The notes under the pieces are model-generated. The model was not told the DNA's origin, did no database searches, and worked only from the letters and a program-made list of their open reading frames with translations. Shown piece by piece: positions 1 through 64,000 of a stretch of DNA of 64,000 bases (position 1 is the stretch's first letter; every line of letters begins with the position of its first letter). Made by a program: the position numbers and the translations under genes. The DNA comes from an uncultured Lachnospiraceae bacterium (GTDB taxonomy: Bacteria > Bacillota > Clostridia > Lachnospirales > Lachnospiraceae): contig CACZBK010000010.1 in the NCBI GenBank assembly GCA_902779395.1, positions 1 through 64,000 of the forward strand, read 5' to 3'.

Positions 1-108
1 CGGCAGATCAAATAATTAATAATCACATCCTTTTTTGGATGTTGATATATGGAATATATCGGGAGATATATTGACAAAGTTCAAATATTGAGATAGGAGG
101 GATAGCAA
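1..108 (+). other. Leader region of the AIM24 pair
   Basis: No gene is seen. The stretch holds two short AT-rich inverted repeats: ACATCC-T6-GGATGT near 26-43, and GATATAT-GGA-ATATATC near 44-60. A good ribosome site (AGGAGGG, about 96-102) serves the gene starting at 109. I could not identify a convincing -35/-10 pair; the left edge may cut off the promoter. Confidence 0.5.
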
Positions 109-864
109 ATGTTTCAGCTGAATAATTTCTTTGACAACAAGAACATGGTCTGTATCGATCAGGCGGGGTGCTTTAAGGTACTGGAGCACCAGAGGGATCT
201 TTCCGTATCTCCTGATGCTGCCGAGACGCAGTATTTCGCTGCACAGATGAATGTTAAGCGCCGTCAGGTACTCTGCGAACTCAATAATTCCGGTGTTAAG
301 CTTCAGGCAGGAGCTATGCAGTGGATACTGGGTAATGTTGAGATGTCATCCGGCGTTACCGGAAAGAATTTCCTGGGCAAGATGGTAGGAAGTGCGGTTA
401 CCGGTGAGACAATGTCAAAGCCCGAATACCATGGCCAGGGTTATGTGATGCTGGAGCCCACTTACAAACACATCGTTCTTGTGGATGTATCACAGTGGGG
501 ATCCATAGTACTGCAGGACGGCCTTTTCCTTGCATGTGATAAGTCGCTGCAGGAGCAGGTTATCAGCAGAAAGAACCTTTCCTCTGCAGTGATGGGCGGT
601 GAAGGTCTCTTTAATCTTTGCCTGTCAGGACAGGGTATCGCTGTACTTGAAAGTCCTGTTCCCAGGACCGAGCTCATACAGTTCAACCTGCAGAATGATG
701 TTGTAAAGATAGACGGAAACATGGCTATCGCATGGTCGGCATCACTGGATTTTACAGTTGAAAAATCTTCCAAGAGCCTTCTTGGGTCGGCGGTATCCGG
801 CGAAGGTCTGGTAAATGTATATCGCGGAACAGGTTCCATCCTGATGGCACCTACAGCTAAATAG
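109..864 (+). CDS. AIM24 family protein (copy 1)
   Basis: A 251-residue protein of the AIM24 family (TIGR00266-like), a beta-sandwich family of unknown biochemical role in bacteria, named after a yeast mitochondrial protein. There is no signal peptide or membrane segment, so it is probably cytosolic. Family-like glycine-rich strands are visible, e.g. LNNSGVKLQAGAMQW near residue 63, GGEGLFNLCLSGQG near 163 and SLLGSAVSGEGLVN near 224. The ATG at 109 follows AGGAGGG at good spacing. The next gene, 13 bases downstream, encodes a clear paralogue, so the two arose by tandem duplication and are probably co-transcribed. Family assignment is firm; function is unknown. Confidence 0.85.
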   Translation: MFQLNNFFDNKNMVCIDQAGCFKVLEHQRDLSVSPDAAETQYFAAQMNVKRRQVLCELNNSGVKLQAGAMQWILGNVEMSSGVTGKNFLGKMVGSAVTGETMSKPEYHGQGYVMLEPTYKHIVLVDVSQWGSIVLQDGLFLACDKSLQEQVISRKNLSSAVMGGEGLFNLCLSGQGIAVLESPVPRTELIQFNLQNDVVKIDGNMAIAWSASLDFTVEKSSKSLLGSAVSGEGLVNVYRGTGSILMAPTAK

Positions 865-877
865 AGGAGGCGATGAT

Positions 878-1762
878 ATGGTACAGAACTCAATGTTAAA
901 CAGCCAGAACGTATCCGTTAAATCCCAGCTTGGCTGTATGCAGGTGGTGGAATATACAAAGGATATGAGTGTAAGCACTCTTACAGCCAGGACGGAATTC
1001 TTCTGCTCACAGATGAATGTGCAGAAGCGCCAGCTGCTGGTAAACTTAAATAATAACAGCGTGACCGTTCAGGCGGGTGCAATGCAGTGGATGGCAGGAA
1101 ATGTTCAGATGAGCAGCGGTGTCCAGGGTGCCGGAGATTTTCTTGGAAAGATGGTGGCTTCCAAGATGACAGGTGAGTCTGCAGTTAAACCCGTATATTC
1201 CGGAAACGGCCAGCTGATGCTCGAGCCTACTTATCGTCACATAATCCTTCTTGATGTGGGAAGCTGGGGCGGCAGTGTTGTTTTGGATGACGGTCTTTTC
1301 CTTGCATGTGAAAGCTCGATACAGCAGAAGGTTACGGCAAGAAGCAATTTCTCTTCTGCAGTGCTTGGCGGCGAGGGGCTTTTCAATCTGTGTCTGATGG
1401 GCCAGGGTATAGCTGCTCTTGAGAGCATTGTACCCATGGAAGAACTGATAGAAGTGGTATTGGAAAACGACTGCATGAAGATAGACGGGAATATGGCTAT
1501 CGCATGGTCTTCATCCCTTCAGTTTACAGTGGAGAAATCCTCCAAGAGCCTTCTTGGATCGGCAGTATCCGGAGAGGGTCTGGTAAATGTATACCGCGGC
1601 AGCGGTAAGATCTGGATGGCTCCCGTGATGAGCGGTTTCGGTTCCGCAGGCATGAGCAATGCTGTTGAGAACGCATCATCCGCTCAGACAGGAAGATCCG
1701 CAGCCAGCGGAGTAGCGGATAAGCTTGATAAGATCTCGGGTATAGTAAATCTCTTTACCTGA
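878..1762 (+). CDS. AIM24 family protein (copy 2)
   Basis: A 294-residue AIM24 family paralogue of the preceding gene. Corresponding blocks are nearly identical (LQAGAMQW/VQAGAMQW, GGEGLFNLCL, SLLGSAVSGEGLVN), but this copy carries a C-terminal extension of about 45 residues rich in Ser, Ala and Gly, ending in a short amphipathic segment (DKLDKISGIVNLF). The start follows GAGGAGG. No signal peptide is seen. A response regulator begins 28 bases downstream in the same direction without a visible terminator, so the pair may be transcribed with the regulator. Two paralogues side by side suggest a hetero-oligomer; that is inference. Confidence 0.85.
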   Translation: MVQNSMLNSQNVSVKSQLGCMQVVEYTKDMSVSTLTARTEFFCSQMNVQKRQLLVNLNNNSVTVQAGAMQWMAGNVQMSSGVQGAGDFLGKMVASKMTGESAVKPVYSGNGQLMLEPTYRHIILLDVGSWGGSVVLDDGLFLACESSIQQKVTARSNFSSAVLGGEGLFNLCLMGQGIAALESIVPMEELIEVVLENDCMKIDGNMAIAWSSSLQFTVEKSSKSLLGSAVSGEGLVNVYRGSGKIWMAPVMSGFGSAGMSNAVENASSAQTGRSAASGVADKLDKISGIVNLFT

Positions 1763-1790
1763 TGAGAATATTTAAGTAATGGACTGACAG

Positions 1791-2459
1791 ATGAAAAAGA
1801 TAATGATAGTAGATGACGACCAGCATATCAGCGATATGCTGGTCGAAAATCTTTCAACAGAAGGTTATGACGTAGTGGCAGCATATTCGGGGACCGAAGC
1901 ACTGCTGCTTCTTTCCGGAACCAGACCGGACCTGATACTGCTGGATCTGATGCTGCCGGGCATTAGCGGAGAAGAACTCATTACTAAGATTAAAGAAATA
2001 CCGGTCATTGTACTCAGTGCTAAGGCGGATATAGCTGACAAAGTGGGGCTTCTGCGAAACGGTGCGGCCGATTACATGACCAAACCTTTTGATATGCAGG
2101 AGCTGCTGGCGCGCATAGATGTACAGCTGCGGAAGCAGGAGACTGCTGCGGATAAAAATGTGCTGCGTTACAGTGATATATCACTTGATCAGGATACCCG
2201 TATGGTCGAATGTAACGGCAGCGAGATCAGACTGACCAGGACGGAGTATGCGATACTAAGGCTTTTGATGCTAAGGCCCGGGCAGGTTGTGGCAAAGCTT
2301 ACGATACTTGAGGATATAAGCATCGATACACCGGACTGTACAGAGGATTCATTAAAGATACATATCCATAATCTGCGCCGCAAGCTTAAGGCTGCTTCGG
2401 GTAAGGATCATATTTCTGCGGTATGGGGCATAGGCTTTATGCTCACCGACGCATCTTAA
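1791..2459 (+). CDS. OmpR/PhoB-family response regulator (module 1)
   Basis: A 222-residue two-component response regulator. The receiver domain (residues about 2-115) shows the acidic pocket (IVDDDQ), the phospho-acceptor Asp in LILLDLMLPG and the conserved Lys in MTKPFD. The C-terminal winged helix (about 128-220) has the typical TRTEYAILRLL and HIHNLRRKL blocks. It lies upstream of an ABC-2 transporter and a sensor kinase in the same direction, the usual arrangement for transport-linked resistance or stress modules. Four phased TCTTAAC repeats begin at its stop codon and are likely its own target. No strong ribosome site precedes the ATG at 1791. Confidence 0.9.
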   Translation: MKKIMIVDDDQHISDMLVENLSTEGYDVVAAYSGTEALLLLSGTRPDLILLDLMLPGISGEELITKIKEIPVIVLSAKADIADKVGLLRNGAADYMTKPFDMQELLARIDVQLRKQETAADKNVLRYSDISLDQDTRMVECNGSEIRLTRTEYAILRLLMLRPGQVVAKLTILEDISIDTPDCTEDSLKIHIHNLRRKLKAASGKDHISAVWGIGFMLTDAS

Positions 2460-2495
2460 CCGTATCTTAACCATTCTCTTAACCGTTTTCTTAAC
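2454..2495 (+). promoter_or_regulatory. Four phased TCTTAAC direct repeats, probable response-regulator site
   Basis: TCTTAAC occurs at 2454, 2465, 2477 and 2489, i.e. every 11-12 bases, one helical turn. A 7-base repeat with 4-5 base gaps is the classical layout for PhoB/OmpR-type dimers arranged head to tail. The array ends just upstream of an extended -10 (TGTTATCCT, hexamer 2506-2511) with no recognisable -35, as expected for an activator-dependent promoter driving the ABC genes from 2538. Binding by the regulator at 1791-2459 is inferred. Confidence 0.65.
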
Positions 2496-2503
2496 TGCTC
2501 AGT

Positions 2504-2511
2504 GTTATCCT
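2504..2511 (+). promoter_or_regulatory. Extended -10 of the module 1 ABC operon
   Basis: TG-T-TATCCT (hexamer 2506-2511) lies 27 bases upstream of the ATPase start. The -35 position (about 2483-2488) reads CCGTTT, a poor match, and is covered by the TCTTAAC repeat array. This suggests positive control by the bound regulator. Confidence 0.5.
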
Positions 2512-2537
2512 GTTTTCAGAAAGGAAGGTGACATGTT

Positions 2538-3452
2538 ATGGAATACATTCTGAAAACAAACAGCCTCGAAAAAAGATATAAAAGTTTCGCGGCACTTAAC
2601 GGTCTTACTATGAGCGTTCCCAAAGGTTCGATCTATGGCTTTGTCGGAAAAAACGGTGCGGGAAAGACAACACTCATCCGTCTTATCTGCGGTATGCAAA
2701 AACCCAGCGGCGGAGATTTTGAGCTTTACGGAGTCAAGAACACGAGCAGTAAGATCAGCGCCTCCAGGCGCAGGATGGGGGCAGTCGTAGAGACGCCTTC
2801 GATCTATCTGGATATGACGGCAGAGGACAATCTTAAGCAGCAGTATGATGTGCTGGGCATGCCGGCATATGAAGGTATCGACGAACTCCTTAAGCTGGTA
2901 GGACTTACGGATACCGGAAAGAAGATGGCAAGGAACTTTTCCCTGGGCATGCGCCAGAGACTGGGCATAGCGGTAGCGCTTTGCGGCGATCCCGATTTCC
3001 TGGTACTTGATGAGCCGATAAACGGTCTGGACCCGCAGGGTATAATCGAGATACGCGAGCTCATACTTAAATTAAACCATGAAAGAAAGATCACTGTGCT
3101 GATCTCATCCCATATACTTGATGAGCTGTCAAAGCTGGCTACACATTACGGCTTTATAGATCACGGCCGCATAGTACGTCAGATGAGCGCCGAAGAACTG
3201 GAGAGCGCGTGCAGGAAGTGCATAAGGCTGACGGTTACGGATGTCAAAGCACTTGCGATGGTACTGGATGACATGGGCATCGAATACAGGATAACGGATG
3301 ATCATAATGCAGATGTCTATGCAAGCCCTGTTCTGTCGGAGATAGTCAGAAAGCTTGATAAACACGGCTGTGACCTGATCACGGCGACGGAACGTGATGA
3401 GAGCCTTGAGAGCTACTATATCTCACTTGTGGGAGGTGGCAGCCATGAATAA
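2538..3452 (+). CDS. ABC transporter ATP-binding protein (module 1)
   Basis: A 304-residue ATPase of an ABC-2 type exporter (LanF/BcrA-like subgroup). Walker A is GKNGAGKTT (residues 37-45), the signature is SLGMRQRLG, Walker B is FLVLDEPINGLDP and the switch His is in ISSHILDEL. The C-terminal 80 residues form the extra domain usual for this subgroup. Ribosome site GGAAGG precedes the ATG. Its last bases overlap the permease start by 8 bases, so the two are translationally coupled. Related ATPases drive removal of antimicrobial peptides or lipid II-binding drugs; the substrate here cannot be read from sequence. Confidence 0.92.
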   Translation: MEYILKTNSLEKRYKSFAALNGLTMSVPKGSIYGFVGKNGAGKTTLIRLICGMQKPSGGDFELYGVKNTSSKISASRRRMGAVVETPSIYLDMTAEDNLKQQYDVLGMPAYEGIDELLKLVGLTDTGKKMARNFSLGMRQRLGIAVALCGDPDFLVLDEPINGLDPQGIIEIRELILKLNHERKITVLISSHILDELSKLATHYGFIDHGRIVRQMSAEELESACRKCIRLTVTDVKALAMVLDDMGIEYRITDDHNADVYASPVLSEIVRKLDKHGCDLITATERDESLESYYISLVGGGSHE

Positions 3453-4284
3453 GCTTATACGTGCAGGGATAAAAAGAATCTTCAGGATAAAGACTTTATA
3501 TATTTGTCTGGCAGTACTGTTTTTTGTAGACGGTCTTGATATCATAAAAGAAGTGCTGTTCCCCGAGCCGGGAAGGGATCTTCCAAGCCCCGAGGGATAC
3601 ATCGTATCAGGTTTTCTGGTAGTGGTACTGCTTGCGGCTGTATTCATCTCATCTTTTCTGGGCAGTGAACATCAATACGGTACGCTGAGGAACAAGATAG
3701 CGGTCGGCCATGAAAGGCTTAAGCTGTATATCAGCAGTTTTATCGTGTGTTATACAGCCGTCATGATAATGTACGTTTTCGTGTGGCTGATGGTCGGTAT
3801 CCTGGGAACACTTCTTCTGGGAGGATTTACAAGCAGTGCAAAACAGATGTTTGTGCTGATACTGATATCGTTTCTGGCATTTACCATGCTGACTGCACTG
3901 TATGTGCTGATCGGGATGTGCATACACTCTAAGAGCATGGGTTCCGTAGCGGCTGTGATAGCGGCATTTATGATCATGTTCACCGGTGTGATGACGGTGC
4001 AGATACTCTCCATGCCGCAATACATTCCGGCAGATGAGATACCGGCGCAGAGGCTTTCGGAATACGAGCCTTCGGAGGATGATCCTTCACTGATGAAGAA
4101 TCCTGATTATGTGGGCGGCAGCAAACGGAAGCTCATGGAGACTATACATATGCTCTGCCCCATATCACAGATACTGGCATATTCCGATACCGTAGATGCC
4201 GGGGATGTGATGGTCCCCGTTGCGGAGACGGTGGTACTGATGGCAGCGGGAATGGTGATATTTACAAAGCGTGACCTGAAATAA
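3445..4284 (+). CDS. ABC-2 type permease (module 1)
   Basis: A 279-residue membrane protein and partner of the preceding ATPase. The open frame begins earlier (3394), but the ATG at 3445 follows GGGAGGTGG and gives the normal MNKLIRAGIKRI start, overlapping the ATPase by 8 bases. Six hydrophobic segments are visible: one after the N-terminal amphipathic helix, one around GYIVSGFLVVVLLAAVFISS, three in the middle, and one at the C-terminus before KRDLK. A large polar loop of about 60 residues lies between segments 5 and 6. Size and topology match LanE/LanG or BcrB-like permeases rather than the large BceB type. Confidence 0.85.
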   Translation: MNKLIRAGIKRIFRIKTLYICLAVLFFVDGLDIIKEVLFPEPGRDLPSPEGYIVSGFLVVVLLAAVFISSFLGSEHQYGTLRNKIAVGHERLKLYISSFIVCYTAVMIMYVFVWLMVGILGTLLLGGFTSSAKQMFVLILISFLAFTMLTALYVLIGMCIHSKSMGSVAAVIAAFMIMFTGVMTVQILSMPQYIPADEIPAQRLSEYEPSEDDPSLMKNPDYVGGSKRKLMETIHMLCPISQILAYSDTVDAGDVMVPVAETVVLMAAGMVIFTKRDLK

Positions 4285-4341
4285 AGACTGATATAAGACG
4301 GGGCGCTTTGCCACATAAGGGAAACGATAAAGGAGCAGATA

Positions 4342-5223
4342 ATGATATATATTATTGCCGGGATTCTGTTGATCATCCTCGCAGTGCTTTGTATAAAGCT
4401 GGCGCTGATAAAAAAAGCGGTACGTGAGATAGCTGATGAATTTGCCGACAGGGTAGAGAGTGACACCAACACACTGATAGATGTTTCAACGGGTGATAAG
4501 GATATAGTCATGCTGGCAGAAACGCTGAATTCAAGGCTGCGGGTGTTAAGAAAAGAGCACCTGCTGTACCATCAGGGAAACGCAGAGCTTAAGGCGGCGA
4601 TAACCAATATATCCCACGATCTGCGTACTCCACTTACGGCGATCTGCGGATATGTCGATATGCTGCCTAAGACAGAAGATAAGGATAAGCAGGAACATTA
4701 TATTGAAATAATAAAAGAGCGTGCGGGTATGATGAAGCAGCTTACGGAAGAACTGTTTAAGTATTCGGTAATATTATCGGATGAAGAAGAGCTTGAGACG
4801 GAAAGGGTATTCATCAATCAGCTGCTGGCGGAGAGTATCAGCGGCTTTTATCCGGATCTTTCGGAAAAGGGGATCACGCCCGAGATAAGTATCACGGACG
4901 AGCGGATCGAGAGGGAAGTAAACAAAGCGGCGCTTACCAGAGTATTCACCAATCTTCTTAACAATGCCGTCAAATACAGTGACGGGGATCTGTATATCAC
5001 ACTTGCCGACAGCGGTGAGATCATATTCAAAAATCATGCAAAAGGGCTGTCCGCCGCTACGGTGGGTCAGCTCTTTAACAGGTTTTATACGGTGGAAGCA
5101 GCGCATAATTCCACCGGGATAGGACTTTCGATAGCGCGTACGTTCATCGAACGTATGCATGGCAGTATCACGGCTGAATACGAAGACGGCTGTCTTCTGA
5201 TAAAGATCGTTTTATCGCAGTAG
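4342..5223 (+). CDS. Sensor histidine kinase with a single membrane helix (module 1)
   Basis: A 293-residue histidine kinase. One N-terminal membrane helix (residues about 2-24) is followed directly by a linker and HisKA with the phospho-acceptor His in NISHDLRTPLTAICG. The HATPase domain shows LLNNAVKYSDGD (N box) and GIGLSIARTF (G2). There is no extracellular sensor domain, so, as in other transporter-linked kinases, it may read the state of the adjacent ABC transporter; that is inference. Ribosome site AAAGGAG precedes the ATG. It sits 57 bases after the permease. A paralogous kinase with the same layout is at 38436. Confidence 0.9.
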   Translation: MIYIIAGILLIILAVLCIKLALIKKAVREIADEFADRVESDTNTLIDVSTGDKDIVMLAETLNSRLRVLRKEHLLYHQGNAELKAAITNISHDLRTPLTAICGYVDMLPKTEDKDKQEHYIEIIKERAGMMKQLTEELFKYSVILSDEEELETERVFINQLLAESISGFYPDLSEKGITPEISITDERIEREVNKAALTRVFTNLLNNAVKYSDGDLYITLADSGEIIFKNHAKGLSAATVGQLFNRFYTVEAAHNSTGIGLSIARTFIERMHGSITAEYEDGCLLIKIVLSQ

Positions 5224-5280
5224 CGCATCCTGAAAGCGGACGGCTTGTGCGGCGGGGGCGGTATACATAAAACATTTGCA

Positions 5281-5309
5281 TAGACAATCCCTTTTAATGG
5301 GTATATAAT
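5281..5309 (+). promoter_or_regulatory. Sigma-A promoter for the DUF308/lipoprotein/por operon
   Basis: TAGACA (5281-5286), 17-base spacer, TATAAT (5304-5309). It lies 80 bases upstream of the gene at 5389 and downstream of the preceding kinase stop, so it probably drives the six-gene run ending at the terminator near 9345. Confidence 0.7.
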
Positions 5310-5388
5310 AGAAATAGCGACTTTTTTATGGGTCGGCATTATAATCCCGTACTTTATCCGGGATCATCAGGAAGGGAGGAAAAAAGAT

Positions 5389-5895
5389 ATGGCTAAGAAG
5401 ATGGGTTCTTATATATCGCTGGTGGTTATGTTTGCACTGGGACTGATACTCATACTCAATCCCGGCTGGGTGATACATACCGGTATCAGGCTGGTAGGTA
5501 TAGCGCTTCTTATCTTTGGCATAGGAGCAGTGATAACAAACCTTCTGCAGCACGATTTTAAGTTTACTGCTACAGCCGGAATGATCGGAAATATAGTGAT
5601 CGCCGTTATCGGGCTTGTACTGTTTTTCAATGCTGCAGCGGTAACGCATCTTTTCAATATTATATTCGGTGCGATAATCGTTGTACATGGCGCAACATTA
5701 TTGATAGGTGCGCTTGACACTAAAGAAGTAGGCGGGAAGAGTCTGGTTCCCGTTATAATCGCAGGAGTGATCATTCTTTTTGGTGTGCTGATACTTTTAA
5801 GAGTGTTCAGGGTAGAAGAGATAATGCTGCGTGTTGCAGGTATAGTAATGCTATGTAATGCAGCACTTGGACTTTGGGTAGCGCTTAAGAAATAA
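5389..5895 (+). CDS. DUF308 (HdeD-like) membrane protein
   Basis: A 168-residue integral membrane protein with about six hydrophobic helices arranged in pairs, closely spaced as in DUF308/HdeD-like proteins. HdeD is linked to acid resistance in Escherichia coli, but the molecular function of the family is unknown. The start follows GGGAGG. The gene is first in a likely operon: a lipoprotein begins 12 bases after its stop and the oxidoreductase genes follow. The C-terminus is short and basic (ALKK), so it has no cytosolic domain of its own. Confidence 0.75.
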   Translation: MAKKMGSYISLVVMFALGLILILNPGWVIHTGIRLVGIALLIFGIGAVITNLLQHDFKFTATAGMIGNIVIAVIGLVLFFNAAAVTHLFNIIFGAIIVVHGATLLIGALDTKEVGGKSLVPVIIAGVIILFGVLILLRVFRVEEIMLRVAGIVMLCNAALGLWVALKK

Positions 5896-5907
5896 AGGGG
5901 GCTGCTG

Positions 5908-6300
5908 ATGAAGATAACCAAAAGAAAAAAACTGTTATTGGGACTGGCTGCATCTACGCTTTTTTCCGTAACGGGCTGTCCTTCGAACAGGGAGCCTAAT
6001 GTATACGGCATGCCCGACAGGGGGCTGTATGAGGATTCGGAAGATGTGGACGTGACGAATAATCAATTGGAGGATGTATACGGCCCGCCCGAGTGGTTCA
6101 ATGATGAACCCACACCTGCGGATAATGAGATCGAAGGCGTATACGGTCCGCCTGAGTGGTTTGAAGACGGCCCTACCCCTGCAGATAATGAACTGGAAGA
6201 TGTATATGGTCCGCCCGAGTGGTTCGACGGAGAAGAACCGGATGTGATAGATAATATACCGGCGCCGGTATACGGTCCGCCGGAAGATTTTGATGAGTAA
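5908..6300 (+). CDS. Small lipoprotein with VYGPPEWF repeats
   Basis: A 130-residue predicted lipoprotein: basic N-terminus, hydrophobic stretch and lipobox VTGC with Cys at residue 24. The mature part is acidic and consists almost only of 21-22 residue repeats built on VYGPPEWF followed by an acidic linker (EPTPADNE): three full copies, a degenerate first copy (VYGMPDRG) and a truncated last one (VYGPPEDF). No known enzymatic domain is recognised. Tyr, Pro and Trp at fixed spacing suggest a surface-exposed extended binding or spacer segment. It is placed 15 bases upstream of the oxidoreductase genes and downstream of a DUF308 protein. Function unknown. Confidence 0.75.
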   Translation: MKITKRKKLLLGLAASTLFSVTGCPSNREPNVYGMPDRGLYEDSEDVDVTNNQLEDVYGPPEWFNDEPTPADNEIEGVYGPPEWFEDGPTPADNELEDVYGPPEWFDGEEPDVIDNIPAPVYGPPEDFDE

Positions 6301-6315
6301 GGAGAGATGTTTTAA

Positions 6316-6891
6316 ATGAGTGACATGATCGAAGTGCGCTGGCATGGCCGTGGCGGCCAAGGCGCAAAGACAGCAAGCCAGCTGCTGGCCGATGCCGCAT
6401 TCATGGCAGGCAAGTTCGTACAGAGCTTTCCGGAATACGGCCCCGAGCGAAGCGGCGCGCCTATCACGGCATATAACCGTATATCTGATGAGCGCTGCAA
6501 CGTGCATTCCAATATCTACGATCCCGATTACGTGGCAGTAGTGGATGAGACTCTTTTGGAGAGTGTGGATGTGTGCGCGGGCATTAAGGAAAACGGAGCC
6601 GTGATCATCAATTCCTCAAAGAGTCCCGAGGAATTAAAGCCCCAGCTTAAGGGTTATACAGGCAGGGTGTGCACCATCGATGCAAGGGAGATCTCCCTGC
6701 GAAACCTGGGCGCGTATTTCCCCAACACTCCCATGCTGGCAGCAGTGGTGGCAGTGAGCGGGTGCGTGGACAGGGAGCAGTTCCTTAAAGATATGGAAGG
6801 TTCTTACCGCCATAAGTTTGCAAAGAAGCCCCAGGTGGTAGAGGGCAACCTTAAGTGCCTGCGGGAAGCTATGGAAGAGGTGAAAGGATAA
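6316..6891 (+). CDS. porC: 2-oxoacid:ferredoxin oxidoreductase, gamma subunit
   Basis: A 191-residue gamma subunit of a pyruvate or 2-oxoacid:ferredoxin oxidoreductase. The N-terminal signature WHGRGGQGAKTAS and the SFPEYGPERSGAP block are diagnostic of the POR gamma domain. The enzyme oxidatively decarboxylates a 2-oxoacid to the acyl-CoA with reduction of ferredoxin in the cytosol. It is first of four adjacent subunit genes in the order gamma, delta, alpha, beta, as in archaeal and Thermotoga-type enzymes, not the single-chain PFOR common in clostridia. Ribosome site AAGGAGA. Whether the preferred substrate is pyruvate or a branched-chain oxoacid cannot be decided here. Confidence 0.9.
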   Translation: MSDMIEVRWHGRGGQGAKTASQLLADAAFMAGKFVQSFPEYGPERSGAPITAYNRISDERCNVHSNIYDPDYVAVVDETLLESVDVCAGIKENGAVIINSSKSPEELKPQLKGYTGRVCTIDAREISLRNLGAYFPNTPMLAAVVAVSGCVDREQFLKDMEGSYRHKFAKKPQVVEGNLKCLREAMEEVKG

Positions 6892-6892
6892 A

Positions 6893-7192
6893 ATGTTAAC
6901 AGCAGCAGAAATAAACGAAAAGATCGCCTGGCAGGACATGACTACCGGCTGTGAGATATACGAGCCCGGTACATCCCGCCTGACGAAAACGGGTGAGTGG
7001 CGCAGCCGCACACCCCAGTGGCTTCAGGATAAGTGTAAGCAGTGCGTGCTCTGCGCGCCTTTCTGTCCCGATGCCTCCATTCCCGTAAAAGACGGAAAGA
7101 GAGAAGATTTTGACTATGATCATTGCAAGGGATGCGGCATCTGCATAAATGCATGTCCTTTTGACGCAATAGTCTGGAAGGAGGAGGCATGA
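6893..7192 (+). CDS. porD: 2-oxoacid:ferredoxin oxidoreductase, delta (ferredoxin) subunit
   Basis: A 99-residue ferredoxin-like delta subunit. Two CxxCxxCxxxCP clusters, CKQCVLCAPFCP (near residue 45) and CKGCGICINACP (near 79), bind two [4Fe-4S] centres that pass electrons from the catalytic beta subunit towards free ferredoxin. The start is one base after the gamma subunit's stop, with GGTGAAAGG just upstream, and its end overlaps the alpha subunit start by 4 bases. This tight packing indicates one translationally coupled complex. Confidence 0.92.
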   Translation: MLTAAEINEKIAWQDMTTGCEIYEPGTSRLTKTGEWRSRTPQWLQDKCKQCVLCAPFCPDASIPVKDGKREDFDYDHCKGCGICINACPFDAIVWKEEA

Positions 7193-8373
7193 GCATAAGA
7201 GAGAGACTTTCCGGTAACGAGGCTATAGCTACTGCTATGCGCCAGATCAATCCGGATGTATTTGCAATGTTTCCCATCACCCCTTCGACAGAGATCCCCC
7301 AGTACTATGCACAGTACGTGGCGGACGGAAGAGTGGATACAGAGTTCATCACCGTGGAAAGTGAGCATTCATCCCTTTCCGCATGTCTTGGCGCAGAGGC
7401 TGCCGGCGTAAGAGCCGTAACGGCTACATCTTCCGCGGGTCTGTCTTTCATGAACGAAGTGCTGTATGTGGCGGCATCTTCGAGGCTTCCCATCGTGCTG
7501 GCTGTTGCCTGCCGTGCGCTTACCGGACCTATCAATATCAATCATGATTATTCTGATTCCATGGCTGAGCGTGACAGCGGTTTCATCCAGATCTACGGCG
7601 AGAATAATCAGGAAGTATATGATAATTATCTGCAGGCTCACCGCATCGCGGAGCATCCCGATGTGCGTCTGCCGCTTATGATATGTGAAGACGGTTTCAT
7701 CACTTCGCACGCTATCGAGAATATCGAGCTGGAGGATGACGAGGCCGTTAAGAAATTCGTAGGTGAGTATCATCCCGAAAATTACCTGTTAAAGAAAGAA
7801 AATCCCCTGGCAGTGGGCCCTTACGGCGTGTCCAATTATTATATGGAAGCGCGCGTGGCTCAGGCTCAGGCTATGAAGAATGCAAAGAAGGTCATACTTG
7901 ATGTTGCTGCTGATTTCGAAAAGACCTTTGGCCGTAAGTACGGATTCTTTGAAGAATATAAGATGGAAGATGCAGAGCTGGCCATGGTGATCATGGGTTC
8001 CAGCGCCGGTACCGCAAAGGCGGCAGTTGATAAGCTGCGCGCAGAGGGCGTAAAAGCCGGACTCATCAAGATCCGCGTATTCAGACCTTTCCCCGGAGAG
8101 GAACTGGCTAAAGCGCTTAAGGGCGTAAAGGCTGTGGCAGTTATGGATAAGAGCGAAGGATTCTCTGCCTGCGGCGGACCTCTCTTCGCAGAGACAGCAG
8201 GCGCCTGCATCAATATGCCGGACCGTCCGCTGATGGTGGATATAGTCTTTGGTCTGGGCGGCCGTGACTTTACGGTAGAGGCTGCGCTCAGCGTCTATGA
8301 CAGACTGAAGAACATTGCAGCTACCGGCGAGCCCGGTGAGCTCTACACCCACATGGGACAGAGGGAGAGGTAA
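7189..8373 (+). CDS. porA: 2-oxoacid:ferredoxin oxidoreductase, alpha subunit
   Basis: A 394-residue alpha subunit. The N-terminal pyrimidine-binding region contains FPITPSTEIPQ and the VESEHSS segment that supplies the catalytic Glu to thiamine diphosphate chemistry. The C-terminal half carries the transketolase-like domain (KIRVFRPFPGEEL, VMDKSEGFSACGG). Length fits the family. It starts within the delta gene stop (4-base overlap) behind GGAGGAGG. It pairs with the beta subunit, 6 bases downstream, to form the active site. Confidence 0.9.
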   Translation: MSIRERLSGNEAIATAMRQINPDVFAMFPITPSTEIPQYYAQYVADGRVDTEFITVESEHSSLSACLGAEAAGVRAVTATSSAGLSFMNEVLYVAASSRLPIVLAVACRALTGPININHDYSDSMAERDSGFIQIYGENNQEVYDNYLQAHRIAEHPDVRLPLMICEDGFITSHAIENIELEDDEAVKKFVGEYHPENYLLKKENPLAVGPYGVSNYYMEARVAQAQAMKNAKKVILDVAADFEKTFGRKYGFFEEYKMEDAELAMVIMGSSAGTAKAAVDKLRAEGVKAGLIKIRVFRPFPGEELAKALKGVKAVAVMDKSEGFSACGGPLFAETAGACINMPDRPLMVDIVFGLGGRDFTVEAALSVYDRLKNIAATGEPGELYTHMGQRER

Positions 8374-8379
8374 ATAAAG

Positions 8380-9315
8380 ATGGCATATAATCTTAAGCAG
8401 GAAATGAACAAGCCCGAGCGTTTTCACTCGGGGCACAGGCTTTGCGCAGGCTGCGGCGCAGGTATAGTCTGCCGTGCCATGATGCGTGCGGTGGAGCCTG
8501 AGGATCAGGCGGTGATCTGCAATGCTACAGGCTGCCTGGAGGTATCTTCCTTCCAGTATCCTTATACGGCATGGGAAGATTCCTATATACATACCGCATT
8601 TGAAAATGCATCCGCTACTGCCAGCGGCGTAGAGGCAGCATATAATGTGTTGAAGAGAAAAGGAAAGATCGAAGCAGACAGGAATATAAAGATCCTGGCT
8701 ATCGGCGGCGACGGCGGCACCTATGATATAGGTTTCCAGTCATTATCCGGTGCACTTGAGCGCGGCCACGATTTTACCTATTTCTGCTATGATAATAATG
8801 CGTACATGAACACGGGTACCCAGCGTTCATCCGCAACACCCCGTTTCGCATCTGCGACCACCACTCCTTCCGGCGTGGAGAGCGTAGGTAAAAAGCAGAA
8901 CCAGAAGGATCTGACTCAGATCGTGGTAATGCACGGAGCGCCTTATGTAGCGCAGACCACACTTTTCGGCAACATGAAGGACTTCCATGAGAAGGCTCAC
9001 AAGGCTATCTATACCGAAGGTCCTACCTTCGTAAACTGCTTGACGCCCTGCCCCAGAGGCTGGGGTTATCCCGCAGAGGATCTTTTGGCTATCTGCAAGG
9101 CAGCGATCGATACCTGCGTGTGGCCGATATATGAAGTGGTGAACGGTGAATACAGACTCACCTATGAGCCCAAGAAAAAACTGCCCGTCGAGGAATTCAT
9201 GAAGAAGCAGACACGCTTTAAGCACTGCTTTGCAAAGGGTAACGAGTGGACAATCGAGGCAGCACAGGAGTATGTTGATAAGAAGTGGGAAGAGTTACTG
9301 GCAAAATGCAAGTAA
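8380..9315 (+). CDS. porB: 2-oxoacid:ferredoxin oxidoreductase, beta subunit
   Basis: A 311-residue beta subunit that binds thiamine diphosphate and one [4Fe-4S] cluster. The ThDP motif is GDGGTYDIG with the downstream NNAYMNTG, and likely cluster cysteines are in LCAGCG (near residue 24), CNATGC (near 48) and TPCPRGW (near 218). Ribosome site GGGAGAGG. Last gene of the run; a clear terminator follows 30 bases after the stop. With the neighbours it supplies a complete four-subunit enzyme. Confidence 0.92.
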   Translation: MAYNLKQEMNKPERFHSGHRLCAGCGAGIVCRAMMRAVEPEDQAVICNATGCLEVSSFQYPYTAWEDSYIHTAFENASATASGVEAAYNVLKRKGKIEADRNIKILAIGGDGGTYDIGFQSLSGALERGHDFTYFCYDNNAYMNTGTQRSSATPRFASATTTPSGVESVGKKQNQKDLTQIVVMHGAPYVAQTTLFGNMKDFHEKAHKAIYTEGPTFVNCLTPCPRGWGYPAEDLLAICKAAIDTCVWPIYEVVNGEYRLTYEPKKKLPVEEFMKKQTRFKHCFAKGNEWTIEAAQEYVDKKWEELLAKCK

Positions 9316-9344
9316 GGATCGTGTTAACCGAAGTGTGGAGCTTC

Positions 9345-9373
9345 CGGCGGCTTGTTTAAGGCCGCCGTTTTTG
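9345..9373 (+). terminator. Rho-independent terminator of the por operon
   Basis: Seven-base perfect GC stem CGGCGGC (9345-9351) / GCCGCCG (9361-9367) followed by TTTTTGTT. It lies 30 bases after the porB stop codon. Confidence 0.85.
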
Positions 9374-9380
9374 TTATAAT
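9352..9380 (+). promoter_or_regulatory. Promoter embedded in the terminator loop
   Basis: TTGTTT (9352-9357), 17-base spacer, TATAAT (9375-9380), 77 bases upstream of the AAA-ATPase gene. The -35 lies in the loop of the por terminator and the spacer covers its right arm and U-tract. It is a plausible weak promoter for the gene at 9457. Confidence 0.5.
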
Positions 9381-9456
9381 GAGGCTGCTCACAGGAGGGC
9401 TTCATTACGGGGATGTTTAATGAAAGACTCATGATGAAAGTCAGGAGGAAAGGCTG

Positions 9457-11025
9457 ATGGTGCAGGGCAGAAAACTTCCGATCGGGATACAGGATTTTGA
9501 GAGCCTAAGGAAAGATAATTATGTTTATGTGGATAAAACAGAATATATATACAAGCTGGTGCATAGTGGAAAACCATATTTCCTGAGCCGCCCCCGTCGT
9601 TTCGGAAAGAGCCTGTTCTTATCGACGCTTCGCGCCTATTTTGAGGGCAGGAGGGAGCTTTTTACCGGGCTGAAGATCATGGAACTGGAGGGGGATGGTC
9701 CGGATGCCTGGCAGAAATATCCGGTATTCTATTTTGATTTCAACAAAAAGAATTTTAAAACGGATACCGCTTTGGAGGAAGTACTTGCGGAACATTTGAA
9801 AGAATGGGAGTCTTTATACGGTGATGAGCGAAAAGAAACATCATTAGAGGAGAGATTCCGGTATTTGCTGGTCAAAGCGGTTGAAAAAACCGGTATGAAT
9901 GCCGTCGTTCTTGTTGATGAATATGATAAAGCCCTTCTGGAAACTGATGAGGAGAGGCTTGAACATAACAAGGCTGTTTTCAAAGGTTTTTTCAGCACGC
10001 TTAAGAGTTATGATCATTACCTTAAGTTTGTTTTCCTGACCGGAGTGACCAAGTTTTCAAAGGTGAGTATCTTTAGTGACTTAAACCAGTTGAATGATAT
10101 TTCGCTGGATAATGAGTATAATGGAATCTGCGGCATCACGCAGTCTGAGTTGACGGAATGCTTTGGGCCGGAGATCGAACAGCTTGCGGAGACGGAGGGT
10201 ATGGATCAGAATACCTGTCTTATACAGCTGAAAAAAATGTATGACGGGTACCACTTCGGCAATGATACTGATGGAGTATATAATCCGTTCAGCCTGCTGA
10301 ATGCTTTTTCCAGAAAGAATTTCGGTATGTACTGGTTTGCTACCGGTACGCCGACTTTTCTGATCGAAAAACTGAAGAAATCCGGTTTTGATGCTAAGCG
10401 ATTTACCGGCGAAGAATTCTATGAAGAGGAGGGAAGCCTTACAGACTACAGGGTGGAGAGTGATGACCCGGTACCTCTTTTTTATCAGACAGGATATCTG
10501 ACGATCAAAGGCTTTGATAAGGAATTCCGAAGCTATGCTCTGGGTTATCCGAATGAAGAAGTGAAATACGGTTTTTTAAAGAGTCTGGCTCCTTATTATC
10601 TGTGTGCGGAGAAAGAGACAAATCCGCTGGATGTGCGTAGTTTTGTGCTGGATATACGTAAAGGTAATACAGATTCGCTACGGGATCGCTTTACTGCGCT
10701 TTTTGCCCGCCTTCCGTATCCGACAGATGAAAAGATAGTGGAGCAGAATTTCCAGAATGTGATATATATCGTTTTTATGCTGCTGGGTCAATATACCTTT
10801 ACAGAGATCCACAGTGCCAAAGGCAGGGCAGACTGTATAGTCGAGACGGATGATTATGTCTACATCTTTGAATTCAAGCGCGATAAGAGTGCGCAGGAAG
10901 CCCTTAAGCAGATCGAGGATATGGACTATGCAAAGCCCTACGCTGCAGATAAGCGCAAGCTTTTAAAGATCGGTGTAAATTTCGATTCAAAGGAGCGCAG
11001 CATAAACGGCTGGGAAGTGAGATGA
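9457..11025 (+). CDS. AAA-ATPase-like / PD-(D/E)XK nuclease-like protein
   Basis: A 522-residue protein of the AAA-ATPase-like (PF09820) plus PD-(D/E)XK nuclease superfamily (PF08011) architecture, frequent and multi-copy in Lachnospiraceae and Bacteroidetes. The N-terminal block PIGIQDFESLRKDNYVYVDK is followed by Walker A-like RPRRFGKSLF (near residue 45) and Walker B VVLVDEYDKALL (near 150). The C-terminus has the nuclease-like core KGRADCIVE..YIFEFKRDKSA (Asp, then Glu-x-Lys) near 450-475. Biological role is not established; mobility or defence roles have been suggested for the family. Ribosome site AGGAGG. It sits alone between terminators, next to a gene remnant. Confidence 0.85.
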   Translation: MVQGRKLPIGIQDFESLRKDNYVYVDKTEYIYKLVHSGKPYFLSRPRRFGKSLFLSTLRAYFEGRRELFTGLKIMELEGDGPDAWQKYPVFYFDFNKKNFKTDTALEEVLAEHLKEWESLYGDERKETSLEERFRYLLVKAVEKTGMNAVVLVDEYDKALLETDEERLEHNKAVFKGFFSTLKSYDHYLKFVFLTGVTKFSKVSIFSDLNQLNDISLDNEYNGICGITQSELTECFGPEIEQLAETEGMDQNTCLIQLKKMYDGYHFGNDTDGVYNPFSLLNAFSRKNFGMYWFATGTPTFLIEKLKKSGFDAKRFTGEEFYEEEGSLTDYRVESDDPVPLFYQTGYLTIKGFDKEFRSYALGYPNEEVKYGFLKSLAPYYLCAEKETNPLDVRSFVLDIRKGNTDSLRDRFTALFARLPYPTDEKIVEQNFQNVIYIVFMLLGQYTFTEIHSAKGRADCIVETDDYVYIFEFKRDKSAQEALKQIEDMDYAKPYAADKRKLLKIGVNFDSKERSINGWEVR

Positions 11026-11033
11026 GCAGGAAG

Positions 11034-11060
11034 CTTGATGAAACTTATGATACCATCAAG
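11034..11060 (+). terminator. Weak hairpin after the AAA-ATPase gene
   Basis: CTTGATG (11034-11040) / CATCAAG (11054-11060) with a 13-base loop, followed by an AT-rich but broken U-tract (GTTATTATAATT). It lies 8 bases after the stop and may act as a weak terminator. Confidence 0.4.
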
Positions 11061-11125
11061 GTTATTATAATTATTACATTTTAACATATTTTCACTGACA
11101 TTCTTTCTGATGAACGCTTAAACGG

Positions 11126-11374
11126 ATGTCTGTTTTTCATACTACCTATGGGGATTATCTGGCGATCAAACCACTCAGGTACTGGGTAGACAGCATTAAG
11201 TTGTCGTGCTTTTATCAGCCTCATAGAAGTTTTCTGGTTAATCTTGTTCATGTATCTGATTACGATGCACGGGAGATAAGATTCTTTGGTTCATCCTGCA
11301 AAGCATATATGGCTTCGAGAAGGTATTCTGATTTCAAACAGAAGATGATGTTATATCTTGAAGGACAAGCATGA
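11126..11374 (+). pseudogene. Remnant of a LytTR-type DNA-binding regulator
   Basis: An 82-codon open frame matching the second half of a LytTR domain: the segment CFYQPHRSFLVNLVHVSDYD corresponds to the family hallmark F-x-R-x-H-[KR]-S-[YF]-L-V-N, and YSDFKQKMMLYL to the C-terminal helix. A functional LytTR protein needs about 100 residues for this domain and usually an N-terminal receiver; both the first strands and any receiver are absent. There is no ribosome site before the ATG. I therefore call it a decayed 3' fragment. A very short stand-alone LytTR protein is less likely. Confidence 0.6.
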
Positions 11375-11423
11375 TTTTCGGATCAGTGTAGATTATTGAA
11401 AGCATAACCAGGGAGGAGCAGAA

Positions 11424-12110
11424 ATGATCAAAGCAGTGATATTTGATATGTTTGAGACACTTGTCACTTTATTTGAAGGCAGGACTTATTTTGGGGAGGA
11501 TATTGCGGCGGATACAGGCGTTGATCCGGCGGCTTTTCGAAAGGAGTGGCATGCTATAGAAAATGACAGGAGTATCGGAAAGTATACCATTGAAGAAGGG
11601 CTTGAACTTACATTTAAACGGCTGGGGGTTTATTCGGAGGATAAGGTTAAGCTGGCTGCCTCCAAAAGATGGGAGGCTCTGGGTGATACCTTTAATGCGA
11701 TCCCGGAGAGGTCGATAGAGCTGCTTAAGAAACTGAAAGAAAACGGACTCAAGGTGGGGCTCATCACAAATACCTTTTCGGATGAACGTGAATTCATCAG
11801 AAACTGTCCGCTGTTTCCATATTTTGATGTGGCGCTTATCTCTTTTGAACAGGGGATATGCAAGCCCGATCAGGAATTGTTTCGCAGGATGAAAGAGCAG
11901 CTGGGCGTAAAGCCTGAGGAATGCCTGTATGTAGGCGATGGGGGATCAAAGGAGCTTTATGCGGCAAGGGAAGCCGGGATGCATCCGGTGCAGTGCACCT
12001 GGTTTCATGAAAGGGCTTTTGAGCCGCATATCCCCTGTGCGATACTCGATGAATTCGACCACGCAGACAGACAGGAGGATATCTTAAGATACGCCGGGGT
12101 TTTATCCTGA
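11424..12110 (+). CDS. HAD-superfamily hydrolase
   Basis: A 228-residue HAD hydrolase with an alpha-helical cap (subclass I). Motif I is FDMFETL with the nucleophile Asp at about residue 8. The usual second Asp (DxD) is Phe here, as in the DxY/DxF subgroup that includes haloacid dehalogenases and many uncharacterised members. Motif II is LITNT, motif III Lys is in ICKPDQELF, motif IV is VGDGGSKEL. Because the acid/base Asp is missing, simple phosphatase activity should not be assumed. Strong ribosome site GGGAGGAG. It stands alone, with no terminator recognised after it. Confidence 0.85.
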   Translation: MIKAVIFDMFETLVTLFEGRTYFGEDIAADTGVDPAAFRKEWHAIENDRSIGKYTIEEGLELTFKRLGVYSEDKVKLAASKRWEALGDTFNAIPERSIELLKKLKENGLKVGLITNTFSDEREFIRNCPLFPYFDVALISFEQGICKPDQELFRRMKEQLGVKPEECLYVGDGGSKELYAAREAGMHPVQCTWFHERAFEPHIPCAILDEFDHADRQEDILRYAGVLS

Positions 12111-12126
12111 TTCATACAGGGTTTAC

Positions 12127-12155
12127 TTGTAGAAGGCGGCTGTTTTTGGTATAAT
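12127..12155 (+). promoter_or_regulatory. Sigma-A promoter for the CbiE/CbiT-like gene
   Basis: TTGTAG (12127-12132), 17-base spacer ending in TGG, TATAAT (12150-12155), i.e. an extended -10. It lies 63 bases upstream of the start at 12218. A small hairpin with a CGGCAG/CTGCCG stem follows in the leader near 12165-12185. Confidence 0.75.
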
Positions 12156-12217
12156 TTATTAGCTGGCGGCAGACAAACTGCCGGCGGAAATCACATGATC
12201 ATAAGGGGGGCTGCATA

Positions 12218-13123
12218 ATGGCTGATGAATTGTTTTCCAATAAACACATAATCTCGTGGTTACAGTATTTTTCGGATAATACCGATATAGACCTGGAGCA
12301 TGTTAAGCTCCTGGACATCACCAAGAAGAATAAGAGCCTGATTCCTGCAGTGGAAGCTCACCGCTGCGTGCTGGTATTTACCGAGGCCGGAAACATGGAC
12401 ATCTTTTATAAGATGTGGGAAGTGGGCCTGGGCGACTGCGAGGTCATATACAATGAAGGATCCGAGCCCGTAGGCCCTATCAAGAGGGATAAGGTTTCGG
12501 CGATGATCGACCGCGGCATCAATGCCAGCGCCGGCATGATAGTGCTCAATCCCAATGCCAGATCCACCGTTAAGTTCGGCATGGACAATAAGCTCTTTGC
12601 ATCGGGATCTGTTAAGTATGTGGGCAGTGAGATACGTTCCGTACTGCTTTCCCGCATGCAGATCGATGAGCATAAGAATCTGTGCGTGATAAGCGGTGAG
12701 AGCATCGCGGTTGAAGCTGCCATGATGTGTACCGAAGGTACGGTCATAGCTGTTGAGTACAAGAGCCAGGATCGTGAGACCATGGAAGAGAATGTTGCAC
12801 AGTTTGGTCTGCGCAACGTGACCATAGTGGATCATGTGGGAGAGGATACCTTCACAGGGCTTCCTGTTCCCGACACCACCATGCTGGTAGCAAGCGCCAG
12901 CCTTGAGCATGAGCTGGAATATCTGACTAAGCTCAATCCTGCAATGGATTTTGTGATCTATACGCTTGACTTTAAGGTGGCAGCGAATATCAAGGATATA
13001 CTGGCAAATTACGGTTTGAATGATGTGAACATAATCCGCATCGCCGTATCAAGGCTTAAATCGAATAATGTTTTTGAGGACCAGCCGGCGCCGTGGATAA
13101 TCACTGCGAAGGCAGGTGTATAA
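12218..13123 (+). CDS. Degenerate CbiE/CbiT-like (precorrin methyltransferase-related) protein
   Basis: A 301-residue soluble protein that resembles the fused CbiE/CbiT precorrin-6Y methyltransferase but is shortened and altered. A reduced N-terminal half (to about residue 125, with IVLNPNARSTV like the end of CbiE) leads into a CbiT-like Rossmann part beginning VGSEIRSVLLSRM. The glycine-rich S-adenosylmethionine loop expected as DIGAGSGSVSIEAA reads CVISGESIAVEAA, losing most glycines and the Asp, although the following acidic strand (GTVIAVEYKS) remains. No other cobalamin gene is nearby. It is probably a repurposed member with unknown substrate rather than a corrin enzyme. Ribosome site GGGGGG. 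Confidence 0.65.
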   Translation: MADELFSNKHIISWLQYFSDNTDIDLEHVKLLDITKKNKSLIPAVEAHRCVLVFTEAGNMDIFYKMWEVGLGDCEVIYNEGSEPVGPIKRDKVSAMIDRGINASAGMIVLNPNARSTVKFGMDNKLFASGSVKYVGSEIRSVLLSRMQIDEHKNLCVISGESIAVEAAMMCTEGTVIAVEYKSQDRETMEENVAQFGLRNVTIVDHVGEDTFTGLPVPDTTMLVASASLEHELEYLTKLNPAMDFVIYTLDFKVAANIKDILANYGLNDVNIIRIAVSRLKSNNVFEDQPAPWIITAKAGV

Positions 13124-13138
13124 AAAACTGTTTCGGCG

Positions 13139-13151
13139 GGGGTCAGACCCC
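13139..13151. repeat. GGGGTC-A-GACCCC palindrome
   Basis: A perfect 6-base inverted repeat with a one-base centre between two genes. This core is common in REP-like intergenic elements of many bacteria. It has no U-tract and is too close to the next gene (13175) to be an obvious terminator. Confidence 0.5.
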
Positions 13152-13174
13152 GGTCTCTGTAAAGAGGGGTAAAT

Positions 13175-13696
13175 ATGAAGGATAAATGGTTAAAAACAGA
13201 CCGGACCGCTAAGATCAGACTTGTCATTCTGGCGTTGATAATGGCGTGGTGTGCATACTGCGTGATCGCATACAGCCGCGAGATCTATGATATGAGCGCA
13301 GATACATCGAGTATGCTCATAGATACAAAGACAGTCGGGCCGATAAACATAGACGGATCTGATTTTACAGCCATATTTAAAGGTCTGGCAGCAGGAAGCA
13401 ATGCATTGGTAGTGACTGCTGTTTTAGGGGTCTATTCTGCGGTTATTGCTGTTTTAACACTGATACCGATCTTTTTGTATTGGCTGATAGCTATCAGAAA
13501 AGCGGAAAATGTAAGCGCCGAAGAAGCGGAGCTTGCTATGAACATCTGCGGTCTGGCCGGATTCATAAGTGTAATAGGAGGGATCCTCATAACGGGATTT
13601 TCCAGCCGTATGCCTGCAGTTCTGCTGACGCTGATATGGCTTTTGCCGGCATTCCCTATCATAGTGATACCGCTTCGTAAGCGGATCAATGCATGA
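13175..13696 (+). CDS. Small four-helix membrane protein
   Basis: A 173-residue integral membrane protein with four hydrophobic segments (about residues 12-34, 74-106, 120-141, 147-168). A polar loop of about 40 residues between the first two contains several Asp, Thr and Ser residues, and a basic C-terminus ends in RKRINA. Topology is similar to DUF2975-type proteins, but I cannot confirm membership. Ribosome site GAGGGG precedes the ATG. It follows the CbiE/CbiT-like gene by 51 bases and is followed by an imperfect hairpin shared with the convergent TldE gene. Function unknown. Confidence 0.7.
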   Translation: MKDKWLKTDRTAKIRLVILALIMAWCAYCVIAYSREIYDMSADTSSMLIDTKTVGPINIDGSDFTAIFKGLAAGSNALVVTAVLGVYSAVIAVLTLIPIFLYWLIAIRKAENVSAEEAELAMNICGLAGFISVIGGILITGFSSRMPAVLLTLIWLLPAFPIIVIPLRKRINA

Positions 13697-13742
13697 GGAC
13701 GGGAAGGGGCAGTCTTTAATACGCAAGAAGCCACGAAAAGGT

Positions 13743-13796
13743 GGACGGCTCTCGTTGGGCAGCTTATGTGCCATCCGCTGAGAACCGTCCCCGGAA
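13743..13796. terminator. Imperfect GGACGG hairpin between convergent genes
   Basis: The left arm begins GGACGGCTCTC and the right arm ends GAGAACCGTCC, with an imperfect interior. It sits between the membrane gene (stop 13696) and tldE (stop 13800 on the other strand), followed on the plus strand by AGTTTTATTTTCC. It belongs to the same GGGACGG-type family as the hairpins at 39320 and 63376 and may terminate both genes. Confidence 0.55.
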
Positions 13797-13799
13797 GTT

Positions 13800-15098
13800 T
13801 TATTTTCCTGAAATAACGATCCCGTCCACCGCGATATACGGCAGTACGGATCCTCCGTCACAGATCTGTTCCTTTGATATTGCGCGGATGTTATTGAACA
13901 TTTCGGCCAGATTGCCGTTTACCATAGTCTCGCTGAGCGCGCATTTTATCTTTCCGTTCTCGATAAGGAAGCTGTTCTTGGCAACTCCCGAAAAATCTCC
14001 GTTTACGCCGGGCTCACCGCCGGAAAAACCGCCCATTATTATTCCTTTATCGATAGTAGAGATGATCTCGTCTAAAGTCTTATCTCCGGGGTCTACTACC
14101 ATATCGCCGCCGGTATTCTTTACTACAGGCCGTCCGGTCTTATTGGCTGCATACAGATCGAGCCAGTGTGTCTTTAGTACTCCTTTATCGATAACTTTGA
14201 CCGTTTCTGAGCGGAAGCCGTCCTGCGTTCCCCGCTCTCCGTTAACAATGCGTTCATCAAAGGGATCCAGCGTAACGCTCAGCTTTTCATCAACAACCTT
14301 TTCGCCCACTTTGTCCAGCCAGAGGCTTGTGCCTTCGATAATGCGCCCGCCGGAAATATAATTACCGGCCAGCATGTAGAGGAACTGGGATGCACAATCG
14401 GGGATCAGCACTACGGTCCCGGTAAACTTGGAATCGATCGTTTCGGGGTAAATCCTGTCGCAGACAGCCTTAAGCCTGCGTTTTACATCCGCCATTTCGA
14501 TGATGGGAGTATCCAGATCTTTCATTGAAAAACCAAGGAAATCCGCGCCGCTGTTCTTATCACCTTCTCCTGCACTGAACTCCAGGGAGAAGTGGTACTG
14601 TCCGCCGATACCTTCAAATTCGGTGCCGTTGGAGTTGCGAGAAAACCAGTTCCACCGGTCGATCACTGCGGCGCCGCCCGCGATCTTGATTTTGGGATAG
14701 TCTTTTTCAAGGATCTTAAGGAATTCCTGAACCCGCTCTATAAAGCGGTCTATGTCCGGTTCCTGAACGCCCTGTACAAAAACGTCCTTGCCCTGGTCGG
14801 GTGCGATATCATGACAGGGATCTTCCGTAGCGGATCTTGCGGCAGAGAGGCTGTCTTCGATCAGTTTTTTAAGTCCTTCTTCAGAGATATCATTTCCGCC
14901 CACGGATCCCATTTTGTCGTTTTCAAATACTTTAATAGAACCGTAGTTATCAAAAACGGTGCGCATCAGCTTAAAGTCGCCGTCCTCAAGATTTAATTCC
15001 TGCTTTTGTGATTCGGAAAGCGTATAAGTATATTTTTTTACTTCGCTGTTTTTGATCAGCGCATCAAAAGTATCACCGGTATTTCTTATATTCGACAT
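13800..15098 (-). CDS. tldE: TldE/PmbA-family metalloprotease partner subunit
   Basis: A 432-residue member of the TldD/PmbA (U62) family, the partner without the HExxxH motif. In Escherichia coli TldD and TldE (PmbA) form a cytosolic heterodimeric zinc protease that matures microcin B17 and degrades unfolded peptides. Recognisable family segments include GTQDGFRSETVKVIDKG and PDCASQFLYMLAGNYISG. The start is one base after the tldD stop, with AGGAGGAAG lying inside the last tldD codons, so the two are coupled. No peptide antibiotic precursor is visible nearby. Confidence 0.85.
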   Translation of the reverse strand: MSNIRNTGDTFDALIKNSEVKKYTYTLSESQKQELNLEDGDFKLMRTVFDNYGSIKVFENDKMGSVGGNDISEEGLKKLIEDSLSAARSATEDPCHDIAPDQGKDVFVQGVQEPDIDRFIERVQEFLKILEKDYPKIKIAGGAAVIDRWNWFSRNSNGTEFEGIGGQYHFSLEFSAGEGDKNSGADFLGFSMKDLDTPIIEMADVKRRLKAVCDRIYPETIDSKFTGTVVLIPDCASQFLYMLAGNYISGGRIIEGTSLWLDKVGEKVVDEKLSVTLDPFDERIVNGERGTQDGFRSETVKVIDKGVLKTHWLDLYAANKTGRPVVKNTGGDMVVDPGDKTLDEIISTIDKGIIMGGFSGGEPGVNGDFSGVAKNSFLIENGKIKCALSETMVNGNLAEMFNNIRAISKEQICDGGSVLPYIAVDGIVISGK

Positions 15099-15099
15099 C

Positions 15100-16485
15100 T
15101 TATCTTCCTCCTATCGTTATCTTACAGCGTATATGGGGGCCGCCCATTCCCACAGCCATAGGCTGTTTCTTTCCGCAAAAGCCGGAGGATGACCATTCCA
15201 CTTCATCGGATATCATGTCCACACTCTTTAGCATGTCAAAAGCTATACCGCTGACCGTTGTATCCAAAAGGGCTCTTCCCAGTTTGCCGTTTTTGATCTC
15301 GTAGCCGCAGATCACACCGAACATGAACTCACCCGTAAGATCGGCCTGACCGTTACCGGACTGCATAAGATAATAACCGTCGTCAACAGAAGCTATCAGT
15401 TCTTCAACGGTATTCTTTCCGGGCAGGATAGTAGTATTGCGCATACGTATTAAGGGTTCATCCCTGAAAGTCCAGCCTCTTGCGTTGCCTGCCGGCTTCA
15501 TACCGTATTCCGCAGCGCTCTCGCGGTCATTCATATAACCTACCAGTATACCGTCTTTGATCAGTACGGCATCTTCGGCTATCGTGCCCTCATCATCCAG
15601 ATATACGGGAAGAGGCGCAAGGCCACCGTTATAGCTATGGGCAAAGTCTACAAGGTTTACCAGCTCCGAAGCCACGCGCTTGTTAAGACAGGGGCCCGCA
15701 ACGCTTCCGCCGCGTACCAGATCTGCTTCCACGGTATGGCCCACTGCTTCATGAGCCAGCATACCGCCCATCATACCGCTAAGTACGACAGTCTTTTCGC
15801 CTGCATCGGGGTATATGCCTTCTCTTTTATCCATAACCCATTTATAAAGCTCATCTATCTCCGGATAGTATTTTTCCGGATCGGAGAAGTGATCATAAAA
15901 ACTTCCGAATCCGCCAAGTGCCTTGAACATCTCAACAGGAGTTCCCTCTTTTGATTCCGCAGTCATCTGTATATAAACATAAGCGCGGGGGGTTACCAGA
16001 TGTCCGCATGCCGCATCGGAGGAATAGATTACCCTGTCCTGTGAATCCTCTGCGTACGAAACAACGCGGCTGGTAAGTTCCGGACAGTTCTTTTCAACAT
16101 ACGCATCAAACGTGCGGCAGAGTTCGATGATCTCTTTCTGTGTGACATCCACGATATCGCGGTTTAATGCAACGCTGCCGCTGCATACGGAAGCGGGCAG
16201 GGCGATGCTCCGTGAAGAATGTTTTGATAAGAACATGGCGTTCTCTGTTGCCGCCTTTATAACTTTTTCCGCTGCCTCGGGAGAGTATTCCGCGATAGAA
16301 GCAAAGCCGAAAACACCGTTACGGTTTACCCTTGCACTGATACCTCTTCCTTCCGAACGGGAATTATTCACGAGATTTCCTTTAAGTATGGTCACGTTGC
16401 GATTACGGTTCTCATGTCCTCTCAGAACTGTCTGTACCCCGTCCGCAAACAGTTCTGTCTTTGATCCTATGATATCCTGCAGCAT
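15100..16485 (-). CDS. tldD: TldD-family metalloprotease, catalytic subunit
   Basis: A 461-residue TldD-type protease with the zinc motif HEAVGHTVEADL (HExxxH) about halfway along and the conserved C-terminal FCGKKQP..VGMGGPHIRC block. The frame is open further upstream (to 16527), but the ATG at 16485 follows AAGGAGG at 4-5 bases, gives the normal N-terminus (MLQDIIGSKTELF) and is preferred. Cytosolic. It forms the active heterodimer with the downstream TldE. Family members process peptides including ribosomally made antibiotics; the local target is unknown. Confidence 0.88.
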   Translation of the reverse strand: MLQDIIGSKTELFADGVQTVLRGHENRNRNVTILKGNLVNNSRSEGRGISARVNRNGVFGFASIAEYSPEAAEKVIKAATENAMFLSKHSSRSIALPASVCSGSVALNRDIVDVTQKEIIELCRTFDAYVEKNCPELTSRVVSYAEDSQDRVIYSSDAACGHLVTPRAYVYIQMTAESKEGTPVEMFKALGGFGSFYDHFSDPEKYYPEIDELYKWVMDKREGIYPDAGEKTVVLSGMMGGMLAHEAVGHTVEADLVRGGSVAGPCLNKRVASELVNLVDFAHSYNGGLAPLPVYLDDEGTIAEDAVLIKDGILVGYMNDRESAAEYGMKPAGNARGWTFRDEPLIRMRNTTILPGKNTVEELIASVDDGYYLMQSGNGQADLTGEFMFGVICGYEIKNGKLGRALLDTTVSGIAFDMLKSVDMISDEVEWSSSGFCGKKQPMAVGMGGPHIRCKITIGGR

Positions 16486-16527
16486 AACAACCTCCTTGAA
16501 ATAATTCATTTCTTGATCATATTTCAT

Positions 16528-16556
16528 ATAATAGCATTTTTATCCGGGATTGAAAA
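16528..16556 (-). promoter_or_regulatory. Candidate tldD promoter
   Basis: On the minus strand: TTTTCA (16556-16551), 17-base spacer ending TGC, TATTAT (16533-16528). A weak -35 with an extended -10, about 43 bases upstream of the tldD start at 16485. Confidence 0.45.
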
Positions 16557-16578
16557 CACTCAGGCCCTCTGTGCATAA

Positions 16579-16606
16579 AAAACTGACGCACTAAAAATAG
16601 TACGTC
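16579..16606 (-). terminator. Terminator of the bioY-DUF1284 transcript
   Basis: An 11-base stem with one mismatch (CTGACGCACTA / TAGTACGTCAG, loop AAAA), followed on the minus strand by TTTTTTATG. It lies about 75 bases after the DUF1284 stop. A second GC hairpin (AGCCGCC/GGCGGCT, near 16624-16669, TTTTA after it on the minus strand) precedes it and may act in tandem. Confidence 0.75.
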
Positions 16607-16680
16607 AGCTTCATTTATGCTAAAAGCCGCCCTCATGTAAGTAATACTCGTCAGTAATGGCGGCTGTAGCACACAATATG

Positions 16681-17091
16681 TCAGTGTCCGCAGCTTGTGC
16701 TGTCTGCAGGGTCCGGAGCGGAAGGCAGAAAGCATAATCCATTCCACCGGCAGTTGCCGCAGAGCTTTTCTCTTTTTCCTGTGATCAGTATCTTTTCATA
16801 CACTTCCCGTGAAAAAGCTTTGTAGCGCATAGAGGTTTCAGTTTTCAGTCCGCAGATCTTAAGGACCTGTGCATCATAGCAGCTCACTTTGTCGATGGAA
16901 GTGCATACCCCTGAGCGGTTGTTGGGGCATTTAGCGCAGATATCATCTACGCCTTGTGTAAGTGTGATAAGCGGATCTTCTTTCTCCAGCAGTTCTTTAT
17001 ATTCGGTCATATTGCGGACGAAGTCACCGCTGTAGCCCTTTCCCTTAAAAAAATACAGGCACATCCCGTGATGGGGACGCAGACGGATCAT
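16681..17091 (-). CDS. DUF1284 cysteine-rich protein
   Basis: A 136-residue protein of family DUF1284, recognised by the N-terminus IRLRPHHGMCLYFFKGKGYS. It carries several cysteines in pairs: CAKCPNN..GVC (near residue 51), SCYD, and CGNCRWNGLC (near 116), which suggests an Fe-S cluster or zinc site. The biochemical role is unknown. Its start overlaps the bioY stop by 4 bases, so it is translated with the biotin transporter and should respond to the same biotin control. The C-terminal tail is Asp/Ser-rich with a final CGH. Confidence 0.8.
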   Translation of the reverse strand: MIRLRPHHGMCLYFFKGKGYSGDFVRNMTEYKELLEKEDPLITLTQGVDDICAKCPNNRSGVCTSIDKVSCYDAQVLKICGLKTETSMRYKAFSREVYEKILITGKREKLCGNCRWNGLCFLPSAPDPADSTSCGH

Positions 17092-17693
17092 GCGTTCTCA
17101 CCGTTTCGGATCACACGGCGCAGCGCCTTGTTGCTGCCTATAAGAAGCGCTATTGCAATCTTCACCAGATCCGGAATGATGAATGGAAAGACACACCAGG
17201 AGAGTGCGGTCATCAGTCCGGCGCGGCTGCCGTCCTCGGCAACATATACTTTCATAAACCATAAGGTTCCGAAGGCATAGCAGACGATCAGGGCAAGTAT
17301 CATGGAAACAGCGTACATCCAGACCTTTTTTCCGAGCAGTTTTTCAAATGCCCACATAACGAGAGCAGAGAAAAGAAATCCGATAAGATATCCGCCGGAA
17401 GGACCCAGTAAAGCGCTTATTCCGCCGTGCATATCGGCAAAGACCGGTGCGCCGGCAGCTCCAAGCAACAGATAGACAACTACTGCGATCGTTCCCCGGA
17501 AACCGCCTAACAGGCATACGCTCAAAAACACAGCGAAGGTCTGCAGGGTAAAGGATATCATGGTGGGGATCGATATCCATGAGCATACCGCCATTAACGC
17601 CACTGCGATCGCGATATATGCGATATCGATGGTTTTGAATGCGGCGGATCGTTTTGCGGGTATTCTCGTAGCAGTACTTGTGGATTCAGCCAT
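17088..17693 (-). CDS. bioY: BioY biotin transporter (ECF S component)
   Basis: A 201-residue BioY: the substrate-binding membrane subunit of an energy-coupling-factor biotin transporter. Six hydrophobic helices are visible, with the family-typical FTLQTFAVFLSVCLLGGFRG and FADMHGGISALLGPSGGYLIG segments. No EcfA/EcfT genes are nearby, so it likely uses a shared energising module. Ribosome site GAAAGGAAG. Upstream is a strong promoter whose -35 is part of a perfect inverted repeat fitting a BirA site, so expression should fall when biotin is plentiful. DUF1284 follows with a 4-base overlap. Confidence 0.92.
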   Translation of the reverse strand: MAESTSTATRIPAKRSAAFKTIDIAYIAIAVALMAVCSWISIPTMISFTLQTFAVFLSVCLLGGFRGTIAVVVYLLLGAAGAPVFADMHGGISALLGPSGGYLIGFLFSALVMWAFEKLLGKKVWMYAVSMILALIVCYAFGTLWFMKVYVAEDGSRAGLMTALSWCVFPFIIPDLVKIAIALLIGSNKALRRVIRNGENA

Positions 17694-17729
17694 TTGTGTA
17701 TCTTCCTTTCTGTTCTTTGCGCAAGGAAG

Positions 17730-17758
17730 ATAATAGCACCGGCGATCCGGATTGTCAA
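17730..17758 (-). promoter_or_regulatory. bioY promoter
   Basis: On the minus strand: TTGACA (17758-17753), 17-base spacer ending TGC, TATTAT (17735-17730). A near-consensus sigma-A promoter with extended -10. Its -35 lies inside the inverted repeat at 17751-17782. Confidence 0.85.
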
Positions 17759-17782
17759 CCTCAAATGTTAGAGGTTGACAAT
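17751..17782. promoter_or_regulatory. Probable BirA operator of bioY
   Basis: A perfect 12-base inverted repeat, ATTGTCAACCTC (17751-17762) and GAGGTTGACAAT (17771-17782), separated by 8 bases. The half-sites TTGTCAAC...GTTGACAA with 14 bases between resemble the Firmicutes BirA box (TTGTTAAC-N14-GTTAACAA as I recall it). One half-site supplies the -35 of bioY, so binding would block RNA polymerase. BirA itself is not in this window. Confidence 0.75.
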
Positions 17783-17822
17783 CTCCCGGCAGATCATGAA
17801 GCTTTATAACCGTTCTGTTTGA

Positions 17823-17847
17823 ATAATGAAAAATAAGGAGTTCGATA
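17823..17847 (-). promoter_or_regulatory. ECF-promoter-like element upstream of bioY
   Basis: On the minus strand, ATCGAACTCCTTATTTTTCATTA closely resembles the presumed ECF promoter of the sigma gene at 20622-20650 (ACGAATCCCCTTATTTTTTCATTA), but the AAC of the -35 is not kept and it is shorter by one or two bases. It lies 130 bases upstream of bioY. It is either a degenerate second target of the ECF sigma or chance similarity in AT-rich DNA. Confidence 0.3.
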
Positions 17848-17884
17848 AGGGATCATAACAAAAATATCGGGTTTGCGTCACAGG

Positions 17885-17913
17885 TTGAAAAAAAGACAGC
17901 GATATCGTATATT
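17885..17913 (+). promoter_or_regulatory. Sigma-A promoter for the gene at 17968
   Basis: TTGAAA (17885-17890), 17-base spacer, TATATT (17908-17913). Transcription would start near 17920, which leaves no leader for the ATG at 17926 and favours the ATG at 17968. Confidence 0.65.
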
Positions 17914-17967
17914 CTTATAGAATATATGCATCTGATAATACAGCTTATATATGTGAGTGGTAAAAAA

Positions 17968-19026
17968 ATGGCAGAAAACAACGATAAAATAATATATGAC
18001 GAAGCGGAATATACAGATCGTATCCGTACCGTCGGAGCGGATTATCTGCTTTGCAATATGCTTGTGATCTTTGGCGGAGGGGCTTTAGCGGCGGCAGTTC
18101 TCCGGCATGGATCCGAAGGCAGGGATCTTGTGGCATTTTTTTTATGCATGTCTCTTCTGGTCGCTATTGTATGGCTGTTGTTTAACATAAACGCCGGCAA
18201 TCCTTACAGCGTGTTTTACCGTGTCATTTCCAAAACGATAGAGAAGAATAAAGGAAAGTACGGCTTTGATGAGGCGTATACCTATAGGGGATATAACGGT
18301 ACGATACTCATTGATACGGAAGGCGGAAGGATAGCATATCTGTCGAATATGAATCCGTGGAAGTTTCAGATGATATCTGCCGGGGCGATCGGAAAGATCA
18401 GTATAAGCCATGTTCCGTATATGAGTCAGGCGTTTACAACCTATGTTTACTTTCAGTTTTATCATAAGGGTAAGAAGATCCGCATACCTACCTTTGCTAC
18501 CAGCGGTAACGGCAGATCTCTTGCGGATAAGGAAGTTGCACAGGGAGTTTCTGATGCCGAAAAAGGTACAGATACTTTAAGGCTTGCCAAGCAGGCGGCC
18601 CTGATGAGGGTAGGAAAGAAGACATTCGATAAAAACAGTATTATCCCTGCTAATATGTGGACGCTCAGGACGGCGGAGGATAAACAGATAATATATGAGA
18701 TTTCTGTTTTCGAGAAAGCACTGAGTAATGCTCTTAAAGATCTGGAAGATGACAGAGTGAAATCCGTGAAGCTTTCTCCGCAGGAGAGCTTCCTGGGGCT
18801 TACTGAAGTTTCTGTTTGCAGATCACCCGACCCCGGGATCCTTTATATAGAATACACTGTGTCTTATGGTAAGGATTCGGAGATATCAAAGAAATACTAT
18901 TTATATAATTTAAAAGCTTTGGATGTATTAAGCATATGTACGGAATTGTTTTTGAAGAAGGATCCCAGGATGGACGGAGAGAAGGATGGCCGGAATCCGG
19001 AGTGGGGATCGTCTTTGGCGCCGTGA
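17968..19026 (+). CDS. Two-helix membrane protein of unknown function
   Basis: A 352-residue protein if started at the ATG at 17968; the frame is open to 17926, but the promoter position argues against that start. A short N-terminal cytosolic part is followed by two membrane helices (YLLCNMLVIFGGGALAAAVL and LVAFFLCMSLLVAIVWLLF), then about 270 cytosolic residues with mixed beta structure (GTILIDTEGGRIAYLSNMN, YVYFQFYHKGKKIRIPTF). The layout resembles membrane-anchored PH-like or YcxB-type proteins, but I recognise no family. Monocistronic: own promoter and a strong terminator 5 bases after the stop. Confidence 0.7.
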   Translation: MAENNDKIIYDEAEYTDRIRTVGADYLLCNMLVIFGGGALAAAVLRHGSEGRDLVAFFLCMSLLVAIVWLLFNINAGNPYSVFYRVISKTIEKNKGKYGFDEAYTYRGYNGTILIDTEGGRIAYLSNMNPWKFQMISAGAIGKISISHVPYMSQAFTTYVYFQFYHKGKKIRIPTFATSGNGRSLADKEVAQGVSDAEKGTDTLRLAKQAALMRVGKKTFDKNSIIPANMWTLRTAEDKQIIYEISVFEKALSNALKDLEDDRVKSVKLSPQESFLGLTEVSVCRSPDPGILYIEYTVSYGKDSEISKKYYLYNLKALDVLSICTELFLKKDPRMDGEKDGRNPEWGSSLAP

Positions 19027-19031
19027 GCTTT

Positions 19032-19095
19032 ACACCCATAAGGGTATAATACCGATAATACAGCATGGATTATACCCTTACGGGTGTATTTTTGG
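19032..19095 (+). terminator. Strong terminator between convergent genes
   Basis: A 19-base stem with one mismatch (left arm 19032-19050, right arm 19069-19087; both arms contain AGGGTATAAT or its complement), an 18-base loop, then ATTTTTGG. It starts 5 bases after the plus-strand stop at 19026 and ends 11 bases before the minus-strand anti-sigma stop, so it insulates the two. Confidence 0.85.
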
Positions 19096-19098
19096 AAC

Positions 19099-20088
19099 TC
19101 AATACCTTGTCTTTTCTACCAGTTCTTCAAGCAGACCGATGCTGCCGCTGCAGTCCTTTATGTTGCTGCCGAAGAAGGAGGTAGCTTCGGCGGCGTCAAA
19201 GCTTATGGTGCGATCCTCCATGTCAACAGTGTATTCGAAGATCACATGATCGAGATTGTCTATGACAGCTATCAGTATGTATGCGATATCCTGCATATCG
19301 GCTGTCATCACGGCTTCTTTATCGGCAGGAACACTTTCTTTAAGACGTATTATCCAGCCGTAAGGTTCTGCTGAAGTATCAAGCTGATTTTCGTATTCGC
19401 CCAGTCTTGAATATATATTGAGTGCATTGGCGGTCTTTTGGTTTGCGGACATATCACCGATATATGCATGCCTGGTTAAGTACACGGCGGAAGTGATAGC
19501 GGAGTATGGCTTCATAGGGCTTCCGGCTTCCCAGATGATCTGCTTGCCGATGCATATCGTCTTAAGCTGATCCGGCTGTTTTAACGTATATGAGAATTCC
19601 TTCCCGCCACGGCAGAATATGCTTGCAGGCACTTCGTTCGGCGTTAAGTTCAGCACGCCGTTTTCTTCTTTAAACTTTATACGGGAGATCACATTCGCGC
19701 TGCTGTCTGCCGAACCAAGCTGTATGCTCACAACGCCATTTGCCATAGATAGCTTATCGATCATATAATATGAGCCGCTGTAAGAGATGCCCACTATGAA
19801 GAAGCGCAGCAGTATGAAGAGACCGCAGAGCACAATGGCGGCAATACTGCTGAGTATCGCAATGTTCTGCATCAGCTTTGTTTTCTTTAAGAAAGCTATC
19901 TCCTTCTTATCATCCTCACCGGGCTGCATTATTGCATCATTTTCGCCGCGCATCTTTTTTAAGGTTTCGCTGCATTCAGTGCAGTTTTTTAAATGCTCAT
20001 CGATCAACTCCTTTGTTTTTTCGGAGGTGAGAGAGTCTATATAAGAAGGCAGCAGGTCTTTTATCACTTCACAGGGTATCTTATTCAT
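19099..20088 (-). CDS. Anti-sigma factor with zinc-finger domain
   Basis: A 329-residue membrane anti-sigma factor. The N-terminal zf-HC2 domain (residues 1-45) has KDLLPSYIDSL and the zinc motif HLKNCTEC (HxxxCxxC). One membrane helix follows (about residues 73-103, IAILSSIAAIVLCGLFILLRF), then about 220 residues outside the cell as the sensory part. The start at 20088 lies inside the end of the sigma gene; it has AAGGAAG at 9 bases, better placed than the in-frame ATG at 20094 or TTG at 20097. It pairs with the ECF sigma directly upstream, which it should hold inactive until a surface signal. Confidence 0.82.
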   Translation of the reverse strand: MNKIPCEVIKDLLPSYIDSLTSEKTKELIDEHLKNCTECSETLKKMRGENDAIMQPGEDDKKEIAFLKKTKLMQNIAILSSIAAIVLCGLFILLRFFIVGISYSGSYYMIDKLSMANGVVSIQLGSADSSANVISRIKFKEENGVLNLTPNEVPASIFCRGGKEFSYTLKQPDQLKTICIGKQIIWEAGSPMKPYSAITSAVYLTRHAYIGDMSANQKTANALNIYSRLGEYENQLDTSAEPYGWIIRLKESVPADKEAVMTADMQDIAYILIAVIDNLDHVIFEYTVDMEDRTISFDAAEATSFFGSNIKDCSGSIGLLEELVEKTRY

Positions 20089-20560
20089 TATCATCAACTT
20101 CCTTTCTTAATTTTTCTTTTCCACGGTAGAAGGTCACTCTTGCCCAGTTTTCGCTCTTGCCCAGTACTTCTCCCGCTTCCGCAAAGGACAGGCCGCCGAA
20201 GACGCGCAGATACATTACTTCACGATACGGTTCCGGCAGATCATGGAGCTTCTTAAGCAGATCCAGCTTTCCTTCGGATCCCATGACGATGTTTTCCGTT
20301 GATTCCACCGGGATCTCAATATCCGCAATGTCTTCATGGGCCGGATTCTTTCGCAGGTGGTTTAAGTACAGGTTCTTTGCTATGGCGCAGAGCCAGGTAG
20401 ATACCTTGCAGCTGCCGTCAAAACGGTCTATGCTGCGTATAGCCCGGTAAAAAGTCTCCTGAGTGAGCTCTTCAGCCAGATCTTCGTTATGAGTGACCGA
20501 CTTCAGGTACTTATATACCGTCCGGGCGTATTGTTGATACAGTTCATCCATTGACTGCAA
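20081..20560 (-). CDS. ECF-type RNA polymerase sigma factor
   Basis: A 159-residue extracytoplasmic-function sigma factor. Region 2 spans about residues 8-70 (LAEELTQETFYRAI) and region 4 about 105-155 (YREVMYLRVFGGLSFAEAGEVLG). TTG at 20560 is the likely start: AAAGGAG lies 9 bases before it, while the in-frame ATG at 20551 is 18 bases away. Its 3' end overlaps the anti-sigma gene. A likely self-recognised promoter lies at 20622-20650, suggesting positive autoregulation, normal for this family. Apart from the degenerate element near 17835, no target is evident in the window. Confidence 0.9.
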   Translation of the reverse strand: MQSMDELYQQYARTVYKYLKSVTHNEDLAEELTQETFYRAIRSIDRFDGSCKVSTWLCAIAKNLYLNHLRKNPAHEDIADIEIPVESTENIVMGSEGKLDLLKKLHDLPEPYREVMYLRVFGGLSFAEAGEVLGKSENWARVTFYRGKEKLRKEVDDNE

Positions 20561-20621
20561 AGCAAGTATCTCCTTTACGCGGCGCCTGTTTTAAGTGCCG
20601 CTTTTTGACCTTTCTGTATGG

Positions 20622-20650
20622 TTAATGAAAAAATAAGGGGATTCGTTACA
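20622..20650 (-). promoter_or_regulatory. Candidate ECF (autoregulatory) promoter
   Basis: On the minus strand: TGTAACGAA (20650-20642) and TCATTAA (20628-20622), with 17 bases between AAC and CATTA. An AAC-centred -35 is the hallmark of ECF promoters in Firmicutes. It lies 62 bases upstream of the sigma gene start. Confidence 0.55.
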
Positions 20651-20684
20651 GATTTTTTAAAAAAAATTTCCGATATTTTTCAGA

Positions 20685-21161
20685 TCACAGATCTTTAAAG
20701 AAAAACAGGGTCATGGCACTGTGCAGGACCTCTTTTGGTTTTTCTATGGTTCTGTAACCGCATTTTTCATAGATATGAACAGCAGCCTTTAGATTATCAT
20801 GTGTTTCCAGATATGAATGCTTAAATCCGGCATCACGCATACGCTCTTCTATATAGCGGATCATATCATAACCGAGACCCGAGCCTTTTACGGAATCATC
20901 AAGGTAGAGTTTCTGTAATTCAGCAGTATCTTCCATAAATGGAAGTTTTGAAAAACCTATTCCGCCAACTACTTTTCCGTTTTCATCAGTAAGCACATAA
21001 TATCCGGCATCTTCCCTTCCGTATTGATCGTTCAGATGATCAAGTCCTTCATCATAATATGCAGTTCCCGGAATATTAAGGTTTAGCTTTTCCAGGTTGT
21101 GTCTTACCAGAGCGGCAACAGCCGCATTGTCCTTTTCGGTGATCTCTCTGTAAGTATACAT
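20685..21161 (-). CDS. GNAT-family N-acetyltransferase
   Basis: A 158-residue GNAT acetyltransferase. The acetyl-CoA binding motif A lies in LYLDDSVKGSGLGYDMI (near residue 90, K-G-S-G-L-G), motif B in LETHDNLKAAVHIYEKCGY (near 120), and the preceding beta-strands in YVLTDENGKVVGGIGFSKL. The substrate is not predictable from sequence. Ribosome site GGAAAGGAA precedes the ATG. It is transcribed towards the sigma gene, with 124 bases between them that hold the ECF promoter and an AT-rich segment. It is unlikely to be functionally tied to either neighbour. Confidence 0.88.
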   Translation of the reverse strand: MYTYREITEKDNAAVAALVRHNLEKLNLNIPGTAYYDEGLDHLNDQYGREDAGYYVLTDENGKVVGGIGFSKLPFMEDTAELQKLYLDDSVKGSGLGYDMIRYIEERMRDAGFKHSYLETHDNLKAAVHIYEKCGYRTIEKPKEVLHSAMTLFFFKDL

Positions 21162-21329
21162 GTCAGTATTCCTTTCCGGGCAGGATAGTTCTATATGCGG
21201 ACGGATTTAACTGCCGTCTCTGATCTGTGTCCGCAGTATATACATTTTAAGTGGTTTTTTCTCTCTCTGCAAGCTGTTTTGATCCGGAGTGGAGATTGTG
21301 AATAAACAGTGAAACCGTGTTTTAAAAGC

Positions 21330-21357
21330 TTGCCTTTTTTAATAAGGGGTATATAAT
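21330..21357 (+). promoter_or_regulatory. Sigma-A promoter of the MMPL/repeat-protein operon
   Basis: TTGCCT (21330-21335), 16-base spacer, TATAAT (21352-21357), about 55 bases upstream of the MMPL start at 21412. Confidence 0.6.
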
Positions 21358-21411
21358 AAGAAATTCCAAACTATGTGGCTTGATCGACAACAGGGAGAAG
21401 GCGATAATTTA

Positions 21412-23904
21412 ATGAAAGAAAAAGAATTGAATATGGAGGAGAAGCCGTCAGCGATGATGAAAGTCGCGACATTTATCGTAGACCGGCGGAACCTCTTTTT
21501 TCTATTGTTCGGAATTGCAGTCATCTTTAGCCTGATAGCGGCTAACTGGGTAAAAGTGGAAAATGCCCTGGCGGCGTATCTTCCGAAAACCTCAGAAACA
21601 GCACAGGGTCTTGATCGTATGGAGGAGCAGTTCATCACTTACGGAAGCGCCAAAGTGATGGTGATGAACATAGGCTATGATGAGGCTAAAAAGATAGCTG
21701 ATGATATAGATATGCGTGATGATGTATATATGATCAGCTTTGATAATACTTCATCACACTATAATAATTTTTCGGCCCTGTATGATATAACCTTTGCCTA
21801 TCCGGAAGATGATCCGGCTGCATTGGAAGCTCTGGAAGAGATCAGACAGATGCTGGAAGCTTATGATCTGTATGTATCTACATCTATGGGAGATGCGGCA
21901 GCAGAACAGATCCGTTCCGAAATGCAGGTGGTGAGTGTTATCGTGGCTGTGATAGTAGTCAGTGTCCTGATATTTACTTCGCAGACTTATGCAGAGGTAC
22001 CGGTCCTTATACTTACATTCGGAGCATCGGCCCTTCTGGCATCGGGAACGAATTTCCTGCTTGGGACCATTTCTTTTGTTTCTGATTCGGTGACCATAGT
22101 GCTTCAGCTTGCTTTGTCCATCGACTATGCGGTCATATTCTGTAACCGTTATAAGGAAGAACATCGGAAACACGGAATACGTGAAGCGGATATAATCGCT
22201 CTTTCCAAGGCCATACCTGAGATCACCTCCTCGTCGCTTACTACGATAGGCGGTCTTATAGCTATGCTCTTCATGCAGTTCGGTATCGGTAAGGATATGG
22301 CCGTATGTCTGATAAAGGCAATATTCTTCTCACTGCTTTCGGTATTTTTATTCATGCCGGGGCTGATAATGCTGTTCGGTAATGCTATGGATAAGACCAG
22401 GCACAGGAGCTTTGTGCCCAAGATCCCTTTTGTCGGAAAGATAGATTATCTGACAAGGCATGCTGTGCCGGTAATCTTCCTTATAGTAATGATAGGAGCT
22501 ATGATCCTGTCCAATAAAACGCCATATGTGTATGGATATTCAAAGATAGAAACACCGGTAAAGAACGACACGCAGATTGCCAACGAGATGATGAGTGAGA
22601 GTTTCGGAGACAGCAATTTTGTTGCGTTGATAGTACCGGCAGGTGATTATGAAAAAGAAAAGAAGCTGCTGACCGAGCTTGAAAAAAGACCTGAGGTGGA
22701 TCATTGTCAGGGCTTATCAAACACAGAGGCCATGAACGGTTATATGCTTACGGATAAACTTACTGCCAGGCAGCTGTCCGAAGTAATGGATCTGGATTAT
22801 GAAGTGGCACAGCTTTTGTATATGGCCTATGCGGTTGATGATGAGAATTATGCGAAGCTGATAAACGGCCGCAGTTCATATGCTGTACCGCTTATCGACA
22901 TGATAATGTTTTTATATGATGAAGTGGAAGAGGGTTATGTAACGCTTGATGATGAGATGTATGATACTTTAAGCGATGCACATGCAAAAATGCAGATGGC
23001 TAAGGACCAGCTGCAGGGAGAGGACTACAGCCGTGCGCTGGTATATCTTACACTTCCGCAGGAGGGTGAAGAAACTTTTGCGTTTCTGGATGAGATGCAT
23101 GAGATAGCGGCAAAATATTATGGTGACGATGTACTTGTTGCCGGGGAAGCAACCAGTCAGTACGATCTGAAGAAGACCTTCGACCGTGACAATACGGTGG
23201 TCAGCGTAGTGAGTATTCTTGCCGTACTGGCAGTGCTTCTGTTTACTTTTATGAGTGCAGGTATGCCTGTTCTGCTGATAGCTGTTATAGAGGGAGCCAT
23301 ATGGATGAATTTTGCATTCCCCGCTTTACAGGAAAAGAATATTTTCTTCCTTGGCTATCTGATAGTTTCTTCCATACAGATGGGTGCCAATATCGATTAC
23401 GCCATAGTCATAGCAGGACGGTTTATGGAGATCAAGGATACGATGCCTAAGAAGCAGGCAATGATAGAGACACTCAATTTTGCATTTCCTACCATAATAA
23501 CAAGCGGTTCGATGATGGCGCTTGCAGGTTTCTTTATAGGACAGCTTTCATCCGACGGAGCCATATGCGGTATAGGACAGTGCTTAGCCAGAGGTACGCT
23601 GATATCGATATTCCTGGTAATGTTTGTACTTCCACAGATACTCCTTATAGGTGAAAAGGTTATTGAACGTACCAGCTTTAAGGTATCCATTCCTCTTAAA
23701 CTGGATCATGGTGTGGGACTTGTAAGAGTTGACGGATTGGTGCAGGGAGCTGTAAACGGTGTCGTGATCGGTGAGATGCATGCGCTGGTAAAGGGCGAGG
23801 TAAATGCGATAGTCCGTATGGGAAAGATAAGTCCTGCAGATGAAGCGGATATACCGCCGGAAGAACTGATAGAGCAGAAAACGACCGAAGGGGGTGAGGA
23901 CTGA
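21412..23904 (+). CDS. MMPL/RND-superfamily transporter
   Basis: An 830-residue RND-superfamily exporter of the MMPL type. It has the two-fold layout: one membrane helix, an extracellular porter loop, then five helices, repeated; the first helix block is about residues 170-360 and the second about 600-760. Typical segments are LQLALSIDYAVIFCNRYKEE and IQMGANIDYAIVIAGRF, whose membrane Asp residues are candidates for proton relay. A cytosolic tail of about 80 residues is rich in Val and Gly, then acidic. The frame opens at 21373; ATG 21412 is nearer a ribosome-like AAGG. Its stop overlaps the next start (TGATG). Relatives export lipids, hydrophobic compounds or proteins. Confidence 0.88.
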   Translation: MKEKELNMEEKPSAMMKVATFIVDRRNLFFLLFGIAVIFSLIAANWVKVENALAAYLPKTSETAQGLDRMEEQFITYGSAKVMVMNIGYDEAKKIADDIDMRDDVYMISFDNTSSHYNNFSALYDITFAYPEDDPAALEALEEIRQMLEAYDLYVSTSMGDAAAEQIRSEMQVVSVIVAVIVVSVLIFTSQTYAEVPVLILTFGASALLASGTNFLLGTISFVSDSVTIVLQLALSIDYAVIFCNRYKEEHRKHGIREADIIALSKAIPEITSSSLTTIGGLIAMLFMQFGIGKDMAVCLIKAIFFSLLSVFLFMPGLIMLFGNAMDKTRHRSFVPKIPFVGKIDYLTRHAVPVIFLIVMIGAMILSNKTPYVYGYSKIETPVKNDTQIANEMMSESFGDSNFVALIVPAGDYEKEKKLLTELEKRPEVDHCQGLSNTEAMNGYMLTDKLTARQLSEVMDLDYEVAQLLYMAYAVDDENYAKLINGRSSYAVPLIDMIMFLYDEVEEGYVTLDDEMYDTLSDAHAKMQMAKDQLQGEDYSRALVYLTLPQEGEETFAFLDEMHEIAAKYYGDDVLVAGEATSQYDLKKTFDRDNTVVSVVSILAVLAVLLFTFMSAGMPVLLIAVIEGAIWMNFAFPALQEKNIFFLGYLIVSSIQMGANIDYAIVIAGRFMEIKDTMPKKQAMIETLNFAFPTIITSGSMMALAGFFIGQLSSDGAICGIGQCLARGTLISIFLVMFVLPQILLIGEKVIERTSFKVSIPLKLDHGVGLVRVDGLVQGAVNGVVIGEMHALVKGEVNAIVRMGKISPADEADIPPEELIEQKTTEGGED

Positions 23905-26900
23905 TGAAAAGATTAACAGCCTGTTTATTATGTATATGTCTTTTGTTTAGTGCCATCTCTCCGGTTACTGTCATTGCTGCCGACCCGGAAGATGAGATCG
24001 GCGAAGATGATGCCCCAGAGCGTGAACGTATAGAGATAAAAACAGCTGCAGATCTGTGCATGCTCGCAAAGAACTGTCATGAAGACACATATTCGACGGA
24101 AAAAGATGTTTATCTTATGGAAGATATATCTTTAGCGGGAAGTGATTTTACTTCCATACCTATCTTCGGAGGGAATTTTTTCGGACAGGGTCACGTGATA
24201 AGCGGATATACATACGGCGGAGACGGTTATGTGACGGGATTCTTCCGTTATCTCGAAGAAACAGCCATAGTCCGTGATCTGACTATAGCCGGAAATATAG
24301 AAGCCGCAGGACAGCAGCAGATAAGCGGAGGCTTAGTCGGTGTAAATGAAGGAAGTGTCGAAAACTGCAGATTTACCGGGCATTTAAGCGGCCGCAGTGA
24401 ATGCGGTGGTATTGCAGGTATAAATGATCCTGCAGGGAATATCCTGGATTGTGTAAATGAAGGAGAGATATTCGGTTATTATTACACAGGCGGGATATGC
24501 GGAAAAAACTATGGTATGGTATACGGCTGTAAGAATATCGGCAATCTGAACAACAGCATTGAATGGGTTGAAGAAGATGATGCCATGAGCGGAGAATTCC
24601 TGACAAGCTTTACGCAAAGTGATGCTCCGGAAAGCAGGGTTCGTACTGGTGTTGATACGGGCGGTATAGCAGGCTTTTCAAGAGGAGCGCTGATCAACTG
24701 CTCGAATGAAGGAACAGTCGGATATGAACATACGGGATATAATATCGGAGGTATAGTCGGAAGACAGTCCGGAAGCATTACAGGATGCATAAACCGCGGG
24801 ACCGTATTGGGACGAAAGGATATAGGCGGGATAGCCGGACAGATGGAGCCTTATATAGAGCTTACGGATGGCGAGACGGTTTCAAATGAAGTACACAAAC
24901 TTCATGATATGGTGTCCGATTTATTGGACATGATGGATAGTGAGAACGATCAGGTGCATAATGATCTTGTGAATCTTCAGACCCAGGCAGAGAATGTGAG
25001 TGATAAAGGCAATGAAATGGCCGGACAGGCGAGCGATTATGTTAATGCCAATATTGAAGCGGTTAATGATGCCGGCAGACGCCTTTCATATGTAATGGAG
25101 CAGATGCCTTCCGTTACGGGTAATGTAGATATAGCGGCTGATGATCTTAAGGAAATGGTAAGCAAGATAAGAAAAGCCAATGAGGATCTGTATATCTACG
25201 GTTATCTTACCGATGAGGAAAAGTCGAAGGCAGATGAGCTTTTAAACGAACTGGAGAATTATGCCGAAGAACTGGAAAAACTGCAAAAACCGTCAAAACA
25301 TGCAACTGCAGGTTTCTGGGTTCATTCTGTCATTACCGAAGTAGTGGAGGAAGAAGTCAGTGAAACGGTAAGTGATGATACGGTAAGCGATGACGAAGCC
25401 GGGGAAAGAGAGACCCGGCAGACGATTATAGAGACTCCGGTACCTTCCTATATAAAGAACGGGGATTCCTGGGAAGAGATCACCGCTATGCAGGATAACT
25501 GGTTCATGTTAACGGAAGGAGCAGAGTATAAGATCAATGGTGAATGTATAGTATCACCTGTTAATACAGGAGCATCTATCACGTTAAGCGGTAATTCCTA
25601 CAGCGGTGTTAAGGTTAAGAAACTTACCGGGGACGGCAAGGCCGATAAAGACGGTTATTACCGTGTTACCACTCAGAATGCCCGGGATGTTGCAAGACAG
25701 GCTCAGCTGATGGCAGGGATAGCTTCCGATATAGCGAAACTCATGGTACTGTATGCACCTTATATGGATGAAGCGGTAACGGCAAGCGATTCGGATATAA
25801 AGGAAGCAATGGATGCCCTGGAGGCTGCAGGCGAAGCAGCGGGTGTAGCCCAGAGTTCACTTGAAGCCATAAATGCATATCTTAATGCGCAGTCCGATCT
25901 TCAGATGGTAAAAGTAGAACAGCAATGGAACGACAATATGGATGAGATCCATAAACAGTTAAATGCAATGAGCGGTACCATGGCTGATCTGGGAGATCAC
26001 AGCATGGAGTATTCTACCGAGGTAAACGACCAGCTGAGAAAGATAAACGATCAGATAAACAAGATATACAATATGATAGAACAGGATCTGAAAGATATCA
26101 CCGGTGAAGACAGAGGATTTATCTATGCGGATATTTCCGACACGGACCTGAATGATATTACTATGGGTAAAGTGAGCGGAAGCAGTAATTACGGAAATAT
26201 CAGGGGTGATATCAATATAGGCGGTATAGCCGGATCAATGGCTATTGATGAAGATGATCCTGAAGAAAATGCTGCGGGAACAGCCAAGGTAAATATAAAC
26301 GGACGTTATACCACACAGAATGTGATAAGTGCCTGTATCAACAGGGGTTATATAACTGCCAAAAATGACGGTGCCGGAGGAATGACCGGTTTTATGAAGA
26401 GCGGTGTGATATCCCATTGTAACGGATATGGTTTTGTGGAAAGCAGGGAAGGCAATTACGTAGGCGGTATAGCAGGACAGTCTCTGGCTGTGATCAGGAA
26501 TGCTTATGTGCTGTGTTCATTGTCGGGCGGAAGCTATGTGGGCGGTATAGCCGGAAGCGGAACAACGATAACAGGCTGCTATGCAATGCCGATGGTTCAG
26601 AGATATGATAGCCGCTGCGGAGCGATAGCCGGAAAGATCGATATCGACGAGGAAACAGGAGCACTTAAACTTGATAAGCTTTCCGATAATCATTATGTAA
26701 GTGACAGTCTATACGGTATAGACCAGATAAGCTACAGGGACAGTGCAGACAGAATGTCTTATGAGGAACTGCTTTCGGCAGACGGCGTACCTGCGGAGTT
26801 CAGAAATCTGACCGTGACATTCAGGGTGGGAGACCGGTATCTCAGTACACAAAAGGTTAAATACGGTGATGATATATCGGTACTTACGTATCCGATAGTT

Positions 26901-27455
26901 CCTGAAAAGGAAGGGTATTTTGCCTCATGGCAGGAAGTGACCGGTGATAAGATACTTGGAAATCTGGTGATAAGTGCAGAATATATAGACAGGGTAAAGC
27001 TGCTTGAGAGCGGTTCATCCGATGAAAGCAGCGGAAAGAAGCTTGCACTGATCGACAGGAGTTTTGATGATAAAGCCACGCTTAATGTGACAGAAGTTAC
27101 TGAGCCGGGATTCGTAAGACAGGGTTACAGAAGCAATGTGATCTATCAGGTAAAAATATCGGACAGTGATATAAGTGCGGATGAAGAAGTGTCATTAAGG
27201 CTTTATGATCCTTATGACAGCGATAAGATCGAAGTATGGACATATAAGGATAATACGTGGCAGAAGCAGGAAATCCTGATAAGAGGATCTTATGTGCAGG
27301 TTAATATGAAAGGAAGTGAAGGTATATACTGTATAGCACTTCCGGAGCAGAATACCGGACTGATCATAGCAGCTGCTGCCGGAACAGCGGCAGTGGTGAT
27401 GATCCTGATAATAGTGATAACAGCTGTGAGAAAGAAGAAAAAGAGCCGTCATTAA
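23904..27455 (+). CDS. Large secreted, membrane-anchored repeat and coiled-coil protein
   Basis: A 1183-residue surface protein. It has a signal peptide (about residues 1-26, cut near VIAAD), a beta-helix-like region with GLUG-type repeats (GGIAGINDPAGNILDCVNEG and similar, about 90-320), a long helical region (about 325-720) predicted as coiled coil, broken by an insert (SETVSDDTVSDDEAGERE), a second GLUG-type region (about 730-960, GGIAG repeated), a small beta domain resembling Listeria/Bacteroides surface repeats (about 965-1050), one membrane helix (about 1152-1175) and a basic tail. Its start overlaps the MMPL stop, so the pair is coupled. Probably works with the transporter at the cell surface; function unknown. 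Confidence 0.8.
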   Translation: MKRLTACLLCICLLFSAISPVTVIAADPEDEIGEDDAPERERIEIKTAADLCMLAKNCHEDTYSTEKDVYLMEDISLAGSDFTSIPIFGGNFFGQGHVISGYTYGGDGYVTGFFRYLEETAIVRDLTIAGNIEAAGQQQISGGLVGVNEGSVENCRFTGHLSGRSECGGIAGINDPAGNILDCVNEGEIFGYYYTGGICGKNYGMVYGCKNIGNLNNSIEWVEEDDAMSGEFLTSFTQSDAPESRVRTGVDTGGIAGFSRGALINCSNEGTVGYEHTGYNIGGIVGRQSGSITGCINRGTVLGRKDIGGIAGQMEPYIELTDGETVSNEVHKLHDMVSDLLDMMDSENDQVHNDLVNLQTQAENVSDKGNEMAGQASDYVNANIEAVNDAGRRLSYVMEQMPSVTGNVDIAADDLKEMVSKIRKANEDLYIYGYLTDEEKSKADELLNELENYAEELEKLQKPSKHATAGFWVHSVITEVVEEEVSETVSDDTVSDDEAGERETRQTIIETPVPSYIKNGDSWEEITAMQDNWFMLTEGAEYKINGECIVSPVNTGASITLSGNSYSGVKVKKLTGDGKADKDGYYRVTTQNARDVARQAQLMAGIASDIAKLMVLYAPYMDEAVTASDSDIKEAMDALEAAGEAAGVAQSSLEAINAYLNAQSDLQMVKVEQQWNDNMDEIHKQLNAMSGTMADLGDHSMEYSTEVNDQLRKINDQINKIYNMIEQDLKDITGEDRGFIYADISDTDLNDITMGKVSGSSNYGNIRGDINIGGIAGSMAIDEDDPEENAAGTAKVNINGRYTTQNVISACINRGYITAKNDGAGGMTGFMKSGVISHCNGYGFVESREGNYVGGIAGQSLAVIRNAYVLCSLSGGSYVGGIAGSGTTITGCYAMPMVQRYDSRCGAIAGKIDIDEETGALKLDKLSDNHYVSDSLYGIDQISYRDSADRMSYEELLSADGVPAEFRNLTVTFRVGDRYLSTQKVKYGDDISVLTYPIVPEKEGYFASWQEVTGDKILGNLVISAEYIDRVKLLESGSSDESSGKKLALIDRSFDDKATLNVTEVTEPGFVRQGYRSNVIYQVKISDSDISADEEVSLRLYDPYDSDKIEVWTYKDNTWQKQEILIRGSYVQVNMKGSEGIYCIALPEQNTGLIIAAAAGTAAVVMILIIVITAVRKKKKSRH

Positions 27456-27495
27456 ATAAAAACACCCGGGATAACTGATAGTGTCATCCCGGGTG
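27456..27495 (-). terminator. Terminator of the chemoreceptor operon
   Basis: A perfect 10-base stem CACCCGGGAT (27463-27472) / ATCCCGGGTG (27486-27495) with a 13-base loop. On the minus strand it is followed by TTTTTATTTAA, 15 bases beyond the stop of the gene ending at 27511. The plus-strand gene ending at 27455 lacks its own U-tract but could also use the hairpin. Confidence 0.85.
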
Positions 27496-27510
27496 AAGCA
27501 GAAGTACTTT

Positions 27511-29388
27511 CTAAGCCTCTGCCAGGCTGTCTACATTGGAACTGTCTACAACAGACAGCCTGCAGGGAATGAATTCATCCAGTTTCTCTCCGCCTACAAT
27601 ATGATTATACAGCCATATAACGGGGTCGTGGCCCTGGCCGAAGGCATCCTGACCAATAGCGGCGCTGATCACGCCGGATTTTATCTCTGAAAAGATCTCC
27701 TGGTTATGATCGAAGCAGATAAGTGAAGTCTTTCCTTTTCTTCCGCAGTCTTTGATCGCCTGTGCTACGGGAAGAGGGAAACCGTTGGTCAGAAATACGA
27801 TATTTGCTTCCGGGTGAGCATTCAGTCCGTCTTTTGCTATCTTATATACACCGTCGGCATTATCGGGAACTGTAAGTTCATCACACACTTTAAGACCTTT
27901 ATAATTCTTGAGCTGTTTTTTAAACCCGTCGCTTCTTTCGACATTTACACCTACCGATCTGTCACCGGTGAGCATAAGTACACTTCCGTGTCCTTCGGTT
28001 TTCTTATCTGCCGCATTTGCACCTAATATACCCGGTTCCAGCGGATCGGGACGAAGGCATGCGATCCTGGGTATCTCTTTGCTGCAATCGCAGTTGTACG
28101 CCATTATCTTTATTCCTTTTGAAGCAGCTTCTTTAAAATATCTGTTTGCTCCGCCTAAAAAGCCGGGAAATACTATTCCGTCAAAACCGCGGTCGATAGC
28201 TGATCTTATTGAATTGACAACTATTTCATCAAGCGATAATTCACCGGGTATCAGGGGAACATATTCCACTACGGCCTTACAGTCTTCAAGTTCCTTCTGG
28301 GCATATAAAACGCCTTTTCTTACACCGTACCAGAAATCATTGTCCAGCATGCTCATCGAAAGAATTTTTATCTGCTTTGAACTCTTTCTGTTTGTGGGGG
28401 TGATAGAGGTATTATACTGTTTCAAAAGATTACGGATACCGGTGAGCATATTATCCAGATTTTCCGTATTGGTCCCGATCTTGATCGATTCTGCGGCGAC
28501 TTCTTCAGATACAGCGGCTATTTCATGAGTGTTTTCGCTTATGGCTTCAGCAGTATCGAACAGATTCTCCGCCTTTATTCTTGATTTATCGGAATTATCA
28601 CTCATTACATCGAACAGTGAAGAAATATCATTTAACTTTTTTTGAATCTGATGTGAACTGCTGTTGATGGTTCCAAAGGAGTCACTGACAGATGAGAACG
28701 CAACGTTGCTTTTGTTGTATGTATCCGTACAGTTGCCGATGCTTTCATTTACCATACGGCTGGAATCGGTTATCTCCGTCAGTATCCCGCTGATGGTCTC
28801 CATACCTTCCCTTGTCTTGGTGGACATTGTGTTCATCTCATTAGCAACTACTGAGAAACCGCGGCCGGCTTCACCTGCGCGGGCAGCTTCTATGGAAGCG
28901 TTAAGGGCAAGCAGCTGTAACTGGTCTACGATCTCTATAATGAAATCGCCTACTTCGCTTATACGTTCGATCTCTTTATTGAATTTGGACAGGATTTCAT
29001 TAATACGGCTAAGGTCATTACTCATAGCCTTCATATCCCCGTCAAGTTCTTCTATCCTGCTTATCCCGTGATTGCTTTCTTTAACGGTTTCATCAAGGAT
29101 AAAATTGATATCCTTAAGCGCGGTATTGATATTAGACATGTTGCGGTTATTTTCTTCTATCAGGTTGAAATTATCTTTTACAAGTTCAAGCTGTTCGGCT
29201 GTCTTCTCCGCAACATTTGTAGCGCTGTTGGCGATCTGCTCATTTCCTCTGGAGTTTGCGTCGACGCTTTGGGACAGAACATTGATGGCATCTGAAAGAG
29301 TGACCACATTAACTTTTGTAGCTTCAACGAAGGTCATCAGGTTTGCCTGGATGATCTCAGTTTCCCGGGAATTGTTTTTCTTGAACAA
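27511..29388 (-). CDS. Soluble chemoreceptor fused to a sugar-binding-type (type I PBP) domain
   Basis: A 625-residue protein with an N-terminal chemoreceptor signalling coiled coil (about residues 15-325, tip [20 protein letters not shown]) and a C-terminal periplasmic-binding-protein type I fold (about 340-625: ILSMSMLDNDFWYGVRKGV, SAIDRGFDGIVFPGF, GSVLMLTGDRS, ANIVFLTNG). There is no signal peptide or membrane helix, so both parts should be cytosolic, with the binding domain acting like the effector domain of LacI regulators. TTG 29388 is the preferred start: CCCTCCTT on the plus strand marks AAGGAGGG 7 bases upstream, whereas the in-frame ATG at 29424 has no ribosome site. It follows a kinase/regulator pair in one operon. 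Confidence 0.82.
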   Translation of the reverse strand: MFKKNNSRETEIIQANLMTFVEATKVNVVTLSDAINVLSQSVDANSRGNEQIANSATNVAEKTAEQLELVKDNFNLIEENNRNMSNINTALKDINFILDETVKESNHGISRIEELDGDMKAMSNDLSRINEILSKFNKEIERISEVGDFIIEIVDQLQLLALNASIEAARAGEAGRGFSVVANEMNTMSTKTREGMETISGILTEITDSSRMVNESIGNCTDTYNKSNVAFSSVSDSFGTINSSSHQIQKKLNDISSLFDVMSDNSDKSRIKAENLFDTAEAISENTHEIAAVSEEVAAESIKIGTNTENLDNMLTGIRNLLKQYNTSITPTNRKSSKQIKILSMSMLDNDFWYGVRKGVLYAQKELEDCKAVVEYVPLIPGELSLDEIVVNSIRSAIDRGFDGIVFPGFLGGANRYFKEAASKGIKIMAYNCDCSKEIPRIACLRPDPLEPGILGANAADKKTEGHGSVLMLTGDRSVGVNVERSDGFKKQLKNYKGLKVCDELTVPDNADGVYKIAKDGLNAHPEANIVFLTNGFPLPVAQAIKDCGRKGKTSLICFDHNQEIFSEIKSGVISAAIGQDAFGQGHDPVIWLYNHIVGGEKLDEFIPCRLSVVDSSNVDSLAEA

Positions 29389-29395
29389 AAGCTTA

Positions 29396-29403
29396 CCCTC
29401 CTT
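29396..29403 (-). promoter_or_regulatory. Ribosome site deciding a TTG start
   Basis: AAGGAGGG on the minus strand, 7 bases before TTG 29388-29386. It lies just beyond the stop codon of the kinase gene (29407-29405), so initiation here avoids the 20-base overlap implied by the upstream ATG. Confidence 0.7.
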
Positions 29404-29404
29404 T

Positions 29405-30829
29405 TTATTCGTTTTCTTCTTCATCTGCGAGTTTTAGACTGAAAATAAATTCCGTCCCCACTCCCTCGGTACTTATGACATTTATGTTTTCGCCATGGGC
29501 GCGGATTATCTCTTTGGTTATCGAAAGGCCAAGTCCGGTACCTTTCTTATCTTTACCGCGTGATATATCGGATTTGTAAAAACGGTTGAATACCAGCGGA
29601 ACACTTTCTTTTGGTATTCCGATGCCGCTGTCTTTTACGGAAACAAAAACTTTATTATGCCGTTCTGTTGTCTCTACTTTTATAACGGAATTATGATGAC
29701 TGAATTTGATCGCATTATCGATCAGGTTGTAGAGTACCTGCTGTATACGGGTCAGATCGGCATGTACGGGCAGAGTATCACCGGTAAGCGAAAGTTCCAT
29801 TGCTATCTTCTTTTCACGGCAGCTTCCCTCGAAAGTAGAGATAGTCTTGCGGATCACGTCATTGATATCAAAATCGGTCTTGTCTAATATCATTCCCTCG
29901 GTATTTAGATTATTGAGGGTAAGCAGATTGTTTGTAAGCTTGATCAGACGCTCCGTTTCGTTAAGGACTATACCTATATACTTCGGATACATCTCGGGAG
30001 GAATGGTACCGTCTTCCATAGCCTTAAGGTATCCGTTGATAGATGTCAGCGGTGAACGGAAATCGTGGGAAACATTTGCCACTATGTGTTTCTGGTTGTC
30101 TTCGCCTTTGGCAAGCTCCTGCGCCATATATGCAAGGGATGCGGCAAGATAACCTATCTCATCATCACTGTCTACACTGATGGGATAACGGAGGTTTCCG
30201 GCAGCGTATTCCTCCGTGGCGGCAATGATGCGCCTGAGAGGCATATAAACGAGTTCCGTAAAGAATATGAGTATTATCAAGGAAAGGACAAAAAGTATGA
30301 GCACCAGTATGTAGTCGATATCGATCAGGTGGTCCGCTGTCTTCTGTATAAGTTTGCAGTCATAATGAATAAGTATATAACCGCGTACGGAATAACCTGT
30401 AGTGATAGGTGCCGCTACGGACAGATGATCCGATTTAAACTGATTGTAAAATCTTCCTATAGTATAGAAGGAACCGGAGAGGGTGGTCATGTCAAAGCCT
30501 TCCACGGTAGGAGGGTTATCCACATCTACCGGGAGGGCCGAATCGACTATGATAAGACCCGACGGGTTAAGTATCTGTATCCTCGCGTTAAGCATTTCTG
30601 CATATTGATCCGTTACGGTTTTTGTGCCGGCGATGGATGATTCGTTCTGGTAAAGCGAAAGTCCTTCGTTTTCGGACATGATGTTAGCGAAACGGTATAA
30701 TTCCTCAGCCTTGTTCTGCTGCAGACGGCTTATGGTCATCTGCTGCATGAAGGTAGCCACAACTATCAGGCCGAATACGGCAAATATGAGATATGCTATC
30801 AGCAGTTTGACATAGAGGGTTTTTTTCAT
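29405..30829 (-). CDS. Sensor histidine kinase with extracytoplasmic domain and HAMP
   Basis: A 474-residue PhoR/WalK-type kinase: membrane helix 1 (about residues 7-29), an extracellular domain of about 135 residues, helix 2 (about 168-192), HAMP (about 193-245), HisKA with NVSHDFRSPLTSING (His near 256), and HATPase with LIDNAIKFSHH, VKDSGIGIPKES and GTGLGLSITKEI. The start overlaps the response regulator stop by 4 bases. The three-gene order regulator-kinase-chemoreceptor suggests the kinase and the soluble chemoreceptor serve one stimulus. The signal is not predictable. Confidence 0.92.
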   Translation of the reverse strand: MKKTLYVKLLIAYLIFAVFGLIVVATFMQQMTISRLQQNKAEELYRFANIMSENEGLSLYQNESSIAGTKTVTDQYAEMLNARIQILNPSGLIIVDSALPVDVDNPPTVEGFDMTTLSGSFYTIGRFYNQFKSDHLSVAAPITTGYSVRGYILIHYDCKLIQKTADHLIDIDYILVLILFVLSLIILIFFTELVYMPLRRIIAATEEYAAGNLRYPISVDSDDEIGYLAASLAYMAQELAKGEDNQKHIVANVSHDFRSPLTSINGYLKAMEDGTIPPEMYPKYIGIVLNETERLIKLTNNLLTLNNLNTEGMILDKTDFDINDVIRKTISTFEGSCREKKIAMELSLTGDTLPVHADLTRIQQVLYNLIDNAIKFSHHNSVIKVETTERHNKVFVSVKDSGIGIPKESVPLVFNRFYKSDISRGKDKKGTGLGLSITKEIIRAHGENINVISTEGVGTEFIFSLKLADEEENE

Positions 30830-31527
30830 AGTACTTCAAAACGGTATCCGCGACCCCATATAGTGGAGATCTTCCATGCATTATGATCGCCGATCTTTTC
30901 GCGTATACGTTTTATATGTACGTCTACGGTTCTGGTGTCACCTACATAATCATAACCCCAGATCTGATCAAGCAACTGCTCGCGGCTGTATACACGGTTG
31001 GGTGCGGATGCCAGAAAGTATAACAGTTCCAGCTCTTTTGGAGGCATATCAAGGCGCTGTCCCATACATGTAACACTGTAGTTTGTCTTATTGATGGTAA
31101 GATCCGGGAAATGAAGCTCTTCAGCACCTTCTTCATTTTCTTCTACCGGTGCGGTGTTCTTATATCTTCTGAGAACGGCTTTTACTCTCGCCACAAGCTC
31201 TTTTGAGTCAAAAGGCTTTTCCATATAGTCATCGGCACCAAGCTCGAGCCCCAGTACCTTATCAAATACTTCACCTTTAGCAGAGAGCATGATGATGGGT
31301 ACCTGTGAGGTACTGCGTACTTCGCGGCATACCTGATATCCGTCTATGCCGGGGAGCATAAGATCCAGTAGTATAAGATGAGGATTGAACTCGCTTACCG
31401 CTACAAGAGCGGCTTCGCCGTCTCCCACTATACGGGTCTCAAAGCATTCCTTTGTAAGATAAAGACTTATCAGTTCGGCGATGTGTTCATCATCATCAAC
31501 GATCAGTACCTTCTGTTTTTCCGCCAT
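30826..31527 (-). CDS. OmpR/PhoB-family response regulator
   Basis: A 233-residue response regulator. Receiver: VDDDEHIAELI at the acidic pocket, phospho-Asp in LILLDLMLPGIDGYQ, Lys in MEKPFDSKEL. Winged helix: PPKELELLYFLASAPNRVYSREQLLDQIWG and the recognition-helix end VDVHIKRIREKI. Ribosome site GAGGGG. It starts 21 bases after the mutS2 stop, without a terminator, so it can be read from the mutS2 promoter. It partners the kinase with which it overlaps. Confidence 0.93.
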   Translation of the reverse strand: MAEKQKVLIVDDDEHIAELISLYLTKECFETRIVGDGEAALVAVSEFNPHLILLDLMLPGIDGYQVCREVRSTSQVPIIMLSAKGEVFDKVLGLELGADDYMEKPFDSKELVARVKAVLRRYKNTAPVEENEEGAEELHFPDLTINKTNYSVTCMGQRLDMPPKELELLYFLASAPNRVYSREQLLDQIWGYDYVGDTRTVDVHIKRIREKIGDHNAWKISTIWGRGYRFEVL

Positions 31528-31548
31528 TTTTATCCCCTCATATCAGAA

Positions 31549-33945
31549 TTATTTAAATGAAACTATCGTAACTCCGGCGTCGCCCTCACCATGAGCTGCC
31601 AGCTCATAATGGGCTACTATTGAATTAAAGCGCAGATAATCATGTATTCCCTTGCGTAAGGCACCGGTTCCTTTTCCGTGGACGATGCGAACCTTGTCGG
31701 TATGGGACATATATGCATCATCAAGGTATTTATCGATCCTGGCTATTGCTTCATCTACGGTGCATCCCAGGACATTTATTTCCGATGATATGTGTGATGC
31801 CTTTGAAAGATCGAGTTTAGGCTGGGTCTTTCTGGGTCTGTTCTGTTCTATCTGTTTGTCGCTCAGTTCGGTTTTCACGAGTTCGTCCAAAGGAACGCGG
31901 GTCGTGATTATCCCGCATCTTACCTGTACATTTCCGTCTTTATCGGGTGCGTTGACTATCTCCGCATCCATATCCATGGAAAGAACGTGCACCGTAGTTC
32001 CCGGCAAAGCTTCGGAAGCTTTGAGTGCAGCACCCGTACTATCCTTCTTTTCGGCCTTATTTCTTTTTAATGTATCTTTATACAGGGCTTCATCCTGTTT
32101 GCTCAGCCATTCACGCACATTGCTGCGCTTTTTTTCCATGGTCTGGATCTTCATCTGATTACCCTGATTGTTGAAAGCCCGGATAGTCTCGTCTGCCACT
32201 TCCTTTGCTTCCTGCAAAAGCTCTTTGGCTTCCTCACGGGCATTGTTCAATATTTTTTCTTTTTGGCTTTCGAGCCTGGATTCACGTTCGGTAAGTTCCC
32301 GTATGCGTGCTTCAAGGCTTTCTTTTTCTTTGGAAAACTCCGCCAGCTCGGCTTCGAGCTTAAGACGTTTTTCCTGAAGATCGCTTATTACGTTTTCAAA
32401 GCTTTCGGCTTCGTTGCTTAAGTATTGCGAAGCTGAATCAATTATCTCATCGGAAAGTCCCAGTTTTGAGGCTATGGCAAAAGCATTGCTTTTTCCGGGA
32501 ATACCCGTGAGCAGGCGGTAGGTAGGGCTTAATGTTTCCACATTAAACTCACAGCCTGCGTTTTCCACACCGTCCGTGGAAAGAGCATATATCTTTAGCT
32601 CACTGTAATGAGTGGTGGCCATGGTCCGTATATGCTGTTTATGAAGGCGGTCAAGTATGGCAGTTGCGAGCGCTGCTCCTTCTACGGGATCGGTACCTGC
32701 ACCCAGCTCATCGAACAGTACCAGTGAATCGTGTTTTGCCTTTTTAAGGATCCAGACGATATTGCTCATATGGGATGAGAAGGTGGACAGGCTCTGTTCT
32801 ATACTCTGTTCATCACCTATATCCGCAAAAATATCGCCAAACAGTGACAGCTCGCTTCGGTCGGCGGCAGGTATATGAAGTCCTGCCTGGCCCATCAGGC
32901 ATAAAAGGCCGACTGTTTTTAAGGAAACGGTCTTTCCTCCGGTATTGGGGCCTGTTACTATCAGAAGATCGTATTCATCTCCCAGACTTACATCTATCGG
33001 TACGGCTTTTGCCGGATCGAGAAGGGGATGTCTGGCCGATCTTAAGCGGATCCTTCCTTCCGTATTATATACGGGTTTCATCGCATTGAGCTTCAGTGCA
33101 TATTTAGCTTTTGCAAAGATGAAGTCGAGCATGGTAATGCTGCGCTGGTCTTCATTAAATATGCCGGCGTCTTCGGCAAGCTTTGAGCTTAAGGCTGCAA
33201 GGATACGGCGGATCTCATCGTCCTCTTCGCGCTTTAAGCTGTTAAGCTGATTATTGAGTTCCACTATGGCAGCAGGTTCGATAAAAAAGGTAGAACCTGT
33301 TGAACTCTGGTCATGGACTATGCCGGGGACCTGGGATTTGTATTCGGATTTTACGGGGATGCAGTAGCGGTCGCCTCTTTTGGTGATGATAGCGTCTTGC
33401 AGATAACTCCTTAAGGACTGGTTCACCATGTGATTCAGCTGGCTGTGTATCCTGCCGCTGACTGTAGCAAATGAATTCCGTATGCGCTTAAGGTCGGAAG
33501 ATGCATCATCTGCCATTTCTTCTTCACTTTTTATGCAGCGGTTGATCTCATTTTTGAGGGGGCTTAAGGATATAAGCCGTAAAAAGAGTTCCGACAGGGC
33601 ATCTCCGGTTTCCCCGGCCGTATCGGAATCGTATTTTTTAAGGTCTTCAACGCATTGCAGGAGACGAGCGGTCTTTAAAAGTTCTTCCATGGACAGTACA
33701 CGTCCTATGGAAGCGTCTTTTAACAGCTGCCTTGCGTCAAAATTGGCACCGAAAGAAATGCGGTCACTTTTTAAGAGTCTGTTAAATGCCGCTGCTGTCT
33801 GGTCCTGAGCCTGTTCTATCCATTCGGGATTTTGCGAAGGCCGCAGGGTGTCACACATGTTTCTGGCAGGCGTGCTGCCGCAGAATTCCGAAAGGATCTT
33901 AGTGATCTTGTCAAATTCAAGAGTATGCAAAACTTTTCCATTCAT
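31549..33945 (-). CDS. mutS2: MutS2 family ATPase/endonuclease
   Basis: A 798-residue MutS2. Core MutS ATPase: Walker A GPNTGGKTVSLKT, Walker B LVLFDELGAGTDP and the THYSELK segment; a long coiled coil (about residues 500-610); a KOW-like segment; and a C-terminal Smr domain with VRIVHGKGTGALR. The first Smr motif, usually LDLRG, reads INVLG, as I recall from other clostridial MutS2. MutS2 suppresses recombination or rescues collided ribosomes in Bacillus (RqcU). The frame extends to 33996, but ATG 33945 gives the normal MNGKVLHTLEFDKI start. It has almost no ribosome site and a -10 only 9 bases upstream, hinting at a leaderless message. Confidence 0.92.
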   Translation of the reverse strand: MNGKVLHTLEFDKITKILSEFCGSTPARNMCDTLRPSQNPEWIEQAQDQTAAAFNRLLKSDRISFGANFDARQLLKDASIGRVLSMEELLKTARLLQCVEDLKKYDSDTAGETGDALSELFLRLISLSPLKNEINRCIKSEEEMADDASSDLKRIRNSFATVSGRIHSQLNHMVNQSLRSYLQDAIITKRGDRYCIPVKSEYKSQVPGIVHDQSSTGSTFFIEPAAIVELNNQLNSLKREEDDEIRRILAALSSKLAEDAGIFNEDQRSITMLDFIFAKAKYALKLNAMKPVYNTEGRIRLRSARHPLLDPAKAVPIDVSLGDEYDLLIVTGPNTGGKTVSLKTVGLLCLMGQAGLHIPAADRSELSLFGDIFADIGDEQSIEQSLSTFSSHMSNIVWILKKAKHDSLVLFDELGAGTDPVEGAALATAILDRLHKQHIRTMATTHYSELKIYALSTDGVENAGCEFNVETLSPTYRLLTGIPGKSNAFAIASKLGLSDEIIDSASQYLSNEAESFENVISDLQEKRLKLEAELAEFSKEKESLEARIRELTERESRLESQKEKILNNAREEAKELLQEAKEVADETIRAFNNQGNQMKIQTMEKKRSNVREWLSKQDEALYKDTLKRNKAEKKDSTGAALKASEALPGTTVHVLSMDMDAEIVNAPDKDGNVQVRCGIITTRVPLDELVKTELSDKQIEQNRPRKTQPKLDLSKASHISSEINVLGCTVDEAIARIDKYLDDAYMSHTDKVRIVHGKGTGALRKGIHDYLRFNSIVAHYELAAHGEGDAGVTIVSFK

Positions 33946-33954
33946 AATAAGTAA

Positions 33955-33983
33955 AATATACCCTAAAAAAGGCGAAAAATCAA
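33955..33983 (-). promoter_or_regulatory. mutS2 promoter, possibly giving a leaderless message
   Basis: On the minus strand: TTGATT (33983-33978), 17-base spacer, TATATT (33960-33955). Only 9 bases separate the -10 from ATG 33945, so the message would have a leader of 0-3 bases if this promoter is used. Confidence 0.5.
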
Positions 33984-34007
33984 GGATATAGGGCATTAAG
34001 AATATTC

Positions 34008-34036
34008 TTGTAGCCCATCTTTGCTTATGTTATACT
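34008..34036 (+). promoter_or_regulatory. Promoter of the repeat-protein gene at 34086
   Basis: TTGTAG (34008-34013), 17-base spacer ending TGT, TATACT (34031-34036), an extended -10. Divergent from the mutS2 promoter, 50 bases upstream of the start. Confidence 0.7.
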
Positions 34037-34085
34037 ATCATGCGTAACTGTAGCCATTTCAGAATGGTATAGGGAGGGATAAATC

Positions 34086-36017
34086 ATGAAATTGAAAACG
34101 CGGCTTTTTATCGTGCTGGCAACAGTTGGTATCATCATGACCTATCTTGGCGTGGGAGACTGGATGTGTCTGTCAAAAGAAGCAAAGGATATCACCGAAT
34201 TATGGGATTATAATTACAGTAACATAAAAGTAGGTGATCATGTTTGCCTTGATGTCACTTTAGTATGGGACCAGATCGGTTCACAGGTATCACAGTCAAA
34301 AACTTTCGGGGTGACTACATCAGAAAGGGAGACCGGCCGTTATTACCTGATACCTTTCTGCCAGGATACCGATGACGGTTATATATATCCTACACCATAT
34401 CTTATGACAAAGATACCCAGCCAGTATAATACTCTTCTGGACAGTCAGATAGAGAAAACTGCGACCTGGTGGGAATCGGACGGGGAATTTTCGGAAGTAC
34501 CCACATGTTCCCTTCACCTTGACGGCAGGATAAAGAAGTTACCCAATGATATCCGTAAACAGCTTGCCAATAACCTTGATCCGGGGGAAAGTATTGAAGA
34601 CTATATGCTCCCTTTATTATTTGAGCCGATAATGGCACCGGGGGCAGTTAAAGGTATGTCAATAGCGGGGATCCTGTGCCTTATGGCCACTCTGGTCATC
34701 CTTGCTCTCAGATTAAAGAGCGTCGCAGGGCCTAAGCCTGCAGATTACGGAATGCCCCGTTCACAGGGGACAGCATATACTCCCCAGAACGGGAATACAG
34801 GAAACTTCGGGTCCTCATTTGCAAACCAGCAGCCTGCACAGGGAGGAGCCGGAAATATGCAGTCCTCATTTGCGGGAGGGCAGCCGCAGAATACGGCGGG
34901 AAATAACTTCGGATCCTCATTCGCCGGAGGGCAGCCGCAGAATACGGCGGGAAATAACTTCGGATCGTCATTTGCGGGAGGACAGCCGCAGAATACGGCA
35001 GGAAATAACTTCGGATCCTCATTCGTCGGAGGGCAGCCGCAGAATACGGCGGGAGGAAACTTCGGATCCTCATTTGCGGGAGGACAGCCGCAGAATACGG
35101 CGGGAAATAACTTCGGATCCTCGTTTGCCGGAGGACAGCCCGCGGCTTCACAGCCTGCTCCGGAGAAACCCATGGGAAGCCCCTATTCGACAGCTACCCT
35201 GGAGACAACGCCGCTTCCTTATATACCGGGGATCTCCTTAGGTCCTGCACCTTCACAACAGGGTACTACAGTATCAGGACCCTCGGCAATGCCGGGAAGT
35301 ACTCCTTTAGGGCCGTCGTCTGTATCGGGACCGGCACCTTTAGGACCGTCTTCAGTATCCGGAAGCGGACCACTCGGACCTTCGCCTATAAGGGAAACTG
35401 AACCGGCTTCATTATTCGGTGACGAATCCCCGGCACCGGCTTCAGAACCTGTATCGTTATTCGGAAGCTCACCGGCTGAGCCTTCGGAAACTGTTATGAG
35501 TGAAGAGGAAAAGGCAGCAGCAGAGAAGGAGGCAGTTGAAAAGGCTAAAAAAGAGAAAGAGGAAGAAGAAGCAGCCGCGATGCTCAGAGCCATGGCTTTT
35601 GCATCATCCCAGCCGGCTGTCCTTCCGCTTGGCGGAGGCGGAGCCAATGTACAGGCTGCTTCGCAGCCAGCAACCCTGCCGCTGGGAGTATCTCCCACGA
35701 CAGTAAGCAACCATAATTTTGATATGCCTGCGCCTCAGGGTGAGAGTGAAGAAAGCACAGCACCCACACAGTCACCGATGGGAGCGTCGCCTTTATATGG
35801 TACGGGCCCGGCACAGCAGCCGCAGAGCACAGTACCCACGCAGCCGCCGATGGGAGCGTCACCCTTATATGGGACAGCGCCTGCAGCCCCCGCAGCTGCT
35901 AAGCCGGCTAAGCCTGCAGAAGATGACAATACTCCTCTGTATGCGGATAATACGGAAATGAAGAATGTATTTAAGGGTGCATTTGCAAATTCCAACAATA
36001 ACAACAATTATAATTAA
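34086..36017 (+). CDS. Membrane protein with 17-residue tandem repeats and Pro/Ala-rich tail
   Basis: A 643-residue protein of unknown function. Membrane helix 1 is near residues 6-26, about 160 extracellular residues follow, helix 2 is near 190-212, and the remaining 430 residues are low-complexity, probably cytosolic. That part contains five full copies of SSFAGGQPQNTAGNNFG, an acidic/basic helix (EEEKAAAEKEAVEKAKKEKE, near 480-500) and Pro-rich segments with PMGASPLYGT repeated twice. Only the N-terminal third looks folded. Ribosome site AGGGAGGG. A response regulator begins 6 bases after the stop, so both share one transcript ending at 36696. Confidence 0.75.
   Translation: MKLKTRLFIVLATVGIIMTYLGVGDWMCLSKEAKDITELWDYNYSNIKVGDHVCLDVTLVWDQIGSQVSQSKTFGVTTSERETGRYYLIPFCQDTDDGYIYPTPYLMTKIPSQYNTLLDSQIEKTATWWESDGEFSEVPTCSLHLDGRIKKLPNDIRKQLANNLDPGESIEDYMLPLLFEPIMAPGAVKGMSIAGILCLMATLVILALRLKSVAGPKPADYGMPRSQGTAYTPQNGNTGNFGSSFANQQPAQGGAGNMQSSFAGGQPQNTAGNNFGSSFAGGQPQNTAGNNFGSSFAGGQPQNTAGNNFGSSFVGGQPQNTAGGNFGSSFAGGQPQNTAGNNFGSSFAGGQPAASQPAPEKPMGSPYSTATLETTPLPYIPGISLGPAPSQQGTTVSGPSAMPGSTPLGPSSVSGPAPLGPSSVSGSGPLGPSPIRETEPASLFGDESPAPASEPVSLFGSSPAEPSETVMSEEEKAAAEKEAVEKAKKEKEEEEAAAMLRAMAFASSQPAVLPLGGGGANVQAASQPATLPLGVSPTTVSNHNFDMPAPQGESEESTAPTQSPMGASPLYGTGPAQQPQSTVPTQPPMGASPLYGTAPAAPAAAKPAKPAEDDNTPLYADNTEMKNVFKGAFANSNNNNNYN
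34863..35141 (+). repeat. 51-base tandem repeat inside the gene at 34086
   Basis: Five complete 51-base units (34863-35117) and one partial copy (35118-35141). Each encodes SSFAGGQPQNTAGNNFG, with single changes (Ala to Val in unit 4, Asn to Gly at its end). The DNA is nearly identical between units, so the copy number is likely variable by slippage or recombination; units keep the frame. Confidence 0.9.
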
Positions 36018-36023
36018 GAAAAA

Positions 36024-36689
36024 ATGATACTGGTTATAGAAGACGATCAGATGATAAACAAGCTTCTGTGCAAGGTCCTGTCCGACAGCGGATACGAAAC
36101 CGACAGCGCAGCAGACGGAAATGAAGGCTTATCAAAGGCTATAGCCAACGAATACGAGCTGATCCTTTTAGATCTGATGCTGCCGGGCAGGACCGGCGAG
36201 GAGCTTTTGGCAGAATTGAGAAAAACAAAAAGTACACCGGCCATAGTCCTTTCCGCCAAGAACGAAGTGGTCAACAGGATAGAGCTGCTGCGCCTGGGCG
36301 CGGATGATTATATCAGCAAGCCCTTTGATGTGGACGAGGTGATACTGCGGATAGAGGCTGTATTAAGAAGGAGCGGCGGTGCAAAAACTCAGAGCGGATT
36401 GCAGTACAAGGATATGAAGCTTGATAAGGAATCCGCCAGAGTCTTTATCGCTGAGCAGGAGCTTAGCTGTACCCAGATGGAATACAGCATACTGGAAACA
36501 ATGCTGGCTAATCCCAATAAGGTTTTCTCAAAGCGCAATCTCTTTGAGAGCATAACCGGTGAAGAATATTTAAGCGAAGATAATACCATGAACGTGCATA
36601 TGAGTAATCTCCGCAAGAAGATAGCAAAGATAACGGATGAACCGTATATCGATACAGTATACGGAATGGGATACCGCCTTTCGAAGTAA
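36024..36689 (+). CDS. OmpR/PhoB-family response regulator (module 2)
   Basis: A 221-residue response regulator, clearly paralogous to the one at 1791. Receiver: VIEDDQMINKLL, phospho-Asp in LILLDLMLPGRTGEE, Lys in ISKPFDVDEV. Winged helix: CTQMEYSILETM and VHMSNLRKKIA. No ribosome site is seen before the ATG at 36024, so translation may depend on coupling to the repeat-protein gene 6 bases upstream. Its stop codon lies within the terminator hairpin. It likely acts on the phased repeats just downstream, which precede the second ABC operon. Confidence 0.9.
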   Translation: MILVIEDDQMINKLLCKVLSDSGYETDSAADGNEGLSKAIANEYELILLDLMLPGRTGEELLAELRKTKSTPAIVLSAKNEVVNRIELLRLGADDYISKPFDVDEVILRIEAVLRRSGGAKTQSGLQYKDMKLDKESARVFIAEQELSCTQMEYSILETMLANPNKVFSKRNLFESITGEEYLSEDNTMNVHMSNLRKKIAKITDEPYIDTVYGMGYRLSK

Positions 36690-36701
36690 AGGCGGTTTTT
36701 C
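36673..36701 (+). terminator. Terminator overlapping the response regulator stop
   Basis: A perfect 9-base stem ACCGCCTTT (36673-36681) / AAAGGCGGT (36688-36696) with a 6-base loop, then TTTTC. The TAA stop (36687-36689) falls inside the hairpin. It separates the regulator from the ABC operon. Confidence 0.85.
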
Positions 36702-36702
36702 A

Positions 36703-36758
36703 TCTTTAGTTTTTCTTTAGATTCTGTGAATATCTTTTTTAAGCTCTTTTTTTATACT
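36703..36758 (+). promoter_or_regulatory. Phased TCTTTAG-type repeats and -10 of the module 2 ABC operon
   Basis: TCTTTAG occurs at 36703 and 36714, and weaker TCT-led repeats follow at 36723 (TCTGTGA), 36733 and 36745 (TCTTTTT), all 9-12 bases apart. TATACT (36753-36758) is a good -10 without a matching -35. The layout mirrors the TCTTAAC array at 2454-2495. The likely ligand is the module 2 regulator. Confidence 0.5.
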
Positions 36759-36799
36759 CACATCATCAAATGAAAGCAACAAAGAAAGGAGTCACGTAA

Positions 36800-37723
36800 A
36801 TGAGTGATGTAATACTTGAAACAAGAAGCCTCACAAAGAAGTACGGAAACTTTTGCGCGCTTGATAATGTGAGCGTAAGCTTAAAGAAGAATCATATATA
36901 CGGCTTTATCGGTGAGAACGGCGCCGGCAAGAGCACCTTCATGAAGATCATCAGCGGACTGGTATTTCCCACTTCCGGAGATTATTCGCTGATGGGCGCA
37001 GATGATCCGAAAGAGATCGATAAGAAGCGAAAACAGGTGGGGACCATGATAGAAGAGCCGGCCCTGTATCCCAAATTCACGGTACATAAGAATGTGGAAC
37101 TGCAGAGACTGATAGTCGGGAATCCGGATGCATCCTATACAGACAAGGTGCTGGAGCTGGTGGGACTCAGTGATGTAAAAAACAAAAAGGCAAAGGACCT
37201 GTCCATGGGAATGAAGCAGCGTCTGGGTATCGCAATAGCGATGGTAGGAAATCCCCAGCTCCTGATCCTGGATGAGCCGATAAACGGACTGGATCCTAAA
37301 AATATCGTGGCGCTCAGGAACATGCTTAAGAAGATCAATGAAGAGAGGGAATGTACGGTCTTTGTTTCGAGTCACATTTTAAGTGAGCTCTACCTGCTGG
37401 CAACGGATTTTATCTTTATCCACAAGGGAAGGATAATAGAAACGAATACGCATGAAGAGCTTGAAGAAAAGTGCAGTCAGTACATCCTGGTCAGGGACAG
37501 CAATATACCCGAGACGGTAACGATACTGGAAAAGCATTTCCCGGATACGCAGTATAAGGTGATCGCCGACGATACCGTGAAGGTTTACGGCAGGGCGGAG
37601 ATGAAAGCAGAGCTTTCAAAACATCTGATGGAAGCCGGGATAGTGATAACGGAGCTTTCGGAAAAAGAACAGTCGCTTGAAGAATATTTTATGGCCCTTA
37701 CAGGAGGTGAGACAAATGTATAA
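36800..37723 (+). CDS. ABC transporter ATP-binding protein (module 2)
   Basis: A 307-residue ABC-2 type ATPase, paralogous to the one at 2538. Walker A GENGAGKSTF (near residue 38), signature LSMGMKQRLGIA, Walker B LLILDEPINGLDP, switch His in VSSHILSEL, and the same C-terminal domain. Ribosome site GAAAGGAG. Overlaps the permease start by 8 bases. Together with the permease it should form an exporter or immunity pump of LanFEG/BcrAB type; the substrate is unknown. Confidence 0.92.
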   Translation: MSDVILETRSLTKKYGNFCALDNVSVSLKKNHIYGFIGENGAGKSTFMKIISGLVFPTSGDYSLMGADDPKEIDKKRKQVGTMIEEPALYPKFTVHKNVELQRLIVGNPDASYTDKVLELVGLSDVKNKKAKDLSMGMKQRLGIAIAMVGNPQLLILDEPINGLDPKNIVALRNMLKKINEERECTVFVSSHILSELYLLATDFIFIHKGRIIETNTHEELEEKCSQYILVRDSNIPETVTILEKHFPDTQYKVIADDTVKVYGRAEMKAELSKHLMEAGIVITELSEKEQSLEEYFMALTGGETNV

Positions 37724-38432
37724 TCAGTTGAGAGTAGAAAGATATAAGATGTGGAGATTTACCCCTTTATACGGATGCATGTTGTTCTATCTGTTTTCGG
37801 TATTGTACGTTATCCTGGGAAGAGGGATGAATCCACAGGCTATCGCGGAATTCCACACGATGTATGACGGATTTAAGGAAGGCGTTCAGGATTGCAGTTT
37901 TGCTTTTCTCTGGGGCATGCTCATCGCCTGGTATGTGGGAAGCGACTTTGCAAACAGAACGGTACACAGATCGATAGTTACAGGAAGCAGGCGTTCGGAC
38001 ATCGTTATATCAAGACTGATCGCGACCAGCGTGTTAACGATAGTATTTCATTTTGTGACTGTCATAGGTGATGTGATCATGTACGGAACGCAGTTCGGCT
38101 TCTCTTTTGAAGGCTTTAATGCAAGAGATATACTCTGGTTCTTGACGGTGTGCCTGCAGATGATCGCTTTCAATGCGTTCTTCATCCTGATAACCTATAT
38201 CTGCGGAAACGTATATGCTGCATTTGTAGCATCGGTACTCATCGCGACCATAGGCGGAAATATCTTAAGGAATTTCCTGGGCGGAAATTACATATACGAG
38301 CACTCCTTCTTCTGCTTCGCAAAGAGCAGCAGTAATGCGGATTTGATACCCTGCGCCATATGTGCGATAATAGCTACCGTGATACTGGTAACGATAACCC
38401 TGTTTATCTTCAGAAAAAAGGATGTAAATTAA
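37716..38432 (+). CDS. ABC-2 type permease (module 2)
   Basis: A 238-residue membrane protein with six hydrophobic helices. The ATG at 37716 follows AGGAGGTG, fits the typical MYNQLRVERYKMWR start and overlaps the ATPase by 8 bases; the longer open frame from 37677 lacks a ribosome site. It is shorter than its module 1 counterpart because it lacks the 60-residue loop before the last helix. It ends 3 bases before the TTG start of the sensor kinase. Confidence 0.85.
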   Translation: MYNQLRVERYKMWRFTPLYGCMLFYLFSVLYVILGRGMNPQAIAEFHTMYDGFKEGVQDCSFAFLWGMLIAWYVGSDFANRTVHRSIVTGSRRSDIVISRLIATSVLTIVFHFVTVIGDVIMYGTQFGFSFEGFNARDILWFLTVCLQMIAFNAFFILITYICGNVYAAFVASVLIATIGGNILRNFLGGNYIYEHSFFCFAKSSSNADLIPCAICAIIATVILVTITLFIFRKKDVN

Positions 38433-38435
38433 GCT

Positions 38436-39320
38436 TTGATATACGCAGTGATAATAATCCTGATAGTCCTGGTACTGATCCTGTCGCTTAAACTGGCAGT
38501 GATCAGGAGACAGATGCGCCGGATCACGGAAGAGATGCATTCTAACGAAGACGGCCGCGATATGAATGTCGACTTTGTGGATGCGGATCTTGAGAAACTG
38601 ATCTGTGAAGTTAACAGGCTCTACGAATATGTGATGAGCATCAGGGCCGAAGGCAGGGAAAACGAAAAAAAGATCAAAGATTCCATATCGATGATCTCAC
38701 ATGATATGAGGACTCCCCTGACTTCTGTTATAGGCTATCTTCAGCTGGCGGAGAAAGCAACGGACCCCGAAGAGGCAAACGCCAATCTCCGCATAGCTTT
38801 GGAGAGGGCCAGATATCTTAACAGGCTGGTGAACGATCTGTTTGAGCTGTCGCTGATAGAATCCGGACAGATGGATATCAGCGCCGAGCGCTTAAATATC
38901 TGTGAGATCATCTGTGAAGAGATACTGGCTGAGAGCCCGGAGATAGATAAAAAGGGCATGGAACCATCATTTGAGCAGGCAGATGAGAACATTTATGTTA
39001 CCGCCGATAAAAAGAAGCTCTCAAGGATAGTGCAGAACCTGATATCCAATGCGGTGAGGTATTCGCAGAAGACGCTGGTATTTAAGATAGAGACTGCCGC
39101 TTCGGATATGGTAAATATAAGGATTATCACCGATTCCGACAAGGCCGTGGATACCGAAAAGATATTCGACCGCTTCGTAAAGGGGGACAGCTCCCGCACC
39201 AATGACGGGGCCGGACTGGGACTTTATATCTGCAAGAGCTTCGCCGCGGTAATGGGCGGCGACATAAGCGCGCAGCAGGATGAAGAGCGCTTTATCATAA
39301 CGCTCAGCCTGCCGGCATAA
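38436..39320 (+). CDS. Sensor histidine kinase with a single membrane helix (module 2)
   Basis: A 294-residue kinase with the same layout as the one at 4342: one N-terminal membrane helix (about residues 2-24), short linker, HisKA with MISHDMRTPLTSVIGY, HATPase with LISNAVRYSQK and GAGLGLYICKSF. There is no extracellular sensor. It starts with TTG (38436), the only initiation codon that keeps the membrane helix; AAAGGATG lies a rather long 12 bases upstream. It closes the operon; a hairpin follows at the stop. Confidence 0.88.
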   Translation: MIYAVIIILIVLVLILSLKLAVIRRQMRRITEEMHSNEDGRDMNVDFVDADLEKLICEVNRLYEYVMSIRAEGRENEKKIKDSISMISHDMRTPLTSVIGYLQLAEKATDPEEANANLRIALERARYLNRLVNDLFELSLIESGQMDISAERLNICEIICEEILAESPEIDKKGMEPSFEQADENIYVTADKKKLSRIVQNLISNAVRYSQKTLVFKIETAASDMVNIRIITDSDKAVDTEKIFDRFVKGDSSRTNDGAGLGLYICKSFAAVMGGDISAQQDEERFIITLSLPA

Positions 39321-39348
39321 AAACCATGGGGACGGACCTCGTGGTTTT
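39320..39348 (+). terminator. Hairpin of the GGGACGG family after the kinase
   Basis: Left arm AAAACCATGG (39320-39329) and right arm ending CGTGGTTTT (39348), a stem of about 10 pairs including wobbles, loop GGACGGAC, then CCCTG. It carries the same GGGGACGGACCTCGTGGT core as the large hairpin at 63376-63437. Confidence 0.6.
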
Positions 39349-39358
39349 CCCTGTAAAT

Positions 39359-39387
39359 TTGCGGTTTGACATGACTTATGCTATAAT
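39359..39387 (+). promoter_or_regulatory. Promoter of the flavodiiron gene
   Basis: TTGCGG (39359-39364), 17-base spacer ending TGC, TATAAT (39382-39387), an extended -10. A perfect TTGACA at 39366 is only 10 bases from the -10 and thus not usable as its -35. Confidence 0.65.
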
Positions 39388-39420
39388 GCCTTCTCGAGTT
39401 TATTTCGGGGAGGTGTTTTT

Positions 39421-40593
39421 ATGTACGAGGCAAATATTACCGAAGATATCATAAATATAGGTGTTGATGATAAGAATATCAAAGTATTTGAAAACCAGTA
39501 CGAACTGCCCGACGGTATGGCATACAATTCATATCTGATCCTTGATGAGAAGGTATGTGTCTTAGACAGCGTGGATGCGGATGTGACCGGTGAGTGGCTG
39601 TCTGATCTGGATAAATACCTTGGAGGCAGGGACATAGATTATATAGTGGTACAGCATATGGAGCCGGACCATTCCGGGTCGCTTTTGGCGTTTCTGGATA
39701 AGTATCCAAATGCGAGGATAAAGACTTCCATGGCGGCCTCCAATATGATGAAGCAGTTTTTTGCTGCAGATCTGAGTAGCCGCACGGATATCATAAAAGA
39801 AGGCGAAAGCCTTGAACTGGGCAAGCATACGCTCAGCTTCATCGCAGCGCCCATGGTGCACTGGCCCGAAGTGATGATGACTTATGACGCATCATCAAAG
39901 ATACTCTTTTCCGCAGACGGATTCGGTAAATTCGGATACAAGGGCGCCGAGGCAGACGACTGGGCCTGCGAAGCGAGAAGATATTACTTTAATATAGTAG
40001 GAAAATACGGAGCGCAGGTGCAGGCAGTACTTAAAAAGCTTGCAGGTAAGGAGATAGAACACATCTGTCCTCTTCACGGACCGGTGCTTCCGGAAAACGA
40101 GCCCTTAAGCTTCTATATAGATAAGTATAAGACCTGGTCGGCATATGAGCCCGAGGATGAAGGCGTGGCGATAATTTATGCGGGGATCCATGATACAGGC
40201 ACTAAGCCTGCAGCGCTTAAACTTAAGGAAATACTGGAAGCAAAAGGCGTTAAGTGCGGCGTGACCAACTTAACCGAGGATGATCTGCACGAAGGAGTGG
40301 AGGATGCCTTCCGCTACAGTAAGATGGTACTGTGCGCATCTTCCTATGATGCCGATGTTTTCCCGCCTATGCGCGCATTTCTTAATGTACTTAGCATAAA
40401 GGCATATCAGAAGCGAAAAGTTGCACTGGTGGAGAACGGCAGCTGGGCGCCCACCGCCGGCCGAGTGATGAAGCAGTATATCGAGGGCTTTAAGGATGTG
40501 GAACTTGTGGAGCCCATGGTAACCATTAAGTCTACGCTTAAGGAAGAAAACATAGAGCAGCTTAAGGCGCTGGCAGAGGAATTGGTGAAATAA
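39421..40593 (+). CDS. fprA: FprA-type flavodiiron protein
   Basis: A 390-residue A-type flavoprotein. The N-terminal metallo-beta-lactamase-like domain has the di-iron ligands HMEPDHSG (near residue 79, HxExDH), VHWPE (near 147), the Asp of FSADGFG (near 166) and the His of CPLHGP (near 224). The C-terminal flavodoxin domain (about 252-390) has YAGIHDTGT and SSYDADVFPPM. It reduces O2 to water or NO to N2O in the cytosol and protects strict anaerobes. All ligands are present. Strong ribosome site GGGGAGG, own promoter and no cofactor partner (rubredoxin) next to it. Confidence 0.93.
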   Translation: MYEANITEDIINIGVDDKNIKVFENQYELPDGMAYNSYLILDEKVCVLDSVDADVTGEWLSDLDKYLGGRDIDYIVVQHMEPDHSGSLLAFLDKYPNARIKTSMAASNMMKQFFAADLSSRTDIIKEGESLELGKHTLSFIAAPMVHWPEVMMTYDASSKILFSADGFGKFGYKGAEADDWACEARRYYFNIVGKYGAQVQAVLKKLAGKEIEHICPLHGPVLPENEPLSFYIDKYKTWSAYEPEDEGVAIIYAGIHDTGTKPAALKLKEILEAKGVKCGVTNLTEDDLHEGVEDAFRYSKMVLCASSYDADVFPPMRAFLNVLSIKAYQKRKVALVENGSWAPTAGRVMKQYIEGFKDVELVEPMVTIKSTLKEENIEQLKALAEELVK

Positions 40594-40617
40594 GAGAATC
40601 CTTCGGTGAGCGTGTCA

Positions 40618-40644
40618 TTGACAAAAGTTATAAAAACTTATAAA
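40618..40644 (+). promoter_or_regulatory. Candidate promoter of the activase gene
   Basis: TTGACA (40618-40623) followed after 15 bases by TATAAA (40639-40644). The -35 is perfect but the spacer is short. It lies 113 bases upstream of the start; the remaining intergenic DNA shows no other clear signal. Confidence 0.35.
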
Positions 40645-40756
40645 AGGGTATTCCGGATACAGCAACTTATGGACATTTATCATTTCTTCTGCCGCGTTTT
40701 GATGAATTTGTAAAGAATATGAGATAAGTGTAACGAATATATTAAAGAGGTAAGTT

Positions 40757-43700
40757 ATGGAAAAGATTTATGTGGGTATCGATGTAGGATCCACGACCAC
40801 AAAGATAGCGATAACAAAGGAAGGCGAGCTTACTTATCATAAATACATCAGGCATTTCGCAAGGCAGAGAGAAAGCATAATAAACCTTCTGGAAGAAGCA
40901 AAGGATGAACTGGCCGGAAAAGACATAATAATGTGCATGACCGGTTCGGGTGCGAGACACCTGGCAGAGGGACTGGGCGTTCCCTTCACCCAGGAGGTGG
41001 TGGCCAATTCACTTGCCTTAAAGCGCATATATCATCATATAGGCACGGCTATAGAGCTGGGCGGTCAGGATGCAAAGATCATCTTCTTTAAGGATGATGA
41101 TAACGGCGAGCCCCAGGTATTTGACATGCGAATGAACGGAAGCTGCGCAGGCGGTACCGGCGCATTCATCGATGAGGTGGCTACCGTACTTAATATTCCT
41201 GCTACGGAGCTTAATGCGGCAGCAGAGCGCGGCAGCAGCGTTTACGATATTTCCGGCCGCTGCGGCGTGTTCGCAAAGACAGATATACAGGCGCTCTTAA
41301 ACCAGGGCGTAAAGAAGGAAGACATAGCGCTTTCTTCCTATCATGCGATAGCAAAGCAGACCATCGGCGGTCTTTCACAGGGACTGGAGATAAAAGCTCC
41401 CGTAGCTTTTGAAGGCGGCCCGCTTACCTTTCATCCCCGTCTGGGTAAGGTTTTCAAGGAAAGACTGGAACTTACGGATGATGACGTGATCATCCCCGAG
41501 CATCCGGAGATGATGGTGGCCTACGGCGCTTCACTTTCTATAGAAGAGCTGCATCAAAATGCTGAAAGCCGCAGGGTCGAAGATCTGATCGAAGGCTTAA
41601 AGGGCCTTAAGAACCTTGATGAGAAGGCTTCCGAAAAGGGACAGAGATATTTTGACAGTGACAGCGAGAGAGAGGCATTTGCGAAAAGGCACAAAAAGCC
41701 CGATATGCCTTCATATCAGCCTAAAAAGGGTGAAAAGTTAAGGGTTTATCTGGGTATCGACTCCGGCTCCACCACTACCAAGCTGGTACTGATGAACGAA
41801 CAGGAGGAGCTGATAGATTCCTTTTATGCCTCCAATAAGGGCAATCCCCTGGATGTGGCAAAGAAGGCGCTCCTTGATATGTATGATAAATATGAAAAGG
41901 CCGGAGCAGAGCTTGAGATAATAGCGGCTGCATCTACCGGTTACGGAGAGTTCCTGTTCAATAAGGCTTTCCGCACCGAGACCCATCTGGTGGAGACCGT
42001 GGCGCATGCGCTGGCAGCCTCACATTATTTCGGTGAGGATACCAGTTTTATACTGGATATAGGCGGACAGGATATGAAGGCCATCTGGCTGGAGAAGGGC
42101 ATCATCACAAACATAGTGGTGAACGAAGCCTGCTCCTCCGGCTGCGGATCCTTCCTCGAAAACTTTGCACATACATTGAATATAAAGACCGAAGAGATAG
42201 CAACTGCGGCCTTCCGTTCCGATGCGCCTGCCAAACTGGGCAGCCGCTGCACCGTATTCATGAACAGCTCGATAATCACCGAGCAGCGTAACGGCAGCCA
42301 GCCGGATGATATAATGGCGGGCCTCTGCCGTTCCATCATAGAGAACGTATTCACCAAGGTTATCCGTGTTTCCAATATAGATTCGCTTGGAAAGAAGATA
42401 GTGGTACAGGGCGGTACTTTCCAGAATGATGCGGTACTGCGCGCTATGGAGCAGTACGTGGGCCGCGAGGTAACACGTGCGCCTTACGCGGGACTGATGG
42501 GAGCTATAGGCTGTGCGCTCACCGCAAAGGAAACGGCAGCAGTAAAGGGCTTTAAGGGAACCTTCTTAAGTAAAAAAGAACTGCAGGAATTTTCCTATAA
42601 ACAGCAGGCCAATTCTCCCTGTCCATACTGCACGAATCACTGTAACCGCACTATACTTACCTTCTCATCCGGCGAAAGCTGGGTGACCAACAACCGCTGC
42701 GAGAAGGGTGAGGTGCTGGGCGATCCCAAGGATAAGGCTACGCAGCAGCGCATCAAGGACATAGTTAATAAGTCCGATAAACCGGTCAATATGTACGAAA
42801 CAAGGAAGAGACTGCAGAACATGGATTATCCCTTCGAGCAGCTCCTTCCTGATCAGAATATAACCATAGGTATACCCAGAGTGCTTAATTTTTGGGAGGG
42901 CATGCCTTTCTGGAGCACCTTCTGGAAATCGCTGGGCTTTGGCTTTAAGACCTCACCGGTAAGCACCCGCGCTATCTACGAAAACGGCATACATGCTGTG
43001 CCTTCCGATACGGAATGCTTCCCGGCCAAGCTGGTGCACGGGCATATACGCGAGTTGGTCAAGCTTAAGGTAGACCGCATCTTCATGCCCGAGATAGTGG
43101 TAATGCCTTCGGAAAATAAAGAGGAGACCAGCTTCTCACGCTGTGCATTGGTAAAGGGTTATCCCATCGTTATAAAGAATTCGGACAACCCTTATAAGAA
43201 ATACGGCGTTAAATTTGATTCGCCCTACTTCTACTGGTATTCCGATGAAGACAGGGAAAAGCAGCTCTGCGATTACATGAAGGAGACCTATAATATCGAA
43301 CCTTCGGTAACGGCCAGCGCTGTTGAGATGGCTGCGCGCGCGCAGAAGAATTACGATACGGAACTTAAGGCTGCAGGCAAGCTGGTACTTGAAGGCGTTG
43401 AGAAAAACGATGGCTTTGCCGTGGTGCTGGCCGGCAGGCCTTATCACAACGATCCGCTGGTAAACCACGAGCTGCCCGAACTTTTGGTAAGCATGGGCGT
43501 GCCGGTGCTGACTGCGGATTCACTGCCCGATCTGCCTGATGTGGAACTGCGCAAGTCGCGTATCGATATAGTAAATAACTTCCATGCGCGTATGCTGGGC
43601 AGCAGTATACTGGCTGCACAGAACGATCACCTGGAATATATACAGATAGTAAGCTTTGGCTGCGGACACGATGCGGTGCTCTCCGATGAGATAGTGCGTA

Positions 43701-45130
43701 TGATGAAGGAGATAAGCGGCAAGGCGCCTCTGATACTAAAGGTGGATGAGAGCGACGCCCAGGGACCTCTTCGCATACGTGTTAGAAGCTTTATCGAGAC
43801 CATACGCCGCAAGCGCAAATTAAATATAAAGGAAGAGGTGAAGCCGCTTCCCGATCCCTATCCCGTTAAGTTTACGAAGAAGGAACGCAAGATGCATACC
43901 GTGCTGGTGCCCAATTCATCACATGCATTCAGCCGTATAATGTCATCTGCCTTTGCTTCGCAGAATATAAAGACCGTGCCATTAGGCGTAGGCCGTACTG
44001 AGGCTGTGCGCCTGGGCAAGCGTTTTACGCACAATGATATATGCTTCCCTGCGCAGATAGTAATAGGCGAGATACTGGAAGCATTAAACAGCGGCAAATA
44101 CGATACGCACAATACATCGGTTGCGATGGCTAAATATCTGGGGTGCTGCCGTCTGCCGCACTATGCGACGATACTTCGTAAATCACTGGACGATGCGGGC
44201 TATGATTATGTTCCCATCATGACAAATGATGATATCGATCTGCACGACATGCATCCCGGCTTTAAGATAAACATGACTTCGCTGCTGCGCATATCGGTAT
44301 GTCTGCCCATGATAGACACGCTGGAAGAAATGCTCAGAAAGATCCGCCCTTACGAAAAGGTAAAGGGCAGCGCGGATGCTGCATTTGAGATAGCGATGGA
44401 CCAGCTCTGCGAAGGACTGGAAAAACACGGAACCTTTGGTGCGATGAGCGGCTTTAAGAAAGCGATGAAGACCCTGAGCGCAGTGGAATATGACAGATCT
44501 CATCCCAAGCCTACGGTGCTCATAGTGGGTGAGTATCTGCTGAACTTCCATCCCGGCGCAAATGATGAGATAGAGCGCTACCTGGAAGATAACGGTTTTG
44601 AGATCATCGAGGCAAAGATGACCGACGTTATACAGAAATCCTACTTCTGCCAGGGCAAGCAGATCACGGAGTTTAAGGTGCACCGTGACAAGGCGACCCG
44701 CTTCTGGAGCAATGTGGCAAACAAGTTCTTTAACTTTGCGCACTGGGTGACCGACAGACTGGCAAAGGATCAGGAGCTGCACGAGAAGGCAGTGCTGATG
44801 GATGAGCTGGCTGTGGATTCGGACGATGTTATACATCATACCTTTGATACCGGTGAAGGCATACTGATACCGGCGGAGATAATATACAATGCAAAGCACG
44901 GCTGCAAGAACTTCGTTATACTTCAGCCCTTCGGCTGCCTGCCTAACCACGTTATAGGCCGCGGCGTATGCAAGAAGCTTAAGGAAATGTTCCCGGATAT
45001 AGAGCTGCTGCCGCTGGATTACGACCCCGACGTAAGCCGTGCCAACATCGAGAACCGTCTGCAGATGCTGATCATGAACCAGAGGACGGAAGAGGTTTCA
45101 TCGGAAGCGGAAAAAGAAGGGAGCAGATAG
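40757..45130 (+). CDS. Giant acyl-CoA dehydratase activase (BadF/BcrA family, DUF2229)
   Basis: A 1457-residue fused protein of the BadF/BadG/BcrA/BcrD ATPase family. Two actin-like ATPase domains start with YVGIDVGSTTTK (residue 5) and YLGIDSGSTTTK (near 330). The [4Fe-4S] cysteines are in NGSCAGGTGAF and ACSSGCGSF, a cysteine cluster CPYCTNHCN lies near 620, then DUF2229 and a HgdB-like dehydratase-related C-terminal half. Such activases transfer an electron at the cost of ATP to 2-hydroxyacyl-CoA dehydratases. Large fused forms are widespread in clostridia but their target is unclear. No separate dehydratase genes are adjacent. Ribosome site AGAGG. Confidence 0.88.
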   Translation: MEKIYVGIDVGSTTTKIAITKEGELTYHKYIRHFARQRESIINLLEEAKDELAGKDIIMCMTGSGARHLAEGLGVPFTQEVVANSLALKRIYHHIGTAIELGGQDAKIIFFKDDDNGEPQVFDMRMNGSCAGGTGAFIDEVATVLNIPATELNAAAERGSSVYDISGRCGVFAKTDIQALLNQGVKKEDIALSSYHAIAKQTIGGLSQGLEIKAPVAFEGGPLTFHPRLGKVFKERLELTDDDVIIPEHPEMMVAYGASLSIEELHQNAESRRVEDLIEGLKGLKNLDEKASEKGQRYFDSDSEREAFAKRHKKPDMPSYQPKKGEKLRVYLGIDSGSTTTKLVLMNEQEELIDSFYASNKGNPLDVAKKALLDMYDKYEKAGAELEIIAAASTGYGEFLFNKAFRTETHLVETVAHALAASHYFGEDTSFILDIGGQDMKAIWLEKGIITNIVVNEACSSGCGSFLENFAHTLNIKTEEIATAAFRSDAPAKLGSRCTVFMNSSIITEQRNGSQPDDIMAGLCRSIIENVFTKVIRVSNIDSLGKKIVVQGGTFQNDAVLRAMEQYVGREVTRAPYAGLMGAIGCALTAKETAAVKGFKGTFLSKKELQEFSYKQQANSPCPYCTNHCNRTILTFSSGESWVTNNRCEKGEVLGDPKDKATQQRIKDIVNKSDKPVNMYETRKRLQNMDYPFEQLLPDQNITIGIPRVLNFWEGMPFWSTFWKSLGFGFKTSPVSTRAIYENGIHAVPSDTECFPAKLVHGHIRELVKLKVDRIFMPEIVVMPSENKEETSFSRCALVKGYPIVIKNSDNPYKKYGVKFDSPYFYWYSDEDREKQLCDYMKETYNIEPSVTASAVEMAARAQKNYDTELKAAGKLVLEGVEKNDGFAVVLAGRPYHNDPLVNHELPELLVSMGVPVLTADSLPDLPDVELRKSRIDIVNNFHARMLGSSILAAQNDHLEYIQIVSFGCGHDAVLSDEIVRMMKEISGKAPLILKVDESDAQGPLRIRVRSFIETIRRKRKLNIKEEVKPLPDPYPVKFTKKERKMHTVLVPNSSHAFSRIMSSAFASQNIKTVPLGVGRTEAVRLGKRFTHNDICFPAQIVIGEILEALNSGKYDTHNTSVAMAKYLGCCRLPHYATILRKSLDDAGYDYVPIMTNDDIDLHDMHPGFKINMTSLLRISVCLPMIDTLEEMLRKIRPYEKVKGSADAAFEIAMDQLCEGLEKHGTFGAMSGFKKAMKTLSAVEYDRSHPKPTVLIVGEYLLNFHPGANDEIERYLEDNGFEIIEAKMTDVIQKSYFCQGKQITEFKVHRDKATRFWSNVANKFFNFAHWVTDRLAKDQELHEKAVLMDELAVDSDDVIHHTFDTGEGILIPAEIIYNAKHGCKNFVILQPFGCLPNHVIGRGVCKKLKEMFPDIELLPLDYDPDVSRANIENRLQMLIMNQRTEEVSSEAEKEGSR

Positions 45131-45133
45131 ATC

Positions 45134-45994
45134 ATGGAAATGATAAAAGCAGGCCTTATACTTGAAGGCGGCGGCATGCGCGGCGCATACACCGCCGGTG
45201 TACTGGACTTTTTTATGGAAAAGGAGCTGTGGTTCGATCACAGCTACGGCGTATCTGCCGGAGCCTGCCATCTGTGCAGCTATATCTCAAAGCAGCCAGG
45301 CAGGGCTTTCAGGGTAGCGATAAACTATCTTGATGATGAAAACTACTGCAGCATGAAGAGCTTAAGAGAGACAGGGGATCTTTTCAACGCGAAGATGTGT
45401 TATGATACCATCCCCAATGAGCTGGATCTGTATGATTATGAGACCGCGGATAAATGGCCCGGTAAGGCATATGCGGTGGCTACCGATCTGGAGACCGGAA
45501 AGGCAGAGTACCTGCAGCTTAAGAATATGCGTGAGGATATAACGGCAGTGCAGGCATCCGCATCACTCCCGCTGGTATCCCGTAACGTGGAATACAAAGG
45601 AAAGCTTTATCTTGACGGAGGTATGGCGGATTCCATTCCTTTAAGAAAGTCGCTTCGCGACGGTAATAAAAAGAATGTGGTGGTACTTACCAGACCGGTG
45701 GATTACAGGAAGAAGCCCCAGTCTATAGCTAACCGTGAGCTTATGGCCTTAAGGTATCCCAAATACCCGGGCTTAAGAAGAGCCATGATACGCAGGCATG
45801 AAGTATATAATAAAACGCTTGATCTGATCGAACGTCTTGAAGCTGAAGGGAGGGTGTTTGTATTCCGCCCCGAAAAGCTGGTCAAGATCGAGCGTATCGA
45901 AAAGGATCCCAAAAAACTTAAAGTATTGTATCTACAGGGATATCATGATGCAGCCATTAATTATGAACTGCTGATGGACTATCTGAAAAAATGA
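45134..45994 (+). CDS. Patatin-like phospholipase
   Basis: A 286-residue patatin-family lipid acyl hydrolase, probably cytosolic or membrane-associated. The oxyanion loop is LEGGGMRGAYTAGVLD (near residue 10), the nucleophile Ser is in YGVSAGA (G-x-S-x-G, near 40) and the catalytic Asp is in YLDGGMADSIPL (D-G-G, near 160). Close to the YjjU/YlbK-type bacterial subgroup. It starts 3 bases after the activase stop (GGGAGC upstream), so the two are probably co-transcribed although no functional link is obvious. A terminator follows directly. Confidence 0.9.
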   Translation: MEMIKAGLILEGGGMRGAYTAGVLDFFMEKELWFDHSYGVSAGACHLCSYISKQPGRAFRVAINYLDDENYCSMKSLRETGDLFNAKMCYDTIPNELDLYDYETADKWPGKAYAVATDLETGKAEYLQLKNMREDITAVQASASLPLVSRNVEYKGKLYLDGGMADSIPLRKSLRDGNKKNVVVLTRPVDYRKKPQSIANRELMALRYPKYPGLRRAMIRRHEVYNKTLDLIERLEAEGRVFVFRPEKLVKIERIEKDPKKLKVLYLQGYHDAAINYELLMDYLKK

Positions 45995-46001
45995 TTCCGA
46001 A

Positions 46002-46030
46002 AACCACGGGACGGATCCCGTGGTTTTTAA
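46002..46030 (+). terminator. Terminator after the patatin gene
   Basis: A perfect 10-base stem AACCACGGGA (46002-46011) / TCCCGTGGTT (46016-46025), tetraloop CGGA, then TTTAA. It separates the activase/patatin transcript from the HD-GYP operon. Confidence 0.9.
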
Positions 46031-46056
46031 TGATACGTTATATAAATACGGAAAAC

Positions 46057-46086
46057 TTGCCTGATATCCTGTAAATATGGTATACT
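46057..46086 (+). promoter_or_regulatory. Promoter of the HD-GYP operon
   Basis: TTGCCT (46057-46062), 18-base spacer, TATACT (46081-46086), about 50-60 bases upstream of the first gene. No other promoter is visible before 56593, so it probably serves all four genes. Confidence 0.6.
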
Positions 46087-46146
46087 GTTCTTTTAGGAAA
46101 AAGGATTTTTCCGTAAAAATAGACATGTTTATGGGTGATCCGGCTG

Positions 46147-48369
46147 ATGGGTGAAAAAAAAGGAATTTACAAGCGTATCAGGGAGTATGTCTATAATCCT
46201 GCCATAGATATAAAGGAAAGGACCTTTATATTATTCTCCATTTCTGTTCTTTTTGCATTATTTGCAGCTATACCGACGGGTATCATCATGAAAGAGCCGT
46301 TATCGGCTACGATATCGACGATCGTCGGAGCAGTGCTTTTTACCGCATATGTGATATATTCCTTTAAAAAGAAACAGATAAGCAGGGCTAAGATATTTAT
46401 ATCGGTGGTCCTTATATTTGTTTTTCTTCCTGCCATGCTTTTTACAAACGGAGGTATAGAGGGAGGAACACCCATATGGCTCCTGTTGGGGACTATCTAT
46501 ATCGCTCTGATCCTGGAAGGCAGGATCAAGGTGATAATGCTCATATGCGAAGCGCTGGTAATGTGCATATGCTGGACAGTAGCTTATTATTATCCGGAAC
46601 TGATAACCGGATATACCAGGGAAGGTAATTATTTTGATACTATAGTGGCCCTGTTCATCGTAAGTGCCATTGTATATACGATGATAACTTTCCAGAATAC
46701 CATATTCCACAGGGAAGAGGCTCATAAGAATTCCAAAAGGCTTTTTGAACAGACAGCTACGGCACTTGTTAATGCGATAGATGCAAAAGATGTGTATACC
46801 CATGGTCATTCGGCACGTGTTGCGGAGTATTCAAGGAAGATCGCGGAACTGGCCGGAAAAAGTCCTGCCGAATGTGAAGAGATCTATTATGTGGCTCTGC
46901 TTCACGATGTCGGAAAGATAGGTGTTCCCGAGGCCATAATTAATAAAGAAGGCAAGCTTACACAGGAGGAATTCGAGAAGATAAAAGAGCATCCCGTAAT
47001 GGGATCGCAGATACTCCAGAGTATCACGGAGTATCCTTATATAAGCATAGGCGCTCATTTCCATCATGAGCGTTATGACGGAAAAGGATATCCCCTTGGG
47101 CTTAAGGGAACGGATATCCCTGAGATAGCCCGTATAGTTTCTGTTGCCGATGCATATGATGCCATGACATCAAAAAGAAGCTATCGTGACCCCATCCCTC
47201 AGGATAAGGTAAGGGAAGAATTCATAGAAGGTGCAGGCTCGCAGTTCGATCCGGAATTTGCCAATTATATGCGTCACCTGATCGATTTGGATACCGAGTA
47301 CGAGATGAAGGAGAGGGAGGAGATATCCGAGTATTCCGATAATGAAGAGCTGGTCATCGGAGAACATAAGGATCTTGTATCGGAAGGTATCGTCCTGACT
47401 GCAAATATGACGTACATAAGCCTTAAGGTCGATCCGGATATAAATACTCCCGGAAGCAGAGCGATCCCGTCGGTCTTACTCTTTGACTCGCTGGACGGTC
47501 GTTTCCATAATGATAAAAAGGATGTGGAGACTCTTTTGTATTTTGAATACTGCGAGACAGGATTTGACGGAGCATGCAGCGGATCCGGTATAAGAAAGAG
47601 CGAAACAGCAGAAAGCGACGGAGATGCGGGTCTTGCGGAAAACGAGTATAAGATCGAAGCTGTTAAGGTAAAGGACCATGCGCTTCTCAGGATAACAGGC
47701 AGGCATCATACACACGAGGTCATCATAGCTCTTCCCGACAGTTCCAGATTCGTATATGCGGGGCTTACCGGGGAACATTGTATAATAAGCAGGATACGGA
47801 CGGAAAAAGCCGAAGAGCCTGTCGGACCAGGCTATATCAGACGTATTGCGGAGGAGATCTCCTATATAAATGTACCGGAAGGAGATATTCCCAACGTGCA
47901 GGTGGACGGATACCGCAGTGAGTCCACAAAGGGTATTCCCATAGAGGACAGCATGACGATCATATTCCATACCATGAGCCTTCCTACGGCAAGGCTTGTG
48001 TGGCATTGTCCTTCCTATGTGATCTTTACTTCCGATGACGGTACGGTGAACGGTCCCGGATATAAGGAGTTTTCGCTTGTAAGGCTGGATGGAGAGAACT
48101 GGGAGGGTGAAAATCTTGCCGATAATGAGATCATAGTGAACAGGCAGGATTTTCGCGGCTGGGATTCCTGGAAGAAAATGAATAAAAAAGGTTATGACTG
48201 TACGGTTTCGTTTAACAGAAGAGGAAAGAAGATAGAATCGTATACCGAGAATGCCGGGATATTTATAAGGAATATCACGGAGATCAATGTTGAGGCGGAA
48301 GAGATATTCGTTGCGCTGTCAGGTGATCAGGTAGCGCTTACGAATATCAGGATTAAACATAAAGAGTAA
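46147..48369 (+). CDS. Membrane HD-GYP protein with orphan C-terminal domain (A)
   Basis: A 740-residue predicted cyclic di-GMP phosphodiesterase. About six membrane helices (residues about 25-190) form a MASE-like sensor. The HD-GYP domain (about 200-370) is complete: THGHSARVAEYS, LLHDVGKIGVP, HHERYDGKGYP, VADAYDAMTSKRSY and GSQFDPEF. Then comes a domain of about 340 residues (to the end) shared with the protein at 54187: both contain DIPNV-x-V-x-GYR, SDDG-x-VNG and TENAGIFI. I know no family for it. ATG 46147 or GTG 46135 may be the start; neither has a good ribosome site. First gene of a four-gene operon. Confidence 0.82.
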   Translation: MGEKKGIYKRIREYVYNPAIDIKERTFILFSISVLFALFAAIPTGIIMKEPLSATISTIVGAVLFTAYVIYSFKKKQISRAKIFISVVLIFVFLPAMLFTNGGIEGGTPIWLLLGTIYIALILEGRIKVIMLICEALVMCICWTVAYYYPELITGYTREGNYFDTIVALFIVSAIVYTMITFQNTIFHREEAHKNSKRLFEQTATALVNAIDAKDVYTHGHSARVAEYSRKIAELAGKSPAECEEIYYVALLHDVGKIGVPEAIINKEGKLTQEEFEKIKEHPVMGSQILQSITEYPYISIGAHFHHERYDGKGYPLGLKGTDIPEIARIVSVADAYDAMTSKRSYRDPIPQDKVREEFIEGAGSQFDPEFANYMRHLIDLDTEYEMKEREEISEYSDNEELVIGEHKDLVSEGIVLTANMTYISLKVDPDINTPGSRAIPSVLLFDSLDGRFHNDKKDVETLLYFEYCETGFDGACSGSGIRKSETAESDGDAGLAENEYKIEAVKVKDHALLRITGRHHTHEVIIALPDSSRFVYAGLTGEHCIISRIRTEKAEEPVGPGYIRRIAEEISYINVPEGDIPNVQVDGYRSESTKGIPIEDSMTIIFHTMSLPTARLVWHCPSYVIFTSDDGTVNGPGYKEFSLVRLDGENWEGENLADNEIIVNRQDFRGWDSWKKMNKKGYDCTVSFNRRGKKIESYTENAGIFIRNITEINVEAEEIFVALSGDQVALTNIRIKHKE

Positions 48370-48384
48370 AACCGGAGCGCTTGA

Positions 48385-50565
48385 ATGAAGCGTATGTTTG
48401 AAAGAAAGAAAAACAGTATCTTCCATCCTGCAGTATTAGCGCTTATGCTGATATCGATACTGCTTAATATTTTTTTGTCCATGCTGATAAGGACAACGGA
48501 TCTTCCCTTTTTTGTCGATACCGTAGGAACGATAACAGCTACGGCACTGGGAGGGATAGTTCCGGGTATAATAACGGCATTTATAACAAATGCCGTCAAT
48601 TTCCTTATGGACGGACAGTCAATATTCTATGCCAGTCTGAACATGCTGATCGCCATAGTCAGTGCGCTTTTCTTCGGGGACAATTCGCCATACAGCAAAC
48701 ATAAACGCAGCGGGAATAAAAAGATCTGTATCCCCGATGTGATCATTTATATACTTATACTTTCTTTTATCGGCGGCGGTATCGGAGGAGAGATCACATG
48801 GTATATGAATGGTGTACCTTCGGATGCTCCCCTGAGTGTATCAATACAGAGATGGCTGTCAGACAATCTTTCCCTGAATATCTGGTTATGCCATGTTATA
48901 CAGACATATATCACCGATACGATAGATAAGGCTGTTTCGGTAGGTATTGCGTTTATCATCATTACCATCCTGCCGGAAAAAGTAAAGGATTATGTCAGAC
49001 TGTCATCCTGGATACAGAAACCTCTGACTTTTGAAGAACAGAACCTTGTGCACAAAAAGCATAAGGGACGCATGTCTATCGGTACCAGGATAAATCTGAT
49101 AATAATACTTTCCACACTTCTGATCACGGTTGTGGCATTTGTGTTCAGCCTGATCAGTTTCCGTGAGAAGACTATAGAAACTCTTTCCGAGTCTGCTGAA
49201 CAGATAGCCTATCTTGCTTCGCGTGAGATAGATCCGGATATGATAGATGAATATATCAAAAAGGGAAATGCTGCTCAGGGATATGCAAGGGTAAAAGGCA
49301 GGCTTACCATCATAAAAAACAGTTCACCGGATATAGCTTTTCTTTATGTATATAAGATACAGAAGAACAGCTGCAGGGTAGTGTTTGACCTTGGAACGAC
49401 TCTGAGCAACGGAAATTATGTGGAAGGTGAAGCGCCGGGTGTGGTGGTCCCTGTTGAAGAAGCCCTGCAGCCTTATATGAACGATCTTCTTGCGGGAAAG
49501 CGGATACCGCCTGTTCAGATAGTGGATGAATACGGAAGCTTTCTGGCTTCATACTGTCCGGTATATGATTCAAAAGGGAATTGTGTATGTTATGCCGTAT
49601 CAAATATTGAATCGGAGAGGATAGGTTTTCTGCTCGGCAAATATTTCGGCAAAGTCATCCTTTTGTTTTCGGGATTTATGATGCTCATAGTGGCGGTAAG
49701 CATACTGACTACGAGATATCATATCGTTATGCCTATCATGAGTATGACACTGTATGCCAATGAGCTGGCAGACAGCAAAGGCGGAGCGGACGAAGAAAGT
49801 CTTGAAAAGATAGAAGAACTGGATATACATACCGACGATGAAGTGGAACAGCTGTATAAAGCGATCTGTAAACTTACGGGTGAAACGGTATTCCAGCTGA
49901 ATGAAAACAGGAATAAGGCTGAAGCCATATCCAAAATGCAGAACGTTCTTATAATCACCATGGCGGATATGGTGGAAAGCAGGGATTCCGATACCGGAGC
50001 GCATGTACTTAAGACAGCCGCTTACGTAAGGATCATTTTGCAGGGGCTCAGGCGAAACGGATATTATACGGAAAAGATAACGGATAAGTATATGAGGGAC
50101 GTTGAAATGAGTGCGCCTCTTCATGATGTGGGAAAGATCAATATTCCCGATGCGATACTTAATAAACCCGGAAAGCTTACTGCTGAAGAATATGAGATAA
50201 TGAAGACACACACTACGGCAGGAATGAATATCCTTGAGAAGGCCATAAGCTCGATGGAAGGTGATAACTATCTTAAAGAAGCCAGAAACATGGCGGCCTA
50301 TCATCATGAAAGATGGGACGGGAAAGGATATCCGGAAGGACTTCACGGAGAGGTAATACCTTTATCGGCCAGGATCATGGCAGTGGCGGATGTTTTTGAT
50401 GCGCTTTCATCTCCGAGAGTATATAAACCCGCATTTCCTCTGGAAGAGGCGCTGAAGATGATACAGGAGGGGGCAGGTACGCAGTTCGATCCCAAATGTG
50501 TAGAGGTGTTTGTTGATTCGATAGTAGAAGTCAAGAAGATACATAAGAAATATCAGGAGACCTGA
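48385..50565 (+). CDS. Membrane HD-GYP protein with extracellular sensor (B)
   Basis: A 726-residue predicted c-di-GMP phosphodiesterase. The N-terminal membrane block of five to six helices (about residues 12-200) looks like an ECF S-component-type or MASE sensor (FFVDTVGTITATALGGIVPG). Another helix (about 232-255), an extracellular sensor region (about 256-430), a helix (about 432-455), a HAMP-like linker and HD-GYP follow. The catalytic motifs are intact: DTGAHVLKTAAY, PLHDVGKINIP, HHERWDGKGYP, VADVFDALSS, GTQFDP. It lacks the orphan domain of A and C. The gap to gene A is 15 bases and it overlaps the next start by one base. Confidence 0.85.
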   Translation: MKRMFERKKNSIFHPAVLALMLISILLNIFLSMLIRTTDLPFFVDTVGTITATALGGIVPGIITAFITNAVNFLMDGQSIFYASLNMLIAIVSALFFGDNSPYSKHKRSGNKKICIPDVIIYILILSFIGGGIGGEITWYMNGVPSDAPLSVSIQRWLSDNLSLNIWLCHVIQTYITDTIDKAVSVGIAFIIITILPEKVKDYVRLSSWIQKPLTFEEQNLVHKKHKGRMSIGTRINLIIILSTLLITVVAFVFSLISFREKTIETLSESAEQIAYLASREIDPDMIDEYIKKGNAAQGYARVKGRLTIIKNSSPDIAFLYVYKIQKNSCRVVFDLGTTLSNGNYVEGEAPGVVVPVEEALQPYMNDLLAGKRIPPVQIVDEYGSFLASYCPVYDSKGNCVCYAVSNIESERIGFLLGKYFGKVILLFSGFMMLIVAVSILTTRYHIVMPIMSMTLYANELADSKGGADEESLEKIEELDIHTDDEVEQLYKAICKLTGETVFQLNENRNKAEAISKMQNVLIITMADMVESRDSDTGAHVLKTAAYVRIILQGLRRNGYYTEKITDKYMRDVEMSAPLHDVGKINIPDAILNKPGKLTAEEYEIMKTHTTAGMNILEKAISSMEGDNYLKEARNMAAYHHERWDGKGYPEGLHGEVIPLSARIMAVADVFDALSSPRVYKPAFPLEEALKMIQEGAGTQFDPKCVEVFVDSIVEVKKIHKKYQET

Positions 50566-53500
50566 TGAGAAAAAGAACAGTCTTAAGATCCATATTATGC
50601 ATGTGTCTTGTCTTTATCCTGACAGGCAGTTTTTTCTGTGCTTTCGCATCGGATACGGATCCTGATGTGTGGAACGAGACAGACGGTGATCATTATGTGG
50701 GTGGCGGGTATGCCGCAACTTCACAGATCCCGGGCGTATATTATCTGCCTGTTGTATACGATCCATCAAACGGACTGCCCGTGTCGGAGGTATACAGTAT
50801 CCTGGCAGCACGCAACGGGTATATATGGATAGGAGGGCACAGCGGTATCGTCAGGTATGACGGAGTGAGTTTTGAAAAGATCCAGTCGACTGACGGTCTT
50901 ACCAGCGGAAGGTTTTTGTTTGAAGATAAGAGCGGAAAGATATGGGTTGCTACCAATGACAGCGGAGTCGTGGTACTGGGTCAGAAAGAAAGATGGCATT
51001 ATACCAAAGAGGACGGACTCAGATCCGATTCGATCAGAAGCTTTGCGCAGGATGCGAGAGGAAATGTGTTTATCAGTTCCACATCCGGAGTATCGTATGT
51101 GGATCCTTCAATGAATCTGCACAGAATTGATGATGAACGTATAAATAACGAGAGGATCTCAAGGCTTGTAACGGATATAAACGGAGTTGTTTACGGGCAT
51201 ACAGGAAGCGGCGCTGTATTTACCGTTCTAACACAGGGTATCGGAGAGTACTATGAAAGTGCCGATATGAATATGGAAAAAGTTACAACTATCCTTGCTG
51301 ACCGCAGTTATCCGGGAAGGCTGTACTTCGGGACCGAAAGTAATCGTGTGTATTACGGCCGGTTTGGCGATACGGCGGATAATATGATGAAGATCGATAC
51401 AGGAGATGTTACCGGTATCAACTGGATGCATTACGCCTGCTCACGGCTGTGGATAGCTTCGACACGCAGCGCCGGATATGTGGATGTGAACAAAAAGTTT
51501 ATTGCTTTTGAAAGTCTGCCCTTAAAAGATTCGATCGAAATGATGACATCCGATCATCAGGGAAATATCTGGTTTGCATCGTCAAGATACGGTGTAATGA
51601 AACTGGCAGCAGATAATTTTCTGGATATCAGCAGTGCATCGGGAATGGAACCGGAAGTGGTAAATGCAACCTGTAAAAGGAGAAGAAACCTTTATGTGGG
51701 AACAGATAAAGGAGTAAAGATAATCAATGAGGATTATTATACAAAGAATAATTATATAACCGATTTTTTTGGGGAGGCCAGGGTACGATGCATCATGAAT
51801 GACAAAAGAGGCAATACCTGGTTTTCCGTATACACAGATGACCTTGGCCTGGTATGCCTGAATCTGGGAGGTTCCCTGATACAGTATACGACCGAAGACG
51901 GGCTTCCTTCCAACGCCGTAAGGTGCACGGCAGAGATGAAAGACAGTACGATCATAGCAGGTACAGACAAGGGTATAGCCCTGATCAAAGACGGCAGAGT
52001 CACAGAGACTTACGGTGTGGCGGACGGAATGAAAAATCCCGTTATAGTCACGGTGTGTGAAGGCCGGAACGGTGAGATATATGCCGGCAGTGACGGGGAC
52101 GGTATCTATGTTATAAAAGACGGTATAGTCAAAAGGATAGGAAAAGAAGACGGCCTTGGAAGTGATGTGCTGATGCGCATCAAAAGAGATGATGAAAGAA
52201 ATCTGATCTGGGTAATAACATCCAATTCCGCAGGATATATAAAAAACGGCAGGATAACAACGCTTACCACTCTTCCGCATATGGATAATACCGATATCAT
52301 ACCGGCAAATGATAAACTGTGGTTTTTGTCTTCACAGGGGATCTATGTGGTCAATGCTTCTGATGCCGTAAATGACAGCGTGATCAGTTATAAACTTTTT
52401 GACAGTTCAAACGGTCTGACCAGTATGCCGATATCGTATTGCTACAGCAGCTACGATGAATACGGTAACCTGTATATTGCCGGACAGACAGGGGTATCGG
52501 TCATCAATGTGAACGAGCTTTATGATCTTTCCGGAAAGACCCTCGTGGGAGTAAGGTCTGTCTTTTATGACGGAACGGAGATAGTAGCTGATGAAGACGG
52601 TACATATACGCTTCCGCCAAAGGGAGGCAGGATACAGATCAATGCAGCTGTATTTGATTATACTTTATCCAATCCTCTTATCAGACTGTATCTTGAAGGC
52701 ATGGATGATGAAGGTATCACCGCCTATCAGAATGAATTGCCGCCGCTTGAATATACAGCCATAAAATACGGCGATCATCCGCTTCATATACAGATACTTG
52801 ACAGTATGACAAAAAAAGTCATATCGGATCATATCATTCCCATGGTCAAAAAACCCGGGCTTTTTGAAAGAGTATCGGTAAGGGTAACGGTCATGGCGGT
52901 ACTTTTGCTGGCTCTGGGAATAATCGTATGGCGTATAACCACGAGCACTATCATCAGAAAGCAGTATGTACAGGTGCAGGAAGCAAAGGATGAGGCTGAA
53001 AGAGCCAATAAAGCCAAAACAAGATTCCTTGCAAATATGAGTCATGAGATACGTGTGCCCATCAATACCATAATAGGAATGGATGAGATGATCTTAAGGG
53101 AGGAGAGCAAACATGTTCCCCGTGAATACCGCAGTGCGATCGCCGGATACGCAAAAAATATCAGATATGCATCCGAAACCCTTCTTAATATCATCAATGA
53201 CCTTTTCGACATATCCGGGATAGAAACCGGAAGGATACGTCTGGTAGAGGAGGAATATGACAGCCATGAGATGCTGCGTAGCGCAATCTCCATAGCCCGT
53301 GGCCAGGCAGAAGAAAAGAAGCTGTATTTTAATATTATTGTTGATAAAAAGCTGCCCAGGAGGCTGTATGGTGACAGCGGAAAGATAAAACAGATACTTC
53401 TCATACTTCTGTCTAATGCTGTAAAGTATACGGATGAAGGCGGATTTGTATTAAGCGTAAGGGTTGTGAATATAAATGAAGCCGGCGTAGAATTGGAGAT

Positions 53501-54194
53501 TTCCGTAAAAGATACCGGAATAGGAATAAAGAGTGAGGAAACGGAAGGACTCTTCCATGCATATGAGAGAATGGAGGAAGTGATAGATCCGGAGGCAAGA
53601 AAGACAGGACTTGGGCTTGATATATCACGTCAGCTTACGGAGCTGATGGGAGGAAAGATCCGCTGCGAGAGCGTTTACGGCGAAGGCAGTGAGTTTATAT
53701 TGAACATCAAACAGAAGATAGTGGATCCCGATGTGACCGGAGAGTTTTCGGAAGACGGGGATGAAGCGGAGCTTGTTTCCTATAAGCCTATGTTTATGGC
53801 TCCGGATGCCGATATACTGGTGGTTGATGATAATCCGATGAACCTTAATATAATAAGGGGACTGCTCAGACCTACCAGGGTATTCGTCAGTACCGCGCTC
53901 AGCGGGGAGGAGTGTCTCAATAAGATCGCAGACAATGATTTTAACGTGGTATTTCTCGATCATATGATGCCAGGAATGGACGGGGAGCAGACTATAAGAA
54001 AGATCAGGGAGCAGCATCCGGATCTTCCGGTATATGCGCTGTCTTCGGGTACGGAAGAAGGACGTGAAGAGTATTTCAGATCTTTAGGCTTTACGGGATT
54101 TCTGAATAAGCCCGTGGATGTCAGGGCGCTTGAAAAGGCGATATTAAAACATCTTCCGAGTAAAATGGTTTCCGAGGTGATCAGGCATGTTTGA
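50565..54194 (+). CDS. Beta-propeller hybrid histidine kinase
   Basis: A 1209-residue hybrid kinase. Signal peptide (about residues 1-28), two seven-bladed-type propellers of Reg_prop repeats (about 60-690; AARNGYIWIGGHSGIVRYDG, GNIWFASSRYGVMKL), a Y_Y_Y-like beta domain (about 690-765), membrane helix (about 775-795), HisKA with NMSHEIRVPINTIIGMDEM (His near 826), HATPase (ILLSNAVKYTDE, DTGIGIKSEE, GLGLDISRQL) and a receiver with phospho-Asp in VFLDHMMPGMDG (near 1131). No AraC domain or HPt is present, unlike Bacteroides HTCS proteins, so output must pass to another protein. It lies between two HD-GYP genes with overlapping ends. Confidence 0.9.
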   Translation: MRKRTVLRSILCMCLVFILTGSFFCAFASDTDPDVWNETDGDHYVGGGYAATSQIPGVYYLPVVYDPSNGLPVSEVYSILAARNGYIWIGGHSGIVRYDGVSFEKIQSTDGLTSGRFLFEDKSGKIWVATNDSGVVVLGQKERWHYTKEDGLRSDSIRSFAQDARGNVFISSTSGVSYVDPSMNLHRIDDERINNERISRLVTDINGVVYGHTGSGAVFTVLTQGIGEYYESADMNMEKVTTILADRSYPGRLYFGTESNRVYYGRFGDTADNMMKIDTGDVTGINWMHYACSRLWIASTRSAGYVDVNKKFIAFESLPLKDSIEMMTSDHQGNIWFASSRYGVMKLAADNFLDISSASGMEPEVVNATCKRRRNLYVGTDKGVKIINEDYYTKNNYITDFFGEARVRCIMNDKRGNTWFSVYTDDLGLVCLNLGGSLIQYTTEDGLPSNAVRCTAEMKDSTIIAGTDKGIALIKDGRVTETYGVADGMKNPVIVTVCEGRNGEIYAGSDGDGIYVIKDGIVKRIGKEDGLGSDVLMRIKRDDERNLIWVITSNSAGYIKNGRITTLTTLPHMDNTDIIPANDKLWFLSSQGIYVVNASDAVNDSVISYKLFDSSNGLTSMPISYCYSSYDEYGNLYIAGQTGVSVINVNELYDLSGKTLVGVRSVFYDGTEIVADEDGTYTLPPKGGRIQINAAVFDYTLSNPLIRLYLEGMDDEGITAYQNELPPLEYTAIKYGDHPLHIQILDSMTKKVISDHIIPMVKKPGLFERVSVRVTVMAVLLLALGIIVWRITTSTIIRKQYVQVQEAKDEAERANKAKTRFLANMSHEIRVPINTIIGMDEMILREESKHVPREYRSAIAGYAKNIRYASETLLNIINDLFDISGIETGRIRLVEEEYDSHEMLRSAISIARGQAEEKKLYFNIIVDKKLPRRLYGDSGKIKQILLILLSNAVKYTDEGGFVLSVRVVNINEAGVELEISVKDTGIGIKSEETEGLFHAYERMEEVIDPEARKTGLGLDISRQLTELMGGKIRCESVYGEGSEFILNIKQKIVDPDVTGEFSEDGDEAELVSYKPMFMAPDADILVVDDNPMNLNIIRGLLRPTRVFVSTALSGEECLNKIADNDFNVVFLDHMMPGMDGEQTIRKIREQHPDLPVYALSSGTEEGREEYFRSLGFTGFLNKPVDVRALEKAILKHLPSKMVSEVIRHV

Positions 54195-56592
54195 GCTGAT
54201 ACAGAAATACCAATTGAATATCATGCTTTGTCTTTCCAGTATGTGTCTTATCGTAGGCTTTTTTTCCATACTCACAAATACTCTTCCCAAAAAAAGAAAG
54301 CGCTCGATAGCCAATCTGGAATTTTCGGCAAGTATCCTTCTGTATTCCGACAGGCTGGCATATATCTATCACGGTGTTCCGGGAGACAGTGCATACTGGA
54401 TGGTCAGGATAACCAATTTCCTGGTGTTTTTTATGACCATATCGGTGGTACAGTCGTTTAATATCTACCTTACGGATGTATGCAGAAATGAGATAGGTCT
54501 TGAAAAGACACCAAAGCGTCTTGTGGCTGTGGAAGCGATATCTTTCTTCGGCTGGATAATGGTCGTGATCTCCCAGTTTACCGGGCTGTATTATTATTTT
54601 GATGAGAATAATGCATATCAGAGAGGGCAGGGTTTTATAATCGCTTATATAATCCCTTTTATTGCCCTGCTCATCCAGCTGTCAGTGATATTACAGTATG
54701 TCAGACGTATGAGCCGGAAGATAAGCATACCCCTTGTGCTCTTTACCCTGATACCCATGCTCGCATCTCTGGTGCAGGCTAAGTTTTACGGCGTATCGCT
54801 TACTAATATGTCGATCGTGGGAATGGGCGTGGTGCTGTATGTTTTCGCGATAATGGAAATGAACGACATTTTGGAAAAAGTGCAGAAACGGCGTCTGGAT
54901 GAGGCAAACAATAAAAGCCTGTCGATAAGGAGATCCTTTGAGCAGACTGTAAAAGCGGTAGCGGGTGCTTTTGATTCAAGAGACAGATATACGAGAGGCC
55001 ATTCATTAAGAGTTGCCGAATATTCGAGCAGGATCGCGCAGGCATACGGTATGGATGACAGGGACTGTTTCAGGGTATATAATTCCGCAATGCTTCATGA
55101 CATAGGAAAAGTAATGATCTCTGAGGACATCATCAAAAGAGCGGGACACCTTACGGAAGCTGAAGAAGCGGAACTGAGAAAACACCCGTTACTGGGCGGA
55201 GAGATACTGTCGGAAATCGAAGAGATACCGTATTTAAGAACGGCAGCTCTTTATCATCATGAGAGATATGACGGGAAAGGCTATCCTGAAGGGAAAAAGG
55301 GAGAGGAGATACCTATCATCGCACGTATCGTTGCTGTTGCCAATGCATATGATGAGATGACGTCACATAAATCATCGCGTGAACCCTATGCACAGGGAAG
55401 GGTACGCGAAACGCTGTTGAGCGCTTCGGGAAGGGAATTCGATCCCGAGATAGTGAAGATCATGGTAGATATGATCGACAAGGATACGGATTACGTCATG
55501 CGGGAAGCTGATGATGAGGTAGTTGAAGCGGCAGATCGTAACGACCTGACACTTGTTAGCAAAATGCACTTTGAGGTATACAAAGAACAGGTTTCCGACG
55601 GTATTCGTCTCGAAAGGGAATTTCTGAAGATAAGGTTTGAGACCTGTCCCGATGGCGGATACGAAAGAAAAAAGTCCCTGCCTGCCATTATTCTTTTTGA
55701 TTCTTTTGACAGGTGTGTGCACAGGGATGAAAGAAGCATCAGGGACCAGCGGTATTTCGAGTACGGTGAGATATGGATGGACGGCCGTACTATCTGTACC
55801 GCAGCAAGGGAGATAAAGACAGATATAAGAAAGAAGAAATCGGAAGAAGGTATAGCGTATAATGACTGGATCCCTTATGAGATAGAGGCGGTATGTATAA
55901 AGGATCATGTGAAGCTGAAGATAAGCAGCCCTTATATATTTGCGGATGTTACTGTAGCTCTTCCGGATGCCACGAGATTTGTTTTTCTTGGATTAAGCGG
56001 TGAAAACTGCAGTATAAGAAATGCATCGGTTAAAAAGGTATCGCTGCAGGCCGGCGATTATCATATTCCAAGGATAGCGCCTGAGGTAAATTATTTTACC
56101 CGCAGGGACGGAGATATCCCGAATGTTGAAGTCAACGGATACAGGGAGGAATATACCAAAGGCATTTCCGTAGAAGACGGAATGCGCATACTTTTCCGCA
56201 CGCAGAGCCTTCCCGTAGCGGATCTTGTGCATCACTGCGCGTACATCCTTCTGTATTCATCCGATGACGGCGAGGTGAACGGTAAGAATTATGCCGAATA
56301 CGCATGTATCCGTCTTGACGGAGATGATGCAACGGATATGGGTAAGTCCGAGAATAAGCTTACCATACACAGAAGTGAGGATTTTGAAGGCTGGGACGCA
56401 TTCAAGGCTCTTAACAGAAAAGGGCTTGATTATGAGATAAGATTCTCACGAAAGCGCAACAGGATCACCTTCAGTACTGAGAACGCCGGTATCTTTATCG
56501 AATGCGAGAGTATTGTTCCTAAAGAAAATGAAAATGTATACGCAGCACTTACCGGTAATCTTTGCGTGATAATGGATATAAGGATACGCTGA
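54187..56592 (+). CDS. 7TM HD-GYP protein with orphan C-terminal domain (C)
   Basis: An 801-residue predicted c-di-GMP phosphodiesterase. Seven membrane helices (about residues 10-230) like the N-terminal 7TM sensors of kinases, then HD-GYP (about 255-425): TRGHSLRVAEYS, MLHDIGKVMIS, HHERYDGKGYP. The segment normally VADAYDAMTS reads VANAYDEMTS, replacing the Asp that in characterised HD-GYP enzymes helps bind metal. The C-terminal domain of about 340 residues (455-801) is homologous to that of protein A (LPDATRFVFLGLSGENC, DIPNVEVNGYR, TENAGIFI). The start overlaps the hybrid kinase by 8 bases, so it is the last gene of the operon. Confidence 0.82.
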   Translation: MFELIQKYQLNIMLCLSSMCLIVGFFSILTNTLPKKRKRSIANLEFSASILLYSDRLAYIYHGVPGDSAYWMVRITNFLVFFMTISVVQSFNIYLTDVCRNEIGLEKTPKRLVAVEAISFFGWIMVVISQFTGLYYYFDENNAYQRGQGFIIAYIIPFIALLIQLSVILQYVRRMSRKISIPLVLFTLIPMLASLVQAKFYGVSLTNMSIVGMGVVLYVFAIMEMNDILEKVQKRRLDEANNKSLSIRRSFEQTVKAVAGAFDSRDRYTRGHSLRVAEYSSRIAQAYGMDDRDCFRVYNSAMLHDIGKVMISEDIIKRAGHLTEAEEAELRKHPLLGGEILSEIEEIPYLRTAALYHHERYDGKGYPEGKKGEEIPIIARIVAVANAYDEMTSHKSSREPYAQGRVRETLLSASGREFDPEIVKIMVDMIDKDTDYVMREADDEVVEAADRNDLTLVSKMHFEVYKEQVSDGIRLEREFLKIRFETCPDGGYERKKSLPAIILFDSFDRCVHRDERSIRDQRYFEYGEIWMDGRTICTAAREIKTDIRKKKSEEGIAYNDWIPYEIEAVCIKDHVKLKISSPYIFADVTVALPDATRFVFLGLSGENCSIRNASVKKVSLQAGDYHIPRIAPEVNYFTRRDGDIPNVEVNGYREEYTKGISVEDGMRILFRTQSLPVADLVHHCAYILLYSSDDGEVNGKNYAEYACIRLDGDDATDMGKSENKLTIHRSEDFEGWDAFKALNRKGLDYEIRFSRKRNRITFSTENAGIFIECESIVPKENENVYAALTGNLCVIMDIRIR

Positions 56593-56594
56593 TT

Positions 56595-56675
56595 TGCATT
56601 TTTGCAAACAGCGAGTATACTGTTATAAAAAATAACCTGACAACAAAGCTTAGTGCTAAGTAGAAAGGAGTCATA
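56595..56675 (+). promoter_or_regulatory. Promoter region of the substrate-binding/ABC operon
   Basis: Two overlapping promoter readings: TTGCAT (N16) TATACT ending at 56624, and TTGCAA (N16) TATAAA ending at 56634. They overlap a small palindrome TTGCA-TTTT-TGCAA. Downstream lies a second palindrome, CTTAG-TG-CTAAG (56649-56660), which could be an operator or leader hairpin. AAAGGAG then serves the gene at 56676. The regulator is unknown. Confidence 0.5.
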
Positions 56676-57677
56676 ATGAGGAAGTTTTTTGTTTTACTTA
56701 TTGCCGCTATGGCAATGCTTTTTGTGTTGGGAGGATGTGCATCTGCCGCATCCCAAAACACACAGACCGCACCGGATGATACGGAAGCTGTATCGGAAGA
56801 TACGCAGATACGTATCGGTGCTCTTAAAGGCCCCACATCAATAGGGCTTGTCAGGCTCATCCATGAGCAGGAAGAATACCCCTACAGCTTTACTATGGAG
56901 ACCCAGGCTGATGTACTGATCTCCGGCATCGCATCGTCTGATCTTGATATCGCGCTGATCCCCGCAAATGTTGCGAGCGTCCTTTATAAAAAGACCGGCG
57001 GCGGCATAGCCGTGATCGATATCAATACACTTGGTGTTCTTTATATGGTCAGCGGAAATAAGGATATCACCTCACTTGAAGATCTGGCAGGAACAACGGT
57101 ATATACCACGGGTGCGGGAACCACGCCCGAATATGTACTAAGGTACCTGCTTTCGGCAAAAGGGCTCAGTGACAGCGTAAAGATCGAGTTTAAGTCGGAA
57201 GCCGCCGAAGTGGCTGCACAGCTGGCAGCGGATCCTTCCTGTGTGGGTATGCTCCCGCAGCCTTTCGTAACGGCTGCACTGGCTCAGAACGATCAGCTTT
57301 CGATAGTGCTGGATATGACAAAGGAATGGGATGCCTTAAACAACGGATCACGCCTTGTTACGGGTGTTACGGTTGTGAGAAAAGCATTCCTGGAAGAGCA
57401 TAAGGAAGCAGTTTTAAAATTCCTGGCTGATCATGCGCAGAGCGTGGACTTTGTAAACTCCGATACAGAAACGGCAGCAGAATATACCGTGGAAGCAGGG
57501 ATAATAGAAAAGGCACCGGTGGCCATGAAGGCTATTCCTTTCTGTAATATAGTATGTATAAAAGGAAGTGAGATGAAGGATGCATTATCCGGTTACCTTA
57601 AGATATTATTCGACCAGGATCCTGCCTCCGTAGGCGGGGAGCTGCCTTCGGATGATTTCTACGGTATCGGAGAGTGA
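56676..57677 (+). CDS. ABC transporter substrate-binding lipoprotein (NMT1/SsuA-like)
   Basis: A 333-residue extracellular lipoprotein. The signal peptide ends in lipobox LGGC (Cys at about residue 21), followed by an acidic Ser/Thr linker. The mature part has the NMT1/THI5-like type II binding fold: IRIGALKGPTSIGLVRL, DLDIALIPANVASVL, LAGTTVYTTGAGTTPEYVLRYL and VGMLPQPFVTAALAQ. Relatives bind sulfonates, nitrate, thiamine precursors or other small anions or aromatics; the ligand is not clear. Ribosome site AAAGGAG. The stop overlaps the GTG start of the transporter, so they are coupled. Confidence 0.88.
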   Translation: MRKFFVLLIAAMAMLFVLGGCASAASQNTQTAPDDTEAVSEDTQIRIGALKGPTSIGLVRLIHEQEEYPYSFTMETQADVLISGIASSDLDIALIPANVASVLYKKTGGGIAVIDINTLGVLYMVSGNKDITSLEDLAGTTVYTTGAGTTPEYVLRYLLSAKGLSDSVKIEFKSEAAEVAAQLAADPSCVGMLPQPFVTAALAQNDQLSIVLDMTKEWDALNNGSRLVTGVTVVRKAFLEEHKEAVLKFLADHAQSVDFVNSDTETAAEYTVEAGIIEKAPVAMKAIPFCNIVCIKGSEMKDALSGYLKILFDQDPASVGGELPSDDFYGIGE

Positions 57678-59041
57678 GAAATAAGTGGGTAAAAAAAATA
57701 CTGATCCTTTTATTCTGGTTCCTGCTCTGGCAGCTTACAGCTCTGTTTGTCAATAATCCGGTGTACTTCGCATCTCCTGCGGAAACACTTAAAGAGCTGG
57801 CGGTACAGGGCAGGACCGCAGTTTTTTGGCAGTCGGTTACAGGATCGCTCATAAGGATCACGGGAGGTTTTTTCATTGCCTCTTTCTTTGCATTTGCCCT
57901 GGCATTTCTTTCGTACTTTGTTCCCTTAAGCGGCGCGGTCCTGAGCCCTTTCATAAACTTTTTAAAATCCGTTCCGGTCGCAGCGGTGGTAGTGATATTA
58001 CTGATATGGTGGGGTTCGGAACATCTGGTACTGTGTATCAGCTTTATGGTAGTTTTTCCGAATGTTTATGAAAACATGCTTACAGGGCTTAAAAAAACCG
58101 ATACTAAACTTCTTGAAATGGCAGAGGTTTTCGGTATGGGGTTCGTATCGCGGTTTTTATGGATCTACAGGGGCGCGTACCGTCCATATCTTTTTTCGGC
58201 GGTGAGCGTATCTCTGGGAATGGCTTTCAAGTCGGGTATAGCGGCAGAGATAATCGGCCTTCCGGCACTCAGCATAGGAGAGAGACTCTACCGTGACAAG
58301 ATCTATCTGAACACAGCCGGAGTATTTGCATGGATAATAGTGATCCTCCTGATCAGCTTTGCAGCAGAAAAACTTATACTGTTTATTTTGAAGATCATTT
58401 CGGGGATCCCCGCAGCCTGTCCGAAAGAACCGTCCGGGAACACACACAGCACCGATGCGGCAAATGGCATGGGCAGTGCGGATATAAAAGCAGAGGGCAT
58501 TAAGAAAGCTTATAATGAGCGCCTGATGATAGACTGCAGCTTAGATCTTAAAGCCGGAGGCGTATATTATCTGAATGCTCCTTCGGGAAAGGGCAAGACC
58601 ACACTTCTCCATCTGCTTGCCGGAATAGAAAAAAGTGATGAAGGAACCGTAAGCTGCGGAAGGATAAGCATGGTATTTCAGGATGACAGGCTTATCGGAA
58701 ATGCAAATGCCCTGCGCAATCTGGAGCTTGCGGGCTGCAGGGGGGATCTGACAGCGGAGATAAAAGAAGTACTTCCGGGACGGGTCTTTGAAACACCGGC
58801 GGCAAGATTGAGCGGAGGTGAGAAGAGACGTCTGTCCGTTTTGCGGGCTCTTCTGCATCCTTCGGATATACTGCTTATGGATGAACCCTTTGCAGGACTT
58901 GATGAGACTGCGAAGCTTAAGATGATAGAATATATCAAACGCCACCGTAACGGGAGGACACTGCTCATAGCAGGGCATGATGTACTGAGCGGATCGGAGG
59001 ATATCGTTAGTATAGGGGGATTGGTATGGAAACAAGAATAG
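57674..59041 (+). CDS. Fused ABC permease-ATPase (SsuC/SsuB-like)
   Basis: A 455-residue fusion of importer permease and ATPase normally encoded by two genes. The permease part (about residues 1-240) has six helices and the EAA loop EVFGMGFVSRFLWIYRGAYR. A linker (about 240-272) leads to a compact ATPase: Walker A APSGKGKTTL (near 300), signature RLSGGEKRRLS (near 377), Walker B ILLMDEPFAGLD, and GHDVL for the switch. The ATPase is short (about 185 residues). It starts with GTG overlapping the binding-protein stop by 4 bases. With the binding protein it forms a complete uptake system of two polypeptides. The next gene overlaps its end by 16 bases. Confidence 0.88.
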   Translation: MRNKWVKKILILLFWFLLWQLTALFVNNPVYFASPAETLKELAVQGRTAVFWQSVTGSLIRITGGFFIASFFAFALAFLSYFVPLSGAVLSPFINFLKSVPVAAVVVILLIWWGSEHLVLCISFMVVFPNVYENMLTGLKKTDTKLLEMAEVFGMGFVSRFLWIYRGAYRPYLFSAVSVSLGMAFKSGIAAEIIGLPALSIGERLYRDKIYLNTAGVFAWIIVILLISFAAEKLILFILKIISGIPAACPKEPSGNTHSTDAANGMGSADIKAEGIKKAYNERLMIDCSLDLKAGGVYYLNAPSGKGKTTLLHLLAGIEKSDEGTVSCGRISMVFQDDRLIGNANALRNLELAGCRGDLTAEIKEVLPGRVFETPAARLSGGEKRRLSVLRALLHPSDILLMDEPFAGLDETAKLKMIEYIKRHRNGRTLLIAGHDVLSGSEDIVSIGGLVWKQE

Positions 59042-59280
59042 CACTGATAGGCGTGATAGTTTCGGATATCTCGCAGGGGGCGAAGATCAACGCCCTGCTC
59101 TCGGAGTATCAGGAGTATATCCTTGGACGGATGGGACTGCCTCATCAGCATTATAAGGACGGAGAGATAGCCATCATCAGTGTGGCGATCGAGGCGCCTG
59201 CCAATGCTATAAGCGCCCTTTCCGGGAAACTCGGGATGATCGAGGGGATAAGCTCGAAAGTAATATACCACAGTGCGTGA
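59026..59280 (+). CDS. TM1266-type 'iron-only hydrogenase system regulator'
   Basis: An 84-residue protein of the TM1266 family, an ACT-like/NikR C-terminal-like fold: ETRIALIGVIVSDISQGAKI at the start, MGLPHQHYKDGEIAIISVAI in the middle, and a final strand. Family members usually lie next to hydE, hydF and hydG and are thought to regulate [FeFe]-hydrogenase maturation, but none of these genes is here. Instead it overlaps the fused transporter gene by 16 bases, so it is coupled to that uptake system. GGGGGATTGG precedes the ATG. It may sense the transported compound or related metabolite; that is inference. Confidence 0.78.
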   Translation: METRIALIGVIVSDISQGAKINALLSEYQEYILGRMGLPHQHYKDGEIAIISVAIEAPANAISALSGKLGMIEGISSKVIYHSA

Positions 59281-59321
59281 TACGATGCTTCCCGGTACCG
59301 GCCGAGATAAGCGCATTTATG

Positions 59322-59350
59322 TTGCATTTATGGTGTATTTTTAGTATGAT
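59322..59350 (+). promoter_or_regulatory. Promoter of the receiver/hybrid-kinase operon
   Basis: TTGCAT (59322-59327), 17-base spacer, TATGAT (59345-59350), 35 bases upstream of the start at 59385. Confidence 0.6.
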
Positions 59351-59384
59351 GAAATTTAAGATAAATGCGAAATGAGGTGGGGTT

Positions 59385-59771
59385 ATGCCAAGCTGGATCG
59401 CTGTTATAGATGATGATAAAACAAATCTTAAGACTGCAGGTATGATCTTGAGCCGCAGTAATATGAAGGTATCTGCATTTAAGTCTGCTCAGGTCTTTCT
59501 GGATAATATGAGTGGGGACAGTTCTCCCGATCTGATCCTTTTGGATATCCTGATGCCCGATTGTGACGGATTTGAAGCATTTACCCGCATAAGGGACAGG
59601 GAAAAGGAACTTGGCAAAAGTCCGGTACCTATAGTTTTCCTTACGGCTAATGATGATCCCGAAGCCAGAAAGCGCGGACTTGAGATGGGGGCCGTGGATT
59701 TTATGGAGAAGCCTTTTGTTCCGGACATATTGGTAAGTCGTGTTAAGAGTATAATCGGATCTAAGGAATAA
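59385..59771 (+). CDS. Stand-alone receiver-domain response regulator
   Basis: A 128-residue CheY-like single-domain response regulator. The acidic pocket is VIDDDKTNLK, the phospho-Asp is in LILLDILMPDCDGFE (near residue 51), the Thr is in VFLTAND and the Lys is in MEKPFVPD. No output domain follows. It is encoded 5 bases upstream of a large hybrid kinase, so it is likely its phospho-target or a phosphate sink in the relay. Ribosome site GAGGTGG. Confidence 0.92.
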   Translation: MPSWIAVIDDDKTNLKTAGMILSRSNMKVSAFKSAQVFLDNMSGDSSPDLILLDILMPDCDGFEAFTRIRDREKELGKSPVPIVFLTANDDPEARKRGLEMGAVDFMEKPFVPDILVSRVKSIIGSKE

Positions 59772-59776
59772 ACGGA

Positions 59777-62700
59777 ATGGATATAGATTCTATTGATAAT
59801 GCCCTGATGCTGACATCAGCCGTTATCGGACTGCTCATAAGTCTTTTTAAGTATATCGAGCGTCCGCGCCGCGGCTGGTTATACATGTCTGTTTTTTTTC
59901 TCGCTTCTTTTCTGAGTGATTATTACTGGACTACCTATACGCTGGTCATGGGAGATTCTCCGGATGTATCTGCGCTGATCGCGTATTTCGGATGGAACGC
60001 CGCATTTCTCGTGCTGTTTATAGCTGCCATAAAGATGCGTGTACCCGGGAGCAGGAAGTTTTTCCATCCTCTTATGCTCCTTCCCATACCGCTTAATATA
60101 TATCAGTTTTCATTATATATAACTTTCGGCGGCCTTTTTAATAATATCTGGCAGGTGGGGGTCACCACGGTCACAGCCGTCTTCTGTTTACAGTCGATAA
60201 TATATCATCTTAAAAACAAAAAAAACGGAATGCCTTTTCCGCATGTGCATGTTTTTATACTCGTATATGTGGCATTGCAATATGCGATGTGGACAGCATC
60301 CTGCTTTGACTGGGAGAATGAGATCGCGGATCCCTTTTACTGGTTTGCTTTTATCAGCTATGCCGTGGTCGTGATAATGGCCTTTTCAATAAGCAGAGGC
60401 TATGGTGAAAAAAAGGATGAAGCAGCAAAAACCACCTCCGATCTGAGGCTGCAGATAATACTTCAGTTTCTGATGGCGCTTATAATCGTCGGGTCATGTG
60501 TGGGAGGTTTTTTCCTGACTGACTGGATGAAAAATGCACTTCCTTCAGGTGCGGAGAACAGTACGGTAAATAACGTTATAACAGTGATGCTGTTTATTAT
60601 CTCCGTATTTCTGGTTGCGATGATCCTTGCCGTTATGTATCTGATGGCTTCCAAACAAAAGACGCTGAGCAATGCAGGGACAGAACACGAGAATTCAAAG
60701 CGCAGCAGGTTTAATCTGATCTTTACGATAGTAGTGACATTTGTTCTTATGGTTTTTGCGGTGGTGTACAATTCCGTTATCTTCTACAGGGCATCGGTCA
60801 CGAGCATATATGATGCAGGAGACGATAAGGCACAATCCACATCAACGGAGCTTGAGAATTATCTGACAAAGGCGATGTCTACGCTTAAAGTGGCGGCAGA
60901 TTCCATTGAGCTGATGATAGAGAGTGGTGACAGCCAGGAACAGATAGTCAGTTATATACTCGATCAGACTTCCCTGCAGGCTAATGAACTGGATGAAAAT
61001 TTTACGGGACTTTATGCTTATGTAAGAGGAGAATACATGGACGGGCTGGGCTGGGAACCGCCTGAGGGATATGATGCGAAGAGCAGGGTATGGTACACCG
61101 CAGCTGTAGAAGCAAATGGTAAAACGACGATAGTATCTCCTTATGTGGATGCCCAGACACAATCCGTGGTCATCACCATAACCAAGATGCTGGGATGTGA
61201 AGGGGATGAAAACGGCAAATATGTTGCTGCTCTCGATGTTATCGTTAATCATATCCAGGAAACGACAGAGGCTGTGGATATGGGCGGCAAAGGATATGCG
61301 ATGATACTTAATAAAGACGGATTTGTCGTCGCACATAAGGATAAGGCTTATAACGGACAGAATATCAATGATATATACGGCGATGATCTCATGAGAAAGA
61401 TCGAAGCTGCCGGAAGCGGCAGCCTGGCGGTAGAAATGGCGGACGAAGAGTGTACGCTTTTTGTTAACAGGGTCATGGAACAGTGGTATGCAGTGGTGGT
61501 TGTAAACAGTTCGGAGCTTCTGGCCGGCGTACATTCACAGCTTTTTGTCAATATCATTGTTTCGGTGATCATCTTTGCACTCATAACATTATTCTATCTG
61601 ATAGGTTATGCAAATGAGCAGGCATACAGTAAAAAGGTGGAAGAGATGAGTGCCGGCAGGCAGAAGCAGGAGTATGAGGCAGAGGTGCTCAGGCTTGAGA
61701 AGCTGGCTGCGGATGAGGCCAATAAGGCAAAATCCAAATTCCTTGCAGACATGTCTCATGAGATACGTACACCTATCAATGCTATCCTGGGTATGAATGA
61801 GATGGTCCTGCGGGAGGCCGAAGATAAAAGCCTGCTTGAATATTCAAGAAATATAGAGATCTCCGGAAGAAATCTTTTACAGCTGATAAACAGTATACTT
61901 GATTTTTCGAAGATAGAAGACGGGAAGATGGAGATAATACCCGTCAGATACAGTATGAGTGCACTGATCACCTATCTTCTGAATTCGGTGCATGAAAAAG
62001 TGGAAGCGAAGGGCCTGGAATTAAAGGTGGAGATAGATCCCGAGATCCCATCCGAGCTTTACGGTGATGACACCAGGATCAACCAGGTGATCTTAAATCT
62101 GCTTACCAATGCCGTTAAATACACTCCGGAAGGAAGCGTGACCCTGGGAATAAAACTTAGAAAAACAGAAGGTGACAGAGCGCTTCTTTATGTGGAAGTA
62201 AAAGATACCGGCATAGGTATCAGGGAAAGCGATATGGAACGTCTCTTTGAATCCTTTGAGAGGCTTGATGAGATCCGGAACAGAAATATCGAGGGAACGG
62301 GACTGGGGATATCGATAACCACCAGCCTGCTGAAGTTGATGAACAGTGAGCTTAAGGTGGAAAGTACGTATGGAAAAGGATCTGTTTTTTCATTTGAACT
62401 CTGGCAGAAGATAGAAAATAAGGAGCCTCTGGGAGACTACACCACGCCTTCCGTGGAGGCCCATGAAAGGTATCATGAGTCATTCCATGCGCCATCCGCT
62501 AATATACTGATAGTTGATGATACGAAGATGAATCTTACCGTTGCGGTAAACCTGCTTAAAAAGACAGGCATAAAGATAGATACTGCCATAAGCGGTGAGG
62601 AGGCAATAGGCCTGGCCGGCAGGAATAAGTATGATCTTATCTTTATGGATCAGCGTATGCCGCGTATGAACGGTACCCAGGCTCTGGAAAAGATAAGAGC

Positions 62701-63364
62701 GCTCCCGGCGAAACTGAATCTTAATACGCCTGTCATCTGTCTTACGGCTGATGCCATAAGGGGCGCAAAGGAACGTTATCTTAAGGAAGGCTTTAATGAT
62801 TATCTGACAAAGCCCATAGACGGACGTTCATTCGAGGAAGCGCTGCTCACCTATCTGCCTGCGGAAAAGATAGAAAAAGGTGCAGTACAAAGTCCTGATG
62901 AAAAGGAAGGGGGAATATCGGAAGGTAAGGAGAAACTCTTTAAAGAGCTTAAGGCAGCCGGCATTGATACCTCGGCGGGACTGGGCTTTTCGATGAATGA
63001 AGAGAGTGTATATCTTGATATACTGAAGGAATATGCTACAGAATATGAAGACCGCAGCAGGAGCATAGAAGAATATTATGCAAAGAAGGACTGGGAGAAT
63101 TATTCGGTTTATATCCATTCCTTAAAGAGCACATCAAAGACCATAGGTGCTTCGGAGCTTTCCGCTCTGGCAGCAGAGCTTGAAAAGGCATCTTCCGATA
63201 AAGATGAAGCTGCTGTTAACGCTTCTCACAAAAAAGCGATGAAACTTTATTCGGAGCTGGCAGAGATAATCAGGAATAACTCTGATATGACACAGGGCGA
63301 TACTTCTGATGATGATGACGATGATGACATAATGGTATTTGAGCCGGTTGACGGCGATGAATGA
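59777..63364 (+). CDS. Hybrid histidine kinase with 7TM-like, Cache, receiver and HPt domains
   Basis: A 1195-residue multi-domain kinase. A membrane block (about residues 10-215, seven helices) and two further helices lead to another helix (about 313-338), an extracellular dCache sensor (about 340-590, with GYAMILNKDGFVVAHKD), a helix (about 593-615), HisKA (DMSHEIRTPINAILGMNEM, His near 660), HATPase (LLTNAVKYTPEG, GLGISITTSLL), a receiver with phospho-Asp in LIFMDQRMPRMNG (near 957) and an HPt domain with YIHSLKSTSKTIGA (His near 1113). The tail is a run of Asp. With the preceding lone receiver it makes a full phosphorelay. The closing hairpin starts 12 bases after its stop. Confidence 0.9.
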   Translation: MDIDSIDNALMLTSAVIGLLISLFKYIERPRRGWLYMSVFFLASFLSDYYWTTYTLVMGDSPDVSALIAYFGWNAAFLVLFIAAIKMRVPGSRKFFHPLMLLPIPLNIYQFSLYITFGGLFNNIWQVGVTTVTAVFCLQSIIYHLKNKKNGMPFPHVHVFILVYVALQYAMWTASCFDWENEIADPFYWFAFISYAVVVIMAFSISRGYGEKKDEAAKTTSDLRLQIILQFLMALIIVGSCVGGFFLTDWMKNALPSGAENSTVNNVITVMLFIISVFLVAMILAVMYLMASKQKTLSNAGTEHENSKRSRFNLIFTIVVTFVLMVFAVVYNSVIFYRASVTSIYDAGDDKAQSTSTELENYLTKAMSTLKVAADSIELMIESGDSQEQIVSYILDQTSLQANELDENFTGLYAYVRGEYMDGLGWEPPEGYDAKSRVWYTAAVEANGKTTIVSPYVDAQTQSVVITITKMLGCEGDENGKYVAALDVIVNHIQETTEAVDMGGKGYAMILNKDGFVVAHKDKAYNGQNINDIYGDDLMRKIEAAGSGSLAVEMADEECTLFVNRVMEQWYAVVVVNSSELLAGVHSQLFVNIIVSVIIFALITLFYLIGYANEQAYSKKVEEMSAGRQKQEYEAEVLRLEKLAADEANKAKSKFLADMSHEIRTPINAILGMNEMVLREAEDKSLLEYSRNIEISGRNLLQLINSILDFSKIEDGKMEIIPVRYSMSALITYLLNSVHEKVEAKGLELKVEIDPEIPSELYGDDTRINQVILNLLTNAVKYTPEGSVTLGIKLRKTEGDRALLYVEVKDTGIGIRESDMERLFESFERLDEIRNRNIEGTGLGISITTSLLKLMNSELKVESTYGKGSVFSFELWQKIENKEPLGDYTTPSVEAHERYHESFHAPSANILIVDDTKMNLTVAVNLLKKTGIKIDTAISGEEAIGLAGRNKYDLIFMDQRMPRMNGTQALEKIRALPAKLNLNTPVICLTADAIRGAKERYLKEGFNDYLTKPIDGRSFEEALLTYLPAEKIEKGAVQSPDEKEGGISEGKEKLFKELKAAGIDTSAGLGFSMNEESVYLDILKEYATEYEDRSRSIEEYYAKKDWENYSVYIHSLKSTSKTIGASELSALAAELEKASSDKDEAAVNASHKKAMKLYSELAEIIRNNSDMTQGDTSDDDDDDDIMVFEPVDGDE

Positions 63365-63375
63365 TCCGGAAACAG

Positions 63376-63437
63376 AAAAACCGGGGGGACGGACCTCGTG
63401 GTTCTTTGATACCACGAGGTCCGTCCCCCCGGTTTTT
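63376..63437. terminator. Large bidirectional terminator with perfect 27-base arms
   Basis: A perfect inverted repeat: arms 63376-63402 and 63411-63437, loop 8 bases (TCTTTGAT). Each side is flanked by A or T runs, so it can end both the hybrid-kinase transcript and the convergent chemoreceptor gene (stop 63452). The arms contain GGGGACGGACCTCGTGG, a motif also seen at 39328-39344. Confidence 0.92.
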
Positions 63438-63451
63438 TGCTTGAATATATC

Positions 63452-64000
63452 TTATTTAAAGTACGCCACGGCGTCTCTCAGTTCATCCGACAGGCTGTTC
63501 ATGGTCTCCGTGTTATCCGATACACTGCTTACGTTGCCGGCGATATTGTCGATGGAAGCTGCCACCTCTTCGTTTGTAGCAGTGGTTTCTTCCGATATGG
63601 CAGAAAGGTCGCTTACTGCTCCAAGTATGGTATCTTTTACGACTTCAAGCTGTTCGGTGATACCGGAAACGGATGCGATCTCTTTGACAGAGTTTTGTAT
63701 GTTGTTATCCAGGTTAGCGAATTTATCCTGAGTTACATTTAAAAGTTCTTTTTCTTCGCTGATTATCTCTGTTACCTTCTGTGCCTGTTCAACACACTTG
63801 TTGGAGGATTCGCCTATCTCAGCTACGATATCCTTTATCTGGTTAGCCGAGATATTGGACTGCTCGGCTAAAGCCTTGATCTCTTCGGCAACCACTGCGA
63901 AGCCTCTGCCGGCTTCTCCTGCTCTTGCTGCCTCTATGGAAGCGTTCAGCGAAAGAAGATTGGTCTGTGAAGCGATACCCGTAATGAGGGCTACCATCTC
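63452..64000 (-). CDS. Methyl-accepting chemotaxis protein, C-terminal part
   Basis: The last 182 or so codons of a chemoreceptor that runs off the right edge; its true start is outside the window. The visible part covers the cytoplasmic hairpin tip ([20 protein letters not shown], near the edge), the returning helix with [17 protein letters not shown] and a C-terminal bundle end ([20 protein letters not shown]). It lacks a CheR-tethering pentapeptide. It would couple to CheA/CheW, which are not in the window. Convergent with the hybrid kinase, sharing the terminator. Confidence 0.9.

Follow-up and report, generated by a model that had tools for sequence, protein, structure and literature searches.

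Judged from gene order across genomes, the recurring unit within a four-gene HD-GYP and propeller kinase cluster (genes A to D) of an uncultured Lachnospiraceae bacterium is the three-gene set B-C-D. We see about an even chance that B-C-D is a modular signaling cassette of rumen and gut Lachnospiraceae, of which the window (the whole 64,000-nucleotide stretch of DNA analyzed) holds a lineage-specific version, in which B would be the phosphodiesterase and C an extracellular sensor kinase, while D, with little or no catalytic activity, would read c-di-GMP or act as a partner. In D the enzyme part is frequently degenerate but the lectin-shaped tail persists, which points to a protein that reads the signal and not to a third enzyme.

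Gene and domain organization of the cluster

The cluster consists of four forward-strand open reading frames with Pfam matches: A (46135..48369, 744 aa), B (48385..50565, 726 aa), C (50565..54194, 1209 aa) and D (54187..56592, 801 aa). The gaps of +15 (A-B), -1 (B-C) and -8 bases (C-D) agree with the first-pass annotation of this DNA. Gene A begins with GTG, and an alternative in-frame ATG is possible at 46147. Upstream, a terminator-like hairpin with an 8-bp stem, a 4-nt loop and a T run (46004..46028, forward strand) closes a patatin-like gene; it was read directly from the sequence and was not listed by the promoter and terminator scan. The promoter-like TTGCCT-18-TATACT upstream of A (46057..46086, forward strand) is a consensus match only, and promoter-like sites occur in the region at chance level (31 found, 28.6 +/- 5.8 expected), some of them inside genes, so that the sites do not bear out the earlier claim of no internal promoter. 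The absence of GGDEF synthases and EAL proteins was borne out, with no match to either at E <= 0.001 within the window. One GGDEF match begins 2.7 kb beyond the window end, and the genome as a whole yields 14 HD_5, 55 GGDEF and 21 EAL profile matches. A search for structured RNAs gave no Rfam match at gathering score within the window. The downstream substrate-binding protein and ABC gene were left out of the cassette because the substrate-binding protein had no match at any locus of the two neighborhood surveys.

HD_5 matches well over the Pfam cut-off support the HD-GYP domains proposed for A, B and D. In B (125.1 bits, cut-off 27.2) Pfam, hydropathy and ligand alignment indicate an N-terminus weakly resembling an ECF S-component (the match lies below that model's cut-off), an extracellular sensor region and an HD-GYP domain of the E/D-T-G type (residues 528-704); the ligand groups, E/D-T-G and Y/F type, follow the available part of PMC4159591. 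As in PmGH (PDB 4MCW) and TM0186, a fitting residue occupies all eight ligand positions of B, with aspartate in place of E185 within the D-T-G signature, and the GYP motif is present. All seven common ligands are found in 46 of 53 B homologue genes, and the best reading of B from these residues is that of the predicted c-di-GMP phosphodiesterase of the cassette. Gene C combines a signal-peptide-like start, a Reg_prop propeller, a transmembrane segment and HisKA, HATPase_c and REC (Response_reg) domains (Pfam, hydropathy). The propeller and the three signaling domains all score over their Pfam cut-offs, identifying C as the Reg_prop hybrid histidine kinase that had been proposed.

Genes A and D share one architecture. 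A carries six transmembrane segments, an HD-GYP domain (residues 211-374) and a C-terminal tandem lectin-fold region (residues ~400-744), as seen by Pfam, hydropathy and alignment; D carries a multi-transmembrane part, an HD-GYP domain (residues 263-422) and the same type of C-terminal region (residues ~465-801), with AlphaFold and Foldseek added to these methods. A simple hydropathy scan returned the six segments previously counted in A, and six rather than seven in D. Over 564 aa that take in both the HD-GYP domain and the C-terminal region, the two proteins share 42% identity, and by sequence they are paralogues, so the cluster does not hold three distinct types of HD-GYP protein as had been stated. 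A of the window has all seven common metal ligands, a Y/F-type residue and the GYP motif. All seven ligands are found in 33 of 35 A-type genes, the exceptions being truncated by a locus edge (L091) or beginning at a contig end (L061); three rows in which the HD-GYP domain is not readable (L116, L126, L063) were omitted. In the window's lineage the D family thus appears to have another intact member, A, located upstream.

Recurrence of B-C-D

B and D are both same-strand neighbors at 42 of 47 propeller-kinase loci, a proportion biased upward since loci were gathered via D relatives and perhaps one too low since L082 should hold a D by homology search that the ORF script did not list. The B-C gap is at most 60 bases in 44/44 cases and the C-D gap in 25/26, and the B-C-D order occurs in at least five genus codes, with the cultured strains Butyrivibrio sp. 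X503 and CB08 among its carriers. The expectation of a conserved order in several genera therefore holds for B-C-D and does not extend to A, which lies upstream of B-C-D in only two of the nine members of the window's clade, the window included. The four-gene order was rejected as a conserved unit, and so was the possibility that the order is found only here.

The genes also occur apart. Among 52 B homologues from 144 genomes (62 B places minus ten fragments, compared with a subset of C and D places, 27 and 30), 18 have both C and D nearby and 19 have D, so that B-D pairing is not obligatory; 33 have no D nearby, some of these being close to contig ends. C lies near 26 of the 52, a generous count since four long propeller proteins among the C places (G021:C37, G026:C12, G034:C11 and G009:C24), of 30-32% identity, are probably not C orthologues. 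B-D pairs without an intervening C occur at L128, L130 and L157, and L179 has B-C without D, where a GGDEF gene immediately precedes B. Single proteins that join propeller, HD-GYP and C-terminal region occur at L060 and L154, with further propeller-HD-GYP fusions at L171 (in the window's own genome), L172, L173 and L175; all seven ligands are kept in 2/2 propeller fusions. The proposal of a dedicated system linking an extracellular signal to HD-GYP proteins accordingly survives for tightly spaced B-C-D and not for the four-gene set, and the independent occurrence of the genes in relatives, named in advance as counting against it, is partly observed.

Metal ligands and the C-terminal region of D

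D of the window has six of the seven common ligands. The single substitution is N386 (codon 55342..55344, forward strand), which aligns with D305 of PmGH. In the window's clade, 8 of 9 members have asparagine at this place, and 5 of the 8 sisters show ligand losses in addition to, or in place of, it. All seven ligands are retained in 30 of 33 D genes classed as solo (two of the three exceptions, L100 and L141, are preceded at a contig start by the 3' end of a C gene, and the third, L120, lies at a contig start) vs 20 of 50 in operons. With metal ligands missing from 30 of the 50 D genes in operons, the earlier count of three predicted phosphodiesterases overstates the number likely to be active. 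The available part of PMC4159591 describes PmGH D305A as lowered in activity yet detectably active, and with one ligand changed D of the window may by analogy still hydrolyze some c-di-GMP.

Conservation of the HD-GYP domain differs between classes of D. Its mean pairwise identity is 0.74 in solo D, 0.55 in intact operon D and 0.47 in degenerate operon D, whereas that of the C-terminal region is 0.45-0.47 across all three. Full-length D, membrane and C-terminal regions included, is kept despite ligand loss. Of the GYP motif, 30 of 33 degenerate D genes keep G284 and P286, and 22 keep Y285 (27 counting F). The GYP segment is deleted in L064, L141 and L159, which makes c-di-GMP reading by these three implausible.

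In 47 B-D pairs only D is damaged in 29, only B in 7, neither in 11 and both in none; the never-both pattern rests on few events, since the seven B losses fall in one clade and represent one change on the tree. On the D tree, operon vs solo requires only 3 changes and degeneracy 5, and an independent-pairs test, having too few pairs, fell short of significance. Repeating the alignment by a second method gave the same verdict, intact or not, for 171/171 rows of the ligand table. Rows matching an earlier row exactly over their last 300 residues were dropped, the short row L093 was dropped from the D tree, and the window genes are absent from the ligand, B-D pair and propeller-locus counts.

The C-terminal regions of D (55579..56589) and A (47335..48366, homologous by sequence comparison), both on the forward strand and about 340 aa long, have no Pfam model; the best match (E 0.012) appears in 4 of 48 members, no galectin family is among the matches of the 48, and a search for sequence relatives in the PDB returned none. 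AlphaFold models the region of D at pLDDT 92.2 as two beta-sandwich halves, homologous by hhalign (99.1%). The best Foldseek matches are galectin and ConA folds at moderate TM-scores (up to ~0.5 by target length), and the structure prediction suggests a tandem lectin-like fold. The arrangement recalls galectin-8, but identity to galectin/ConA-like lectins is ~6-15% and the region is predicted to be cytoplasmic.

Signaling model and its alternatives

In our preferred reading, the propeller of C would sense an extracellular ligand and feed the hybrid kinase. Other Reg_prop kinases have carbohydrate ligands, and by analogy we infer one for C. B would be a catalytically competent phosphodiesterase that receives membrane and extracellular inputs of its own. 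D would be the paralogue of a solo HD-GYP protein; selection on the active site of D would have relaxed once it was in the operon, leaving mainly a weak or non-catalytic partner that reads c-di-GMP or the state of B via its retained GYP surface and relays this reading via its cytoplasmic tandem lectin-fold domain. c-di-GMP as substrate or ligand, the B-D partnership, the direction of signal flow and a ligand for the lectin fold are presumed here. We offer more tentatively a stronger version, possible rather than probable, in which the cassette is an enzyme-pseudoenzyme HD-GYP pair: one member would stay catalytic while the active site of the other could be lost, in most cases that of D and in one Butyrivibrio clade that of B. 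Whichever has degenerated would then be a receptor or an allosteric partner, linking the turnover of c-di-GMP with the cytoplasmic tandem lectin-fold domain, and the propeller sensor kinase above the pair would respond to signals from plant polysaccharides.

Known systems resemble individual parts of the cassette. Compared with PmGH and TM0186, D of the window lacks D305 and its relatives lack more ligands, and A and D add the C-terminal region. Like Bacteroides-type HTCS, C unites an extracellular Reg_prop propeller with a histidine kinase and REC in a single polypeptide; HTCS carry a C-terminal HTH DNA-binding domain, whereas C has no DNA-binding Pfam match and its neighbors encode HD-GYP proteins. 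For DvhD of Desulfovibrio vulgaris, we take the matched PDB entries 9RBZ and 9RC0 to be its structures. DvhD is described, in the available part of PMC13090378, as a non-catalytic HD-GYP c-di-GMP receptor. It resembles D in being a membrane-bound HD-GYP protein with metal-ligand losses, and 9RBZ has asparagine at the D305 place and keeps the GYP loop; DvhD has dCache and PAS domains and is part of a Lap-like adhesin system, whereas D has a multi-transmembrane input and the lectin-fold region, and D of the window keeps the HD motif. Of the two traits that define such a receptor, metal-ligand loss and c-di-GMP binding, D shows the first, and three of its relatives lack the GYP segment.

That A, B and D are three working phosphodiesterases under three sensors, with C setting activity and D305N only weakening D, we regard as unlikely. 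It would fit the complete ligand sets of A and B, the six ligands of D, the residual activity of PmGH D305A and the 20 intact operon D genes; against it stand asparagine throughout most of the clade, the further losses in sisters and an operon HD-GYP domain whose extra conservation is largely gone. The scatter of A-D relatives, the B homologues without D, the rarity of A upstream and the genome's stock of HD_5, GGDEF and EAL matches could instead reflect one of many shuffled sensor-HD-GYP, propeller and GGDEF combinations, without joint function and with D simply decaying. We think this distinctly improbable, as tight gaps and a repeated order, retention of full-length D and fusions of the same parts all count against it.

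A phosphotransfer output, in which the relay centers on C with an HPt domain and a double-REC protein and the HD-GYP proteins play a supporting part, seems very improbable. A double-REC gene is present at 27 of 42 loci with an HPt-bearing C and at none of 5 without (one of the 27 is the second C of L085, for which the counted gene lies 14 kb away in the first cluster), which counts in favor of such a relay. Most relatives' kinases have an HPt domain, but C of the window has no HPt Pfam match and no adjoining double-REC gene (the best relative in its genome, at 39%, is on a different contig), yet B and D are kept.

In rumen Lachnospiraceae, c-di-GMP networks seem to have received little attention. 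The B-C-D cassette offers a concrete, testable module for asking which HD-GYP protein hydrolyzes and what an intracellular lectin-fold domain does, and the C-terminal region could get its own Pfam model. The cassette also bears on whether a degenerate HD-GYP protein acts as a receptor outside Desulfovibrio.

Layout of the cluster and recurrence of the B-C-D order

The cluster lies on the forward strand and comprises three genes for HD-GYP proteins, A (46135-48369), B (48385-50565) and D (54187-56592), and one for a propeller hybrid histidine kinase, C (50565-54194). The four open reading frames, their strands and their gaps match those of the first-pass annotation. In Pfam searches, A, B and D each match HD_5 (113-125 bits against a cut-off of 27.2), and C matches Reg_prop, HisKA, HATPase_c and REC, with no match to HPt. 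Read from the sequence, a hairpin and T run at 46004-46028 closes the upstream patatin-like gene. The number of promoter-like matches is at chance level, so the lack of internal promoters proposed earlier cannot be taken as established. The surrounding genome (3.58 Mb, 56 contigs) holds 14 HD_5, 55 GGDEF and 21 EAL matches. Directly 3' of D (56676-59041) lie a substrate-binding-like protein, without a match in the neighbourhood loci, and a 455-aa ABC permease-ATPase fusion, both named by eye. A 128-aa REC protein is encoded by itself 2.8 kb downstream of D, and a hybrid kinase of 1195 aa comes next (together 59385-63364); this kinase has an HPt-like C-terminal end by eye and could be a source of the HPt absent from C.

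The B-C-D order recurs in relatives. A search with the query protein P0004 covered 144 related genomes, 52 of which had a match at 1e-40, and 51 stretches were inspected. A profile of the C-terminal region, the ~340-aa tail common to A and D, yielded 80 loci out of at least 516 relatives; among the matches listed, these are mostly from rumen-sample Lachnospiraceae, including Butyrivibrio isolates X503 and CB08, together with Ruminococcus and Treponema MAGs. B and D both adjoin C in 42 of 47 distinct propeller-kinase loci, as gathered via D relatives, with gaps of -70 to 52 bases between B and C (n = 44) and -23 to 64 bases between C and D (n = 26). Many relatives carry an extra gene of ~253 aa with one REC domain by Pfam and a REC-like first half by eye (double-REC), located upstream of D, upstream of B or downstream of D. 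This gene accompanies 27 of 42 HPt-carrying C proteins (one of the 27 sits 14 kb off) and none of the five HPt-less ones, and none adjoins the cluster in the window. At L085:1328-21066 a cassette of double-REC, B, C and D is followed in tandem by a second one, which starts with two B genes and continues with C and a D truncated at the edge of the locus. Treponema/Spirochaetaceae MAGs (L149, L159, L141) also contain clusters of the B-C-D type or a D; their D sequences nest within those of Bacillota in the D tree, and this placement may reflect either cross-phylum transfer or mis-binning.

Parts found apart and the paralogues A and D

The modularity of the parts tells against the cassette finding. 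The 144 genomes contain 52 full-length B homologues; a propeller gene is near 26 of these, D near 19 and both near 18, as counted from partial lists of C and D places. B-C without D is found at L177 and L178, both with a double-REC gene, and at L179 and L180, while B-D without intervening C is found at L128, L130 and L157. In L179, where the cluster is seen without D, Pfam identifies a LacI-type periplasmic-binding/GGDEF gene immediately upstream of B (10618-12537); the starts of open reading frames at L180:213-2129 and L182:472-2439 resemble it, the Pfam domains being known for the L179 gene alone. The L182 kinase lacks a propeller, and its contig ends soon after. Propeller-HD-GYP fusions occur in L171, L172, L173 and L175, and in L060 and L154 they include the C-terminal region. 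The L171 fusion (684-4376, G000:C23), a 1230-aa Reg_prop-Y_Y_Y-HD-GYP protein, belongs to the window's own genome, and a propeller is thus coupled directly to HD-GYP in this genome as well.

Sequence comparison marks A and D as paralogues. In BLASTP they align at 42% identity across 564 residues, from just ahead of HD-GYP through the C-terminus, with no significant similarity between their membrane parts. The genome holds three copies of the C-terminal region, in A, in D and on G000:C19. L091/L184 has the order A, double-REC, B, C, D, and its A is 70% identical to the window's A (737 aa). No A-like gene was seen upstream in the other seven of the nine-member clade, ~1.3-2.9 kb being covered for most.

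None of the Pfam matches obtained for the C-terminal region in 48 members is credible (best E 0.012), and the region has no match among PDB sequences. AlphaFold2 modelled the whole region with pLDDT 92.2 and pTM 0.73 and, in a separate job, the second half with 94.3 and 0.87; hhalign identifies the two halves as homologues (99.1%, E 1.5e-18). For the whole region, the top Foldseek match in the PDB is a galectin-8 structure comprising both carbohydrate-recognition domains (E 3.8e-7), at TM-scores of only 0.23-0.27 across the tandem, and a half alone matches galectins, VIP36 and legume lectins, the TM-scores reaching ~0.5 by target length. These models and matches support a predicted ConA-like lectin fold; they do not support placing the region among the galectins. 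A hydropathy scan finds no segment beyond HD-GYP in A or D, and the region is therefore predicted to be cytoplasmic. A phylum-wide sample of 398 genomes contains it in three, the window's genome among them, and all three belong to the window's family.

Metal ligands and a possible division of labour

B carries the motif of the E/D-T-G group of HD-GYP enzymes, and A and D that of the Y/F group. In the reference phosphodiesterase PmGH, alanine at six of eight metal ligands abolishes activity, E185A and D305A reduce it but leave some, and K225A, D183A and D308A likewise harm it; seven of the ligands are common to both groups (PMC4159591). All seven are present in 46 of 53 B, 33 of 35 A-type proteins, 2 of 2 fusions and 30 of 33 D classed as solo, versus 20 of 50 operon D; pairwise rechecking of the calls agreed for 171/171 proteins. 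The ligand set is complete in the window's A and B, and D has N386 in place of D305. Asparagine occupies this position in eight of nine members of the window's clade, as the sole ligand loss in the window, L087, L089 and L091 and with further losses in L085, L088, L090 and L066; L086 has lost other ligands. Identity within HD-GYP is 0.74 in solo, 0.55 in intact operon and 0.47 in degenerate operon D, and that of the C-terminal region is 0.45-0.47 in all three alike. Of the 33 degenerate D genes, 30 keep G284 and P286 of the GYP motif, and the entire segment is gone in L064, L141 and L159.

Across 47 B-D pairs, only D is damaged in 29, only B in seven, neither in 11 and both in none (naive hypergeometric value 5e-4). 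The seven damaged B carry H221Y and are all labelled Butyrivibrio. Because these losses all fall in one clade and the D tree requires a minimum of five changes of state, the pattern is a lead and not a test. The B genes of L092, L094-L098 and L108 (Butyrivibrio clade) show HD changed to YD and D-T-G to D-S-K/R, next to D with all seven ligands.

The papers listed in searches of the HD-GYP and c-di-GMP literature, in a library covering few subscription journals, include no evident description of this arrangement. We propose that C would relay an outside ligand, B would lower c-di-GMP, its predicted substrate, and D may act as a putative regulatory partner. DvhD, a published non-catalytic HD-GYP receptor (PMC13090378), offers a precedent for the possible reading of D as such a receptor.
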